Source: Ascaris suum (taxonomy: Eukaryota; Nematoda; Chromadorea; Rhabditida; Ascarididae). From it: 64,000 nt of DNA. The notes below the pieces were generated by a model, which saw only the letters and a list, made by a program, of their open reading frames with translations, was not told the DNA's origin and ran no database searches. Numbering within the stretch: position 1 is the first letter of the stretch; each line of letters opens with the position of its first letter. The stretch lies in the NCBI GenBank assembly GCA_013433145.1, contig CM024183.1, positions 6,925,703 through 6,989,702 on the forward strand, in the 5' to 3' direction. Shown in pieces: positions 1-64,000 of this stretch. Both the position numbers and the translations under genes were made by a program.

Positions 1-528
1 TTTCACTTGGGCTTTTGTATCACTTAGATTTAACGAACTATAATGCTAAATGTTCTCTTGGAAAATAAAGGTGAAGCTGAAACACAATAAGTCTCCGTAA
101 AAGCATTATCTAATTTTTAAATACGCTCTATTTAATATACAGTGTCTAATATATTCCGCCAATATAATTATCTCAGTATGCAACCATAACGCGCTTCCAA
201 CCTGAGAAGTTTCTGATCGACTGCAATATTCGATGTTATTCCGATGATAGCTGGTCAAGGACTGGTGGTTTCCGTTGGATTACGTTTGCCGAAATCGTCT
301 CATTCAGACATTTCGGTCTTTTCGGTTGTGATTTCCCGCTCATCTCACCGTCGTAATCGACCAATTAAGCATATTCTATCGGAGAACGAAGCGAGGAAGA
401 AGAAAGTGACCTCTAAGAGGTTCATGATTAATGCTGCAACCGCATCGATTCTCGGCATAATCGCTTACTTTCGTAAGCATTTTTTTTCAGTGCATTCAAA
501 GTACAGAAAAATCCCAAATAGAACTCAC

Positions 529-600
529 ATGTAAAGTTTGGTGCTAATCTGCTAGTATTGCATTTCAAATGCTCCTGTTTTGTGCAATCCGAGTTACTTC
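529..600 (-). pseudogene. Decayed CAP C-terminal exon (exon 6-like)
   Basis: Read on the minus strand, this stretch resembles the CAP exon at 3,612-3,722: a Ser-Asp-Cys-Thr start, a Cys-Asn-Thr-Ser block and the same end followed by GTGAGT. A seven-base insertion after the Asn-Thr-Ser codons breaks the frame, and the upstream half of the exon is not recognisable. A matching relic lies in the inverted arm at 19,352-19,424. It is probably the tail of an older CAP copy whose other exons are lost or outside the window. Confidence 0.5.
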
Positions 601-3200
601 AGCACATATTTCCCCATTCAGCGTTCAGCATATCAAAATAGTTGTCTCTTTTCGTAATTACACATCGTTGTATGAGTGCGGGAACAAGTGGAATAAATGC
701 GCTCATGGCAAATACATGTACTGTTCCTAACATGCGTGTTGAACTCCAGCAATCTATTTCCAGCAATTATGAAGCTCAAAGCAATGAAAAATCGCATACA
801 TGAAAGAATTCACTAAACTATCCTGAGATTATGCGAATGTTCCTCTGAGCCTCCGTACAACTATCAATCTTCAAAAAAAAAAACCACTGTCATCAATGCC
901 GGAGAAACGTTTCAGTCTCCTACACTCAACGTCGGTAATCGCCCATCGCCTCTCCGATTGCGGTCGATTTTCTGGGAAAACCCAAATTTTGTGACACTCT
1001 CCCATCATTTCATTGTCTGCATCAAATAGCGAATTTCATATATGAAACTCAACGTTCATGCAGGACGCCCGTGTATGACACCGTAATGCGCGCCAGAGTT
1101 CACAATGTTGGTTTCATCGGAGCACAGATTTAGCACCTACACATGCCAAGAATTGAGGGAGCCAAAGTTAGGCATCAAATAATGGTATTAACGTTATCCT
1201 GGTATCTTTCGAGTGCTCGATTCCTTGTGGGATGCATTCAACTGTAAATGTTCCCTCTCCTCACTTTCTGGACTTTCGAGTTGAATGACCACATGAAGAG
1301 GTAGTCGATCATTTCAGTTAAGGTTTCTCCACTACGAAATCTGTTGAGTGAAATAGTGGAAACAATCATATAATCACCTGAGCGCAACAGAAGATTTCTG
1401 CTCACCGCTGCACAATTACTGGTTTTGATAAAATGGGAATTTCGATGCGATTTAATGGAAAGGTCAGTCTCATGCGACCTTGCCGGTTTCCCTCTCAATG
1501 AGCGAATGAACTCTCGACACTCATGCGGTCATCACAAAATGAAGCGCAACTACGCCAATAATTACTAAAAGGCACGCGAATAGTTTATAGAAGAGCGAAT
1601 GTGCTTCCATTCGGAGCTCTGCGAATGAAATACTCGATCGAAGGTAACTGAGAGAGAATCCTACGAGGGATATGTCAACGACAAAGTTTTATAGCTGTTC
1701 TAATTTCTTCTCAACGAATGTATATCTCTTTCGCCCCTTGTCTTGAAGGTTTACCACCGAAAGGCACTGGCAATTTTCTATCAGGGAAGTGAGTGAGGTA
1801 TTGAGCTGCTGCAGATGTGGAATATAAATGCATCTCAACGGAGCAACTCATGAAATTGTCCGTTTCACTTCTTGCCGGAGCGACTGTCTCGTCTCAGCTA
1901 AATGGTGGTGGTTTCGCATGGAGGCGGTGCCCTTCTACGTTTCTTCAGTATTACATCACTCCATTTTTTGCTGCTCGGATTTTCTTCCCAACTTGCACAT
2001 TATTCTTTGTCAGTAACACCGATCCTCAGGAGTCTCTTTACAAGATGCTAGCATCTTTTTCGTTGACGTATCAGCAAAGAGGTACGTAGCCGTCTTAACT
2101 ATCTGAGGCTATGTTATTACTCAATTTCGACGTATGGGCGATTGCAGAGCTGAGGAAAGTTGTTCGAGCCCTGTGAGCAAGCTTTGAAAGAACCAACCAA
2201 GAGGTTCGTGATGATTCGTAGAGAAAGCAGAAAGGGGTAAAAGCGGACGAGCTCTCTTCAGATCAGGCCAGTTTTGGTTGTTGAGCAAATTTAGTTAGCG
2301 TGCACTGCTGAGGTCTCGAGCAGTTTCGAGCGTACCAGCGAAGGTGACGAGGATTAGTAAGGAGGTACTGTAACCGAAGAAAAGAATTCGGTTCAAACAC
2401 CTATAACCCCGCATGTATTAGCGAGTTGCGGTTAGATATTTGCCATGTAATGTGGTGATCGACACGTCATTACCGCAGTCGCCCGATGCCTCTTTTCTCA
2501 TGGTCATATGTGGTGTTCTCTGCGCTATATGAAGCAATGCCATAACTGATACAGATGTCACAGTTGTAAAGTAGCTTCATAGCACTTATAAGTTTGTATC
2601 ATTACGTCGTACTTCCCATCCGAACGAATGTCGTTCGTTGTAGTCGGTTCCTCTGATGTGTTGGTATCGCGGAGAAGTTTCTTGCTTGCAATTTCTATTT
2701 CACATATATTTCAACTATGACCCCTGTTTCTTCCTTTCTCTGGTAAACCCCCGTTTCTTAGAACTTTCTTTTTCTTATCGACAAGCAAGCGCACAATTTT
2801 GTGCACATAAGATGGAAAGAGCAGCGCTGAGGAAGGAGACAGTTATATAGCGATTTTAGTGCATCGACCATTAAGATCTGCAAGCTTCCTGTTTTTATGT
2901 GCATGATCGTGTGCACCAAAAGTGAATGTTTAATGGTCGCTCCTTAGGTGCATGGCGAAGCTCACAGCCGGTGTTTGAGTGTATTACCGATAAACATGGC
3001 CAGAGACAGTGTCGATGCGAAAACGAGGTGATCGCAGAGAAAAAAGCTTTATGTCTAACAGATTACAGATGCGTTGCTTGGTCTTGATTATTCACCGAAA
3101 TAGACCATATGAGGTAGAAAATGTTGAGGGGAACCAGAGCTGTAACTCTAACGCTCCTATGCACAACACCGTATACCCGGCTGTCCATGATTCAGTAGAC
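600..3200. other. No gene recognised; duplicated non-coding DNA
   Basis: This part of arm A holds several short frames on both strands, but indels between the three copies break them and no domain is recognisable. A small inverted repeat (ten-base arms, 2,865-2,874 and 2,930-2,939) encloses a ~55-base loop. It is kept in the inverted arm but altered in the third copy. Confidence 0.5.
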
Positions 3201-3221
3201 GGACGATTTTGCAGCCGTTCT

Positions 3222-6200
3222 TCATTCGCTTGGTTGGCTGAAATTTCCGGTACTGTTTAAGGGCTTTCGACTGTCTTTTCTAAAAATAAGGTAAAGCAAA
3301 TTGTGATTTCGTTCAAGGAAGGTGTTGCGACAGCAATCGCGTATGACCGGACATTGTAATTTCAATGCACTCATTTCCTGTCATACCATAATTCCTCAAC
3401 CGCGCACGTACAACTTTCCAAGAAGTAAATATTTCATCAGCTGCTAGCGTGCTACTACGGCCGCGCCTCGCAAGTCGTCGATTTTGCGTATTGAATGTCT
3501 AAGAGATCTGCGTAACTGAACGAGTATTTCGAAGACTGGCGTAATTGATTTCTTTCATAAACAAGACCTCATGCCCATCCAAAGCTGAGAACAATCTCAA
3601 ACAGAACTCACATGCAAAGTTTGGTGCTAGTATTGCACGTCGAGTTTTTGTATGTTGTGCAGTCCAAATCCTCGGTGCAGCCATTTCCGAACTCATAGAT
3701 CTTCTGCTTGAAACGATTGCCTCTGTAATAGATTCTGACGGCGAAATGCGTAAAGTGAACGGAATGAAACGGTGCGCTTCAAAACCTCCCACTGTCGTGC
3801 ACGCTTCTTCGCTCTGATAGTTTTCGTGACACTCCATTTACTGTCTTTGTTATGAGGATATGTCGCTCTATGTTCTCGGAAATTTGCTTCGAAAATATTA
3901 TTGCTTTATTTAAGTGTATAGAGCCCAGCATCGTTTAAGTGCCATATTCAGTACCACTAAGTGTGCTTAATCTTTCATGTCACGCTTATCTTTATCAGTT
4001 ATAAGGATCAAAGGACACGTAATTCATGCTGCTTTGTTCCTTAGCAATCGGTGACTATGCTTTAACATCTAGGAGGCCCTACGGATTTTGGTCGCATCTC
4101 ATCGCAGCTGGGTTTCGGATCAGACATGAAGGAAGGGCGCGTGAGGATCGCTCCATGCGAAACGCCATACATTTGTCACTTACCAACGGACGGAAGGCAT
4201 AGTTTGAAAATAGCGCGTATCCGACGACGACGTCTGTTTGAGATACACTTAGACATTCATGGTTCTCAAAAAACCTCCCATAAGCCGAATTGAAATGAAC
4301 ATCGTAAATTACTCACGCAACGAAATAGTGGCATACAACGATAGTTGTATACCATGATCCTTGAGTGCAATTGGCGATACCACATCCGATCTTCGTGGTT
4401 GCTCCCCATGCTTGCTGCAATTTGAATAGGCTGTATGCAAACATGAGATGAAGTACAAACTGAATGCTTCAAGCACGGCATCACACTATACTAACCGAAG
4501 GCAAGGCAATGATAAGGGGTGCTATTAAGGAGGCAGGAAGTTCGCATTTGAGAGCTTTCCTCAACTGATTGAGCCGTTAATCCGAAGAACGCCAAAGGAA
4601 AGCCTTTGTTGAATTGTTGTTCGATTTCTCATGCACAAAGACGGTAGCTAGTGGCAGCCGCGATTTGTCGCTAAAGGAAACGGTCGAGCAGAGGCAAAAA
4701 GGAGGTGTGCACTGTGGTGGCCAGATTTAACTGAAGAAGGTGCTGATGGTTGTTAAATTCAACTAATATGCGGACCGGCGCAGGGAAGTGGATCAAATAG
4801 CGTACAAATGAGGGTATACTATGCAACGGTCGATCATGAAATATGAAGACGAGCGCTAGAGAAGGTGGCACAACATCTGTTTTGCTCCTCTTCTCTCAAG
4901 CCAACTTCATGAAATCTCATTGCAGATGACAGATTGTTCTCATTGATGAATTGATAAGTTAACGAGTCGCTCTTGCTGCGATCTCACAGAAGTGAAATTG
5001 TTTTTTTTGTCCAGCGAAACTCAAGTATTTGCAACTATGGACGATCTGCTCAATTCAACTCCCAGCTGCTCAATTCAGCTTCCATCTGCCTATGGTCCCT
5101 CTATGCCAAATTTGGAGAATCTCATCTTTGTTCACTGGTCTGTGATTTGAAACAACTGTTTCGCCGAAATCTGCTGCATGTTTCAGTTTCCATCAAAGAA
5201 TGCATTGTTCGCATTTCACGAATGTGGAAATGGTATAAACTTACGTATGTGTTTACTTAATCGTTGTCCGCAAGTTTAATTTCCGCGTCGAGGAGGAAGT
5301 GTAATCGGTTAATTGAGGGATTATTGTAGTTAAGGATTGTCGAAATGGAGTAGAAGGCAAAGCTTAAAGAAAAGAGAGATTTGTAATAACGATGTCTTGC
5401 GGAATCGCCCTTTGAAATGAAAAAGTTTCTTCCAAATCAGACAATAGGCGTCGCAGGTGGCACAAGCGGGCTTTTGCGTTCACAGTGTGGTTGAATTAAT
5501 TACTGAAGTTATCCCCTACCTGGCTCCAATGACCAGCAGTTGCAACTATTTTTTCGTTCATTTTGTAGTCGTCAGCACTGGTCATATTGACCAGCCCGAT
5601 TTCGTCCCACCAGAGCTGAGTAGCTTTCAGTGTGTTCGTATCTCAAAAGAAGCGATTACTTGCATATTTAAATGCAACCGTATAGAATCTGGAAAACCTC
5701 TGTGAAGAAGCGATTCTCTCACATCTCATTGTGTGTGTGAGCGATCTTTCTTTGCTGTCGCGGCCATCTCAGCTAAAGATGCCACATATAAACATGTAGA
5801 AAAGGATGTCATATGCCCACATGCGGGATTCAATCCCCCGATTTGCTTGATTTTCTGGACCCGTTTTTGAATTTTGAGCTCGTACTAAATACGGCGCAGA
5901 TTGAATTGAAGTTATAAATCAGCAAAAATGTTCACAAATGTTTTGCATATAATTCTGTCCTCTTTTTTAGATTTTCACTTGAACGTTTATAAGATTATAA
6001 CATTCTGAAATGTTCCTCGACATGTTACCACTATTTTCACGGAATTACAGGTCTGCTGAGCACTTTTCATGCCTGCGCGACCAGTGAGAAGCTTTTCTTC
6101 TAACCCAGTCACCTTGTGATTTCTGCTACCTCTGCCGAATTTCACCTCTTCAGTCGTTTCTGAGGGAAAGTGAGGCAATTGTAACACAGAAGCTTGCAGA

Positions 6201-7211
6201 AAAGAATGTAAAAAGTGGGAGATCAAAATATGGCTAGTTAATGCAAATGCGTGCAAACGGTAATTTCTCATTACCAGCCGCCTAATGTCAAATGGGCTTC
6301 GTGCATTGTGCGAATAGCGAGTGAAGAAATGAATTCACCAGTGGACAATTGCAGAATTCGAAGGTAGACTCGCTTTCGATAACTTTTCAGTCTTTCCCAC
6401 TAATCAAGGCAGAAATACGATCTAGTCGAAGAATGGAACGCATGACGTCAATGCATGCGAAAGCGGCGTACAAATTCTTCGATTTCCAGCAGAGGTTGCC
6501 TCTTGTTTTTAAAGGAATTTAGACACACCCGCGAACTCCAAACAGCAATCGGAGTTTTGATAGGGTGAGGAGAGAACTAGAAAAAGCCATCTCACCAATA
6601 GATTCGTGTCTGTCCATGATCCACATATAGATATTCTCTCCCGCCTGATTTCTATATTCATAAGTTGAGTGGCCGTATTTACAGGTGTCAGCCCATCTCT
6701 GTGCGACTTCTTCCAGCCCACAGTCCCATCTCTGGAAGGATCAGTATTAGCATAAAGCTATTTTGAGCCGTTTCATTGACCTTATTTGCTAGCGCTTGAG
6801 AGGGAGACCAAATAACCGCGCTCATTCCGACGAAGCCCCTCCGATTTGATCATAAAAAAAAGTCAGTGGGGAGGCTGTGTCTCCCAGAGTGTCAGGTGGC
6901 CGCAGACGCAATTATTTCCTGCATATGTGAACCAAACGAAGTACTCCACATCAACGAGTGGTCCCATGGCGTCTTTTGCAGACATTTTTTAGATATATAC
7001 GGTTGATGCTATCTACGGGTATATTGATGTTATCGAATTACCAACTCATAAATGTTTCTGCCGCTCTCCAGACGTTCACCGCGCGCATCTCTCACGTTTC
7101 CTTTGACGAGCTTTGATCGCAGCTCGTTGTGTTTGTTGACTACTGTCTCGCGGTTTTCAGGGGTGAATTTCTGATTATGCACATTGTCACAGGAAACTGC
7201 TGTCGCAGTGC
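3222..7211 (-). CDS. CAP/SCP-TAPS (ASP-like) secreted protein, copy 1
   Basis: Six exons on the minus strand: 7211-7042, 6731-6596, 5641-5520, 4414-4317, 3722-3612 and 3279-3222 (stop 3224-3222). Phases agree at every junction and give about 230 residues after the missing start exon. CAP hallmarks in order are HNELRS in the first helix, WDCGLEE, WADTCKYGHS, GENIY, LWWDEI, GHWSQ, then WGATTKIGCGIANC and VVCHY. A C-terminal Cys-rich segment (IYEFGNGC...DC...STC...KLC) and a short polar tail follow. These are extracellular proteins, abundant in the secretions of parasitic nematodes; the ligand is unknown. No signal-peptide exon is visible between 7,212 and 7,713, so the gene may use 5' exons of the adjacent ShKT module. 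The acceptor at 5,642 (TTTTGAG) is weak. No frame break was seen. Confidence 0.85.
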
Positions 7212-7713
7212 CTGAAAAATTGTGATTTGCAGTATGAAATGAAGAACTCGTTCAAAAGCGAGAACTGTTCTGTGCGATACGATGTAGTGATGGGGGGTCA
7301 CATTTCAACTACCTTCTGGGCGTGATCAATTCAATGAAGTAACATCGTCTCTGAAAAGGTAAATATATTCGGTGCATCGTCAGCCGTAACCAATCTGCTT
7401 CGAGCAATGGCCTGCTGCTATTATGCACGTCTTATAATGTGGCCTGCACCTTGCATTCGTTGACGATATATTATTCGGCACCACCTAAGGTCAGAACTTA
7501 ACTTCGAAGTTCCATGCACGTCCCACCTATTCACAATATTTATAATTTGCAGCTCTGAACTCCAAGTTAATAGTACTCGAATAACCTGCCATTACCTCGA
7601 ATGGATGCGCTGAATATCACCAAGTTTTACTCTCAGTTCATTAGGTTGCTTCAAGAGAGGTAGTGTATCTAGTGGTTTCGCAGCACACCAGGAAGAAATT
7701 TAGTTCCTGAACA

Positions 7714-9278
7714 TCAAAAGAACCTGCCTGGTCCCTTGGTACCCGACGGTCTAGTGGTTGGCCTTTCTTGTTCTGGTGTGGCGGTTGGCCGTTCTTCTCT
7801 TGGAGAGTTGGTCGTTTGTGCGGAATTTGTTCCTTTAGCCGACGGAACAGTCGTCTGCCCGCAAAGTTCGCAGGTTTTCCTGCACTTCTGCTCCCAATAT
7901 GGGTATTGCCCGCACAAATAGAAGCTCTGCTCACAATAGCGATAGGTATCATTACAGGCTGCAATTTCTCATCTTTCACGAACAAAGTCGGCATCGCTAT
8001 GTCGAATTTCGGCATAAAAATAAAGTCCCAGCTGCTTCTCTTCGGAAGAGATTTCTCTAGAGCTCTGACACTGTCGCATCATCTTCGAGAAGGCGAGAAA
8101 AGTGATTCACTTGGATTCGGCCATCTGTGCCTGACTATTTTGAACAACGAATGGGGAGCCAAATTTCATGGTTTTTCATACACTCAGTCGTACCTTTCTC
8201 CACGTTCTTCTCAGAATGTCTTGCTCCAGTACGAATTATTGAAAATTCAGCGCCTTTTAGTAAAATTAAACATCTCTTGAGAATTATTGGTAGGTTCAAG
8301 AAGTTCTGATCGTTGGTGGAACTGGCGAAAATCTTGCAAGGAAAAGCTGAAGTGACCTCAGGTAATCGAATTTAAGTGATTACAAGAGACTTGTAAGTAA
8401 CTTTATCACTTTCTTCGCCTACTGCAACGCCTTTCAGGCATGGTAACTATAAGCGCAAAAACTTACATGGGTCTTCGGTCGGCGGCGCTGGTGGCATTGG
8501 TTCTGAAATAAAATGAATCTCATATTTCGTCATTTTTTCATTTGCACCATGTCATTTTCAAATGTCTTCATGAGTGACACATCGTAGCACCTTGACGGTG
8601 CTATGCTTGCCGCTTTCTTGCTAATAAGTTTCTCGAATCTTTTCACACAATCGAATATTCTGTCAGTTTTTCTTATCATCGTATTTATGAAGCGTACTAC
8701 CGGTATTAATCAATATAGATTATGAAAGCTATACATACTGTCGCATAGTTTGCACGATTTTCGGCAATTCACTTGGGACTGGTAGAGACCGCATGTTTTG
8801 AAGTGGACGATATTGTGGCAAAAATCCACTTTGTCGACGCAATCTGCAATTCCGTTCAATTACTGTATGAATGTTTTCGAATTTTTGACGTTGCAATCAA
8901 ATGTTTATGGATCAAAGAGAAGATTTCGATTTAACTTATCAGCGCTATATATTTCTCTGCTTAGGTAATATCCATCCTTCAAGTTTATTTTCATACAACG
9001 AAGAATATAATTTTGCAGTTTTTGCTGAGGGCTGCGACAAGGTTGTGAAAAAAAAACACATGTAGTTAGGTCTTCCGGGTTGGTCAGAAGAACACGACAA
9101 TGAACTCTTTGTTGCAACTTCTAGCTGAGGTAAGAGTTGTTCGAACGTTTGTAAGCAGTACTTGCATCATCGTCAATGAGAACTGCACCACATTTTTGAT
9201 GTGTGCAATTTTGACAGACTCACCTTCACCGTTGACGACCCAGATGAGGGCGCAAAGAACGAAGGAGAGGTAACGCAT
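7714..9278 (-). CDS. Secreted protein with two ShKT domains, copy 1
   Basis: Four exons on the minus strand: 9278-9224, 8843-8739, 8502-8467 and 7958-7714 (stop 7716-7714), all joined in phase 1, giving 146 residues. Exon 1 is a signal peptide (MRYLSFVLCALIWVVNG). Exon 2 is one ShKT domain with six Cys (CVD, FCH, TCG, NCRKSC, KLC). Exon 3 is a Pro-rich linker (PMPPAPPTED). Exon 4 is a second six-Cys ShKT domain (CND, YCEQ, LCG, KCRKTC, ELC) followed by a Thr/Pro/Arg-rich tail. ShKT modules are small disulphide-bonded folds common in secreted nematode proteins; the target here is unknown. The CAP exons follow 500 bases downstream in the same strand and phase with no AATAAA between, and exon 4 contains a possible phase-1 donor near its end, so this could be the 5' half of a ShKT-ShKT-CAP gene. 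Confidence 0.85.
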
Positions 9279-9300
9279 GAGTGGCTATGTGTACTGCTCA

Positions 9301-9310
9301 CCTGTAAAAC
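9301..9310 (-). promoter_or_regulatory. Candidate trans-splice acceptor of ShKT gene copy 1
   Basis: On the minus strand GTTTTACAG ends 23 bases before the ATG at 9278, with no donor visible just upstream. This fits spliced-leader addition. A TATA-like run lies about 45 bases further upstream near 9,346-9,356. Confidence 0.45.
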
Positions 9311-11362
9311 GCAGTGATATGAAATTGCCAAAAACGACATAAATTTGTATATAATAAGTCTTGTGAACGATGGCGCACAAGCATTTCAATCAGAAGTGCC
9401 CATTTGCAATATGGAAGAGTAAAGCCAAAGAGAGCGGACGGCCGGAGGATTGGAGAAAATGATAAAGGTGGATTGAGAATTTAATTAAATGTTGAGGTCT
9501 TTTTCGTGACGGGAGGTCCCGCATATTGTATTTCTCATCCGCGATGCTTTGTTACCTCTTCTTTTTCCCCATTCCTCATCGTTTGTCAATTCCATTCCTA
9601 ATTCTACCTGCGTGGTAGGCAACCTGGCCCATCACCGTCACCTAGAATTTCTTCTCGACCATCCCAGATAGGTTTTTCCTTCGTCGCAAGAAGTTTAGCC
9701 GGCTTCCTACCTCCAAACGAGGTTTGGTGGCAGGATTTCTCTTTCGCTCGACCGTAGAGGTCGCATGGAGCGCAAGGAAAGCTGCACTGCATAGCATGGA
9801 TCCCTTACGCGCACTCGCTGCTGTTTATGTTCCCGAAAGGGATCATTTTGCAAGAGTGACACGGACTAAGTCTTTTTTGCAGCACCAGTAGCCGTGTGGG
9901 GCCACAAGGCTCCATAAGGCTCCATAACGTTGTGCCGTTTCTGAGGCACATTATATTTGCGTGAATGGCAATCTTGCCATCCAAGGACTAACTCTCATGC
10001 CGAAGTGCGTGATGACCAGAAAATGTTCACAGCTTGGTGAAACCTCAGGACCTTAGGCGGATGGGGAAATCAAGTTTCGAACAATCGCAAAATTCCATTA
10101 GCGGAAGCTCATGCCGATCTGACTCCATAGCCTGCTTGAACCCTTTTATACATCGTCCGTGCTTTGTTTTCGGTTCATAGCAGAACAGCTGGCTCGGCCT
10201 TTTGTTTTTGTACTATTCAAGAATATCAGCCGAGCCACTCTAGATGAAAATAAACACGCATTGTTAGGCCCACATCATGCATACCGAGTGCAGAAGGCAC
10301 CTGCTCTCTTCAAACATTAAAGCCGTTCAAATGGGAATAATTTGGGACTCATCCATGTGCTGCGTTCAACTAGCGGTATCCACGACAACGCAGGAAGATA
10401 CTATCAATGGTTTTCCAGCAATTACACGGGCTAGATCGCAAAGCTGTGCTAACAGTTACTGTAGGCTCAGTCATGGGTTTCGTTTTACGCAATTAGACTT
10501 AACTTCTTCAAAATCCTGCTCGGCTGTTAGGGCTTTTGGATGCTCCAGATTCATGAGCGCAGTTTTTTCAGGAACTACAGATTCGCCCAGTTACTGGATT
10601 GTCGCTTGCTGGTTTATTCTGGTACGTACTATGGCTATGCCTTATTCATTTTCGTAGTTGCGTTGAGAGGATACGCATTATGCGGACATTTCTTAACTAC
10701 TCTCCACAGGAGTCATCGTTGTCCAAATGGAGCAAAGCTTAAACGGTAGAAGATTAGTTGCACAGGGTGAAATTGACAAGGGATGGAAGTTCGCTTAGTT
10801 AAAATATTTTCGGGGGACTGGAAGGAACGTTTTCGCCGAGAACGCATCCCATTATTCTATTTATATCAGAAATATCCACGAAAACGCGACAGCTGAAACT
10901 GGCAGGGGTTAGTGAAGCAAAAGTTAGTGCAGCGGGCCGTACGTCATACTTGAAGGAAACGTCATTGTAAAAGTGGCTAACAGCTGGCGTAGTTGGGAGC
11001 CAGAAGCTGGCGCCGAACACAACCAACGACGGTTGAGCGGTATCCGAGTTGCGATCGGTTTGGTGCGGAATGTGGCGCTGTTTCGTGTGAAAACATTTTG
11101 CTGCATCAGCGACTACACCCGTTTCCGGAAAAGTGTCATACGTTTCAAAATGAACTTCATTTATTATTTCAATCAGAAATCTTTACTCACGACTAAGGAC
11201 TTTTTATGCGCTCGGACAGCGATTCCTACTAGCTTGCGTCATGTGAACATTCCTCTGGAAACGTTTCTTTTTTGCGACTTCCTTTTCGTAAAAATGCTTG
11301 TGGCGTTATCAAAAAGAATTAGTACCCCATCGCCGAGACACTCCTTACTGGTAGAGTTTCAT

Positions 11363-11698
11363 CTAGTCCCATTGATAGTGGCCATTGTTCAACTTTGCGA
11401 GAAGGGCACAGCGATGATGCAAGACAGCATTCGATTGCTGATGTCCAAGTTCTCTTTCAACGGTGCTGCACTCGAGAAGCCGCGGCATGTGGTTTCCAAT
11501 CGATTGACAACATTCCTTGAAAAACCTTCGTTCAGGCGGGCGGTGAAAGTCGCATATAGCAAGAGAATTTTCAAAACTAAGTAACCACCCAACACAGTCA
11601 TTGCTGTGCAGTGGCCCGTGTTCAAGGAATAAAGTGAAGGTAGGCATTGGCTGGAAAAGCAGAAGTTGAAACAACGAGCAGCATCCGTGAACGCACAC
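11363..11698 (-). other. Conserved unidentified minus-strand ORF (unit 1)
   Basis: This frame of 111 codons is kept in unit 2 (30,790-31,143, 117 codons). In the first ~56 codons the three base differences between copies all fall in third positions and are silent. Over the whole frame silent and replacement changes are about equal in number. It contains scattered Cys, including an ECCQ motif, but I recognise no family. A short frame in another phase near 11,680 resembles a signal peptide. It could be an exon of an unassembled gene or chance. Confidence 0.25.
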
Positions 11699-12601
11699 TT
11701 TGCAACAAGATTTGAAACGCGAATGTTTTCACATGGTTGACTGTTGCTTGATGTTTCACAAGCGAAATTTGCGAAGCTTCTCAAATCAAAGGAGACAAAG
11801 CAATTTTTAAATATTGGAATTTCTGGTGTTGAAGTTGCTTAATATTTTAATCTTTCGGCCTATTCATTAAAAATGCTGTTCCATCGACGATTAAGCCTGA
11901 ACTAGAATTTGTGAGGGGCATTATTCTACACTGCTTCCTGTCCGGCGATTGGTCTATAGACCGAAAAAATTCGTCAAGAGGAAATATATTTGTAGGGCAC
12001 CACACTTGAACTGGTCCAAGACGTAGTTGATTCCTTTTATCAAACACAGCTTAATGCTGTCTATGATTATGGAGGTTTTTCTGCTTAGCATGGCAGTAGG
12101 ATGTTCCTTATTTTGTGATAACATCTATCGTGCTTCACCGATGTGTTTCCTTGATTAAAGACTGACGCAGAATAGCATCATTTTGCTCACAAACGTATGA
12201 AAAGAAATATGTGAGCAAATGAGTTTGGCTGAATGCGTAGAGATCAGACAACGCCATCTTAACGAACACGTTCATCGTTCCTCTCACTCAGTTTAAAGTC
12301 AGCGTGCCTTGAAAAGTAATTTCTGACGCCTAGAACGAATGGTGGTATAGATCACGTTCTCGGCATGGGACGGCTCATTATCGACGTTTTGCAGGAGCGA
12401 GATGAGCTCAGCGCTGGAGTCTCTCAGACGATTAAACATAAGATCACTGGACATTTTAGGAATCGCCTTTATTGTGCGGCCATGGCTAAATCTCCGATAT
12501 TCGTGCAAGAAAAGCATTCCTTGTAGCCCTTTCCACAACACGTTATGAGACTCAATCCTCTCAATACATCATTGCAATGCACTGAGCTCCTTTATGTGGT
12601 T

Positions 12602-12853
12602 TTATAAATTTCTGTCTGCAGACGAAATTCTTCCAACGTAGTCCTCTGCGATGTATCTCCGTATGCCTGTCATTGCGATAGTTTGATCTAGACAAGCACT
12701 AAAGGTACAGTTACGGTCAGGAAACTCGATGAGATAATTTCTATCATTAACTGGGCTCCTATGATACTCTTTATATATTAATTCAGCAACTTCAAAGGAA
12801 AACACGGGCATTCGAAGGCGACGCGACAAACAAGAATCATAAGCATTTCGCAC
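12602..12853 (-). other. Unidentified minus-strand ORF, weakly phosphatase-like
   Basis: The frame includes the words EVAELIYKEYHR and NCTFSACLDQT. These faintly resemble the C-terminal strand and paired-Cys region of nematode histidine acid phosphatases, but the N-terminal RHGxRxP signature is not seen. The copy in unit 2 (32,002-32,295) shifts frame near its end by one base. Differences between the copies are mostly replacements. Treat this as an unassigned frame. Confidence 0.15.
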
Positions 12854-13801
12854 AAGCCAGATTGTAAAATAACGAATGCTAATAGATAAATGAAATCAAT
12901 CCGACAAATTGAATCAAGCAAGGATTGCACTGCGCAATAATTATTTTTCCCTGAACGGGTATTTTGTTCCGCTGTCGTCGGGAAACGAAAGGCCTATCTT
13001 ATACTAACGTTAGCGGTTTCCTTCCGAATGTGCGGAGTAACCTGTCCACACATGCGATTTCTGCAAAATGATGTCAGTAATGTGCAAAAGCGAGAATATT
13101 CGTCCGTTTTTTTCATGACGTTTACGAAGGAACTATTCGATCAACTTAGGGATATTATTGCGAGGAATTTATGGACCACAAATTTTTTTTCGCTCTTCAA
13201 GTTTCTCCTGAATGAGGGTCGATCTCATTCACTAATTGTCTTAAAGCGATTGTGGCATCAAAATATCGCTGCCAATCACTGCTATGACAATCCTCGTCGC
13301 AATTTCTAAAAGTTTGTGGATGTCCGAGATATTTCTTCCTTGCATGAGTTCCTAGCAGATAGAAGTGGTGGGATATGCATCCATGAAGTATAACAGAGCT
13401 GTTTAAGGAAGCGTGTGTGAAAGGATTTTGCTGCAATTTCCATTAAGATTTGCGTTATGTGCATCGTAGTCCTCTCGTTATGTGAACCAAAGTGTATCCC
13501 AAAAGCTAGCGTTTAATGGCAATTGCGTCGACTCGTGGTGAAGTCCGCAATCAATGTGAACACAGATCAGGAGCACTGTACGAATACCATTGCGTTGATC
13601 GAGGAAGAAAGCTTTATGTCTAATCAAACACAGATGAGTTGCTATAGCTAGAATATTCACCGAAATAGACCACATGAGGTAAACAATTTTGAGAGAGGCC
13701 AAAGCTCGAACTCTGGTGCACCCTGCAAGCTTCGCACCTGCGCAGAACTCCAGTTCATTGGCGGTCCATGAATCCGAAGCCAGCGGATTTCCACGACTTC
13801 T

Positions 13802-13847
13802 TCATTTTCTTGGTTGCCTGAAATGGGTAGTTTTTCTTCTGCCATTT
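13802..13847 (-). pseudogene. Divergent CAP last exon, unit 1
   Basis: Nucleotides 13,560-14,050 align with 3,030-3,460, the 3' end of the CAP gene. At the matching place an acceptor (TTGTTTAG) opens a 46-base exon that ends QPRK-stop, against QPSE-stop in the CAP gene. Further similarity resumes near 14,565 after ~500 unrelated bases. No upstream CAP exon with the conserved Cys is recognisable, so this is probably the tail of a decayed or strongly diverged CAP paralogue. Confidence 0.5.
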
Positions 13848-14049
13848 CTAAACAAGAGGTGAAGTCAATCGTAATTCCCTTTAAGTAAGTCGCTGAGACT
13901 GCAATCGTGTTTGATAGGACATTCTAATTTCAGTGCAATTATTCCCGATGATCATGGTACACTTTCTCAGCAGCACCTCAACAACTGATTGTCATCTAGT
14001 AAATGTCTGTTCAGCTGCCAGTGATACTAGTACGACAGCTTGTATGAGC

Positions 14050-15690
14050 TTTCCGTTAAAAACGTTTATGCTTAAGCCCGTTGCAATGTTTACACTCCTG
14101 ACAGATGTCCGTTAACCTCCCACACATTTAACTACTGGTGTTGTAATTCCCTTCCCTAGTCATGCTAAATATATCAAATGTGCAGAGTGAACGTTTTGAT
14201 CAAAAATAATAGTGCAGCTCAAAGGCGATATGATTCTGCAAAAGCCTTGTCCCATTTTTCATAGCAATGCAAGCGGCGGATAGCACGTTTAATGTTCACA
14301 TAAAAGGTTGGGTCATTCCAGCTCTGTGTCAGAGAAACATCGTTCAGCTGAAGACAGTTGCTGCTCCACTTTCATACACCATGTAACGTTGGCTACCTGT
14401 TGGAAATGAGATCTATGTCGACGCACATAATTTCCTTTGATGCTTTTTGTAAACGACGTCTTCAGATAGTTCGATTGTCGGCTAATCTCTAGTGTTGTAT
14501 CACTTGCCCGTCAAAATATTTCGGTGAACTAAATTAGCCATTGTTGAGAATGAAGCGCAAATCAATGGGCTGAATGTCTAAGATTTGTAAAACTGAAGCA
14601 TATTTCTCGTCGAAACTTTCACGAATATTTAACGTGCGCTGCAATTTTCTTATTATGAGCATCACCTCAATATGATTGTGGGACTTATCACGACTTCCCG
14701 TACCGTGAAGTTGGTCGCATGAATATGCTTTTGCTTTATCGTCTATCGACGCCAACCGATGGAATTTAGGCAGGTGGAAAGTCAAAGGCTTTGGAATCTG
14801 TATGGATACTATGGACTTCTGAGGGTCATCTGGCCTGAGTATGAACTGATTTTGAGGCACACAAAGCGTCATCAATGAAACCACTATAAGTTTTACTTCG
14901 TTGCTGCTATGTAGACAGTGGGCGCACCCTGAGAGCTGGGCCTGCAGTGGAAACCGAGCCGAATGCGAACGACACAACAAACCATCAAGTAACTGAGTAC
15001 AGTGCGCAAAATCTCAAATGGATTTGAAAAGATGCAGTCATATAAGCAGACGAAGTGCGCAAAATGATAGGCAAGAGTTAAAAATATATCACTGAACTCG
15101 ATGTGTGCAAGAAGAGTCGCCGCTTGTCGTTTCTATAACATCGCCCGAAAGCGGAATCGCAGCGTGGTTATTCTCCACAATAGATTTACTCTCCGAATGA
15201 GGGATCGTGTAAATCCTCCGTAACCACCGCTGAAGATGACCAAATCACCGAATATATGTATGGAAAGGCAAAGCAAGGCAAAAAATGCATTGAAGTGAAA
15301 TTACAGCTGTTCAACTCACTCAACGGCAACGGCTGGATCATGTAGTTATTATCATCAGCAAAACCATCTTCTTACGCAACTGATGGAACTGCACCGATAT
15401 TTTACAGTTACATCGTTTACATTGCACTGATCTTATAGTGGTTCAAAAGAAAGTACTTCATTACAGGGATAAAAATCCACCTCATAAACATAAGGATATT
15501 GCCATTTGAAGGCTTGTGGGACGTGTGGACCGCTGCTGTCTAAATATGCAAGACGCTAGAAGAAAAAACGATACTAAGGCCAGGCAAGAAATAGGTAAAC
15601 AAAGGAAACAGACGAGTTCTCATTCGTAAGTTTTTTACGACGACAACTACAAAAGTAAAGATGTCACAGAATAAAACACTCCATTAATAC
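14050..15690. other. No gene recognised; possible remains of a CAP paralogue
   Basis: A minus-strand frame at 14,534-14,980 is open but shifts in unit 2 (34,026-34,430), and its replacement changes exceed silent ones. A hydrophobic frame in unit 2 (34,357-34,758) has a stop in unit 1. A stretch near 15,150-15,200 weakly resembles the CAP exon with the WGATTK word. None of this supports a gene call. Confidence 0.4.
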
Positions 15691-15696
15691 ACAAGC

Positions 15697-16125
15697 ATGC
15701 GCTGTATTTCTCTGCATATATATTTCATTCGTACATATACGTTAGTCCTCAAATGCAAAATGTATAAACCTTCGTGTCCATTATCCGTTCACTTCACTAA
15801 ACACCTCGCGCCCGTCCAGTCTCCTTCTTTATTCCGACGAGTGCGACGGCTAAAAAACGTCTGGACGATTGCTGACTTTTGGAAAGCGACCGACAAATAT
15901 GTCGAATTAAGGGACATCGCCGAAAAACGACACAAGCCGTCGTTTACTCAAGGACTGAACATAAAATCTAGAACGCTCGGCGTTGTCCCACTCAACAGGA
16001 AGCCGATGCGCCGAAGAGACAAAGACATAGCGGCAGCATTATTAGCGCGTTACGCCATCCCAGTCGTTCAACAGCGAAAACGCCGGAAAAAGCAAAATAA
16101 GGTGCCGCTACGAAAGAAAGATTGA
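15697..16125 (+). other. Basic ORF at the right edge of the duplication, unit 1
   Basis: The open frame has 142 codons, but only its last ~80 codons, from about 15,883, are kept in frame in unit 2. There the two copies share an identical block of about 40 residues containing LGVVPLNRKPMRRRDKD, with five silent changes, plus one in-frame codon loss nearby. The end is very basic (KRRKKQNK). I do not recognise the family; a C-terminal exon of a nuclear protein or a transposon-encoded protein are both possible. The duplication ends within a few bases of its TGA. Confidence 0.35.
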
Positions 16126-16247
16126 AAGCCAAATGGAGCGTCATGATAACTGTCAGAGCGAAGAAGCGCGCATGACAGAGGGATGTTCTTAAGCGCACCG
16201 TTGCATTCAGTTTCCTTTACGCATTTCGGCATGAGATTCTATTACAG

Positions 16248-16728
16248 AGGCAATTATCTCGATAAGCCGATCTTTGAGTTGGGAAATGGCTGCAGCAAGG
16301 ATTCGGACTGCACAACATACGAAAAGTCGACGTGCAATACTAGCACCAAACTTTGCATGTGAGTTCTGTTTGAGATTGTTCTCAGCTTTGGATGGGCATG
16401 AGGTCTTGTTTATGAAAGAAATCAATTACGCCAGTCTTCGAAATACTCGTTCAGTTACGCAGATCTCTCAGACATTAAATACGCAAAATCGACGACTTGC
16501 GTTTGCGGCCGTAGTAGCACGCTAGCAGCTGATGAAATATTTACTTCTTGGAAGACGGTTGTGGTATGACAGGAAATGAGTGCATTGAAATTACAATGTC
16601 CGGTCATACGCGATTGCTGTCGCAACACCTTCCTTGAACGAAATCACAATTTGCTTTACCTTATTTTTAGAAAAGACAGTCGAAAGCCCTTAAACAGTAC
16701 CGGAAATTTCAGCCAACCAAGCGAATGA
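16248..16728 (+). pseudogene. Orphan last two exons of a CAP gene (inverted copy)
   Basis: Two exons on the plus strand, 16,248-16,358 and 16,671-16,728 (stop 16,726-16,728), match the CAP exons at 3,722-3,612 and 3,279-3,222 and keep frame and splice sites. The first starts GNYLDKPIFELGNGC and carries DC, STC and KLC. No CAP exon lies upstream because the inverted segment begins within the preceding intron, so it is a 5'-truncated fragment. Its sequence is closer to the copy at 21,618-22,121 than to that at 3,222-3,722. Confidence 0.75.
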
Positions 16729-19351
16729 AGAACGGCTGCAAAATCGGCCGTCTACTGAATCATGGACAGCCGGGTATATTGTGTTGTGCATAGGAGCGTT
16801 AGAGTTACAGCTCTGGTTCCCCTCAACATTTTCTACCTCATATGGTCTATTTCGGTGAATAATCAAGACCAAGCAACGCATCTGTAATCTGTTAGACATA
16901 AAGCTTTTTTCTCTGCGATCACCTCGTTTTCGCATCGACACTGTCTCTAGCCATGTTTATCGGTAATACACTCACACACCGGCTGTGAGCTTCGCCATGC
17001 ATCTAAGGAGCGACCATTAAACATTCACTTTTAGTGCACACGATCATGCACATAAAAACAGGAAGCTTGCAGATCTTAATGGTCGATGCACTAAAATCGC
17101 TACATAACTGTCTCCTTCCTCAGCGCTGCTCTTTCCATCTTATGTGCACAAAATTGTGCGCTTGCTTGTCGATAAGAAAAAGAAAGTTCTAAGAAACGGG
17201 GGTTTACCAGAGAAAGGAAGAAACAGGGGTCATAGTTGAAATATATGTGAAATAGAAATTGCAAGCAAGAAACTTCTGCCGCGATACCAACACATCAGAG
17301 GAACCGACTACAACGAACGACATTCGTTCGGAGTGGGAAGTACGACGTAATGATACAAACTTATAAGTGCTATGAAGCTACTTTACAACTGTGACATCTG
17401 TATCAGTTATGGCATTGCTTCATATAGCGCAGACGAACACCAACATATGACCATGAGAAAAGAGGCATCGGGCGACTGCGGTAATGACGTGTCGATCACC
17501 ACATTACATGGCAAATATCTAACCGCAACTCGCTAATACATGCGGGGTTATAGGTGTTTGAACCGAATTCTTTTCTTCGGTTACAGTACCTCCTTACTAA
17601 TCCCCGTCACCTTCGCTGGTACGCTCGAAACTGCTCGAGACCTCAGCAGTGCACGCTAACTAAATTTGCTCAACAATCAAAACTGGCCTGATCTGAAGAG
17701 AGCTCGTCCGCTTTTACCCCTTTCTGCTTTCTCTACGAACCATCACGAACCTCTTGGTTGGTTCTTTCAAAGCTTGCTCACAGGGCTCGAACAACTTTCC
17801 TCAGCTCTGCAATCGCCCATACGTCGAAATTGAGTAATAACATAGCCTCAGATAGTTAAGACGGCTACGTACCTCTTTGCTGATACGTCAACGAAAAAGA
17901 TGCTAGCATCTTGTAAAAAGACTCCTGAGGATCGGTGTTACTGACAAAGAATAATGTGCAAGTTGGGAAGAAAAACCCGAGCATTAAAAAATTGGTGTAG
18001 TACTGAAGAAACGTAGAAGGGCACCGCCTCCATGCGAACCACAACCATTTAGCTGAGACGAGACAGTCGCTCCGGCAAGAAGTCGAAACGGACAGTTTCA
18101 CGAGTTGCCCCGTTGAGATGCACTTAAATTCCACATCTGCAACAGCTCAATATCCATTCACCTTTCTTGCCTGATGCAAAATTGCCAGTGACGTTTTGTT
18201 GGTAAAATTCAAGACAAGGGGTGAAAGAGATATACATTCGTTGAGAAGAAATTTGAACAGCTATAAAACTTTGTCGTTGACATATCCCTCATAGGATTAT
18301 CTCTCAGTTACCTTCGATCGAATATTTCATTCGCAGTGCTCCGAATGGAAGCACATTCGCTCTTTTACGAACTATTCAGGTCCCTTTTACTAATTATTGG
18401 CGTAGTTGCGCTTCATTTTGCGATAATGGCATGAGTGCCGAGAGTTCATTCGCTCACTGAGAGGGAAACCGGCAAGGTCGCATGAGATTGACCTTTCCAT
18501 TAAATCGCAACGAAATTCCCATTTTATCAAAACCAGTAATTGTGCAGCGGTGAACAGAAATCTTCTGTTGCGCTCAGGTGATTATATGGTTGTTTCCATT
18601 ATTTCACTGAACAGATTTCGTAGTGGAGAAACCTTAACTGAAGTGATCGACTACCTCTTCATGTGGTCATTCAACTCGAAACTCCAGAAAGTGAGGAGAG
18701 GGAACATTTGCAGCTGAATGGTTCCCACAAGGAACCGAGCACTCGAAAGATACCAGGATAACGTTAATATCATTATTTGATGCCTAACTTTGGCTCCCTC
18801 AATTCTTGGCATGTGTAGGTGCTAAATCTGTGCTCCGATGAAACCAACATTGTGAACTCTCGCGCATTACGGATGTCATTCACGGGCGTCCTGCATGAAC
18901 GTTGAGTTTCATATATGAAATTCGCTATCTGATGCAGACAATGAAATGATGGGAGAGTGTCACAAAATTTGGGTTTTCCCAGAAAATCGACCGCAATCGG
19001 AGAGGCGATGGGCGATTACCGACGTTGAGTGTAGGACACTCAAACGTTTCTCCGGCACTGATGACAGTGGTTTTTTTTTGAAGATTGATAGTTGTACGGA
19101 GGCTCAGAGGAACATTCGCATAATCTCAGGATAGTTTAGTGAATTCTTTCATGTATGCGAGTTTTCATTGCTTTGAGCTTCATAATTGCTGGAAATAGAT
19201 TGCTGGAGTTCAACACGCATAGTTAGGAACAGTACATGTATTTGCCATGAGTGCATTTATTTCACTTGTTCCCGCACTCATACAACGATGTGTAATTACG
19301 AAAAGAGACAACTATTTTAATATGCTGAACGCTGAATGGGGAAATATGTGC

Positions 19352-19424
19352 TGAAGTAACTCGGATTGCACAAAACAGGAGCATTTGAAATGCAATACTA
19401 GCAGATTAGCACCAAACTTTACAT
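19352..19424 (+). pseudogene. Decayed CAP exon 6-like relic (inverted copy)
   Basis: This is the counterpart of the relic at 529-600 and carries the same frame-breaking insertion before the GTGAGT donor. The damage therefore predates the inversion and duplication. Confidence 0.5.
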
Positions 19425-19833
19425 GTGAGTTCTATTTGCGATTTTTCTGTACTTTGAATGCACTGAAAAAAAATGCTTATGAAAGTAAGCGATTATGCCG
19501 AGAATCGATGGTTGCAGCATTAATCATGAACCTCTTAGGAAGTCACTTTCTTCTTCCTCGCTTCGTTCTCCGATAGAATATGCTTAATTGGTCGATTACG
19601 ACGGTGAGATGAGCGGGAAATCACAACCGAAAAGACCGAAATGTCTGAATGAGACGATTTCGGCAAACGTAGTCCAACGGAAACCACCAGTCCTTGACCA
19701 GCTATCATCGGAATAACATCGAATATTGCAGTCGATCAGAAACTTCTCAGGTGTGGAAGCGCGTTATGCTTGCATAGTGAGATAATTATATTGGCGAAAT
19801 ATATTAGATATTGTATGTTAAACAAGCTTATTT

Positions 19834-19890
19834 AACGGAGATGGATGATGTGTATGTTAAAACAGAGCGTAAACGGAGATGGATGATGTG
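19834..19890 (+). repeat. Tandem 19-mer at the inversion junction
   Basis: The 19-base word AACGGAGATGGATGATGTG occurs at 19,834-19,852 and 19,872-19,890, separated by 19 other bases. Similarity to arm A fades just before the first copy, and the direct unit starts at the base after the second. It was not noticed in arm A itself and looks like a product of the joining event. Confidence 0.75.
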
Positions 19891-21617
19891 CGAATGAACT
19901 CTAGACACTCATGACAATATCGCAAAACGAAGCGCAGCTACGCCAATAATTACTAAAAGGCACGCGAATAGTTTATAAAAGAGCGAATGTGCTTCATTCG
20001 GAGCTCTGCGAATGAAATATTCGATCGAAGGTGACTGAGAGATGATCCTATGAGGGATGTGTCAACGACAAAGTTTTATAGCCGTTCAAATTTCTTCTCA
20101 ACGAATGCCCACCTCTTTCACCTATTGTCTTGAAGGTATACCAACAAAACGTCACTGGCAATTTTGCATCAGGCAAGAAAGGTGAATGAGATATTGAGCT
20201 GTTGCAGATGTGAATTTAAATGCATCTCAACGGGGCACATCAAGAGATTGTCCCATTCGTCTTCTTGCCGAAGCGACTGTATCGTCTCAGTTAAGTGGTG
20301 GTTGTGGTTCGCATGGGCTGGTGCCTCTTGTACGTTTCTTCAGTATTACATCACTCCGTTTCTTGATGCTCGGATTTTTCTTCCCAACTTGCACATTATT
20401 CTTTGTCAGTAACCCCGATTCTCAGCAATGTCTTTACAAGTTGTTAGCATCTTCTTCGTTGACGTATCAGCAAAGAGGTACTTACCGTCTTAACTATCTC
20501 AGCCTATGTTATTACTCAACTTCGACGTATGGGCGATTGCAGAGCTGAGGAAAGTTGTCCGAGCCTTGTGAGCAAGCTTTGAAAGAACCGACCAAGAGGT
20601 TCGTGATGATTGGTAGAGAAAGCAGAAAGGGGTGAAAAGCGGACGAGCTCTCTTCAGATCAGGCCAGTTTTGGTTGTTGAGCAAATTTAGTTAGCATTTA
20701 CTGCTGGAGGTCTCGAAGAGTTTTGAGCGTATCAGCGAAGATGACGTAGATTAGTAAGGAGGTACGGCAACCGAAGAAAAGAATTCGGTTCAAACACCTA
20801 TAACCCCGCATGTATTAGCGAGTTGCGGTTAGATATTTGCCATGTAATCTGGTGATCGACACGTCTCTACCGCAGTCGCCCGATGCCGCTTTCCTCATGG
20901 TCATATGTTGGTGTTGGTCTCCGTTATATGAAGCAATGCCATAACTGATACAGATGTCACAGTTGTAAAGCACTTCATAGCACTTATAAGTTTGTATCAT
21001 TACGTCGTACTTCCCATTCCGAACGAATGTCGTTCGTTGTAGTCGGTTCCTCTGATGTGTTGGTATCGCGGCAGAAGTTTAATGCTTGCAATTTCTATTT
21101 CACATATATTTCAACTATGACCCCTGTTTCTTCCTTTCTCTGGTAAACCTCCGTTTCTTATAAGTTTCTTTCTCATCTACACCTAAGCCTGCAATTTTGT
21201 GCATATGAGATGGAAAGAGCAGCGCTGAGGAAGGAGCCATTTATGTAGCGATTTTACTGCGTAGGCCATTAAGGTCTGCAAGCTTCCTGTTTTTATGTGC
21301 ATCATAGTGTGCACCAAAACTGGACGTGTACACCCCGTAGATGCATGGCGAAGCTCACAGCTGGTGTTTGAGTGTATTACCGATATTGAAAGAGGCCAGA
21401 GGCAGTGTCGGTGCGAAAACAAGGTGATCGCAGAGAAAAAAGCTTTACGACTAACAGATCACAGATGAGTTGCTATGTCTAGAATATTCACCGAAATAGG
21501 CCATATGAGGTAGAAAATGTTGAGAGGAACCAAAGCCCGAACTCTAGCGCTCCTATGCAGAACACCATATAGTCGGCTGTCCATGATTCAGAAGTCGGCG
21601 GATTTTGCAGCCGTTCT

Positions 21618-24600
21618 TCATTGGCTTGGTTGGCTGAAATTTCCGGTACTGTTTAAGGGCTTTCGACTATCTTTTCTAAAAGGGAGATAAAGCCAATCGT
21701 AATTTCCTTCAAGCAAGGTGTTGCGACAGCAATCGCGTTTGACAGGACATTGTAATTTCAATCACTCATTTCCTGTCATACCATAATTCCTCAACCGCGC
21801 ACGTACAACTGACTTCCAAGAAGTAAATATTTCATCAGCTGCTAGCGGTGCTACTACGGCCGCGCCACGCAAGTCGTCGATTTTGCGTATTGAATGTCTA
21901 AGAGATCTGCGTAACTGAACCAGTATTTCGAAGACTGGCGTAATTGATTTCTTTCATAAACAAGACCTCATACCCATCCAAAGCTGAGAACAATCTCAAA
22001 CAGAACTCACATGCAAAGTTTGGTGCTAGTGTTGCACGTCGACTTTTCGTATGTTGTGCAGTCCGAATCCTTGCTGCAGCCATTTCCCAGCTCAAAGATC
22101 GGCTTATCGAGATAATTGCCTCTGTAATAGAATCTGATGCCGAAATGCGTAAAGGAAACTGAATGCAACGCGCTTAAGAACATCCGTCTGTCATGCGCGC
22201 TTCTTCGCTCTGACAGTTATCATGACTCCATTTGGTGTCTTTATCATGAAGATATGTCACCATATGCGCATGGAAATTGGCTTCGAAAATAATGTTACTT
22301 TATTTGAGTGTATAGAGCCCAGCATCCTTTAAGTGCCATATTCACCACCACAAATGCTTAATCTTTCATGTCACGCTTATCTTTCTCGGTTATAAGGATC
22401 AAAGGACACATCATTCATGCTGCTCTTTTGCTTAGCCATTGGTGATTTGCTTTAACATCTAGGAGGCCCTTTGGATTTTTGTCATCTCATCGCAACTGGG
22501 TTTCCGATGAGATGTGAAAGCAGGGAGCGTGAGGATGATCGCTCCATGCGGAAACGCTATATATTTGCCACTTACCAACGAACGGAAGGCATAGTTTGAA
22601 AATAGCGCATATCCGATGATGACGTCTGTTTGAAATACACTTACACATTGATGGTTCTCAAAAAACCTTCCATAAGCTGTGTTGAAATGGACATCGTAAA
22701 TTACTCACGCAACGTAATAGTGGCACACAACGATAGTTGTATACCATGATCCTTCAGTGCAGTTAGCGATACCGCATCCGAGCTTCGTTGTGGCTCCCCA
22801 TGCTTGCTGCAATTTCAATAGGCTGTATGCAAACATGAGATGAAGTACAAGCTGAATGCTTCAAGCACAGCATCACATTGTATTAACCGAAGGCAAGGCA
22901 GTGACAAGGGTTGCTATGAAGGGGGCAGGAAGTGCGCATTTGAGAGCTTTCCTCAACTGATTGAGCCGCTAATCCGAGGAACGCCAAAGGAAAGCCTTTG
23001 TTGAATTGTTGTTGGATTTCTCATGCACAAGGACGATAGCTAGTGGCAGCCGCGATTTGTCGCTAAAGGAAACGGTCGAGCAGAAGCAAAAAGGAGGTTA
23101 TGCTGTGGTGCCCAGGTTTAACTGAAGAAGCTGCTGATGGTTGTTAAATTCAACTAATATGCGGACGGGCGCAGGGAAGTGGATTAAATAGCGTACAAAT
23201 GAGAGTAAATTATGCAATGGTCGATCATCAAATATCAAGAGGAGCGCTAGAGAAGATGGCACAACATCTGTTTTGCTCCGCTTCTCTGAAGCCAACTTCA
23301 TGAAATCTCATTGGAGATGACAGATTGTTCGCAGTAATGAATTGATAAGTTATCGAGTCGCTCTTACTGCGATCTCACAGAAATGAAATTGTTTTTTTTT
23401 TGTCCAGCGAAACTGAAGCATTTACAACTATGAACGATCTGCTCAATTCAACTCCCATCTGCTCAATCCAGCTTCCATCTGCCTATGGTCCTCTATACCA
23501 AATTTGGAGAATCTCATCTTTGTTCACTGGTCTGTGATTTGAAACAACTGTTTCGCCGAAATCTGCTGCATGTTTCAGTTTCCATCAAAGAATGCATTGT
23601 TCGCATTTCACGAATGTGGAATTCGTGTAAACTTACGTATGTGTTTATTCAATCGTTGTCCACAAGTTTAATTTCCGCGTCCAGGAGGAAGCTTGATCGG
23701 TTAATTTGAGGATTATTATCCGTAGTTAAGGATTGTCGAAATGGTGTAGAAGGCAAAGCTTAAAGGAGAGAGATGCTTTGTAATTAACGATGTCTTGCGG
23801 AATCGCCCTTTGAAATGAAAAAGTTGCGACCAAATGAGACAATAGGCGGCGCAGGTGGCACAAGCGGGCTTTTGCGTTCACAGTGTGGTTGAATTAATTA
23901 CTGAAGTTATGCCCTACCTGACTCCAGTGACCAGCGATTCCAAGGATGTAATTGCTCATTATGTATTGGGTATCAGAACTCAAATTGATCTCCTCGATTT
24001 CGTCCCACCACATCCCGGTAGCCCGCAACATATTGGTATCTAAAAAGAAACGATATTTGCATACCTAAATGCAACCGTATAGAATCTGGAAAACCGCTGT
24101 GAAGAAGCGATTCTCTCACATCTCATTGAGTGTGTCAGCGATCTTTCTTTGCTGTCGCGGCCATGTCAGCTAAACGCGCCACATATAAACATGTGGAAAA
24201 GAATGTCAATGGCCAAATGCAACAACTTGTTTGATTTTCTGCACCGTTTTTTGAATTTTGAGCTCGTACTAAATATGGTGCACATTGAGTTGAAGTCATA
24301 AATCAACAAAAATGTTCACAAATGTTTTGCATATACTTCTCTCCTCTTTTTGTAGATTTTGATTTGAACGTTTATAAGATTATAACATTCTTAAATGTTC
24401 CTCGACATGTTACCACTATTTTCACGGAATTACAGGTCTGCTGGGCACTTTTCATGCCTGCGCGACCAGTGAGAAGCTTTTCTTCTAACCCAGTCACCTT
24501 GTGATTTCTGCCACCTCTGCCGAATTTCACCTCTTCAGTCGTTTCTGAGGGAAAGTGAGGCAATTGTAACACAGAAGCTTGCAGAAAAGAATGTAAAAAG

Positions 24601-25601
24601 TGGGAGATCAAAATATGGCTAGTTAATGCAAATGCGTGCAAACGGTAATTTTTCATTACCAGCCGCCTAATGTCAAATGGGCTTCGTGCATTGTGCGAAT
24701 AGCTAGTGAAGAAATGAATTCACCAGTGGACAAATGCAGAATTCGAAGGTAGACTCGCTTTCGATAACTTTTCGGTCTTTCCCACTAATCAAGGCAGAAA
24801 TACGACCTAGTCGAAGAATGGAACGCATGACGTGAATGGCGTGCGAAAGCGGCGTGCAAATTCTTCGATTTCCGGCAGAAGTTGCCTCTTGTTTTTAAAG
24901 GAATTTAGACACACTCGCGAACTCCAAACAGCAATCGAAGTCTTGATAGGGCGAGGAGAGAATTAGAAAAAGCCATCTTACCGATAGAATCGTATGTGTC
25001 CGATTTGCTCCACTTATAGATATTCTCTCCCCCATTCTTTCTATATTCATAAGTTGAATGGCCGTATCTACAGGTGTCAGCCCAATTCTGTGCGCGTTCT
25101 TCCATATCACAGTCCCATCTCTGGAAGGATCAATATTATCATAAACTTATTTTGAGCCATTTCATTAATCTTATATGCTAGCGCTTGAGAGGGAGACCAA
25201 ATAACTACGCACATTCCGATGAAGCCCCTCTGATGTGATCATTAAAAAAAAGTAAGTGGGGAGGCTATGTCTCCTACAGTATCAGGTAGCCGCAGACGCC
25301 ATTATTTTCTGCATATGTGAGCCAAACTGAAGGACTCCACATCATCGAGTGGTCCCATGGCGTCTTTTGCAGACATTCTATACATGCACACCGTTGATGC
25401 TATCTACGGGCGTATTGATGCTATCGACTTACCAACTCATAAATGTTTTTACCGCTCTTCAGATATTGACCGCTCGCATCTTTCACAGTTCCGTAGCGAC
25501 CATCGAACGCAGTTCGTTGTGTCTGTTGAGCACTACGTTGCGGCTTTCAGGAGTGAATCTCTGATTACGCACATTGTTACAGGAAACTGCTGTCGCAGTG
25601 C
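21618..25601 (-). pseudogene. CAP/SCP-TAPS (ASP-like) gene, copy 2, frameshifted
   Basis: The same six exons as copy 1: 25601-25433, 25120-24982, 24039-23918, 22806-22709, 22121-22011 and 21675-21618 (stop 21620-21618). Exon 1 here is 169 bases against 170. The frame is lost near 25,493, shortly after HNELRSMVA, and runs into a stop. All later exons are open, keep their splice sites and retain the conserved CAP words (WADTCRYGHS, GENIY, MWWDEI, GHWSQ, GCGIANC). The second exon is one codon longer than in copy 1. Replacement differences from copy 1 are heavy in exons 1-3 and light in the fourth. It is either a recent pseudogene, a one-base assembly error, or a gene read from another start. Confidence 0.75.
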
Positions 25602-26087
25602 CTGAAAAAAATGTGGTTTTGCAGTATGAAATGAACAACTCGTTCAGAAGCGAGAACTGTTCTGTGCGATACGGTGCAATGGGGGGGTCGGGCGTGATCA
25701 CTTCAATGAAGTAACATCGTCTCTGAAAAGGTAAATATATTCGGTGCATCATCAGCCGTAACTAATCTGCTTCGAGCAATCGCCTGCTGCTATTATGCAC
25801 GTCTTATAATGTGGCCTGCACCTTGCATTCGTTGACCATATATTATTCGGCACCACCTAAGGTCAGAATTTAACTTCGAAGTTCCATGCACGTCCCACCT
25901 ATTCACAATATTTATAATTTGTAGCTCTGAACTGCAAGTTAATAATACTCGAATAACCTGCCATTACTTCGACCGAGTGCGCTGAACACCACCGAGTTGT
26001 ACTCTCAATTCATTAGGTTGCTTGAAGACGAGGTAGTGTATCTAGTGGTTTTCGCAGAACACCAAGAAGAAATTTAGTTCCTGAACA

Positions 26088-27651
26088 TCAAAAGAACCTG
26101 CCTGGTCCCTTGGTACCCGACGGTCTAGTGGTTGGCCTTTCTTGTTCTGGTGTGGCGGTTGGCCGTTCTTCTCTTCGAGAGTTGGTCGTTTGTGCGGAAT
26201 TTGTTCCTTTAGCCGACGGAACAGTCGTCTGCCCGCAAAGTTCGCAGGTTTTCCTGCACTTCTGCTCCCAATATGGGTATTGCCCGCACAAGTAGAAGCT
26301 CTGCTGACAATAGCGATAGGTATCATTGCAGGCTGCAATTTCTCATCTTTCAAGAACAAAGTCGGCATCGCTATGTCGAATTTCGGCATAAAAATAAAGT
26401 CCCAGCTGCTTCTCTTCGGAAGAGATTTCTCTAGACCTTTCACACCGTCGCGTCATCTTCGAGAAGGCGAGAAAAGTGATTCGCTTGGATTCGGCCATCA
26501 GTGCCTGACTATTTTGAACAACGAATGGGGAGCCAAATTTCATGGTTTTTCATACACTCAGCCGTATCCTTCTCCACGTTCTTCTCAGAATGTCTTGCTT
26601 CAGTATGAATTATTGAAAATTCAGCGTTTTTTAGTAAAGTTAAACATTTCTTGAGAATTATTGCTAGGTTCAAGAAGTTCTGATCGTTGGTAACTGGCGA
26701 AAATCTTGCAAGGAAAAGCTGAAGTGACCTCAGGTAATGAAATTTAAGTGATCACTAAAGACTTGTAAATAACTTTATCACTTTCCTCGCCTACTGCAAC
26801 GCCTTTCAGGCATGGTAACTATAAGCGCAAAAACTTACATGGGTCTTCGGTCGGCGGCGCTGGTGGCATTGGTTCTGAAATAAAATGAATCTTATATTTC
26901 GTCATTTTTTTCATTTGCACCATGTCGTTTTCAAATGTCTTCATGACTGACACATCGTAGCACCTTGACGGTGCTATGCTTGCCGCTTTCTTGCTAATAA
27001 GTTTCTCGAATCTTTTCACACAATCGAGATATTCTGTCAGTTTATCCTATCATCGTATTTATGAAGCCTACTACCGGTATTAATCAATATAGATTATGAA
27101 CGCTATACATACCGTTACATAGGTTGCACGATTTTCGGCAATTCACTTGGGACTGGTAGAGACCGCATGTTTTGAAGTGGACGATATTGTGGCAAAAATC
27201 CACTTTGTCGACGCAATCTGCAATTCCGTTCAATTACTGTATGAATGTTTTCGAATTTTTAACGTTGCAATCAAATATTTTGGAAGAAACAGATGATTTC
27301 GATTTAACTATCAGCGCTATATATTTCTCTGCTTAGGTAATATCCATCCTTCAAGTTTATTTTGATGCAACGAAGAATATAATTTTGCAATTTTTGCTGA
27401 GGGCTGCGACAAGGTTGTGAGGAAAAAACATATGTAGTTAGGTCTTCCGGGTTGGTCAGAAGAACACGACAAGTGAACTATTTGCTGCAACTTCTAGCTG
27501 AGGTGAGAGTTGTTGGAACGTTTGTAAGCAATACTTGCATCATCGTCAAGGAGAACTGCACCAGATTTTTGATGTGTGCAATTTTGACAGACTCACCTTC
27601 GCCGTTGACGACCCAGATGACGGCGCAAAGAATGAAGCAGAGGTAACGCAT
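26088..27651 (-). CDS. Secreted protein with two ShKT domains, copy 2
   Basis: Exons 27651-27597, 27217-27113, 26874-26839 and 26332-26088 (stop 26090-26088) are the same lengths as in copy 1, giving 146 residues. The signal peptide differs at three positions (Cys, Ile and Val for Ser, Val and Leu). The first ShKT domain differs only at its last few residues, the linker is identical, and the second ShKT domain and tail differ at two (Gln for Glu, Arg for Pro). All twelve Cys are kept. This near identity contrasts with the CAP exons next door. The relation to the downstream CAP exons is as in copy 1: same phase, no AATAAA between. Copy 2 of the CAP part is frameshifted, so here the short ShKT product would be the only intact one. 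Confidence 0.85.
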
Positions 27652-27673
27652 GAGTGGCTATGTGTACTGCTCA

Positions 27674-27683
27674 CCTGTAAAAC
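27674..27683 (-). promoter_or_regulatory. Candidate trans-splice acceptor of ShKT gene copy 2
   Basis: On the minus strand GTTTTACAG precedes the start codon at 27,651 by 23 bases, exactly as in copy 1. A TATATATAA-type run lies about 45 bases upstream. Confidence 0.45.
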
Positions 27684-27699
27684 GCAGTGATATGAAATT

Positions 27700-30600
27700 G
27701 CCAAAAACGACAAAAATTTATATATAATGAGTCTTGTGAACGATGGCGCACAAGCATTTCAATCAAAAGTGCCCACTTGCAATATGGAAGAGTAAAGCCA
27801 AAGAGAGCAGACGGCCGGAGGATTGGAGGAAATGATGAAGGTGGATTGAGAATTTAATTAAATGTTGAGGTCTTTTTCGTGACGGGAGGTCCCGCACATT
27901 CTATTTCTCATCCGCAATGCTTTATTACCTCTTCTTTTTCCCCATTCCTCTTCGTTTGTCAATTCCATTCCTAATTCTACCTGGATGGTAGGCAACCTGG
28001 CCCATCAGTGTCACCTAGAATTTCTTCTCGAGCATCCCAGATAGGTTTTTCTTTCGTCGCAAGAAGTTTAGCCGGCTTCCTACCTCCAAACGAGGTTTGG
28101 TGGCAGGATTTCTCTTTCGCTCGACCGTAGAGGTCGCATGGAGGGCAAGGAACTGCACAGCATGGATCCCTTCCGCGCACTCGCTGCTGTTTATGTTCCC
28201 GAAAGGGATCATTTTGCAAGAGTGACGCGGACTAAGTCTTTTTTGCAGCACCAGTAGCCGTGTGGGGGCCACAAGGCTCCATGGCTCCATAACGTTGTGC
28301 CGTTTCTGAGGCACATTATATTTGCGTGAATGGCAATCTTGCCATCCAAGGACTAACTCTCATGCCGAAGTGCGTGATGACCAGAAAATGTTCACAGCTT
28401 GGTGAAACCTCAGAACCTTAGGCGGATGGGGAAATCAAGTTTCGAACAATCGCAAAATTCCATTAGCGGAAGCTCATGCCGATCTGACTCCATAGCCTGC
28501 TTGAACCCTTTTATACATCGTCCGTGCTTTGTTTTCGGTTCATAGCAGAACAGCTGGCTCGGCCTTTTGTTTTTGTACTATTCAAGAATATCAGCCGAGC
28601 CACTCCAGATGAAAATAAACACGCATTGTTAGGCCCACATCATGCATACCGAGTGCAGAAGGCACCTGCTCTCTTCAAACATTAAAGCCGTTCAAATGGG
28701 AATAATTTGGGATTCATCCATGTGCTACGTTCAACTAGCGGTATCCACGACAACGCAGGAAGATACTATCAATGGTTTTCCAGCAATTACACGGGCTAGA
28801 TCGCAAAGCTGTGCTAACAGTTACTGTAGGCTCAGTCATGGGTTTCGTTTTTACGCAATTAGACTTAACTTCATCAAAATCCTGCTCGGTTGTTAGGGCT
28901 TTTGGATCCTCCAGATTCATGAGCGCAGTTTTTTCAGGAACTACAGATTCGCCGAGTTACTGGATTGTCGCTTGCTGGTCTGTTCCGGTTAGAACTATCG
29001 CTATGTATTCTTCATTTTCGTAGTTGCGTTTAACGCATCATGCGGGGATTTCTTAACTACCCTCCACAGGAGTCATCGTTGTCCAAATCCAGCAAAGCCT
29101 AAACCGTAGAAGATTAGTTGCGCAGGGTGACATTGAAAAGGGATGGAAGTTCGCTTAGTTAAAATATTTTCGGGGGTCTGAAACAAACGTTTTCGCCGCG
29201 AAGGCATCCCATTATTCTATTTATATCACAAATATCCACGAAAAGGAGACAGCTGAAACTGGCAAGGGTCAGTGAAGTGAAAGCACCTTCAGTTACCGGT
29301 GTGTGTACGAACGCTGTACACAATTCGCATTACCAGATTCGGATCTACTGCAGGCTATAATTATGATTATAATCCTTAGTGAGCAATTTTCCATAGATTT
29401 TCTAGTTGGTTTCAAGCAGCTTCTGTGAGGTCGACTCAATTTGCGACATCGAACCACTCTGAACTTGGTTGCACTTCCAAAGTGGCCCCAATGTTGCCAA
29501 GGAGAGTCCAGAATGTTTTTCGCAGGAATGCTGCGCAGGATAGACGAGTCACACCGGATTGGGCCATCGGGCTTATTTCCACCTTCCATCATCATTATTA
29601 CTTTCGCATGTTTACACCGTCCACTGTGCTATCACATGAGTCAGGAGTACAGCTTGCGCTTCACCGTCGTATGAAAGGCGTGAAGATGCAGATCCAAGTC
29701 ATTGCTATGAAAGGATATGTGGACGGCTATATGAAAAGTGATGCAGCTTCTGAACTCGATAGGGTGGCTTTGGCTCCAGTCAGGTGGAAGGACGGGAAAG
29801 AGGAAGTGTGGGGATGTTGGAAGGTATCGCTGCTGCGGGTCAGGGTGCTTGTGATATGATTCGACATCGTGAACGCTCATGAAAGAGTACCCAAATTGTA
29901 TAGTCACGCAAATGGGTGCCATCATAGCAGATTCTAGTGATCACAATCAGATATTACCAAAACACATCTGTATCTCGTGAAAGGGTACAGAAGTATTCAG
30001 GAATTAGCACCAACCTCATCTGAATCGCTTGGCATTCAGAGGTGGTAATGCATGTCGATCGCTCGGTCCATAACCTTGCATTGAGCTTTCTCTTTTTCTG
30101 ACAATGGGTGACCGTAATAGAATATTTCTTCTTTTAACACAACTAGTTCTTTTACCTGCAAGCACAAAACCGATGTCGGAGTACTGCATTAAAGATCACC
30201 TTTGAAAGAACGGTTGTTGCATGACACTTTTACTGCCTATACTCGTTATTCCCGTAGGAATGGAGAGATTTTCCCCTGTTCATCGACTGTTGAAGGATTC
30301 CAGCTGCAGTTCGGTTTCCATCGCGAACTACAAGCACTTCAAGAACTGTTTCATATTTCACGAAATAGAAGACTTGCAGCGGGCCGTAGCGTCATACTTG
30401 AAGGAAACATCATTGTAAAACTGGCTAACAGCTGGCGTAGTTGGGAGCCAGAAGCTGGCGCCGAACACAACCAACGGTTGAGCGGTGGCCGAGTTGAGAT
30501 CGGTTTGGTGCGGAATGTGGCGCTGTTTCGTGTGAAAACATTTTGCTGCATCCAGCGACTACACCCGTTTCCGGAAAAGTGTCATGCGTTTCAAAATGAA

Positions 30601-33240
30601 CCTCATGTATTATTTCAATCAGAAATCTTTACTCACGACTAAGGACTTTTTATGCGCTCGGACCAGCGATTCCTACAAGCTTGCGTCATGTGAACATTCC
30701 TCTGGAAACGTTTCTAGTTTGCGACTTCCTTTTCGTAAAAATGCTTCTGGCGTTATCAAAAGAGTTTGTACCCCATCGCCGAGAGATCCTTATTGGTACA
30801 GTTTCATCGAGTCCCATTCATAGTGGCCATTGTTGAACTTTGCGAGTAGGGCGCATCGATGATGCAAGACAGCATTCGATTGCTGATGTCCAAGTTCTCT
30901 TTCAACGGTGCCGCACTCGAGAAGCCGCGGCATGTGGTTTCCAATCGATCGACAACATTCCTTGCAGATTCTTGGTTCAGGCGGGCGGTGAAAGTCGCAT
31001 ATAGCAAGAGAATTTTCAAAACTAAGTAACCAACCAACACAGTCATTGCTGTGCAGGGGCCCGTGTTCAAGGAATAAAGTGAAGGTAGGCATTGGCTGGA
31101 AAAGCAGCAGTTGAAACAACGAGCAGCATCCGTGAACGCACACTTTGCAACAAGATTTGAAGCGCGAATGTTTTCACATGATTGGCTCTTGCTTGATGCT
31201 TCACGGGCGAAATTTGCGAAGCTTCTCAAACCAAAGCAGACAAAACAATTTTTAAATATTGGAATTTTTGGTGTTGAAGTTGCTTAATATTTTAATCTTC
31301 CGGCCTATTCATTAAAAATGCTGTTCCATCGACGATTAAGCCTGAACTAGAATTTGTGAGGGGCATTATTCTACACTGCTTCCTGTCCGGCGATTGGTGT
31401 ATAGACCGAAAAAATCCGTCAAGAGGAAATATATTTCTAGGGCACCACACTTGAACTGCACCAAGACGTAGTTGATTCCTTTTATCAAACACAGCTTAAT
31501 GCTGTCTATGATTATGGAGGTTTTTCTGCTTAGCATGGCAGTAGGATGTTCCTTATTTAGTGATAACATCTATCGTGCTTCACCGGTGTGTTTCCTTGAT
31601 TAAAGACTGACGCAGAATAGCATCATTTTGCTCACAAGCGTATGAAAAGAAATATGTGAGTGAGTTTGGCTGAAAGCGTAGAGATCAGACAACGCCATCT
31701 TAACGAACACGTTCACCCTTCCTCTCACTCAGTTTAAAGTCAGCTTGCCTTGAAAAGTAATTTCTGACGCCTAGAACGAATGGTGGTATAGATCACGTTC
31801 TGGGCATGAGACAGCTCATTAGCGACCTTTGCAGCAGCGAGATGAGCTCAGCGCTGGAGTCTCTCGGACGATTAAACATAAGATCACTGGACATTTTAGA
31901 AACCGCCGTTATTGTGCGGCCATGGCTAAATCTCCGATATTCGTGCATACAAAAGCATTCCTTGTAGCCCTTTCCATAACACGTTATGACACTCGTTCCT
32001 CTCAATACATCATTGCAATGCAATGAGCTCCTTTATGTGGTTTTATAAATTTCTGTCTGCAGAAGAAATTCTTCCAACGTAGTCCTCTGCGAATGTATTT
32101 CCGTATGGCTGTCATTGCGATAGTTTGATCTGGACAAGCACTGAAGGTACAGTTACGGTCAGGAAACTCGATGAGATAATTTCTATCATTAACTGGGCTG
32201 CGATGATACTCTTTATATATTAATTCAGCAACTTCAAAGGGAAACACGGGCATTCGAACGCGACGCGACAAACAAGAATCATAAGCATTTCGCACAAGCC
32301 AGATTGTAAAATAACGAATGCTAATAGATAAATGAAATCAATCCGACAAATTGAATCAAGCAAGGATTGCACTGCCCAATAATTATTTTTCCCTAAGACG
32401 GGTATTTTGTTCCGCAGACGTCGGGAAACGAAAGGCCTATTTTATACTAACGTTAGCGGCTTCCTTCCTAATGTGCAGAGTAACCTCTCCACGCATGTGA
32501 TTTCTGCAAAATGATGTCAGTAATGTGCAAAAGCGAGAATATTCGTCCGTTTTTTTCATGAATTTTACGAAGAAACTATTCCATCAACTTAGGGATATTA
32601 TTGCGAGCAATTTATTGGCCACCAATTTTTTACGCTCGTCAAGTTTCTCCTGAATGAATGTCGATCTCATCCACTAATGTCTTAAAGCTATAGTGGGATC
32701 AAAATATCGCTGCCAATCACTCGAATGTGTTGCTGTGACAATCCTCGTCGCAATTTCTAAAAGCTTGAGGATGCCGGAGAAACTTCTTCCATGCATGAGT
32801 TTCTAGCAGATAGAAGTGGTGGGATATGCATCCATGAGGTATAACAGAGCTGTTTAAGGAAATGTGTTTGAAAGGATTTTACTGCAATTAGCATTATGTG
32901 CATGTGGATCGTAGTCCTCTCGTTATCTGAAGCAAAGTGTATCCCAAAGCTAGCGTTTAATGGCAATTGCGTCGACTCGTGGTGAAGTCCGCAATCAATG
33001 TGAACACAGATCAGGAGCACTGTACGAAGTACCATTGCGTTGATCGCCGAGGAAGAAAGCTTTATGTCTAATCAATCACAGATGAGTTGCTATAGCTAGA
33101 ATATTCACCGCAATAGACCACATGAGGTAAACAATGTTGAGAGAAGCCAAAGCTCGAACTGTGGTGAACCCTGCAAGCTTCGCACCTGCGCAGAACTCCA
33201 GTTCATTGGCGGCCCATGAATCGGAGCCAGTGGATTTGCA
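27700..33240. other. Intergenic part of unit 2; unidentified frames only
   Basis: This is the counterpart of 9,310-13,790, with an extra ~1.09 kb at 29,284-30,374. The frames at 30,790-31,143 and 31,292-31,492 are partners of those in unit 1. I see no assignable gene. Confidence 0.5.
29284..30374. mobile_element. Extra ~1.09 kb present only in unit 2
   Basis: The flanks align with 10,912-10,940 in unit 1, where only about four bases stand in its place. Inside are open frames on both strands, including minus-strand 29,641-29,925 (94 codons) and plus-strand 29,425-29,859 (144 codons). I saw neither terminal inverted repeats nor a clear target-site duplication. It may be a transposable-element insertion in unit 2 or a deletion in unit 1. 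The family is not recognised. Confidence 0.4.
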
Positions 33241-33248
33241 CGAGTTCT

Positions 33249-33294
33249 TCATTTTCTTGGTTGGCTGAAATGGGTAGTTTTTTTTCTGCCATTT
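33249..33294 (-). pseudogene. Divergent CAP last exon, unit 2
   Basis: This is the partner of 13,802-13,847. It has the acceptor (TTGTTTAG) and an open 46-base exon ending SQPRK-stop, one residue closer to the CAP gene's SQPSE than the unit 1 copy. No upstream exon is identified. Confidence 0.5.
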
Positions 33295-35330
33295 CTAAAC
33301 AAGAGAGGAAATCAATTATAATTCCCTTCAAGTAAGTCGCTGAGACTGCAATCGTGTTTGATAGGACATTCTAATTTCAGTGCAATCGTTCCCGATGATC
33401 ATGGTACACTTTCTCAGCAGCATCTCAGCAACTGATTGTCATGTAGTAAATGTTTGTTCAGCTGCCAGTGATACTAGTACGACAGCTTGTATGAGCTTTC
33501 CGTTGAAAACGTTTGTGCTTAAGCCTGGTTGCAGTGTTTACACTCCTGACAGATGTCCGTTAACCTCCCACACATTTAACTACTGGTGTTGTAATTCCCT
33601 TCCCTAGTCATGCTAAATATATCAAATGTGCAGAGTGAACGTTTTGATCAAAAATAATAGTGCAGCTCAACGGCGATATGATTCTGCAAAAGCCTTCGCT
33701 CATTTTTCATAGCAATGCAAGCGGCGGATAGCACGTTTAATGTTCACATAAGAGGTTGGGTCATTCCAGCTCTGTGTCAGAGAAACATCGTTCAGCTGAA
33801 GACAGTTGCTGCTCCACTTTCATACACCAAGTAACGTTGGCTACATGCTGGAAATGAGATCTATGTCGACGCACATAATTTCCTTTGATGCTTTTTGTAT
33901 ACGACTTCTTCAGATAGTTCGATTGTCGGCTACTCTCTAGTGTTGTATCACTTGCCCGTCAAAATATTTCGGTGAACTAAATTAGCCATTGTTGAGAATG
34001 AAGCGCAAATCAATGGGCTGAATGTCTAAGAGATTTGTAAAACTGAAGCATATTTCTCGTCGAAACTTTCATGAACATTTAATGTGCGCTGCAATTTTCT
34101 TATTATGAGCATCACCTCAATATGATTGTGGGGCTTATCACGACTTCCCGTACCGTGAAGTTGGTCGCATGAATATGCTTTTGCTTTATCGTCTATCGAC
34201 GCCAACCGATGGAATTTAGGCAGGTGGAAAGTCAAAGGCTTTGGAATCTGTATGGATACTATGGACTTCTGAGGGTCATCTGGCTTGAGTATGAACTGAT
34301 TTTGAGGCACACAAAGCGTCATCAATGAAACCATTATAAGTTTTACTTCGTTGCTGCTATGTAGACACTGGGCGCATCCTGAAAGCTGGGCCTGCAGTGG
34401 AAACCGAGCCGAATGCGAACGACACAACAAACGTCAAGTAACTGAGTACAATGCGCAAAATCTCAAATGGATTTGAAAAGATGCAGTCATATAAGCAGAC
34501 GAAGTGCGCAAAATGATAGGCAAGAGTTAAAAATATATCACTGAACTCGATAAGTGCAAGAAGAGTCGCTGCTTGTCGTTTTTGTAACATCGCGCGAAAG
34601 CGGAATCGCAGCGTGGTTATTCTCCACAATAGATTTATTCTCCGAATGAGGGATCGTGTAAATCCTCCGTAACCACGGCTGAAGATGACCAAATCACCCA
34701 ATATATGTATGGAAAGGCAAAGTAAGGCAAAAAATGCACATGAAGTGAACTTACACAAGTGACAGTGTTAATCACTCAAGGCAACGGCTATCATGTAGTT
34801 ATTATCATCGCAAAACCATCTTCGCCACTGATGGAACTGCATCGATATTTTACAGTTACATCGTTTCCATTGCACTGATCCTATAGTGGTTCAAAAGAAA
34901 GTACTTCATTACAGGGATAAAAGTCCACCTCATAAACGTAAGGATATTGCCATTTTGAAGGCTTATGGTGACAGGTGGACCGCTGCTGTCTAAATATGCA
35001 AGACGCTAGAAGAAATAACGATACTAAGGCTAGGCAAGAAATAGGTAAACAAGGGAAGCAGATGAGTTCTCATTCGTAAGTTTTTTAAGACGACAACTAT
35101 AAGAATAAAGATGCCAGAGAATAAAGCACTGCATTAATGCGTATGCACGCGCTATATTACTATGCATATATATTTCATTCCTAAATGTACATTAGTGCTC
35201 ATATGCAAAATGTATAGATGTATAGACCTTCGTGCCCATTATCCGTTCACCTCACTAGACACCTTCTCGCGCCCGTCCAGTCTCCTTCTTCATCTCGACG
35301 AACGCGACGGCCTAAAAGACGTCTCGACGA

Positions 35331-35585
35331 TTGCTGACTTTTGGGAAAGCGACCGACAAAGATATCGAATTAAAGGACATCGCTGAAAAACGATACAAGC
35401 CGTTTACTCGAGGACTGAATATAAAATCTAGGACGCTCGGTGTTGTCCCACTCAACAGGAAGCCGATGCGCCGAAGAGACAAAGACATAGCCGCAGCATT
35501 ATTAGCGCGTTACGCCATCCCAGTCGTTCAACAGTCAAAACGCCGGAAAAAGCAAAATAAGGTACCACAACGAAAGAAAGTTTGA
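35331..35585 (+). other. Basic ORF at the right edge of the duplication, unit 2
   Basis: The frame has 84 codons and matches the C-terminal ~80 residues of the ORF at 15,697-16,125. One extra G just before the shared part makes the upstream frames differ, so only the C-terminal block is common. The block with LGVVPLNRKPMRRRDKD is identical. Function unknown. Confidence 0.35.
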
Positions 35586-35883
35586 ATTTCAAGACAAGAT
35601 AAGTTTGAAAGAGCTGAAGGCCGTATAAGAATTGAACAAAGCGCGAACTAAAAAAAAATTTCTATACCACTCCGTACATACTTTTTATTTATTCAAGATA
35701 TGGCAAAGAGGACCACTCCCGATTTCTTTTGGTTAAAATGCTTGAAACAATGGAATACCCTTAATCTATTAACCATATCAAATTTGTTATACTAAGGGAA
35801 AACAAATAGAAAATCAACAATATGCTGCATGGACTTCTTCTCCTGGGCCTGGAGTAACACACTACGGCCATATGCCACTAAAC

Positions 35884-35889
35884 TTTATT
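35884..35889 (-). terminator. Poly(A) signal of the thioesterase gene
   Basis: AATAAA on the minus strand, 33 bases after the stop codon at 35,922-35,924. Confidence 0.6.
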
Positions 35890-35921
35890 AAATAATCACA
35901 TATAATAACAGATAACCGAGG

Positions 35922-38900
35922 CTACAAATTGGACTTGGAGATTTTTGAACGTATAAGGCATTCTTGAGCAGTGCTGCATATCAGGCGACCATCACGAGCC
36001 CACAAGTGTCCCTCGGTAAATGCACGCCCACTGGCTGAAAAGCAAACTTATTAGTGGAAGTGAAGCGCCAACTACTGTCCAAGTGAATCACGCTCAAATA
36101 AAGAACTTTTTCTAGCCCAGTGTCGTCCAATAGCCTCAAATCTTTCAATTCAGATGGACTGCCCTATAAAAAACAATACGCCCCTGTTTTCATAGCCATG
36201 CATTAGGTCCTGATGGAAGAGGGCCAATTATGCTCATCATATTTCCAAACAAGCGTGAGCAAGATGATTGTGGGAAACCAGTTCTGTAATTTATGCAATA
36301 CGCAATGCTTCAGTAATAATACGTCCGTCATTACAATGTGCTTCTCATTGTTTTCACCAGCCTCCATCCAACGAGCTTGACTGATATAATACCGACTTCA
36401 AAATCGATTCATAGAAACTGGATTCTCTCTAACAATCTCTTTCTTGCAAGGAAACACAACGAAGATATTAGATTACAGCATTTCGAACTGGAACGACAAC
36501 GAAGGAAATAATAGCGCCACTTGATAATGCTGAATACATCCAAGTAGCAAACGCCGAGAATATATGTTATAATTTAAGGCGATGTTAGAGCAAAACTGGA
36601 ATACCGCAACCGCCAATGAAGTTCAAGTTCGACAAAAGCACCAACGTTGAAGGAATCGTCTATAGAAGAAAGACCTTCCACTGCTAACCTGAGGAAGGAC
36701 ACATGTTAGAAGTCCATATGAACCGCATAAAATTTTTCAAGGAAAGCGTCCAAAACCGAGCCCATTTCACTAGTTCTTTCTGGAGAATGCGAAAGTCATG
36801 AGCACGATCATGTAGTGCAACATAAATTTTGAGCTCAGGAGCAAATAGCCTTCTGGTTCTGACAATGGCTATCACAAACATCATCGTTCTATACGAGGAA
36901 GAATTAAAAAAAAAAAAAAAAAGGATTGAAAACGCTTCTTTGCGACAACCATCACGAATTGAGTATGGCATGAACTAAATGCCGATAGTCTTCACATAGA
37001 AATTTCTTCCACAGAGTAGAGCCATGAGCACTTTCAGTAACGGACAATATCAAAGGCTTTCGCATAACCAGTACACATAATTTCGGTTTGATTCCTCATA
37101 ACTGAATCCAGATACCAAGAAGGAAATAAGCTGCGATAACGTTGATGGACTAGGGACGAAGCCAAACTGGGCAATTCCCAGAATGCAATCTCGCGAGAAA
37201 TGACCCATTAATGCATCTGCGTCTTTGATGCTCATATAGAAAATCTTAGAAACGGAGAACACGAAAGTTCGGAGTAACATGAGGTCAGGCTAGTCAGGCG
37301 GTAGCTTTCTAATGAGGTGACCGGTGAAATCTTGTAGGTTCATATGAACAAAAATCATATTATGTGACTGCCGAAAATCATACTATACGGCACTGCGATT
37401 GCTTTTGCAATATTTTTTTCAAAATGTGATGGGATGCCGTGTGGTGTGCGGGTAACCCCATTACTCGGCTAACGAATCACTCCGAGAAGACAGCCAGCAC
37501 TAGCACCAACAAAATCCACATACTTATTGCTGTCTGCTGAAAAGGCTGTTGCACGCAGTTCGATGAAAACGCTCGAAAGGAATGGTCCGCGAGCATGTTA
37601 AGTTGCAGTTTTTATTCATAAAAAGAGGGTCATTACGATCATCTTCTAGGCGCGTACCCTATAATGCACAATAAATTTACTGCCGGCATATTCGTCAAGT
37701 GCTTTAGTGCTTTCGTCATACAACACATGTCCCTCACGACTTCTGGCAAGTTTTGCGCACTGAATTTGGCAATGCTTAGAACGCTGACTAAATGAGCGGA
37801 AACCAGCCAGGCTGCGGTTCTCAAAGCATTAAAAAATGTTTTTGTTTGGTTTGTTGTTGTTTTTTTTTGCAGGCAAGCCGAGAAGCATTATGAGGACAGC
37901 CGAACCTGACTGGCCTTTTTATCGACGCGCATACACTCACTTCGTAGCCTGCTGTAAACACTTCTTTTTCGGCATTAAACGACATAGGTATTTCGATATA
38001 CAGTGTTGCGACGAAGCGCACTGTGCGCTCGTCGTGAAAACATTCCCACGACAACGTCGCAATAATTTAAAGTTCCTGCGACATTGTTCCTCGTGTCGGC
38101 CGATGTTTCGAGAGCGGCTGACACTGGGATCGAAGTCCACTGTCGGCTGGAGTTGCATATAAGCAGCCCCAGCTGAACAGTGGGCTAGAGGTGAAAGAAA
38201 CGAGTATTGCGCGGCGCCTTGCTGCTGCCCGACGACTTCGCCCGCCCTAAGCGACTACTGCTCGATGACTTCGGCCTTGTCCCGCTCTAATCGACCCTAA
38301 GCGATCCTAGGCGATCCTAAGCGACTATTGCTTCCCAACACGACTATTACTGTAAGATGTCATCCTGCTCGATTGGTGAGTCGTTGCAATAACCATTTTC
38401 TCCTACATACAAACTTAGGATCTAACATTTTATAGGTGTTTATTTTCGTTGAAAAAAATTAAAGAAAGAATTCAAACCTGCAATAGCAGTCGAATTTTCA
38501 TAGAGCATCCACTCATCGGCACGAAAATCATTGCGATGCAACCACATACAGTGATCAAGAGATAATACTTGTGAAGGAATGAACCCCTGACTGAAATTGC
38601 AAAATATACAATTTGCCTGTTACATTTTGCTAGTCACAATATATAATGAAAAATTTCTGTATCAAGATTAACGGAAGACCGATATGTGCCTCTGATTGCT
38701 AGGAAGCTTAGGAAAAACTTATGAAAAAGAAGGCTTATGATGCAACTTAGGCGCCCAATGATGCATTAGTAAACTCAGTTTCATACCACAGACACAGACA
38801 TGATCAACACCTTGTTCGCTGCTCTATCATAAACAATCAATGAACGTAAACTACTTTGTGAACCCTTTAATTAATTCAGGTCGCAATATATCGCTTGTTC

Positions 38901-41900
38901 TTATATTTATAACGCTTTTATGCTCAAAACAACCGCTAAAATAGAGTGACTTGTCGAAAAGAAAACTCTCTAAGATATGAACAGCTTGGATTCACGAAGC
39001 ACCAAAAAGACCATCCATAAATTTATTCGTGCCATGCAGTACTGAAATTTCTTTCTTTGCACAAGTTGGATGCGTAAAATATGATGTAACCAGACGAGAT
39101 GAAGAGATGAATATCAGTATCAAAACAGACTACTGAAGTGCTACAAACAAATGCTCTCACATATAACTAACATATACAACTCGTTCGACAAAAAACCATC
39201 TTGCCATCCGCATGTAAGCTTATCGAAACGTATGCTACAGAAATGCATTAAGTGGAAAAGTGAAAGTTGCCTCATTATACCCATATGATAGTTCCCGAAG
39301 GTCTTTTCTGTCAATTGCGGTCCATTGGCATATTACGTTCAACAGTATTTGTGAATTCATTGCACTATATTTGAAATTCTCCAAAATAGCACCGCCAGAA
39401 AGTTTCATTTCTAAAGCGTCATGCGCCTCTGGACTCCCACATAATGCATCACGACCGGGGTGTGCTTTTCTGATAGAACGCTTTCTGAACACAGGAAAAA
39501 GATAGTAAATTTTCATTCATTTTGATCTCGCAAGGCAGATAAAAACGCCAAAACCAAGCCGGGAAAAACGACCAATTACATGACTGGCTATAAGGAATAA
39601 CAGAAAAACAGCTACGATATGATTTCACATCACAACGCGCAACATGTGAGAGGACTGTTTCCAGACAAGAAAGCCTCCGAAATAGCATGGTCGAAAACAA
39701 CCATACTACGAAATGAAACCAATATGAGCCAAACACACCTTTGATGAGCTTTCAGTGCAACACCGGCTAACGTTGAATCCGTATTATAGACGGCCATCAT
39801 ACGATGTATCCGAGGATTATCGGAGAGTTTCTGAGAAGATCGCACCCAAACAAACAATTTCTCTGTAGATGGCTTTATTGCCAAAAATTCTTCTAAATTC
39901 GTCGGTCGCATCTGAAATTCATTATACAATAATATATGAAAATGCAAGAAAACAATAGGAGACACATGGTAGATCCCACGAAACAACTATCGATTTATGC
40001 AAAAACACTTAGCAATATTAAGCATCAGCATCCTATACATAAAAAACTAATAAACCTGAGCAATAAGTATCAGCATAACGAAGAAGGAAAATAATGATGA
40101 GGTTATGGCAGCACGGTACATCCTAATTTCCTGTGTAATTTGGAGAAATTTGCAAAATTCACAATTTCACCTATCCTATACATTTTGGAATCTTTTTTAT
40201 ATACATGGGATGAATATCCTCCTTGCATGCACGTATGCGAGACCTTGCAGTTGCATGACAACGTCCGGTAACTTCAACTCGAAAATCTAATCAGCTGTAT
40301 GGATTAGATATCATAGAAGGAGATTATGCTGTGTTATTTTTCTTGATGTAAGATTTACCTTTTTGATGAACTTTTGATACACTGAAAGTGAATTTCTAGT
40401 CGAATTCCCAAATGAATGCAATTCTTGCGGATATGAAACCTAATATTTGATGGCTATTTTATAAGACCTGATCAACCCACTAATCGTTTGGAAGCGCTGC
40501 ACTAAGCACTGCTTGTTTTTCTGTTCTCAAACATCACAGCATCGTTAATCTCTCCTTGGAGTCGTGAGGATGCCCTCATTGGATTACATTCTGGCCTACA
40601 TCCGCATGTGCTTAACATAGTCGCCGAATCTACCTACTAGTGAATAGTGTATATTAAAGTATTATTTTGCCCTTTCTTAGACTTAAACAGGTTTTCTTAT
40701 TACTCAGAAACCCTCGACCCCTCCTTTACGAGCTCAAGATACCACCACTGTCATCCTGGGACCATGGCAACATCAGTGATCCAATCCGTATATAAAAATT
40801 GCACAGCCGAAGTTAATCAGGAAGGGTGAAATCAAAGGAATAAACCACAGTAAGCTTTTTTTCCAATCAGATCAAACGACTCGAACAAACTATAACCCAT
40901 CCAATCGGCTAATTCCTCTTTCTCTCTATCCCTACCTCCCTCTCTGGAAAAAAATCATCTCAAAGAGAATTTCTCCTCAACCTTTTTTGTTCCTTCTCCT
41001 GTTCCTTCCCAATCTCTGAAAAGTGACTTGCTTCTACGAGCATCATAAGCTCCCTCCGTTGCTGTATCGTGCCAAAGTCGTAGAAAAAAAACTTTCGTTC
41101 CAACAAACCCCTCCCCCCTCCAAAAAAACCTACACAGTTGGCACCTCGAAGCGTTTGAGTGGGATTAGCATAACGCACAATGAACGCTGAAAACGTTTCG
41201 AAAACTATGTACTTCAAACAGTGGCTCTTCCACTTTCTCTCGTTCTATCAGGCGATCGCGTAGCCGCTCTCTGCGATAGCTGTCGATCAAATACCGGCCC
41301 TCATTGGCGTCATTAAGGATCCTTCTTATACCATCGAAAAGTTCCGGACATTCTTCAGGTCCAACTACAGAGGGCATTTTAATTTGATGCTCTATTGCTG
41401 CTTCTTCAGGCTGAAACGAAACCTATGCAGTTATGCTCAGTGCTTAGATGTTCCACCTACACGAATGCAAAAAGGAAAAGACGATGATACAAGATCGAAA
41501 TGGCCGTCTGAACATAACATTTCAGTACTTTGAGTCTTACATTGATCCATAGAACCTCCCAGGAAATTCTTCTGAGCGTTACATTTATTATTGCACTAAG
41601 CATGTTCAGACAACAAAATCGAACTAATAAAAGCGGTTATTTTTATGTCAGCAAGCAATGACATTTCAACAAAGACAACTATGAAGGATGCTACCCATCA
41701 ACTCGTATCTAGTAAGAGATGGATGCTTCCAATCGCACATATAAGCCGCCTAAGCAAACACGATGGTTAAGAATGAAATATTTAGCTACCCTATTTTAAA
41801 ACTGAACTTCCATCTTAGTAAAGATAAAGATCATGATTTCTGGGGGTTATTAATTAACAAGAGAGCCATATATCCGGTTCATTTCGATGTTCGTCTACTT

Positions 41901-44373
41901 TTCTACGATATGTCGAAATATCATAACATTTGAAATGTAATTTGATGAAGGACTCCTCGCCATCACTATGGAAATACCCGCAGAAGTGCTCATAGACCAC
42001 GAAAAAAAGCAAAGTCAAATTTTAAAAAAAAGAAAAGAAATACAACTTACCAAATGAAATGAAATTTGACAAGTAAAAACGGTGGCACCATTTTGTATAG
42101 CATCCACTGTTCGCGAACAAAAGCTTCGACCATCTCGAAGTGTTCTCACAACGTAATCGATCGGTTGTTTAATGCTAGCTGAATAAATCATTTATTTCAA
42201 AAGAAGTTTCAACGACCTCATTAAAGAATTATGGAAGCCGTGCAGGAAATTCGGCTAGAAGAGCTCAGCAAAAATATCGCTTTAATCAATTCAAACTAAT
42301 CTCCATTGATAGTACTTTCTCTGCTCAATTGAATGTTTTATGCTCTTTGCTATTCCCATAAAATTCATGAAAATATCACTTCATTTCCGAAAAAAAAATC
42401 CACTGACTGCACAGTCACAACTTTTATACCATTGATGAAATTCCCATATAATGCTTACTGTTTAAATGAAATTCCTTCGAAACGAAAGATAGTGAATGAA
42501 TCTGAAGACTCATAAATAAGAATCTCATGAAAGTGAGGATTGGCATTGCATCGAAAATTAATTGCCGAGTTGAAAATAAACATGAGAGCATCAAACTTTG
42601 TGCCCTATGAATTACGACCACTATCTTTCACTAGTTGCACAGGTATAATGCATAAAACTCCAAGTATTTTTATGAGTAGCATAATGCATACTGCTTCAAC
42701 CACGTTACGGCTAGAAGTCCTCATATATACCTCTTGGCATAACGACCTCCCTTGCAATTCTCACATCTAATCAGTGCAATACCGCATTTTCATTGTTCAT
42801 ATAGGACAAGTGCATTCTTTCGTCATATACAAATACTGCTCGACGTGGCCCTTTGCATCGCATTTAAACCTAATGGAAAGCACAAAAAAAAAGAACAGAA
42901 AACAAAACGAAAGAAAAACTAAACAAGCGGAAAAAATAAGAGAAACACACCGGCTAAAATGAACATCGAATGCATTGCATGAACTCGCATTTGTGCCGGA
43001 ACGGTCTCCTCGGCTGCCGCTAACGACTGTGCAAATAGAAGACCACCGTAAACAACCGGAAATCGAGGTGAACCAGGTCGCAGATAGGTAGATCTAAATA
43101 AGCAGTCCTTATAGAATCCCTTCCACAAGCCGATTCAAATGGGTGGTTGCATGCGCAATTTATCGTTTTTGTTAACATAATTTTTAAATACGTAGGTTTC
43201 AGCGATATCGGTAAGTGGTGCGGAGATCGCCGCTATATAGGTATATGCTGATACTCGTATAATATTAAAATAAAGGCAGTTTTGTAAGCAATATGCAACC
43301 ACCTCCAATGTCGCACACACTTCTATCTGATCACGACATCCTGCCGCATAGTACCATATGAGGTACTTCTATCATTGCACGTTAGCTGTTCGTCAGAAAA
43401 AAATAGCAATGTTCGTCAAAGGATATATCCTCTTTTTTCAGTTATTCAAACGCATCCCATTTGTGGAATTCCCCAACGTCAGCACTTTACGACCCACCGC
43501 CGACTAGCTCAGAACGATCGGCGGTGAACTATTTCAGTTGATACACACAACAATTAGAAGAAATGACTTCAGAGTACATGAAAGAAATCGAGTCAACTAT
43601 CGACGATAGGAGTATTTGAAAGCGGTTTCCCGGTAAGAGAGCATCTAGCCTCATCGGCAATGATATGAATAGATCAGACAGCAATCTCTGAGGAATTCTT
43701 CAAGTGATTCAGCATTTCAAATCAAAGAATGGTTGAAACGAAATAATCAATATGTGTCAAATGGTATTATTACCCAATCAATATGTGCCAAATCGTCTTA
43801 TTACAATCAATACATTCTACTATGGCACTTTCATGTACTAATTGAAAAATGTGCTTTGCATTAATAAATGCGTTCAATGCAACTTCATAATATTTATCAA
43901 TAAAGTAAGCAAATCGTTTTGCAGTGATTTACATCATCGCAAATAATATTTCACCACGAAAATATGATTTCTACATACAACAAAGCATATCTTGAAGATG
44001 AGAATAACTTAAAACAATCGTTCCTAAACTCTATATTTATTAGATGAACTCAAACGAAATCTCAATTAATGCGAAAATTTCGCCAAAGTAAAACTCAATG
44101 CAAATATAAAACTAGTGGAAATTGTTTATGATAAAATTGTAGTTTCCTTATAAAGGAAAGCACAGACAAAGCAGCTATTTGTGTACAAAATGAACCTATA
44201 ATAATACCCTTCCCATGAATGAGGTGATTACTCGTTAGCACCTCTTCAGGATGAAAGATCTAAACGCGATATTTGAAAACAATAACACACCTGTAAATAT
44301 TTTCATTGATTTTTTCCATTTCAAAGAACTTCTCCGCATCGATGGTAATCTTCGATATTGATTGATCAGTCAT
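35922..44373 (-). CDS. Acyl-CoA thioesterase, TesB/ACOT8 family, likely peroxisomal
   Basis: Seven exons on the minus strand: 44373-44291, 43093-42951, 42178-42051, 41410-41213, 39911-39739, 38590-38478 and 36034-35922 (stop 35924-35922). Phases match throughout and give 316 residues, close to ACOT8. Family landmarks are YLRPGSPRFPVVYGGLLFAQ, HAMHSMFILAG, LRDGRSFCSRTV, IEHQIKMP, MRPTNLEEF, YNTDSTLAG, SLDHCMW, DEWMLYE and WARDGRLICSTAQECLIR. The expected catalytic set is present: Asp229 (YNTDST), Ser252 (LSLDH) and Gln303 (TAQE). These enzymes hydrolyse acyl-CoA to free fatty acid and CoA. The C-terminus SNL fits a type-1 peroxisomal signal. The ATG follows a trans-splice-like TTTAG by 22 bases. 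Intron 6 (2.4 kb) holds a retrotransposon relic. Confidence 0.95.
36640..37290 (-). mobile_element. RTE-like reverse transcriptase relic in intron 6
   Basis: Minus-strand frames contain a degraded reverse transcriptase: AQFGFVPSPST followed, after a frame change, by TGYAKAFDIV near 37,050, matching the QxGFRxxxST and YxKAFD motifs of RTE-type elements. A later piece (ILQKELVKWAR, ~36,780) fits the region downstream of the catalytic core. Frames are broken and the ends are not seen, so it is inactive. It lies in the same orientation as the host gene. Confidence 0.6.
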
Positions 44374-44394
44374 ACTGAACGCTCTCCTTCTGCC

Positions 44395-44405
44395 ACTAAA
44401 TAGGC
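44395..44405 (-). promoter_or_regulatory. Candidate trans-splice acceptor of the thioesterase gene
   Basis: CCTATTTAG on the minus strand ends 22 bases before the ATG at 44,373, leaving a short leader typical of spliced-leader mRNAs. Confidence 0.45.
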
Positions 44406-44409
44406 TGAT

Positions 44410-47380
44410 CGATTCTGAAGGTCAGAATAAACGCTCATTGATCGAACGGAAGTTAGAATAGAGATAAACGGTATTTGGAACGGATTGCACTTGCAAGTTT
44501 CAGCATAAAAGCGAATCAGCAACGATTTCAAACCGGCAAACGTTCACCATGAAAGTAACAAGCCTAATATTGAAACAACTGTAATCCCTCATGGAAATAT
44601 GAAGCTATATATCATAATCACCTCTTCAAATGTCTGATTTCAGATAATTATTCGTTAAATCATTAAAATCTGAACACATAGGGTATTTTTTTCATTTCAT
44701 CGAATGGCTCTTATGATAAAATTATATTAGACGGCTTTGAGAAGCTCAAAGTCAGAAGTCTTGTTGGTAGATGGCCTTGAGAAGCTCGATCACCCACAAC
44801 GTACGAGGGCTGCAAATAACTTTGCCAAACATCATCGCATACATTTGTTCAAAAGTCGATAGGACGGGTTGGATAGTGAATGTGCTTGTCCATGATAACG
44901 AGGATATTCATGTGGTGATTTTGTGATGAAGATTGTACGGTTATGCCCATTAAACTCAAAAAAAAAATTAGTGGTTCTGGTTCCACGGTTGCAATAAACA
45001 AAAAAAAAGGCAACCATAGCTAAACACAAATTTGTGCCTTAACAATTTCGGTATATTTGGTTTTGCAGATTCGGAATTTCCAAAATAATATTGAAAAAAG
45101 AAAAGCAATAGCCTCAATAAATCTTTCAATAAGAAATCAATGAGGAAATTTTATCAATCAATTAGACTTTAAAGAACAGATAAAATTTTTGTTATTTCCA
45201 TGCAACAAATATAGAAATTTCTAGAAGAATTCGTAAACACAATTTAAAGAATTTTTTATCTCGGGTAACGAAAGGATCTAGGTACCTTTCCCCTACCATC
45301 CAATAAATTATATCCCGATAAGCAGTGCACAACCTCCTCTCCGCCTCCCCCCCCCCCCCCCTCACCTCCGAAACTATCATCTCACTTATCGAACTAGACA
45401 TAAAAGTTATTCATTAGATGAAATAGAAGACAACAAAGAAAGAAATTGAAAGAAATCGTTATGCCCATCCGCTAACTATTTCCTCGAGCATGCAAAAAAT
45501 TATAAAGAGATGAAAAGATCAACGATAATTTAGCGCTATGTGGAAAGAAACTAAACGGTAAAAAAAAACTAGGTCAATGTTTCCCCTCCTCCTGTCCATC
45601 TTCCCCCACTCCCCCATTACTTTATAGCGTTCTGCGATTCGTACAAAATGTGCTATATCTATTATTACTACTCGTACAGATATCGAGCAAACATCAATTT
45701 CGAACTTTTTACTAAGTTATCACTGCCTTAAAACCTAATCTTGAGTTCGACGTTACAGTTTTATTGCTCCATTAAAACAATACGAAAAGGTGTCATCGTT
45801 GACGATATAAGCATTCCACAAATCATCATATTCAGCTAATATGATGCTCGAATCCGTTTCTATTTCTTCTCGTTCGGTTATAGATATAAGACGATGTATG
45901 CTAGTAAAAGTTGGGGAAAAGAAACTATATAGGATCATGAGGATCTTTTATGATTTATAGGCCCCGTCGAATATTAGAACATTAGAAAGCTGAACTAAAC
46001 TAAGAATAGCCCCATCCCTCCCCCCCCTTCCACTCATAGTTTCCTCATCTTGCTTGAGAAAATAATATATGTTAAGACTGTAGATGCTATAAATGAAAAA
46101 TCCCCATATAGTTTTCGATTAAAAATAAAATATAAGTGAAATTATAATTGAAATACCTTTTAATTTATGAAAGTTTAGTGAAAATCTTCCGAATAGAACA
46201 GCGCTACCAATCGTAATATATCGATCATCGACGAGACGTAATAGTATCGGTGGCGTTATTCGCATTCGTTAATATTTCTGCAAAGCGAAACATTGCAAAA
46301 AGAACTATAAAACGAGAAAAGAACATTTTGAGTGATAAGATAACGATATGATGTCAACTATAGTACGTTGTGATATCATTTCAGTGAGCACAACATATAG
46401 ATAGTAATAAAAAGTTAGGTTAAATTGTTGAAAATGATATTAAAATATAAAAACCTTAAATGTGATGAAGCAATATTATATTAAATCTGCGCAACTTTCC
46501 ACTCTATAAGCCCCGGCAAATGGAAAGGCGTCAATGGAAAATTTCGAATTTTTTGATAGGCTCAATAGGCTTTTAATCTGTGAAGCAAAATGAGCTAAAT
46601 TCTTTGATTTTTCAAGCGTAATTTGTAAAGCCCGATGCTCGCATATAATAAGATACTGCATAATGCGTAAGCTGAGATCGATAAGCTTAGAAATACAAGG
46701 ACCTTTCTCCGATCAGCCCGGATTCAAAATCAAACATGTTTCACCAATCGACTGCAGCTATTGAAATTCGGGTTGTAGAATCGGAGCGGGTATACTTAGC
46801 AACACGTGCACGTGCACGAGAGAGACGGAGAGAGAGAGCGCGCGTTTATTCAGCGAGTGACGCGGTACTGGTCACTCGGTACTGGTCACTCGATAATAAA
46901 ATCATCGCAGTGAGAGGACTGAAAGGGACTTATAAATCGCATTGGGCATGTCTGTGGAATTGTTTTATAAAAAAACATCAGACTGTTTGTTGCAGCGCAA
47001 TGGCTATATTCTATGTTTGTCGACAATTGATGACAGTTTTTCCCACAAGTATTTGAATGAATCCATCAAGTATTGCAGTGAACAGCAAATTTTAACCTTG
47101 TCAGTTTATAAAATTATTGAAAGTACCATTGAGGATGTCATTTCACTGTACAACGATATCCTTTCAAATAGGGCACATTAGGACTTTCTTTCTCTTAAGT
47201 TCATTCATATTGCACTTGTCGTCCTACATGAACGGTTCAATCATTCTATGCAACGGAAACGTTTAAATCGACATCGTCTACGTACACTATTTGAATGCAT
47301 TTTATGACGTTTGTGAAAAGAAATTTCTCCACGAACTATAGAGATATGAACTCAGTAGCATTTTGCTTTAATAGATATAG
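44410..47380. other. No gene recognised upstream of the thioesterase
   Basis: AT-rich DNA with poly-C tracts (e.g. 45,347-45,361) and short frames. One plus-strand frame at 46,942-47,181 (79 codons) has no recognisable domain. A GC-richer patch with purine runs and a CACGTGCACGTG word lies at 46,800-46,850. Confidence 0.5.
46864..46891 (+). repeat. Tandem 14-mer
   Basis: GGTACTGGTCACTC occurs twice in immediate succession, next to a CACGTG-containing, purine-rich stretch that stands out from the AT-rich surroundings. Confidence 0.8.
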
Positions 47381-47389
47381 AGGACGTAC

Positions 47390-47599
47390 CTTCGAATCAA
47401 ACATTTTACGGCTTGTTCTCGTTGTGATTCTATCGGTAGCATTTCGAGTCACATAATTGGATCGATGTTTGCAACCTATTCGTTGACAACCGAAAGGTTT
47501 ACCATCCAATTCGTGAATCAAGCGATAATTTCTATGAGCTGCAGAATGATTACTGTAGTTTCGATGATTGCTCAAAGATTTGGCAAGTGCATTTTTCTT
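47390..47599 (-). CDS. Possible exon, degenerate zinc-finger-like
   Basis: A minus-strand stretch of exactly 70 codons lies between an acceptor (TTTTCAAG) and a GTACGT donor, in phase 0 at both ends. It contains HELDGKPFGCQRIGC, like a C2H2 linker and Cys pair, and is rich in Asn, His and Arg, but the usual paired His after the second Cys are missing. It could be one exon of an unassembled gene or a pseudogene fragment. No neighbouring exons were identified. A basic minus-strand frame at 50,933-51,235 with several Cys and His might be related but cannot be linked. Confidence 0.3.
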
Positions 47600-49513
47600 C
47601 TTGAAAATATTCGGATATTTAATGCAAATTTTTACAAGGAATGTTATGCTGAAGATAGATAATGTTCGATTACTTCCATTAGATGATGAAATATATAAAA
47701 AGGAAAGTAAGATTTTTCTGGACTTAGATGGAGTGTTTGATATTTAGAGATATCGGCTAGGAGGCGTAGAATTGCCAACTAGGGAGACAGAAGCTTCGTC
47801 GCTATAAGGAGGGAGATAGAGACGGAGAGTACAACGAACTTGCGTATTCCGGAATTTCGTTGTCCGGGTAAAATTTTATCTCCCCTCTTCTCCGTGCTTT
47901 TTTTCTCTTGAACATAGATTGTGAGTTGCTTCGAATGACATAGCTATAATTCAACGCCATTCTAAAATATATGCTCAAAACATTGAAACGAATGCATTCT
48001 AAGAGCTTTCTTATTTATTATCGTGCGGTCCTATAGTACCGATCACGTTATGATCACCAAATGAGCTCAGTAATATACAATGCATTAAAGCGTTGAAAAA
48101 AATAAATGTTTGCCAGTTAGTTTTTCATATGGACTTTCCTCGCCAATATCAAACTATATTTGAGATCTCATCGAAAATGCTTTTTTATTCTACCCATATT
48201 CACGTAGAATGATGTTTGAATACGGATGTTAGTCGCATCAAAAAACCTGTCTATAACTTAATGTCACTCTAGCATATATGCATAGAAAAGGGCAACGAAT
48301 GCATGCTAAAACCTTTTGTTATTTATTGTTGTTCACTATTTTCATATCGATCATATTATGCTCACTTCATGAGACCATCAATTTATGATGTAGTGCGGAG
48401 CTTTAAGAAATATGTTTACTGTTAACCTAATTCGTGTAGATTTTCCTCGATCGCATCTTTCTATACATGAGACTAAGTCAAAGGTGCTTTTCATCGTTAA
48501 CTCTTTGAAAAATCTCATCGTCTTAAAGCAGATTAATTGTTTCTTTGTGATTATAAGATGTGCTTTCGATATGCCATTTCAGGAGAATTTCACTCGTCCA
48601 GCACCAAGAGGGAAATTTGCCCATAAATTCTAGTTTCCACGTAATATCTGTAGGTTTTACGTTATCCATAATAGTTCCCTGTTTAGAATCTGACGAATCC
48701 GCATCAGGCGATTCATAAACTCAGCGCTTATAATAACTATGCAGTTGATAGTCGTTTGTAAAGCTTCAATATCTATAAATTTCTATCGAGGTGAGCATTA
48801 CAAATGCAGGAACTTCAATTTCATTATATTTTACTTCACGTCCTTCATCTGTATTACTCTCTCTTCGGATTATTTATTCCATATATATATGATTTCAGCA
48901 AAAACATTTTAAGTGCATTCATGGGTAAATTTTCGGCATTTTATTATTGTCCTTTTTTTTAAATTTATTCATTCTTATTTCTCATATCTCTATGAGCATT
49001 ATGATTGTTCTATTGTATATTGTTGTCTATGCACAGATAATTGTTTTTTATTCGTTTCAATATTGACTTTCAAGTGCAATAAACAACAATGCAATAACAA
49101 CACGTTTTCAAAGCTGAACGTATGGACATTTTTTTTCGATCATACCTGATTTCGAGTAACTCCATGAAATTTCGCCTTTTTCTCGTATTTACTCGGGAAA
49201 GAACGAATTTCGAAAGAAATTCTATGAAGCAAGATTTGTACTTCTCCAAGCAATACTTTTTACTCGTTATCTGTTTTTGAAATAAATTCGTCTATTGGGA
49301 AACATTTCAGCACGTTTCATTTGTGCATTAATACTCACCTTTCAATGAAAAATTACATAAAGATTAACATTGAACAGTTTTGAGTTTTTTTTTTCACGCT
49401 CCATTTCTGCAACAGATTTCTATGGACTGAACTCATAGGCACGATGATTCCCTTTTAGGTTTGTTTGGAAATAAAAATCTTCGTGGCCATTCGTGTCGGA
49501 GTCGTATGATCAG

Positions 49514-49641
<128 letters not shown>

Positions 49642-50663
49642 CGTATTGCTGGCAATAGAAGATGCATTTGATTTATCACCTTATGGGATTAATTCTTCGG
49701 AATTGAAAAGTTAATTCATGAGAGGTGATGTTGATACGTTTCGATGGACGAAAATAATTAAGCTTGCGTTGAATAATTAAGGTCAGGAGCTATAGTGAAA
49801 GCTTTTAGCAAGTGAAATATTTGCTTAGATTTTTCGATAGGATGTTTGTTCAATTCATGCATTTTCGTTTACGACTTTTGATATCCTATGCGCTTAACGG
49901 CATCAATGAAGCCCTATCAGCGAACGACATTATAAGAGGAAAAATTTCACTGAAAATGAAAAATAGCTTTCAGAGAAAGAAGATCGAAACAATTGGAGGT
50001 AGATAATGTGTAAGGAATGTTCGTGCGGCTGTCAATAAGGTGATGTGAATGAAATGCATTAAAATAATTGAAATTTTTATCAGCTAATATGGCTTAGGCT
50101 TATTGACGCATCGTCATATCATCTCAATAATTTCCTTTCCTATTTGAATGCCAAGTTATAATGAAAGTGGCAGTTGGTCTATTAAGCTTTAACGTTGCTT
50201 CTCCTTGTTTCAATTTTTCATTTATTTTATTTTGAAGCTTTAATGAATGATTCAATCTATTCATTCTTATTCGACCTATGTCGAGATGATACTCCGCATT
50301 AACATATATCATTTCCCATCTAAAAATACAAATGGGGTATGTTTCACTCTACTTTATTTACTTACTTTAATCGATTAAGTAATTCATTACGAATAAATGT
50401 CTCTTCATATCACTACCACTTCCGTTTAGCTGAAGTTGTGAGGTAGCATGAAGGAGAGGGCTTAGACTCATCTCCTGCCCATCGGATACTGACGAGTCGA
50501 TTCATTGTTGTTCCACTCAAGAGGATAGTTCCGATTTGCTATGAGCTGATTGCTATTCCTCTACATCACTATCATCTAGGTGCATGAGGTAACGAAACTT
50601 CAATCACTGCGACTCTTATGTTATTATCATTGCATCACCAGTACTAGAGTTACGGCACGATGA

Positions 50664-50712
50664 AATAGAATAGAATAGAATAGAATAGAATAGATAGAAC
50701 AGAATAGAATAA
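50664..50712 (+). repeat. (AATAG)n pentanucleotide repeat
   Basis: About nine units of AATAG/GAATA with one shortened and one substituted unit near the end. Confidence 0.9.
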
Positions 50713-52756
50713 TTCATTTCTTCGAGAGATCATTGACTGTTGAAAGCCAACAAATCTAGCACAAGGTTTATTGTAAAAGCATTAAATGATGCGAAATACG
50801 AGTTTTCTAAGCTACTAACAGGCTACGATATAAGTGAGCATTGATGAAGCATTTCTGTGCAGTATTTAGCACCAAAGGCAAATGTACCCAGTGGTCATCT
50901 CGTGGCTTGACCATTCAGATGCTAAGTGATTCTCAACTTGAATCTCTTTTTTTTCGAACGTCAATCTCATTTCGCTTTATAGGTAGTATTGGTACTCTGG
51001 AGTGATCCCTCTTGACCTCTATACTAGAGCACCTAGATACTCCGTTGCCTCTTTTTCTGCATTTTTGCACCATTCTTTTGAAAATTCGATGTTTTCTGCG
51101 TTTCGATGCGACATTTCTAATATTAGTGCGAAATGTATGGCGGGATTTGCTGCAACGTCTGTGGGATTCTTTTTGCCGCATTGAAAGTCTTATTGAAACG
51201 ACTTTTCCAACGTATATCTTTTGTGAATTGCACAAATTAAAATATAAATGAGCTTGTTAAGCGGCTAGAAGGGGATTTGAAGTAAAACTTCAGCTAAAGT
51301 GGTTATAAGTGATAGTGGGGAGATGAATGAAGACCAACAATTGAAATTGAATACCTCTTTGCAATTAAAATAAAGTATCTAGAGGTGCCTACAGATGAGG
51401 CGAAAAGTCCCATGCACATTGAACGTTATTTTTTCTTGCAGTTCAAGTGAAACGAGAGAATAATTTTTGCATAAATTATTCGATGAAGAAGAGATGCTTT
51501 TTTTTTGTTCCTGTTAATAACATATGTAGATTTTTTTTTCATATGATGTCATCAAATTATCGATTTGAGATTGCATTCATTAATTTCTGTCTTTAAATTT
51601 CCTTCCCACTATTTCTTTTTTTCTTTCTCTTTGTTTTTCTCATTTATTAGGCAATATTGTAATTCGATATTTGCATTATTTCATATTCATCATATGAGCA
51701 TCGAATAACTACACTATTGCTTATCGCACGTAATTGAGCATTGTGCTCAAAGATATTTGAATTGTGGGAACTTGTGTCTGTGGGATTCTTGTGATGGAGA
51801 GTTAATGCAAATAGTGGTCGACGATTAAAGGCCGATCGCAGAAATCCCTGAATAGGATGGAAAGGAAACACAGAAGTGACTTTTATGATGGCCTGAAATG
51901 CATGAGTTGTTTTCATGAGATATTCAATTTTTTATAATATAGAGGTGAATTGTTAATGAGCGTTCTAGTGATGTTACCTATATGAGTATGCAATAATATG
52001 GAAGTTTTTCTCTATGCACGATATTTTCCACTGTAGAATGACAGGAATTAGGACGCTATTAAATTGTAAAGGAATGATATTCACTATAGGATCAACACTT
52101 CGAATAATCACTTTGTTCAATCGACTTCGAGAAAAGATCTCTTCTTTTTTTTACCTCAGAAAAATTTACATAGAAATTTGCATAACTATTTGTCGACATT
52201 TTCATCAGAATGAACGAAAAATTTTTCTTATGGAAAGATTTGCATAAATGCTCGTTTGCATTAGAATGTATAATGCATTATTGCGTACATTTTATCAATT
52301 GTTCTCAATTGCGGCGGAAATTATTTCACTTGGATAAACGGTAACTGAAAAACTTCACTTGACAATAAAATGCTTGCTATATTTCCTCCGTTATTAAAGA
52401 TCTAAGCATTTAGAGTATAATCATCCATAATAGTATTTATTGGCATTGAAGAAATTCCATCATTGCATTTCCTCCTCCCCCCTCCCCCCCCCCCCAAAAA
52501 AAAATTCTCTTCTTATTCATTTTTAAGTCGATAGAGTAATTTGAAATTATACTCATTATTTTCCTAGAAACTAGAAAAAAAATTCTTTCTTGATTGAACA
52601 TATTTTCGAGTGGGTAAAAATAAGTTCAATAGATTTTACAATGACATTTTAAAGTCTCTACTCGATACTTTAGTCACATTACGTGAATAAATGGCTCTAT
52701 GATATGAAAATAAAACGAAAAATTTCCTCGTTGTTTGTGAGTTTAAATTCGAGAAC

Positions 52757-52892
52757 GTAATTAGTACTGAGCATTTTTTTTCCTTTTTATTATAGTAATT
52801 AGTACTGAGCATTTGTAGATCTAATAATTTCCTTTTTTTCCTTCAGTATATATGGATATTATAGTAATTAGTACTGAGCATTTGTAGATCTA
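52757..52892 (+). repeat. Three copies of a 20-base word
   Basis: GTAATTAGTACTGAGCATTT occurs at 52,757, 52,795 and 52,864. The last two copies share longer flanks (TATTATAGTAATTAG before, GTAGATCT after), which suggests a local tandem duplication followed by insertion of T-rich DNA. Confidence 0.85.
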
Positions 52893-55564
52893 CTCTATAA
52901 TGAGGTGTTATTGGCTATCCAATGCTATTCGAAATACTGCGGAAATAAAGATCCTATTTAGATGTCATTGAATTGATTTCCTTGTTTTTTCATGATCAAC
53001 AAATTCCTGCGTTATAGTAGCCTAGCATACAATCGAATTTCGCGTATGAAGAATATTTTGTTGTTGGAAATCCGACGTACTTTTTGATGAGATATCGCTT
53101 ATTTGCTCTTATTACAGCATAGAATGCAGCATTAATTCGCAACATCTTTATTTTTGCATCACTGAGCTTGTTGATATACTTCAGTTGTGATGATTACTTT
53201 AAAAAAATTTGTTTCTGATTTGTATGTTTTACTTCAGCCTTCTAATTGTACCTATACTTTTACCTAGAAGTAAGGGGCAAAAATGCGTACTAATTTGCTG
53301 AACTTGAAGCGCGCACATAAAGAATGACGAGACCCAATTTGCAATTAGCGCCATGAAGAAAGAGTTCGTTATCGTATTAGGAGATTTCTTAAATCTATAC
53401 ATGACATCGAGAACGTTAACGATGACTTTTTTATTGCTCATAAGAGCGATGAAATCGACCTCGTGACCTCAGGATCAGCCGATGCGATCAATTACATTAG
53501 ACGGCTATGTGACCAAAGATCATATTAGGTGACTTGAAAAAAACTGTATACGCCGTTACTCTCCTCTTCATCCTAATATACGACTAGCAGACTGCTCCAA
53601 AATGTGAGGTCCTTGAACATTTGTCGAGCGAACACACCATGAATAATGAAGATAGATGCTAACAAGTGTATTCTTATCGTGCTTAGTGAACAAAAAAATT
53701 CCGTCATTTTCTATGACTTTCATGTGGCAGATCTGAAGGTAATATCGAAGATGCGCCATGCAGACGACTTGTTCCCAAACATATAGGATGCATTTGGCTA
53801 GAAACTTGAAATGGCAAGTGATAATCAACTAGGTTGTGTGCGCAAATTGGGCCGAACAACAATGCATGGACTGACGTATGATACTTCACCGGCGATACAA
53901 CGATGACATTTTGAATACTACTGCATCGAAATGTGCAACCAGTAAACATAGGCAGCTACACACGCATAAACAGGGAGATACATAACATTGAGCGTTGTCT
54001 ACTCTATTTCGACACCGGATTACTTACGACTGAAGGTTCCTTGGAATCCGGATGGTACCGGAAACGAATCAGGAGGACTTCATTCCTTCATAGTGACTCA
54101 GCTTACTCAAAAGACACTAAAAAAATGAGGTTCAAAATTATGGTACGATCATCAGAGAAGAATCGCAAAGAACGCTTATAACAAATTTCTCTCCGCCTCA
54201 GCGGCTCTTTAGGTTCATTTCATTACTGATGCATTTATTCATATGATAAGAAAAGTGTTCGCTATGGTAAGGTAAGTATGAACGCTGTTGAGAAATAAGT
54301 CTCCGAATTCAATGGAAAATTTGTTTTTTTTTTGACTGCAACTTCATGACTGCAGTTATACCGGAAATTTTCAAGGTTTGCATGAGAATCAACGTTGGAA
54401 CGCAAAGGAAGCAGCACATAAGATGGAACATTACCAGCGCTCTTTATTCTAAACTGACCACATCCGTTGTTTACAAGTTTGAGCACTACCCTTTTGATAG
54501 GCGCTAGTATCGCATGAGAACTCGATAGAGTTCACATGCGTAATTCGCACGGATTTCACCGAGGAAAAATGCATTGTAATGTCGTTGCACATAAGTGCAA
54601 AATTTCAAGAAGTAACATCAAAGAGGTGTTGCTAATCCACCAACGAAATCGGCATGTGAATATTCGCAAAAAAAATACCCGACACGTTGAGATTTATTAG
54701 ACCCTCCGGCTAAATTGTTAATGCTTTTTCTTATCATCGTTGTTTCGTCATATATTTCATCTCTCTTTAGTTTATGCATGAAGTAGGAGGATCTTTTTAT
54801 TCTGGATTAGACAGCATTCGGACCTTCGGAAGCAAGGATGTTCTTCTCTTAATGAAGGAATGTCTAGCGATGACCGGTGGCCTATGCTTTCCTCTGATCC
54901 GCAACAAATTTCCAACAATTCTCCGAATGGGTGGTGCAGTCTCACTTGATAATTTCATTTTTAGAGCTATATTTAATTTCTTACTCGCAATTGCAATGAA
55001 GATATTTTCCTCCTTATTTTTGAGAAGGGACCTTCCTCACCTTGTGCTGTTCTACGGAATTGAATTTACTGGATCAGAAACTGCGAAGGGGCTTTTAGAG
55101 TGAAATGTGAACGGTTCACTCCGGCCAAAGGCATTCAAATGGAATCGAATTTTGCTCATAACCGAGAAACTAAAACTGATGAGCAGGGAATTTCACTGGA
55201 CAAAAGTGACGATTTCCACTCGCATGAGAAACGTCGCTGAAAGAATTTTTCTACGACTATAGCATAGAAACTTATTCTACCAATGCGGCCATATTTCCTA
55301 GAATTGTATTTCAGCAGCAATTTATATTCATAGATTTTATGAAATGCTATTGTTTTATGATACTTAGAGCAGCATAGGGCTGGAATATATAGGATAATCG
55401 CATAGAATCGTCTATATGCAAAGACGATGTCATTTTTACTGCATTAAAGATTTTTATTTTTCTCATGCGAGAGAAAAATTTCATAAGCAATCAACCAGTT
55501 GAGCGAACTTTGCTTTTACATGCGCAATTAGTGGGAAAAACTTTCGTAAAACTCTACGACATTC

Positions 55565-55692
55565 CGTGCACATTTGTATGCGTGCTTGCGTATGTGTCTG
55601 TGTGCACCATACGTGTGTATGTGTATATTGTGGATATGTGCGTCACTTGTTCGCCTGTCCGTCTGCGTGTATGTGTGTGCATATATCCGTCG
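55565..55692 (+). repeat. Imperfect TG-rich tract
   Basis: A run of TGTG/TATG/CGTG words with interruptions, a degenerate (TG)n microsatellite. The open frame through it is not taken as coding. Confidence 0.7.
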
Positions 55693-56962
55693 ATATATGT
55701 CCGATATGCAAAAACTACTACGATGAAATTGCGCGTTTATAATGTGCACGATGAAGCAATTTTATGCTAGCATTTTCTTTCAATCAATCATTTTTTTTTG
55801 TTACTTACCGGTGTTTTAGTGTCACTTTTTTTGCATACTCTATTCATATTTAAGTGCGTTTCAAAATTAGGAGCCTAAAGTCGTATGTGAAATGCACCCT
55901 TATGCAATCGATCGCTGATACATTAGACATTATGAGTTGTAATTCTCCTGTTTTTTTTAATTTTTCGTGAAGAAATCTCGACTCCATAGAAAATTAGAAA
56001 CTTAAGCTTATTAATCGTTTCGGCTATTGAACTCGAACTTTTCCACAGTTTATGAATCGTTATCGTTAATTGTTAAAAATTAGATCTTTTCAAAAATTTT
56101 TTTCTTTTTTCACTTAAGAACAACTCCTTCAATTGGATTAATTATTAATTTATTTATACCCGAGGGGAAATTTTTACAATGGAATTTCTTATTTTAGATT
56201 ACTTTTGATTTCGTTTCGATTTTCGAAAGATCATCTAGTAATACTTCAATGATAAAACTGTTACAAATGAATCGGACTAAACATTTTAATACTTATTTTA
56301 ATGTCTTAATTCCATTTATCATCTCTTTCACGCTCAACAATTTCTCTCATTTACACTGAACATTCATCGAGTATTTTCGTAGATTGATCGGTTGTATAGA
56401 ATATCTTTCGTTCTTCTGTTTCAATCCGTACTCACAAATATTTTACTATTTATTCTCGTTGTTTATTTAGCGTTTTCGTTCACCTCAAAATACTAACTAA
56501 AATATTGTCTATAGCAGTGAAATGATCTTTCTCTTGGATACGTAAGAAAAAGCGGATGAATTAGCGAAAAAAAACCTATTAATAAAGTACGGCCAAAAAT
56601 GTCAGGACGAAATCCAAATAGAGGGATAACGAACTTAATATGCTAGACGAATAATTGTTCTTGAGCCTATTGATGCGAGATGGCTCATAAACGAAGAAAC
56701 GTTGTGTGCTTCTCCGATCTAATGAAGGAGCTCATTCCAACTTCGGACATCTCTGAACTGGAAGATATGAAAGACATCGTTCGCATAGCAGGTTTTCCAC
56801 ATTATATGATGAGAAGGGGTCGACGCTGAAGCTGATCGAGCAGCGTGAAGAGGCCTTCTAGAGGTACATCAGGAAGAACATTTAACAACGAGGTACATCG
56901 GGAAGAACAATTCTAAAACATCGTTCCACATCAATCTCTTCATTCGATGACACTCCAACAAT

Positions 56963-57726
56963 TCAAGATGAAGTACTCCTAATATATCGTCGCATCGAGA
57001 ATATGTATTCTTTTAGGTATCCAACAATTCTTGTATCGCTCATAAGGTATGGGGAGCATAACTGCTGACAAAATTTCATAATGGGATGGGAGTACACCAC
57101 ATACGACGCATTACGATAATGTTCAATGCATTTGTGCTGCAAAGTACGCAAAATAACGTTGGCCATTCTTAGCACTTTTGCAGCAATTTCAATGCAGTGT
57201 AACTTCGAGCGCAAATCCGAATGCACATTTATTCCGAAATTATGGATTCTATCTTCCGCAGATGGCAAATCTTCCTCATTCAACGGTAACGAAGCACTCC
57301 GAATGATGCCTGATATGAGGATCCATGCACTTCCCATACGAAACGTCTAGAGCTACCAAGATTTTGTTCATCCATTGAAGGCATTTTGCGAAACGTGAGA
57401 TTGATAGCGGGATTATGCAAGATTATTTTTGCATTTAATTTTTCAAGCGGATCATTTTCGAATCACTTGCGAACAATTTGCGAGCATTTTTTTAGGTTAT
57501 CAAATACCTATTTTCTATACAACATGAATAGGAACGTATCAAGCACGCTACCATGATGAACATAGCTGATTATATGACGATACCTGGGAAATGAACCTCC
57601 TATTTCAACAGTGAAATAATATTCGATAAGAAAACGTTTCGCCCACATGAAAATCGATATACAAATCGCGATAAGATGGTGAATCTGCGATCGCAAACAA
57701 CGTGTCGAATGCTTGAGTATGCTCAA
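56963..57726 (-). mobile_element. CR1/Jockey-type LINE reverse transcriptase relic
   Basis: Minus-strand frames show the end of a non-LTR reverse transcriptase. At 57,726-57,508 the words SFPRYRHIISYVHHGSVLDTFLFML match the S...VxSGVPQGSVLGPLLFLxY motif, with the PQ altered. After a degraded part, 57,337-56,963 has FGINVHSDL, HCIEIAAKVLRMANVILR and KFCQQLCSPYL, matching the DLGVxxSxDL, CxxIxxKAxxRAN and EFCSxVWSPYL region downstream of the core. Frameshifts and the altered core show it is dead. The endonuclease part and the 3' end are not seen. Confidence 0.75.
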
Positions 57727-57883
57727 CTCATATTACATTAATATCTATAATCGAATGAAATGGCAATAATTGAATCACTTGCCGATATTGTTAGCTGTGA
57801 AATAGTTGATCGACCTCATAAAATCCCATACTTATTACGGCTAGTTAGGTTGTTGTTCGGCAGATACTTAAGCAAGCTGTTCC

Positions 57884-57965
57884 TTGATGCTTTGATCGGT
57901 CATCTTGATGACTGTAATATGGAGCTCTATACTACAGTCATCAAGATGACCGATCAAAGCATCAA
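57884..57965. repeat. Near-perfect 82-base palindrome (hairpin)
   Basis: Arms of 33 bases (57,884-57,916 and 57,933-57,965) are perfectly complementary. The 16-base centre continues pairing after one A-C mismatch and one possible G-T pair down to a GAGCTC-like core. Transcribed, it would form a very stable stem with almost no loop. Confidence 0.95.
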
Positions 57966-60900
57966 CGTTAAGTTCTTCGGTATAAAAAGCACTCGAGGCT
58001 ACTGCAAAGCTCTTTGCTTTGATATCGTTTACTCAGCAATAATATTTTGAGATAATTTCAACTGAAAACGCTCATTTAAACTTCATATAATTTTCTACCA
58101 TCTTATTTTTGAATATTTCTTTTAATATATTCGAATTTCAGCTTTAAAAAAAAATTTCTTTTTCGTTTTTGTTTATATTTGATCTATTTGAGATGTTTTA
58201 CATTTTTTGTATTCTTTTTATTAACGATTTTTTTTTCAGATTATTGTTGCCTATAGACTTTTAACAGCGCTAAATTCACATTATTCAGGCGGCAATCCAT
58301 CAAACTCCTTTCGTATATTCTCGTCGGATTTAGTATACTCTAACAACTTTATATATATTTTGGAATTGTTGTGCACTTTTTGTTAAAAAGTTACACACAT
58401 CCAGAAGATTCGGCAATCCCGACTAGCGGCTCAATTCCTACAGATAGTTTTTTTTTCGGCTTGAAATTCGATCAATCCGATTTCTAGAATGGAAAATTCG
58501 TGCAATTTAACGCCGGAGGAGTTGTTCGATGCCTCCATTCTTATTGGTTCTAAAAAATTCCTACCGATTATTCATAGCAATCAATTTGTAAGGGAATCTG
58601 TGGATGTATTATGCATTTCATTCAGCTTAATTATGCATTATTCGGCTGTATGATTATTAAGTTTGTGATGATGCGCAGTTGGTTAGATGAATTTTGCAAG
58701 TCGATATGAAGTGCTTGTTGGACTAGCCGAGAATTAGCAAAGAATCCCATTATTGTTAAGGAAGTGGCAAACGACGGACTCTAACGTTAAGCTTGAGGTA
58801 ACCATTGTCACATGAAGCATAATGGGAAGATTCGTATTAGTTATGCGTAGATGATCATTTCGTTTTTCTTTGTCTTTCGTTCTCTCATTTGTTGCCACTT
58901 ATAACACAGTTGTTTTATTTAGGCTTTCCATAGGAAATTTATTACAAAATGGTGAACTACATGAAATGTGCAATTTCCCTTTTTTTCTTTCACGCAATAT
59001 CTCTTTCCAGGCAATCTTCTCTTCTTTGAAGCATCCCACCATTATGTTATACGGTTTTTGCCCACTTCAGAGAAAACTACTTTCATTCCTTTCTCACGTC
59101 TGCTTAAATCTCATGCGAATTGTCTTTCATAACGCATCCATCATAATATTTTTTAGCTTCATTAATTGTGATAACTTCGAAGATTTCTATACTTTTCCAC
59201 ATTGGGGACGTTGATAGCATTGAACATTCTCGGTAACAATCATTTTGCCGGCAAAGATGTCATCGCCTACCGTTGAATTTCCAACTTTGGATAATCAAAG
59301 CTCAGCAATTCTAATCTTTATTTCATTCACTTTAATGAAATTTATTCATTGATTTTATTTTTCATACCAACTTTTGAATATTAGGTTTTATTCATCGTTT
59401 CTATGCGCAGTTTATACTGTTCTCAACCGTCTGTTTTTTCTTTTTTTCATCGAAATTTAACGTATTCTCTCATATTCTTGCAATAATCGTTGCACACTTA
59501 TTAAATCACACGTATTCTCATCTAAGCTATGAAATTTTAATCAACTCTACGATATTGCATCTTTTTTTTTGCTGCAATCAAACTTTCTATAAATTGAAAC
59601 ACATATTTCTTTTCACGAATATTAGCTCTACCTTTTTTCTCTGTACACCTTTTTTATATTTTGCCATAAGGTATTCATTATAACTCCACTAATGACATAT
59701 ATTATGTTCATTCTTCAAAATTTTATAAGCACATAATTGAGGCGTTACAAATGTATTTTTTTTTTCAAAATGGAATTTATTCGATGCTGCATTCGATGAC
59801 GTCGAAAAATTCACTGAAATTGAACAATATATAACTGATTTTTAATGCATTTTTTTTGGCGAAATTTCAAAAATTCGACCATTCTGAAAGATCCAAATTT
59901 TACACGCGAACAAAATTATTTCATTACGGAAATTATATTATCCTACGCATTTGAACTTTTCAATATCACCAGAATTGCGTTTTTTTTTTTTAATTTCCAG
60001 AGTTTTGTTGACTGATAGTTTGTTCGGACGATCTGTCTAGGACGTTAAATTTTCAGAGTCGTGCAAGAATTATCAACGCGTAAATGGATAAATTGTAAAG
60101 AAAAATTCATTCGACTCCATTTGCTAGCAAATCTGGTTGAAGAGACTCAGAACGTTAAGCTTCAACTTTATTATTGATCATTGACAACCGGGTGTATACT
60201 TCATGACGCTGTATCATAAAAGTGAACATAGAGTTTCTAGGTGAAGCGAGCGGAAAAAAAAGCCTACTGAAGCCACGGTAACGAAAAAGCATCTTCAATG
60301 ACTTCTTTCTGAGTCTATTTCTTCGATCAAAAACTATCACCTTTATTGATTGTGAATTATGCATTGTTTTTGATGCTGACCAGGTTGCAAACATGCTCGA
60401 TATATTGTTGTCTTAATGCTTATTTCATAATATAAAACAAACTTAAAGCGACTGTCTGTATATGGTCAGCATTGTTCGATTAATGCAGTTCAGTACAACG
60501 AATAAACGTAGAAAAAAAGCTGTGAGAGCAGCAGTAGTACACCTTTTCACCTCTGAAATCCCTCTAACGCACGTATTTCACGTTAGGTGATGGACAAGTG
60601 AGTTTCAAATGCACAATTTCATAGGCTGCAATCCGCCTGTCAATGGTTGTCACTGCCGCCGATCAGTGCGTTTGTGTATGAAAATTGTTGACAGCCTCGA
60701 AGAAAGAACATAGGCAGTAAGTGAATCAGAGAGGCAATGAATCGGTACAGTTGGCCACTATATGAAAATTCATTTATTTACAATCAGTGTTTTTTGATTA
60801 GAGTGAAGTAAATAAGCCGCTGAGAAATTTCGTTAAAAATCCAGCAAAGCCATCGTTTTATCTCGATACGACGAATAAGAAATCAGTGTTTTTGTTTGCC

Positions 60901-63900
60901 ACAAAAACTTGACTGACTAAATTTAGCTCACTTTCGAAAATGCTTTTCTCCTCAGTAAAAAATTTCTGTTCTTATGTAAGCCTCTTTTCGATTATTGAAC
61001 CATAATGGTTGTTTCGCAAACATTCTTCGACTCTCAGACCGTTTCAGTCGACGATCCAAAAAAGTCAATTCAGTGGGATTTATTCAATGCAATATTTACT
61101 CTCAGGGTCACTTCTATTGTTTTTGTTCTGTATTCAGCGCCTCATTGAGGAATTATGGCTACGCCACTACTAAAATAAAGCTAAGGATCTGTACACTTGT
61201 AGCCTTCCCAGGAAGGGACGATTGGAACCAGAAGCCATTCGGAAAGAGGGGAGCTGTTCGATTTCACTAATGCGCCTGAACCCGATATACATGCAAAATA
61301 GATTTCACTATAAATCTTGTTGAGTCTAATATGAGGGGACTGTGAAATTTTCAGGCGCCCCAAACTGGTCCGACTGAACTTCTGTAATTAGCCAAGTTGG
61401 AAAGAACCAAGGCAATCTGTTATTTCTTGCCAACGACGCCTATTATTCGTCGTTTTGATGTATTTTAGCTTCTGCTTCTCGTAGATGAAATACGACTACG
61501 AACTATATCCGCTGACCGTCTTAACTGAACTGATAAACGATAGAGTATTTGTTGTGGTTTTCATAAGGCATTAGCATTTGAGCGTTGTTCGACTTGCTGC
61601 AGTGGAGTGGCCAGCGCCGAAAATTGAAAAAAATTTCATTAGCATTTCAAGTGTGTCCATGAGGTACTCTACTCTTGAGTTTAAATTTTGCTCCAAAATC
61701 TCCTCTTGTGCACTTGCCTCGCCTTCTTATCCTTGTTCCTAGCGCAATCACCTCAACAGTCGACATAAGAAGTTGTACTACTCACTTGATCAAGTCATGT
61801 ACGAAGTTGCCTCCTTCGTCCTATGAAAAATTCAATGTATTTTCATCTAATTTAATTTTTTTTTTGCGATAGTCCCATAGATAGATAGTACTTTAGGGTA
61901 ATCGTTGAACAGAAAATTTTCTTATACTTTATGTACATTTGGATTCAGCGAGCACTTGATGCGCTAATATGATGGCTGCTCTTTCAGCTTTGCTTTCATA
62001 GAAAGGCGATGGATAAGTAGGCTCCTGACAGGTAAATGGTTAAGGTCAGCGAAGTATTCAAGTATTGAATAGATTAGCAACTAACCGTTCTCTTCATCCG
62101 ACGCTTGAAAGTGATTTTTGTAAAACCGATTATGTCTTATTTTACGCTTTTTAAGAGGTTATATTTTCTTGCTATTAGTTGTCATTGCATTTGATCATTT
62201 TTTCGACGATGCTGTTATCTTTTGCATGGCAGTCATCGTTACTTCGGGAATATAACTTCATCCTCAGCGCATGTCAAGAAGTTCCTGAAAGTCGAGTTTG
62301 ATCTTCTGATATTGCATGTCTCTCTCTTCGTTTTCTGTAGAGAAGAGATGAGCGCTATCTGCAAATAGTTAAGAAATATTTTCCATGGTGAAATCCATCA
62401 AAAAGCCACATTCTATCGTCTACTTTTGATTTACTTCTACGTTCGATTGTTGCGCAATAAAACTCTTCTATAGGTGGATACACACCAATCTTATGATGGA
62501 TGTAAATCTGCTTCTCACAATTCTCGTATAGGAGTTCCATATGAAGTTTAACTAAACGAATTTTGTGATTTGCATCTAGTTTCTGCTCGGTTATTCCTTC
62601 GCGTCGCTCATTTCAAAACTTTTCCTCAACTTTCACTACTTATTGCATACAATACATTTACATTCTTATAGAGCAAATAAAGGTTTGATGCAGGACTTAA
62701 TATGCAAAATTTCGATGCAAAATTTTTAGAAGCTACTTGAAAACATGGAACATGAAGGGTTTCGCGGGGGAAAATTACCTACGGGATAGTCGATTGCTTA
62801 GGTCAAAGGTCAGTGGATTGATCAGGATGTTTTCAATGTGCTAAACGGAAGCACACATACGCACTTGCATGTTTCCTTACCCAAGGATCCACAATAAAGG
62901 AATCTTTATCGTGAATAAAATAAAGTTCAGTTGTTTTAGAAACGCATATGTCAACTAATCTGACTTATAGCATAGAGTGTTCTATCCTCAAAATTTAAAT
63001 AATGCTACTCTTCTAGGCGGCTATTTATAACATAGGAATTGACGCTGCGGTCATCGCAATGGTCATCTGATAAGAACCGCTCAATTGAACGTAAACTAAA
63101 CTTTTTGATTTGAATGAGCTATAGAAAGAAATTATTTGTAAATTAGGCAATCACTACATATCATTTTTAAGCACATGAATTTGATAACAGCTCCAACCAA
63201 CATTCTCGACGCATACACGTTGTTCGACGTCTACAGTGAAACCTAATGCAGAAGATAAACTAATAGAGACCTTTATTTCTGAGAGTTGTTTCACTAACCG
63301 GTCAATGTATGGGAGAGATGAAAAAACCCATGGCTTTTACCCATTTCGCGCACGAGCCAATTCGGTATGCTGAACTATAACAGATGAAGAACAAGTATCT
63401 ATTGTTATCGTTCCCTTCCCTCATCGCTTCCCTTCATCATCAGATACAGTTCATAGAAAATTCAAAAGAAATTGCAATTCTTCGGATTTATTCGTTTTAC
63501 GTCTGATAGGAAAACACTTCATCCAACAATTGTTTCATTCGTTCAAGACGTTTCGCTCTTTTATTTTAAAATTTAAACACACCATTAATTTAAATCTTTA
63601 TTTTAATTCTTCTAATTTAAATTTAATTTGAAGAGATATCGCCATTGATGTATAGGATATTTTTTTCGATATTATGGCAATGAAATAGTTCTTCCATATT
63701 AATAAGCTATTAATAAACAATTGGAGAGTTTCATTAAATAGTCATCATCCGCATCTCATACAAGTGACTTTAATGGATATTCTCATTTTATGATTGATGT
63801 TCCGTAGAGATCAACAAGAGGATGAATAACAAAGAAGACGGTATAAGATGGGCTTTATGTAAGAATTGTATCTGTTATCGAAAATCCTCTTATATTACTT

Positions 63901-64000
63901 TCACATAATCTTGTCATAATAACATTGTTTACTGCAAGTGTTATTAATAGCCTCATTATCAATTCAACCACTTAAATAATTCATTAGTGAAATAATTATT
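57966..64000. other. AT-rich DNA without recognised genes
   Basis: Only short frames occur (e.g. plus 58,870-59,214, plus 60,995-61,270, minus 62,355-62,540) and none has a recognisable domain or a convincing pair of splice sites. The 62,355-62,540 frame has coding-like composition at its start but no assigned family. This may be intergenic DNA or long introns of genes outside the window. Confidence 0.5.

What the first reader, a model, noticed from the sequence alone, without database searches (positions are those of the whole stretch)
3222..25601. CAP exons diverge far more between duplicates than their introns do
Exon 5641-5520 differs from its partner 24039-23918 at roughly 30% of bases, and only about half of its 40 residues are shared. 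The neighbouring intron stretch 5,987-6,271 against 24,372-24,656 differs at about 2%. The exons at 7,211 and 6,731 also carry many replacement changes, whereas the CGIANC exon and all ShKT exons are nearly unchanged. Coding DNA evolving faster than adjacent intron suggests strong diversifying selection on the CAP surface, or local gene conversion that imported exon sequence from another CAP paralogue.
Basis: seen in the sequence. Interest (0 to 1): 0.78.

Follow-up and report, generated by a model that had tools for sequence, protein, structure and literature searches.

The report
Old exons inside young duplicated genes
Two neighbouring copies of a roundworm secreted-protein gene have rather similar introns but one much older, very different exon, most likely because pieces of the genes were copied between relatives while old exon versions were kept; similar patterns are known from human colour-vision genes and snake toxin genes.

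Summary
The window is from Ascaris: a ShKT-CAP gene (copy A, 9278-3222), tandem copy B (27651-21618) and inverted 3' fragment C. The central measurement holds: exon 7 (5520-5641) differs at 40/122 bases with 22/41 residues shared, intron 5987-6271 at 4/285. The generalisation is only partly right: exons 5, 6 and 9 lie in blocks whose introns are nearly as diverged (12-18%), exon 8 is conserved, and the quoted intron is a low-divergence tract. Selection alone does not explain exon 7, because synonymous sites are raised too (dS 0.77, dN 0.36, flanking introns 0.06-0.07); no single exon has dN significantly above dS. B's exon 7 is nearest to a Parascaris protein (35/41), and A+B as one exon-7 clade is rejected. 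Exchange is visible: C sides with A, then with B across the exon 9/intron 8 border, and public proteins P0001 and P0011 combine exon types. Best reading: gene conversion homogenised introns and moved segments while old CAP exon types were kept, as in primate opsins or snake-toxin ASSET. Retention and import are not separated.

The parts
3222..9278 (-). Copy A: ten-exon gene, signal peptide + two ShKT-like regions + Thr/Pro-rich stretch + CAP domain, spliced frame intact, 377 aa
   Evidence: Splice model and translation; CAP PF00188 E=1.2e-18, no other Pfam family at E<=0.001, so ShKT is named from its cysteine pattern; exons matched by A. suum protein P0001
7042..7211 (-). Exon 5 (CAP a), partner 25433-25601
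   Evidence: dN 0.186, dS 0.231; 30/169 bases differ
6596..6731 (-). Exon 6 (CAP b), partner 24982-25120, three extra bases in B
   Evidence: dN 0.184, dS 0.097; 20/136 bases differ
5520..5641 (-). Exon 7 (CAP c), partner 23918-24039: the divergence peak
   Evidence: dN 0.362, dS 0.773; 40/122 bases differ
5538..5637 (-). 100-base tract at 38% divergence inside exon 7 (5538-5668 at 33% under the stricter penalty, which then runs 27 bases into intron 6)
   Evidence: Change-point segmentation, two penalties; scan maximum, 0 of 1000 shuffles
5979..6551 (.).
   Evidence: Segmentation, lower penalty; 5987-6271 4/285
6552..7329 (.). Block at 13.9% holding exons 5 and 6 and intron 5 together
   Evidence: Segmentation, both penalties
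4317..4414 (-). Exon 8 (CAP d, CGIANC), partner 22709-22806
   Evidence: dN 0.042, dS 0.289; 9/98 bases differ
3612..3734 (-). Exon 9 (CAP e), partner 22011-22133, third copy 16237-16359 (+)
   Evidence: dN 0.189, dS 0.077; C reads as the B type, 36/36 residues compared
3644..3826 (.). Tract in which copies B and C agree against A (31 sites; 2 B-odd, 1 C-odd), crossing the exon 9/intron 8 border
   Evidence: Site list and counts; maximum chi-square 90.7, 0 of 2000 permutations, best break 3348/3413
21618..27651 (-). Copy B of the gene; frame broken by one base in exon 5 near 25,493
16131..19835 (+). Fragment C: inverted copy of 117-3839 (exons 9 and 10 plus downstream flank)
   Evidence: Self-comparison 95.4%; exon matches at 16237-16359 and 16672-16725
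1498..16126 (.). Duplicated unit, left copy (partner 19886-35586)
   Evidence: Self-comparison, 91.5% and 93.6% over two blocks

Best explanation
Copies A and B are tandem duplicates of an Ascaris secreted ShKT-CAP gene whose parts have different ages. Shown: divergence is patchy; exon 7 differs strongly in synonymous and replacement sites alike; its A and B versions are not each other's closest relatives; and a third fragment switches allegiance from A to B across an exon/intron border. Inferred: interlocus gene conversion repeatedly homogenised introns, the ShKT half and flanks, and moved short segments between family members. Old CAP exon types persisted, either because conversion over exon 7 is selected against, or because exon-sized pieces are imported from older paralogues with which only exons still pair. 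Exon 7 encodes the helix with the WWDE motif, the loop after it and the helix that ends in GHWSQ. The conserved CAP frame is kept while the part between is switched, which could change the surface or ligand of a secreted parasite protein.
For: Exon 7 synonymous divergence 11.5/23.8 against 121/1998 in introns 6+7, p=5.5e-9; exons 5-9 pooled, synonymous 30/144 against 226/2833 in introns 5-8, p=2.4e-6; ShKT half no excess, p=0.82. Eleven segments at the lower penalty against one in each of 10 shuffles; five at the stricter one, for which no shuffles were run. A/B/C: 108 B-odd and 4 A-odd sites in 1997-3348, 31 A-odd and 2 B-odd in 3644-3826, 0 of 2000 permutations. Exon 7 of B: 35/41 with Parascaris P0013, 22/41 with A; A+B as one exon-7 clade rejected, p=8.5e-7; exon 6 groups B, P0001 and P0013 at 97/90. 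P0001 (A. suum) matches B at every comparable residue of exons 5 and 6 and the first 15 of exon 7, then switches type: 38 B-like and 9 P0004-like sites, 0 of 5000 permutations. P0011 (A. lumbricoides) joins an exon 7 identical to that of P0005 (41/41) to an exon 9 identical to B/C.
Against: Only one window of DNA was available; the whole-genome search did not complete, so no donor gene was found. In the exon 7 tree the pairing of B with Parascaris P0013 is the nearest by distance but not a supported branch; the supported branches there hold A with A. lumbricoides rows. The clade test could not be run on exon 6. P0001 and P0011 are database entries and could be chimeric assemblies or faulty gene models. 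Exons 6 and 9 lean to replacement (dN/dS 1.90 and 2.46; pooled p=0.055). At the stricter penalty the exon 7 tract runs 27 bases into the intron and the exon 9 block is not separated. Copy B may be a pseudogene in this assembly. Retention and import are not separated.
Confidence: 0.72

Rival explanations
1. Strong positive selection by point substitution on the CAP surface after a recent duplication raised exon divergence above the neutral intron rate.
For: Replacement divergence exceeds intron divergence in exons 5, 6, 7 and 9 (p=0.009, 0.001, 3e-11, 0.03); dN/dS 1.90 in exon 6 and 2.46 in exon 9, pooled one-sided p=0.055.
Against: Exon 7 synonymous sites are raised as well (p=5.5e-9); no single exon has dN significantly above dS; a protein of another genus has an exon 7 nearer to B's than A's is, so B's type is unlikely to have arisen after a recent duplication.
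Confidence: 0.11
2. A and B are two haplotypes of one locus wrongly placed in series, and the pattern is allelic divergence with old exon polymorphism.
For: A-type protein P0005 is from A. lumbricoides and B-type P0001 from A. suum, which could be alleles; B carries a frame break not seen in P0001.
Against: The arrangement is complex (A, inverted fragment C, then B, with about 1.1 kb extra in B) rather than a plain repeat, and divergence varies by segment from 1% to 38%. Even if true, the exon 7 peak over introns stands.
Confidence: 0.14
3. Relaxed constraint and sequencing errors in a decaying copy B.
For: Copy B has a one-base break in exon 5.
Against: Decay alone would not make an exon diverge faster than its introns; read in the frame of A, copy B has no stop before the end, and P0001 matches B's exon 6 at all residues compared.
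Confidence: 0.03

Closest known systems
Primate red/green opsin exon 5 divergence peak (Teshima and Innan 2008, as told in the review PMC3924837; passages of the review seen, the original not read)
   Same: Tandem duplicates homogenised by conversion in introns, with an exon divergence peak, the exon being closer to orthologues than to its own paralogue.
   Different: There the key residues and the phenotype are known; here 19 of 41 residues differ and function is unknown. Orthology to Parascaris introns could not be tested.
ASSET in viperid three-finger toxin genes (Doley et al. 2008, PMC2474615; abstract and the section on segment switching read)
   Same: Similar introns, strongly different short exon segments inside a kept scaffold of a secreted protein.
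   Different: Here related versions of the segment exist in other proteins and another genus, and a switch between copies is visible in a third fragment; the paper says the origins of its new segments are not known.
Helminth CAP proteins: BmVAL-1, Na-ASP-1, Na-ASP-2
   Different: The Ascaris gene carries two ShKT-like regions and a Thr/Pro-rich stretch before the CAP domain.

Membership tests
CAP superfamily (PF00188) | Match to the CAP profile above the curated score | tested here: met
   68.5 bits against cut-off 21.1, residues 167-315 of copy A
CAP superfamily (PF00188) | CAP fold | tested here: met
ShKT domain | Match to the family profile | tested here: inconclusive
   No Pfam hit at E<=0.001 in copy A apart from CAP; the cysteine pattern in exons 2 and 4 is read by eye
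Divergence peak under interlocus gene conversion | Exon divergence well above that of flanking introns of tandem duplicates | tested here: met
   Exon 7: 38/100 against 34/323 upstream, 40/122 against 10/200 downstream
Divergence peak under interlocus gene conversion | Exon closer to another species' gene than to its paralogue while introns are not | tested here: inconclusive
   At protein level exon 7 of B is nearer to P0013 than to A and A+B is rejected as a clade, but B+P0013 is not a supported branch in exon 7; no Parascaris intron DNA was available
Divergence peak under interlocus gene conversion | Direct conversion tract between copies | tested here: met
   A/B/C switch, 0 of 2000 permutations; direction and donor not determined
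ASSET | Short segments replaced inside an exon while the scaffold is kept | tested here: inconclusive
   P0001 against B switches within exon 7 and frame motifs are kept, but P0001 may be chimeric
ASSET | Altered molecular target | not testable with these tools
   No functional data

The most novel reading that the evidence does not exclude
Ascarid ShKT-CAP genes form a recombinational repertoire: the second half of exon 7, the stretch between the WWDE helix and GHWSQ, is exchanged as a module among paralogues and old versions are kept across genera, so that a parasite varies one patch of a host-facing secreted protein on a fixed frame.
Probability: 0.35. Interest if true: 0.75.

Novelty: new member of a known kind. 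Interest (0 to 1): 0.5.

Why it matters
If right, a plain dN/dS test or tree on these genes would mislead, because exons and introns of one gene have different histories. It would also point to one short segment of a parasite secreted-protein family where variation is kept or moved between genes, a testable place to look for host interaction or antigenic difference. The general mechanism is known from opsin and venom genes. In the listings of searches I saw no title or abstract start that describes it for ascarid CAP genes; those searches cover only the held open-access library and up to 15 listed papers each.

Tried and rejected
Selection as the sole cause: rejected for exon 7 by synonymous sites. 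Search for a donor in the window: translated searches with P0001-P0010 and copy A gave matches only in copies A, B and C and in weak exon 9-like relics (551-619, 19277-19402), with nothing beyond 27,651. Whole-genome CAP search: six identical requests, none answered. Mapping variable residues on coordinates: no model file was in the box, so only secondary structure was used. The bootstrap of dN-dS for exon 7 alone gave disordered values, probably because dS was undefined in many resamples, and is not used. One codon of exon 6 in the codon table is a hybrid made by dropping a three-base insertion of B; it touches one of 45 codons. Fractional counts were rounded for all Fisher tests, and none is corrected for the number of tests. 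The maximum chi-square test on A/B/C used positions from 1997 on; 1497-1996 was left out and is mixed (27 A-odd, 39 B-odd, 22 C-odd sites), as is 3349-3643 (3, 3, 7) inside it. The split of exon 7 into 15 and 26 residues was chosen after seeing the alignment. Automatic cutting of exon 9 failed for all nine database proteins tried and was done by hand for four (P0001, P0002, P0007, P0011). Of the 36 database proteins, eight entered the exon trees; P0003 lacks exon 7 and the rest are more distant or were not cut. The clade test failed on exon 6 because A equals P0005 and B equals P0001 there. Five open frames elsewhere in the duplicated unit had no Pfam match at E<=0.001.
Full report
What the window is. 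The best protein matches to the spliced gene are Ascaris suum F1L9M7 (P0001, 81%) and A. lumbricoides proteins (P0002-P0005), then Parascaris univalens (P0006). The window is therefore from Ascaris or a very close relative. Self-comparison shows a duplicated unit, 1498-16126 against 19886-35586, with an inverted fragment C at 16131-19835 that copies 117-3839. Copy A runs 9278-3222 on the minus strand in ten exons with an intact frame of 377 residues: a signal peptide, two short cysteine-rich regions that look like ShKT (no Pfam match at E<=0.001, so this rests on the cysteine pattern), a Thr/Pro-rich stretch and a CAP domain (PF00188). The exon 4 donor had to be taken as GC rather than GT to keep the frame (sequence), and P0001 has the same residues across that junction. 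Copy B has a one-base break in exon 5; a version of that exon without the break exists in P0001, identical on both sides (36 and 20 residues).

The observation. Exon 7 differs at 40/122 bases and shares 22/41 residues; the quoted intron stretch differs at 4/285. Over the 14,518 ungapped columns of the unit, 5538-5637 is the most divergent 100-column window (38 differences; largest in 1000 shuffles 23), and the best window away from it is in exon 5. Change-point segmentation between 3150 and 10900 gives eleven segments at the lower penalty, against one in each of ten shuffles, and five at a stricter penalty (no shuffles run there). At the lower penalty the exon 7 tract lies wholly inside the exon; at the stricter one it is 5538-5668, 27 bases into intron 6. 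The other divergent exons behave differently: exons 5 and 6 with intron 5 form one block at 13.9% under both penalties, and exon 9 with the end of intron 8 another at 18.7% (lower penalty only), in which exon and intron are equal (17/91 and 16/89, p=1). The quoted intron lies in the low tract of a gene whose introns average 3-13%.

Selection or age. By Nei-Gojobori counts exon 7 has dN 0.362 and dS 0.773; flanking introns 6 and 7 are at 0.057 and 0.069. Synonymous sites exceed neighbouring introns with p=5.5e-9 in exon 7, 0.02 in exon 8 and 0.023 in exon 5, and do not in exons 6 and 9 (p=1 each) or in the ShKT half (p=0.82). In exon 7 eight of 22 codons with an unchanged residue differ in sequence. 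Replacement sites exceed introns in exons 5, 6, 7 and 9. Taken alone no exon of 5-9 has dN significantly above dS (one-sided p 0.78, 0.16, 0.99, 0.999, 0.19); exons 6 and 9 pooled after the fact reach p=0.055, and exons 5, 6, 7 and 9 pooled give dN/dS 0.95, p=0.64. So exon 7 looks older than its surroundings; accelerated protein change is not shown, and for exons 6 and 9 it is not excluded.

Where the exon types come from. Copy B's exon 7 matches Parascaris P0013 at 35/41, its A. suum relative P0001 at 30/41 and copy A at 22/41; copy A matches A. lumbricoides P0005 and P0011 at 36/41. Holding A and B together in an exon 7 tree of ten rows is rejected (p=8.5e-7); in that tree A groups with P0005 and P0011 (99/97), whereas B and P0013 are nearest by distance without a supported branch of their own. 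Exon 6 places B and P0001 with P0013 at 97/90 (the clade test could not be run on exon 6). The A and B types therefore probably predate the split of the two genera, on 41 and 46 columns of protein.

Direct signs of exchange. From 1997 to 3348 fragment C agrees with A against B (108 B-odd, 4 A-odd, 7 C-odd sites); 3349-3643 is mixed (3, 3 and 7); from 3644 to 3826 C agrees with B against A (31 A-odd, 2 B-odd, 1 C-odd), across the exon 9/intron 8 border; the last 13 columns again have B odd (6 sites). In the maximum chi-square test 0 of 2000 permutations reach the observed value. C encodes B's exon 9 (36/36 residues), and so does A. lumbricoides P0011, which however carries the exon 7 of P0005 (41/41). 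P0001 equals B in the comparable residues of exons 5 and 6 and the first 15 residues of exon 7 and then changes type (38 B-like and 9 P0004-like sites, one B-like site left in the second part, 0 of 5000 permutations). All five differences between A and P0005 in 143 residues fall in the last 26 residues of exon 7 (p=1.4e-4, with a cut chosen after seeing the data). Database proteins may be chimeric or badly modelled, so the DNA evidence of A/B/C carries the most weight; it does not tell direction or donor.

Compared with what is known. The pattern works like the red/green opsin case, where introns are homogenised and exon 5 keeps a divergence peak under selection (review PMC3924837, passages), and like ASSET in viperid three-finger toxins, with similar introns and switched exon segments (PMC2474615, abstract and one section). 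The held main text of a paper on Toxocara CAP proteins (PMC4921028, passages) has no occurrence of the words exon, duplication, selection or ShK; a paper on A. suum secretions (PMC4046973, passages) names venom allergen only in its references. I class this as a new member of a known kind.

What remains open. Retention of old exons under intron homogenisation and import of exon-sized pieces from older paralogues both fit. The nearness of B's exons 6 and 7 to Parascaris favours retention for the A/B contrast, while P0001 and P0005/P0011 favour import in the second half of exon 7. 

Noticed in passing
window 510-649 (-) and 19304-19403 (+): Degraded exon 9-like stretches (69% and 67% to B's exon 9 region) downstream of copy A and inside fragment C; the two stretches are 98% alike over 229 bases. 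Remains of a further copy of the 3' end.
   Followed up: partly
window 25433-25601: Copy B's exon 5 has a one-base break; a public protein with the same residues on both sides and no break exists (P0001). Pseudogene or assembly error is not decided.
   Followed up: partly
window 29277-30375: Copy B's unit holds about 1.1 kb that copy A lacks near 10917-10928.
   Followed up: no
window 9808-10613: Tract upstream of the gene start with only 1.1% divergence between the copies, lower than both neighbours.
   Followed up: no
window 49516-49637: Perfect (AT)61 dinucleotide run.
   Followed up: no
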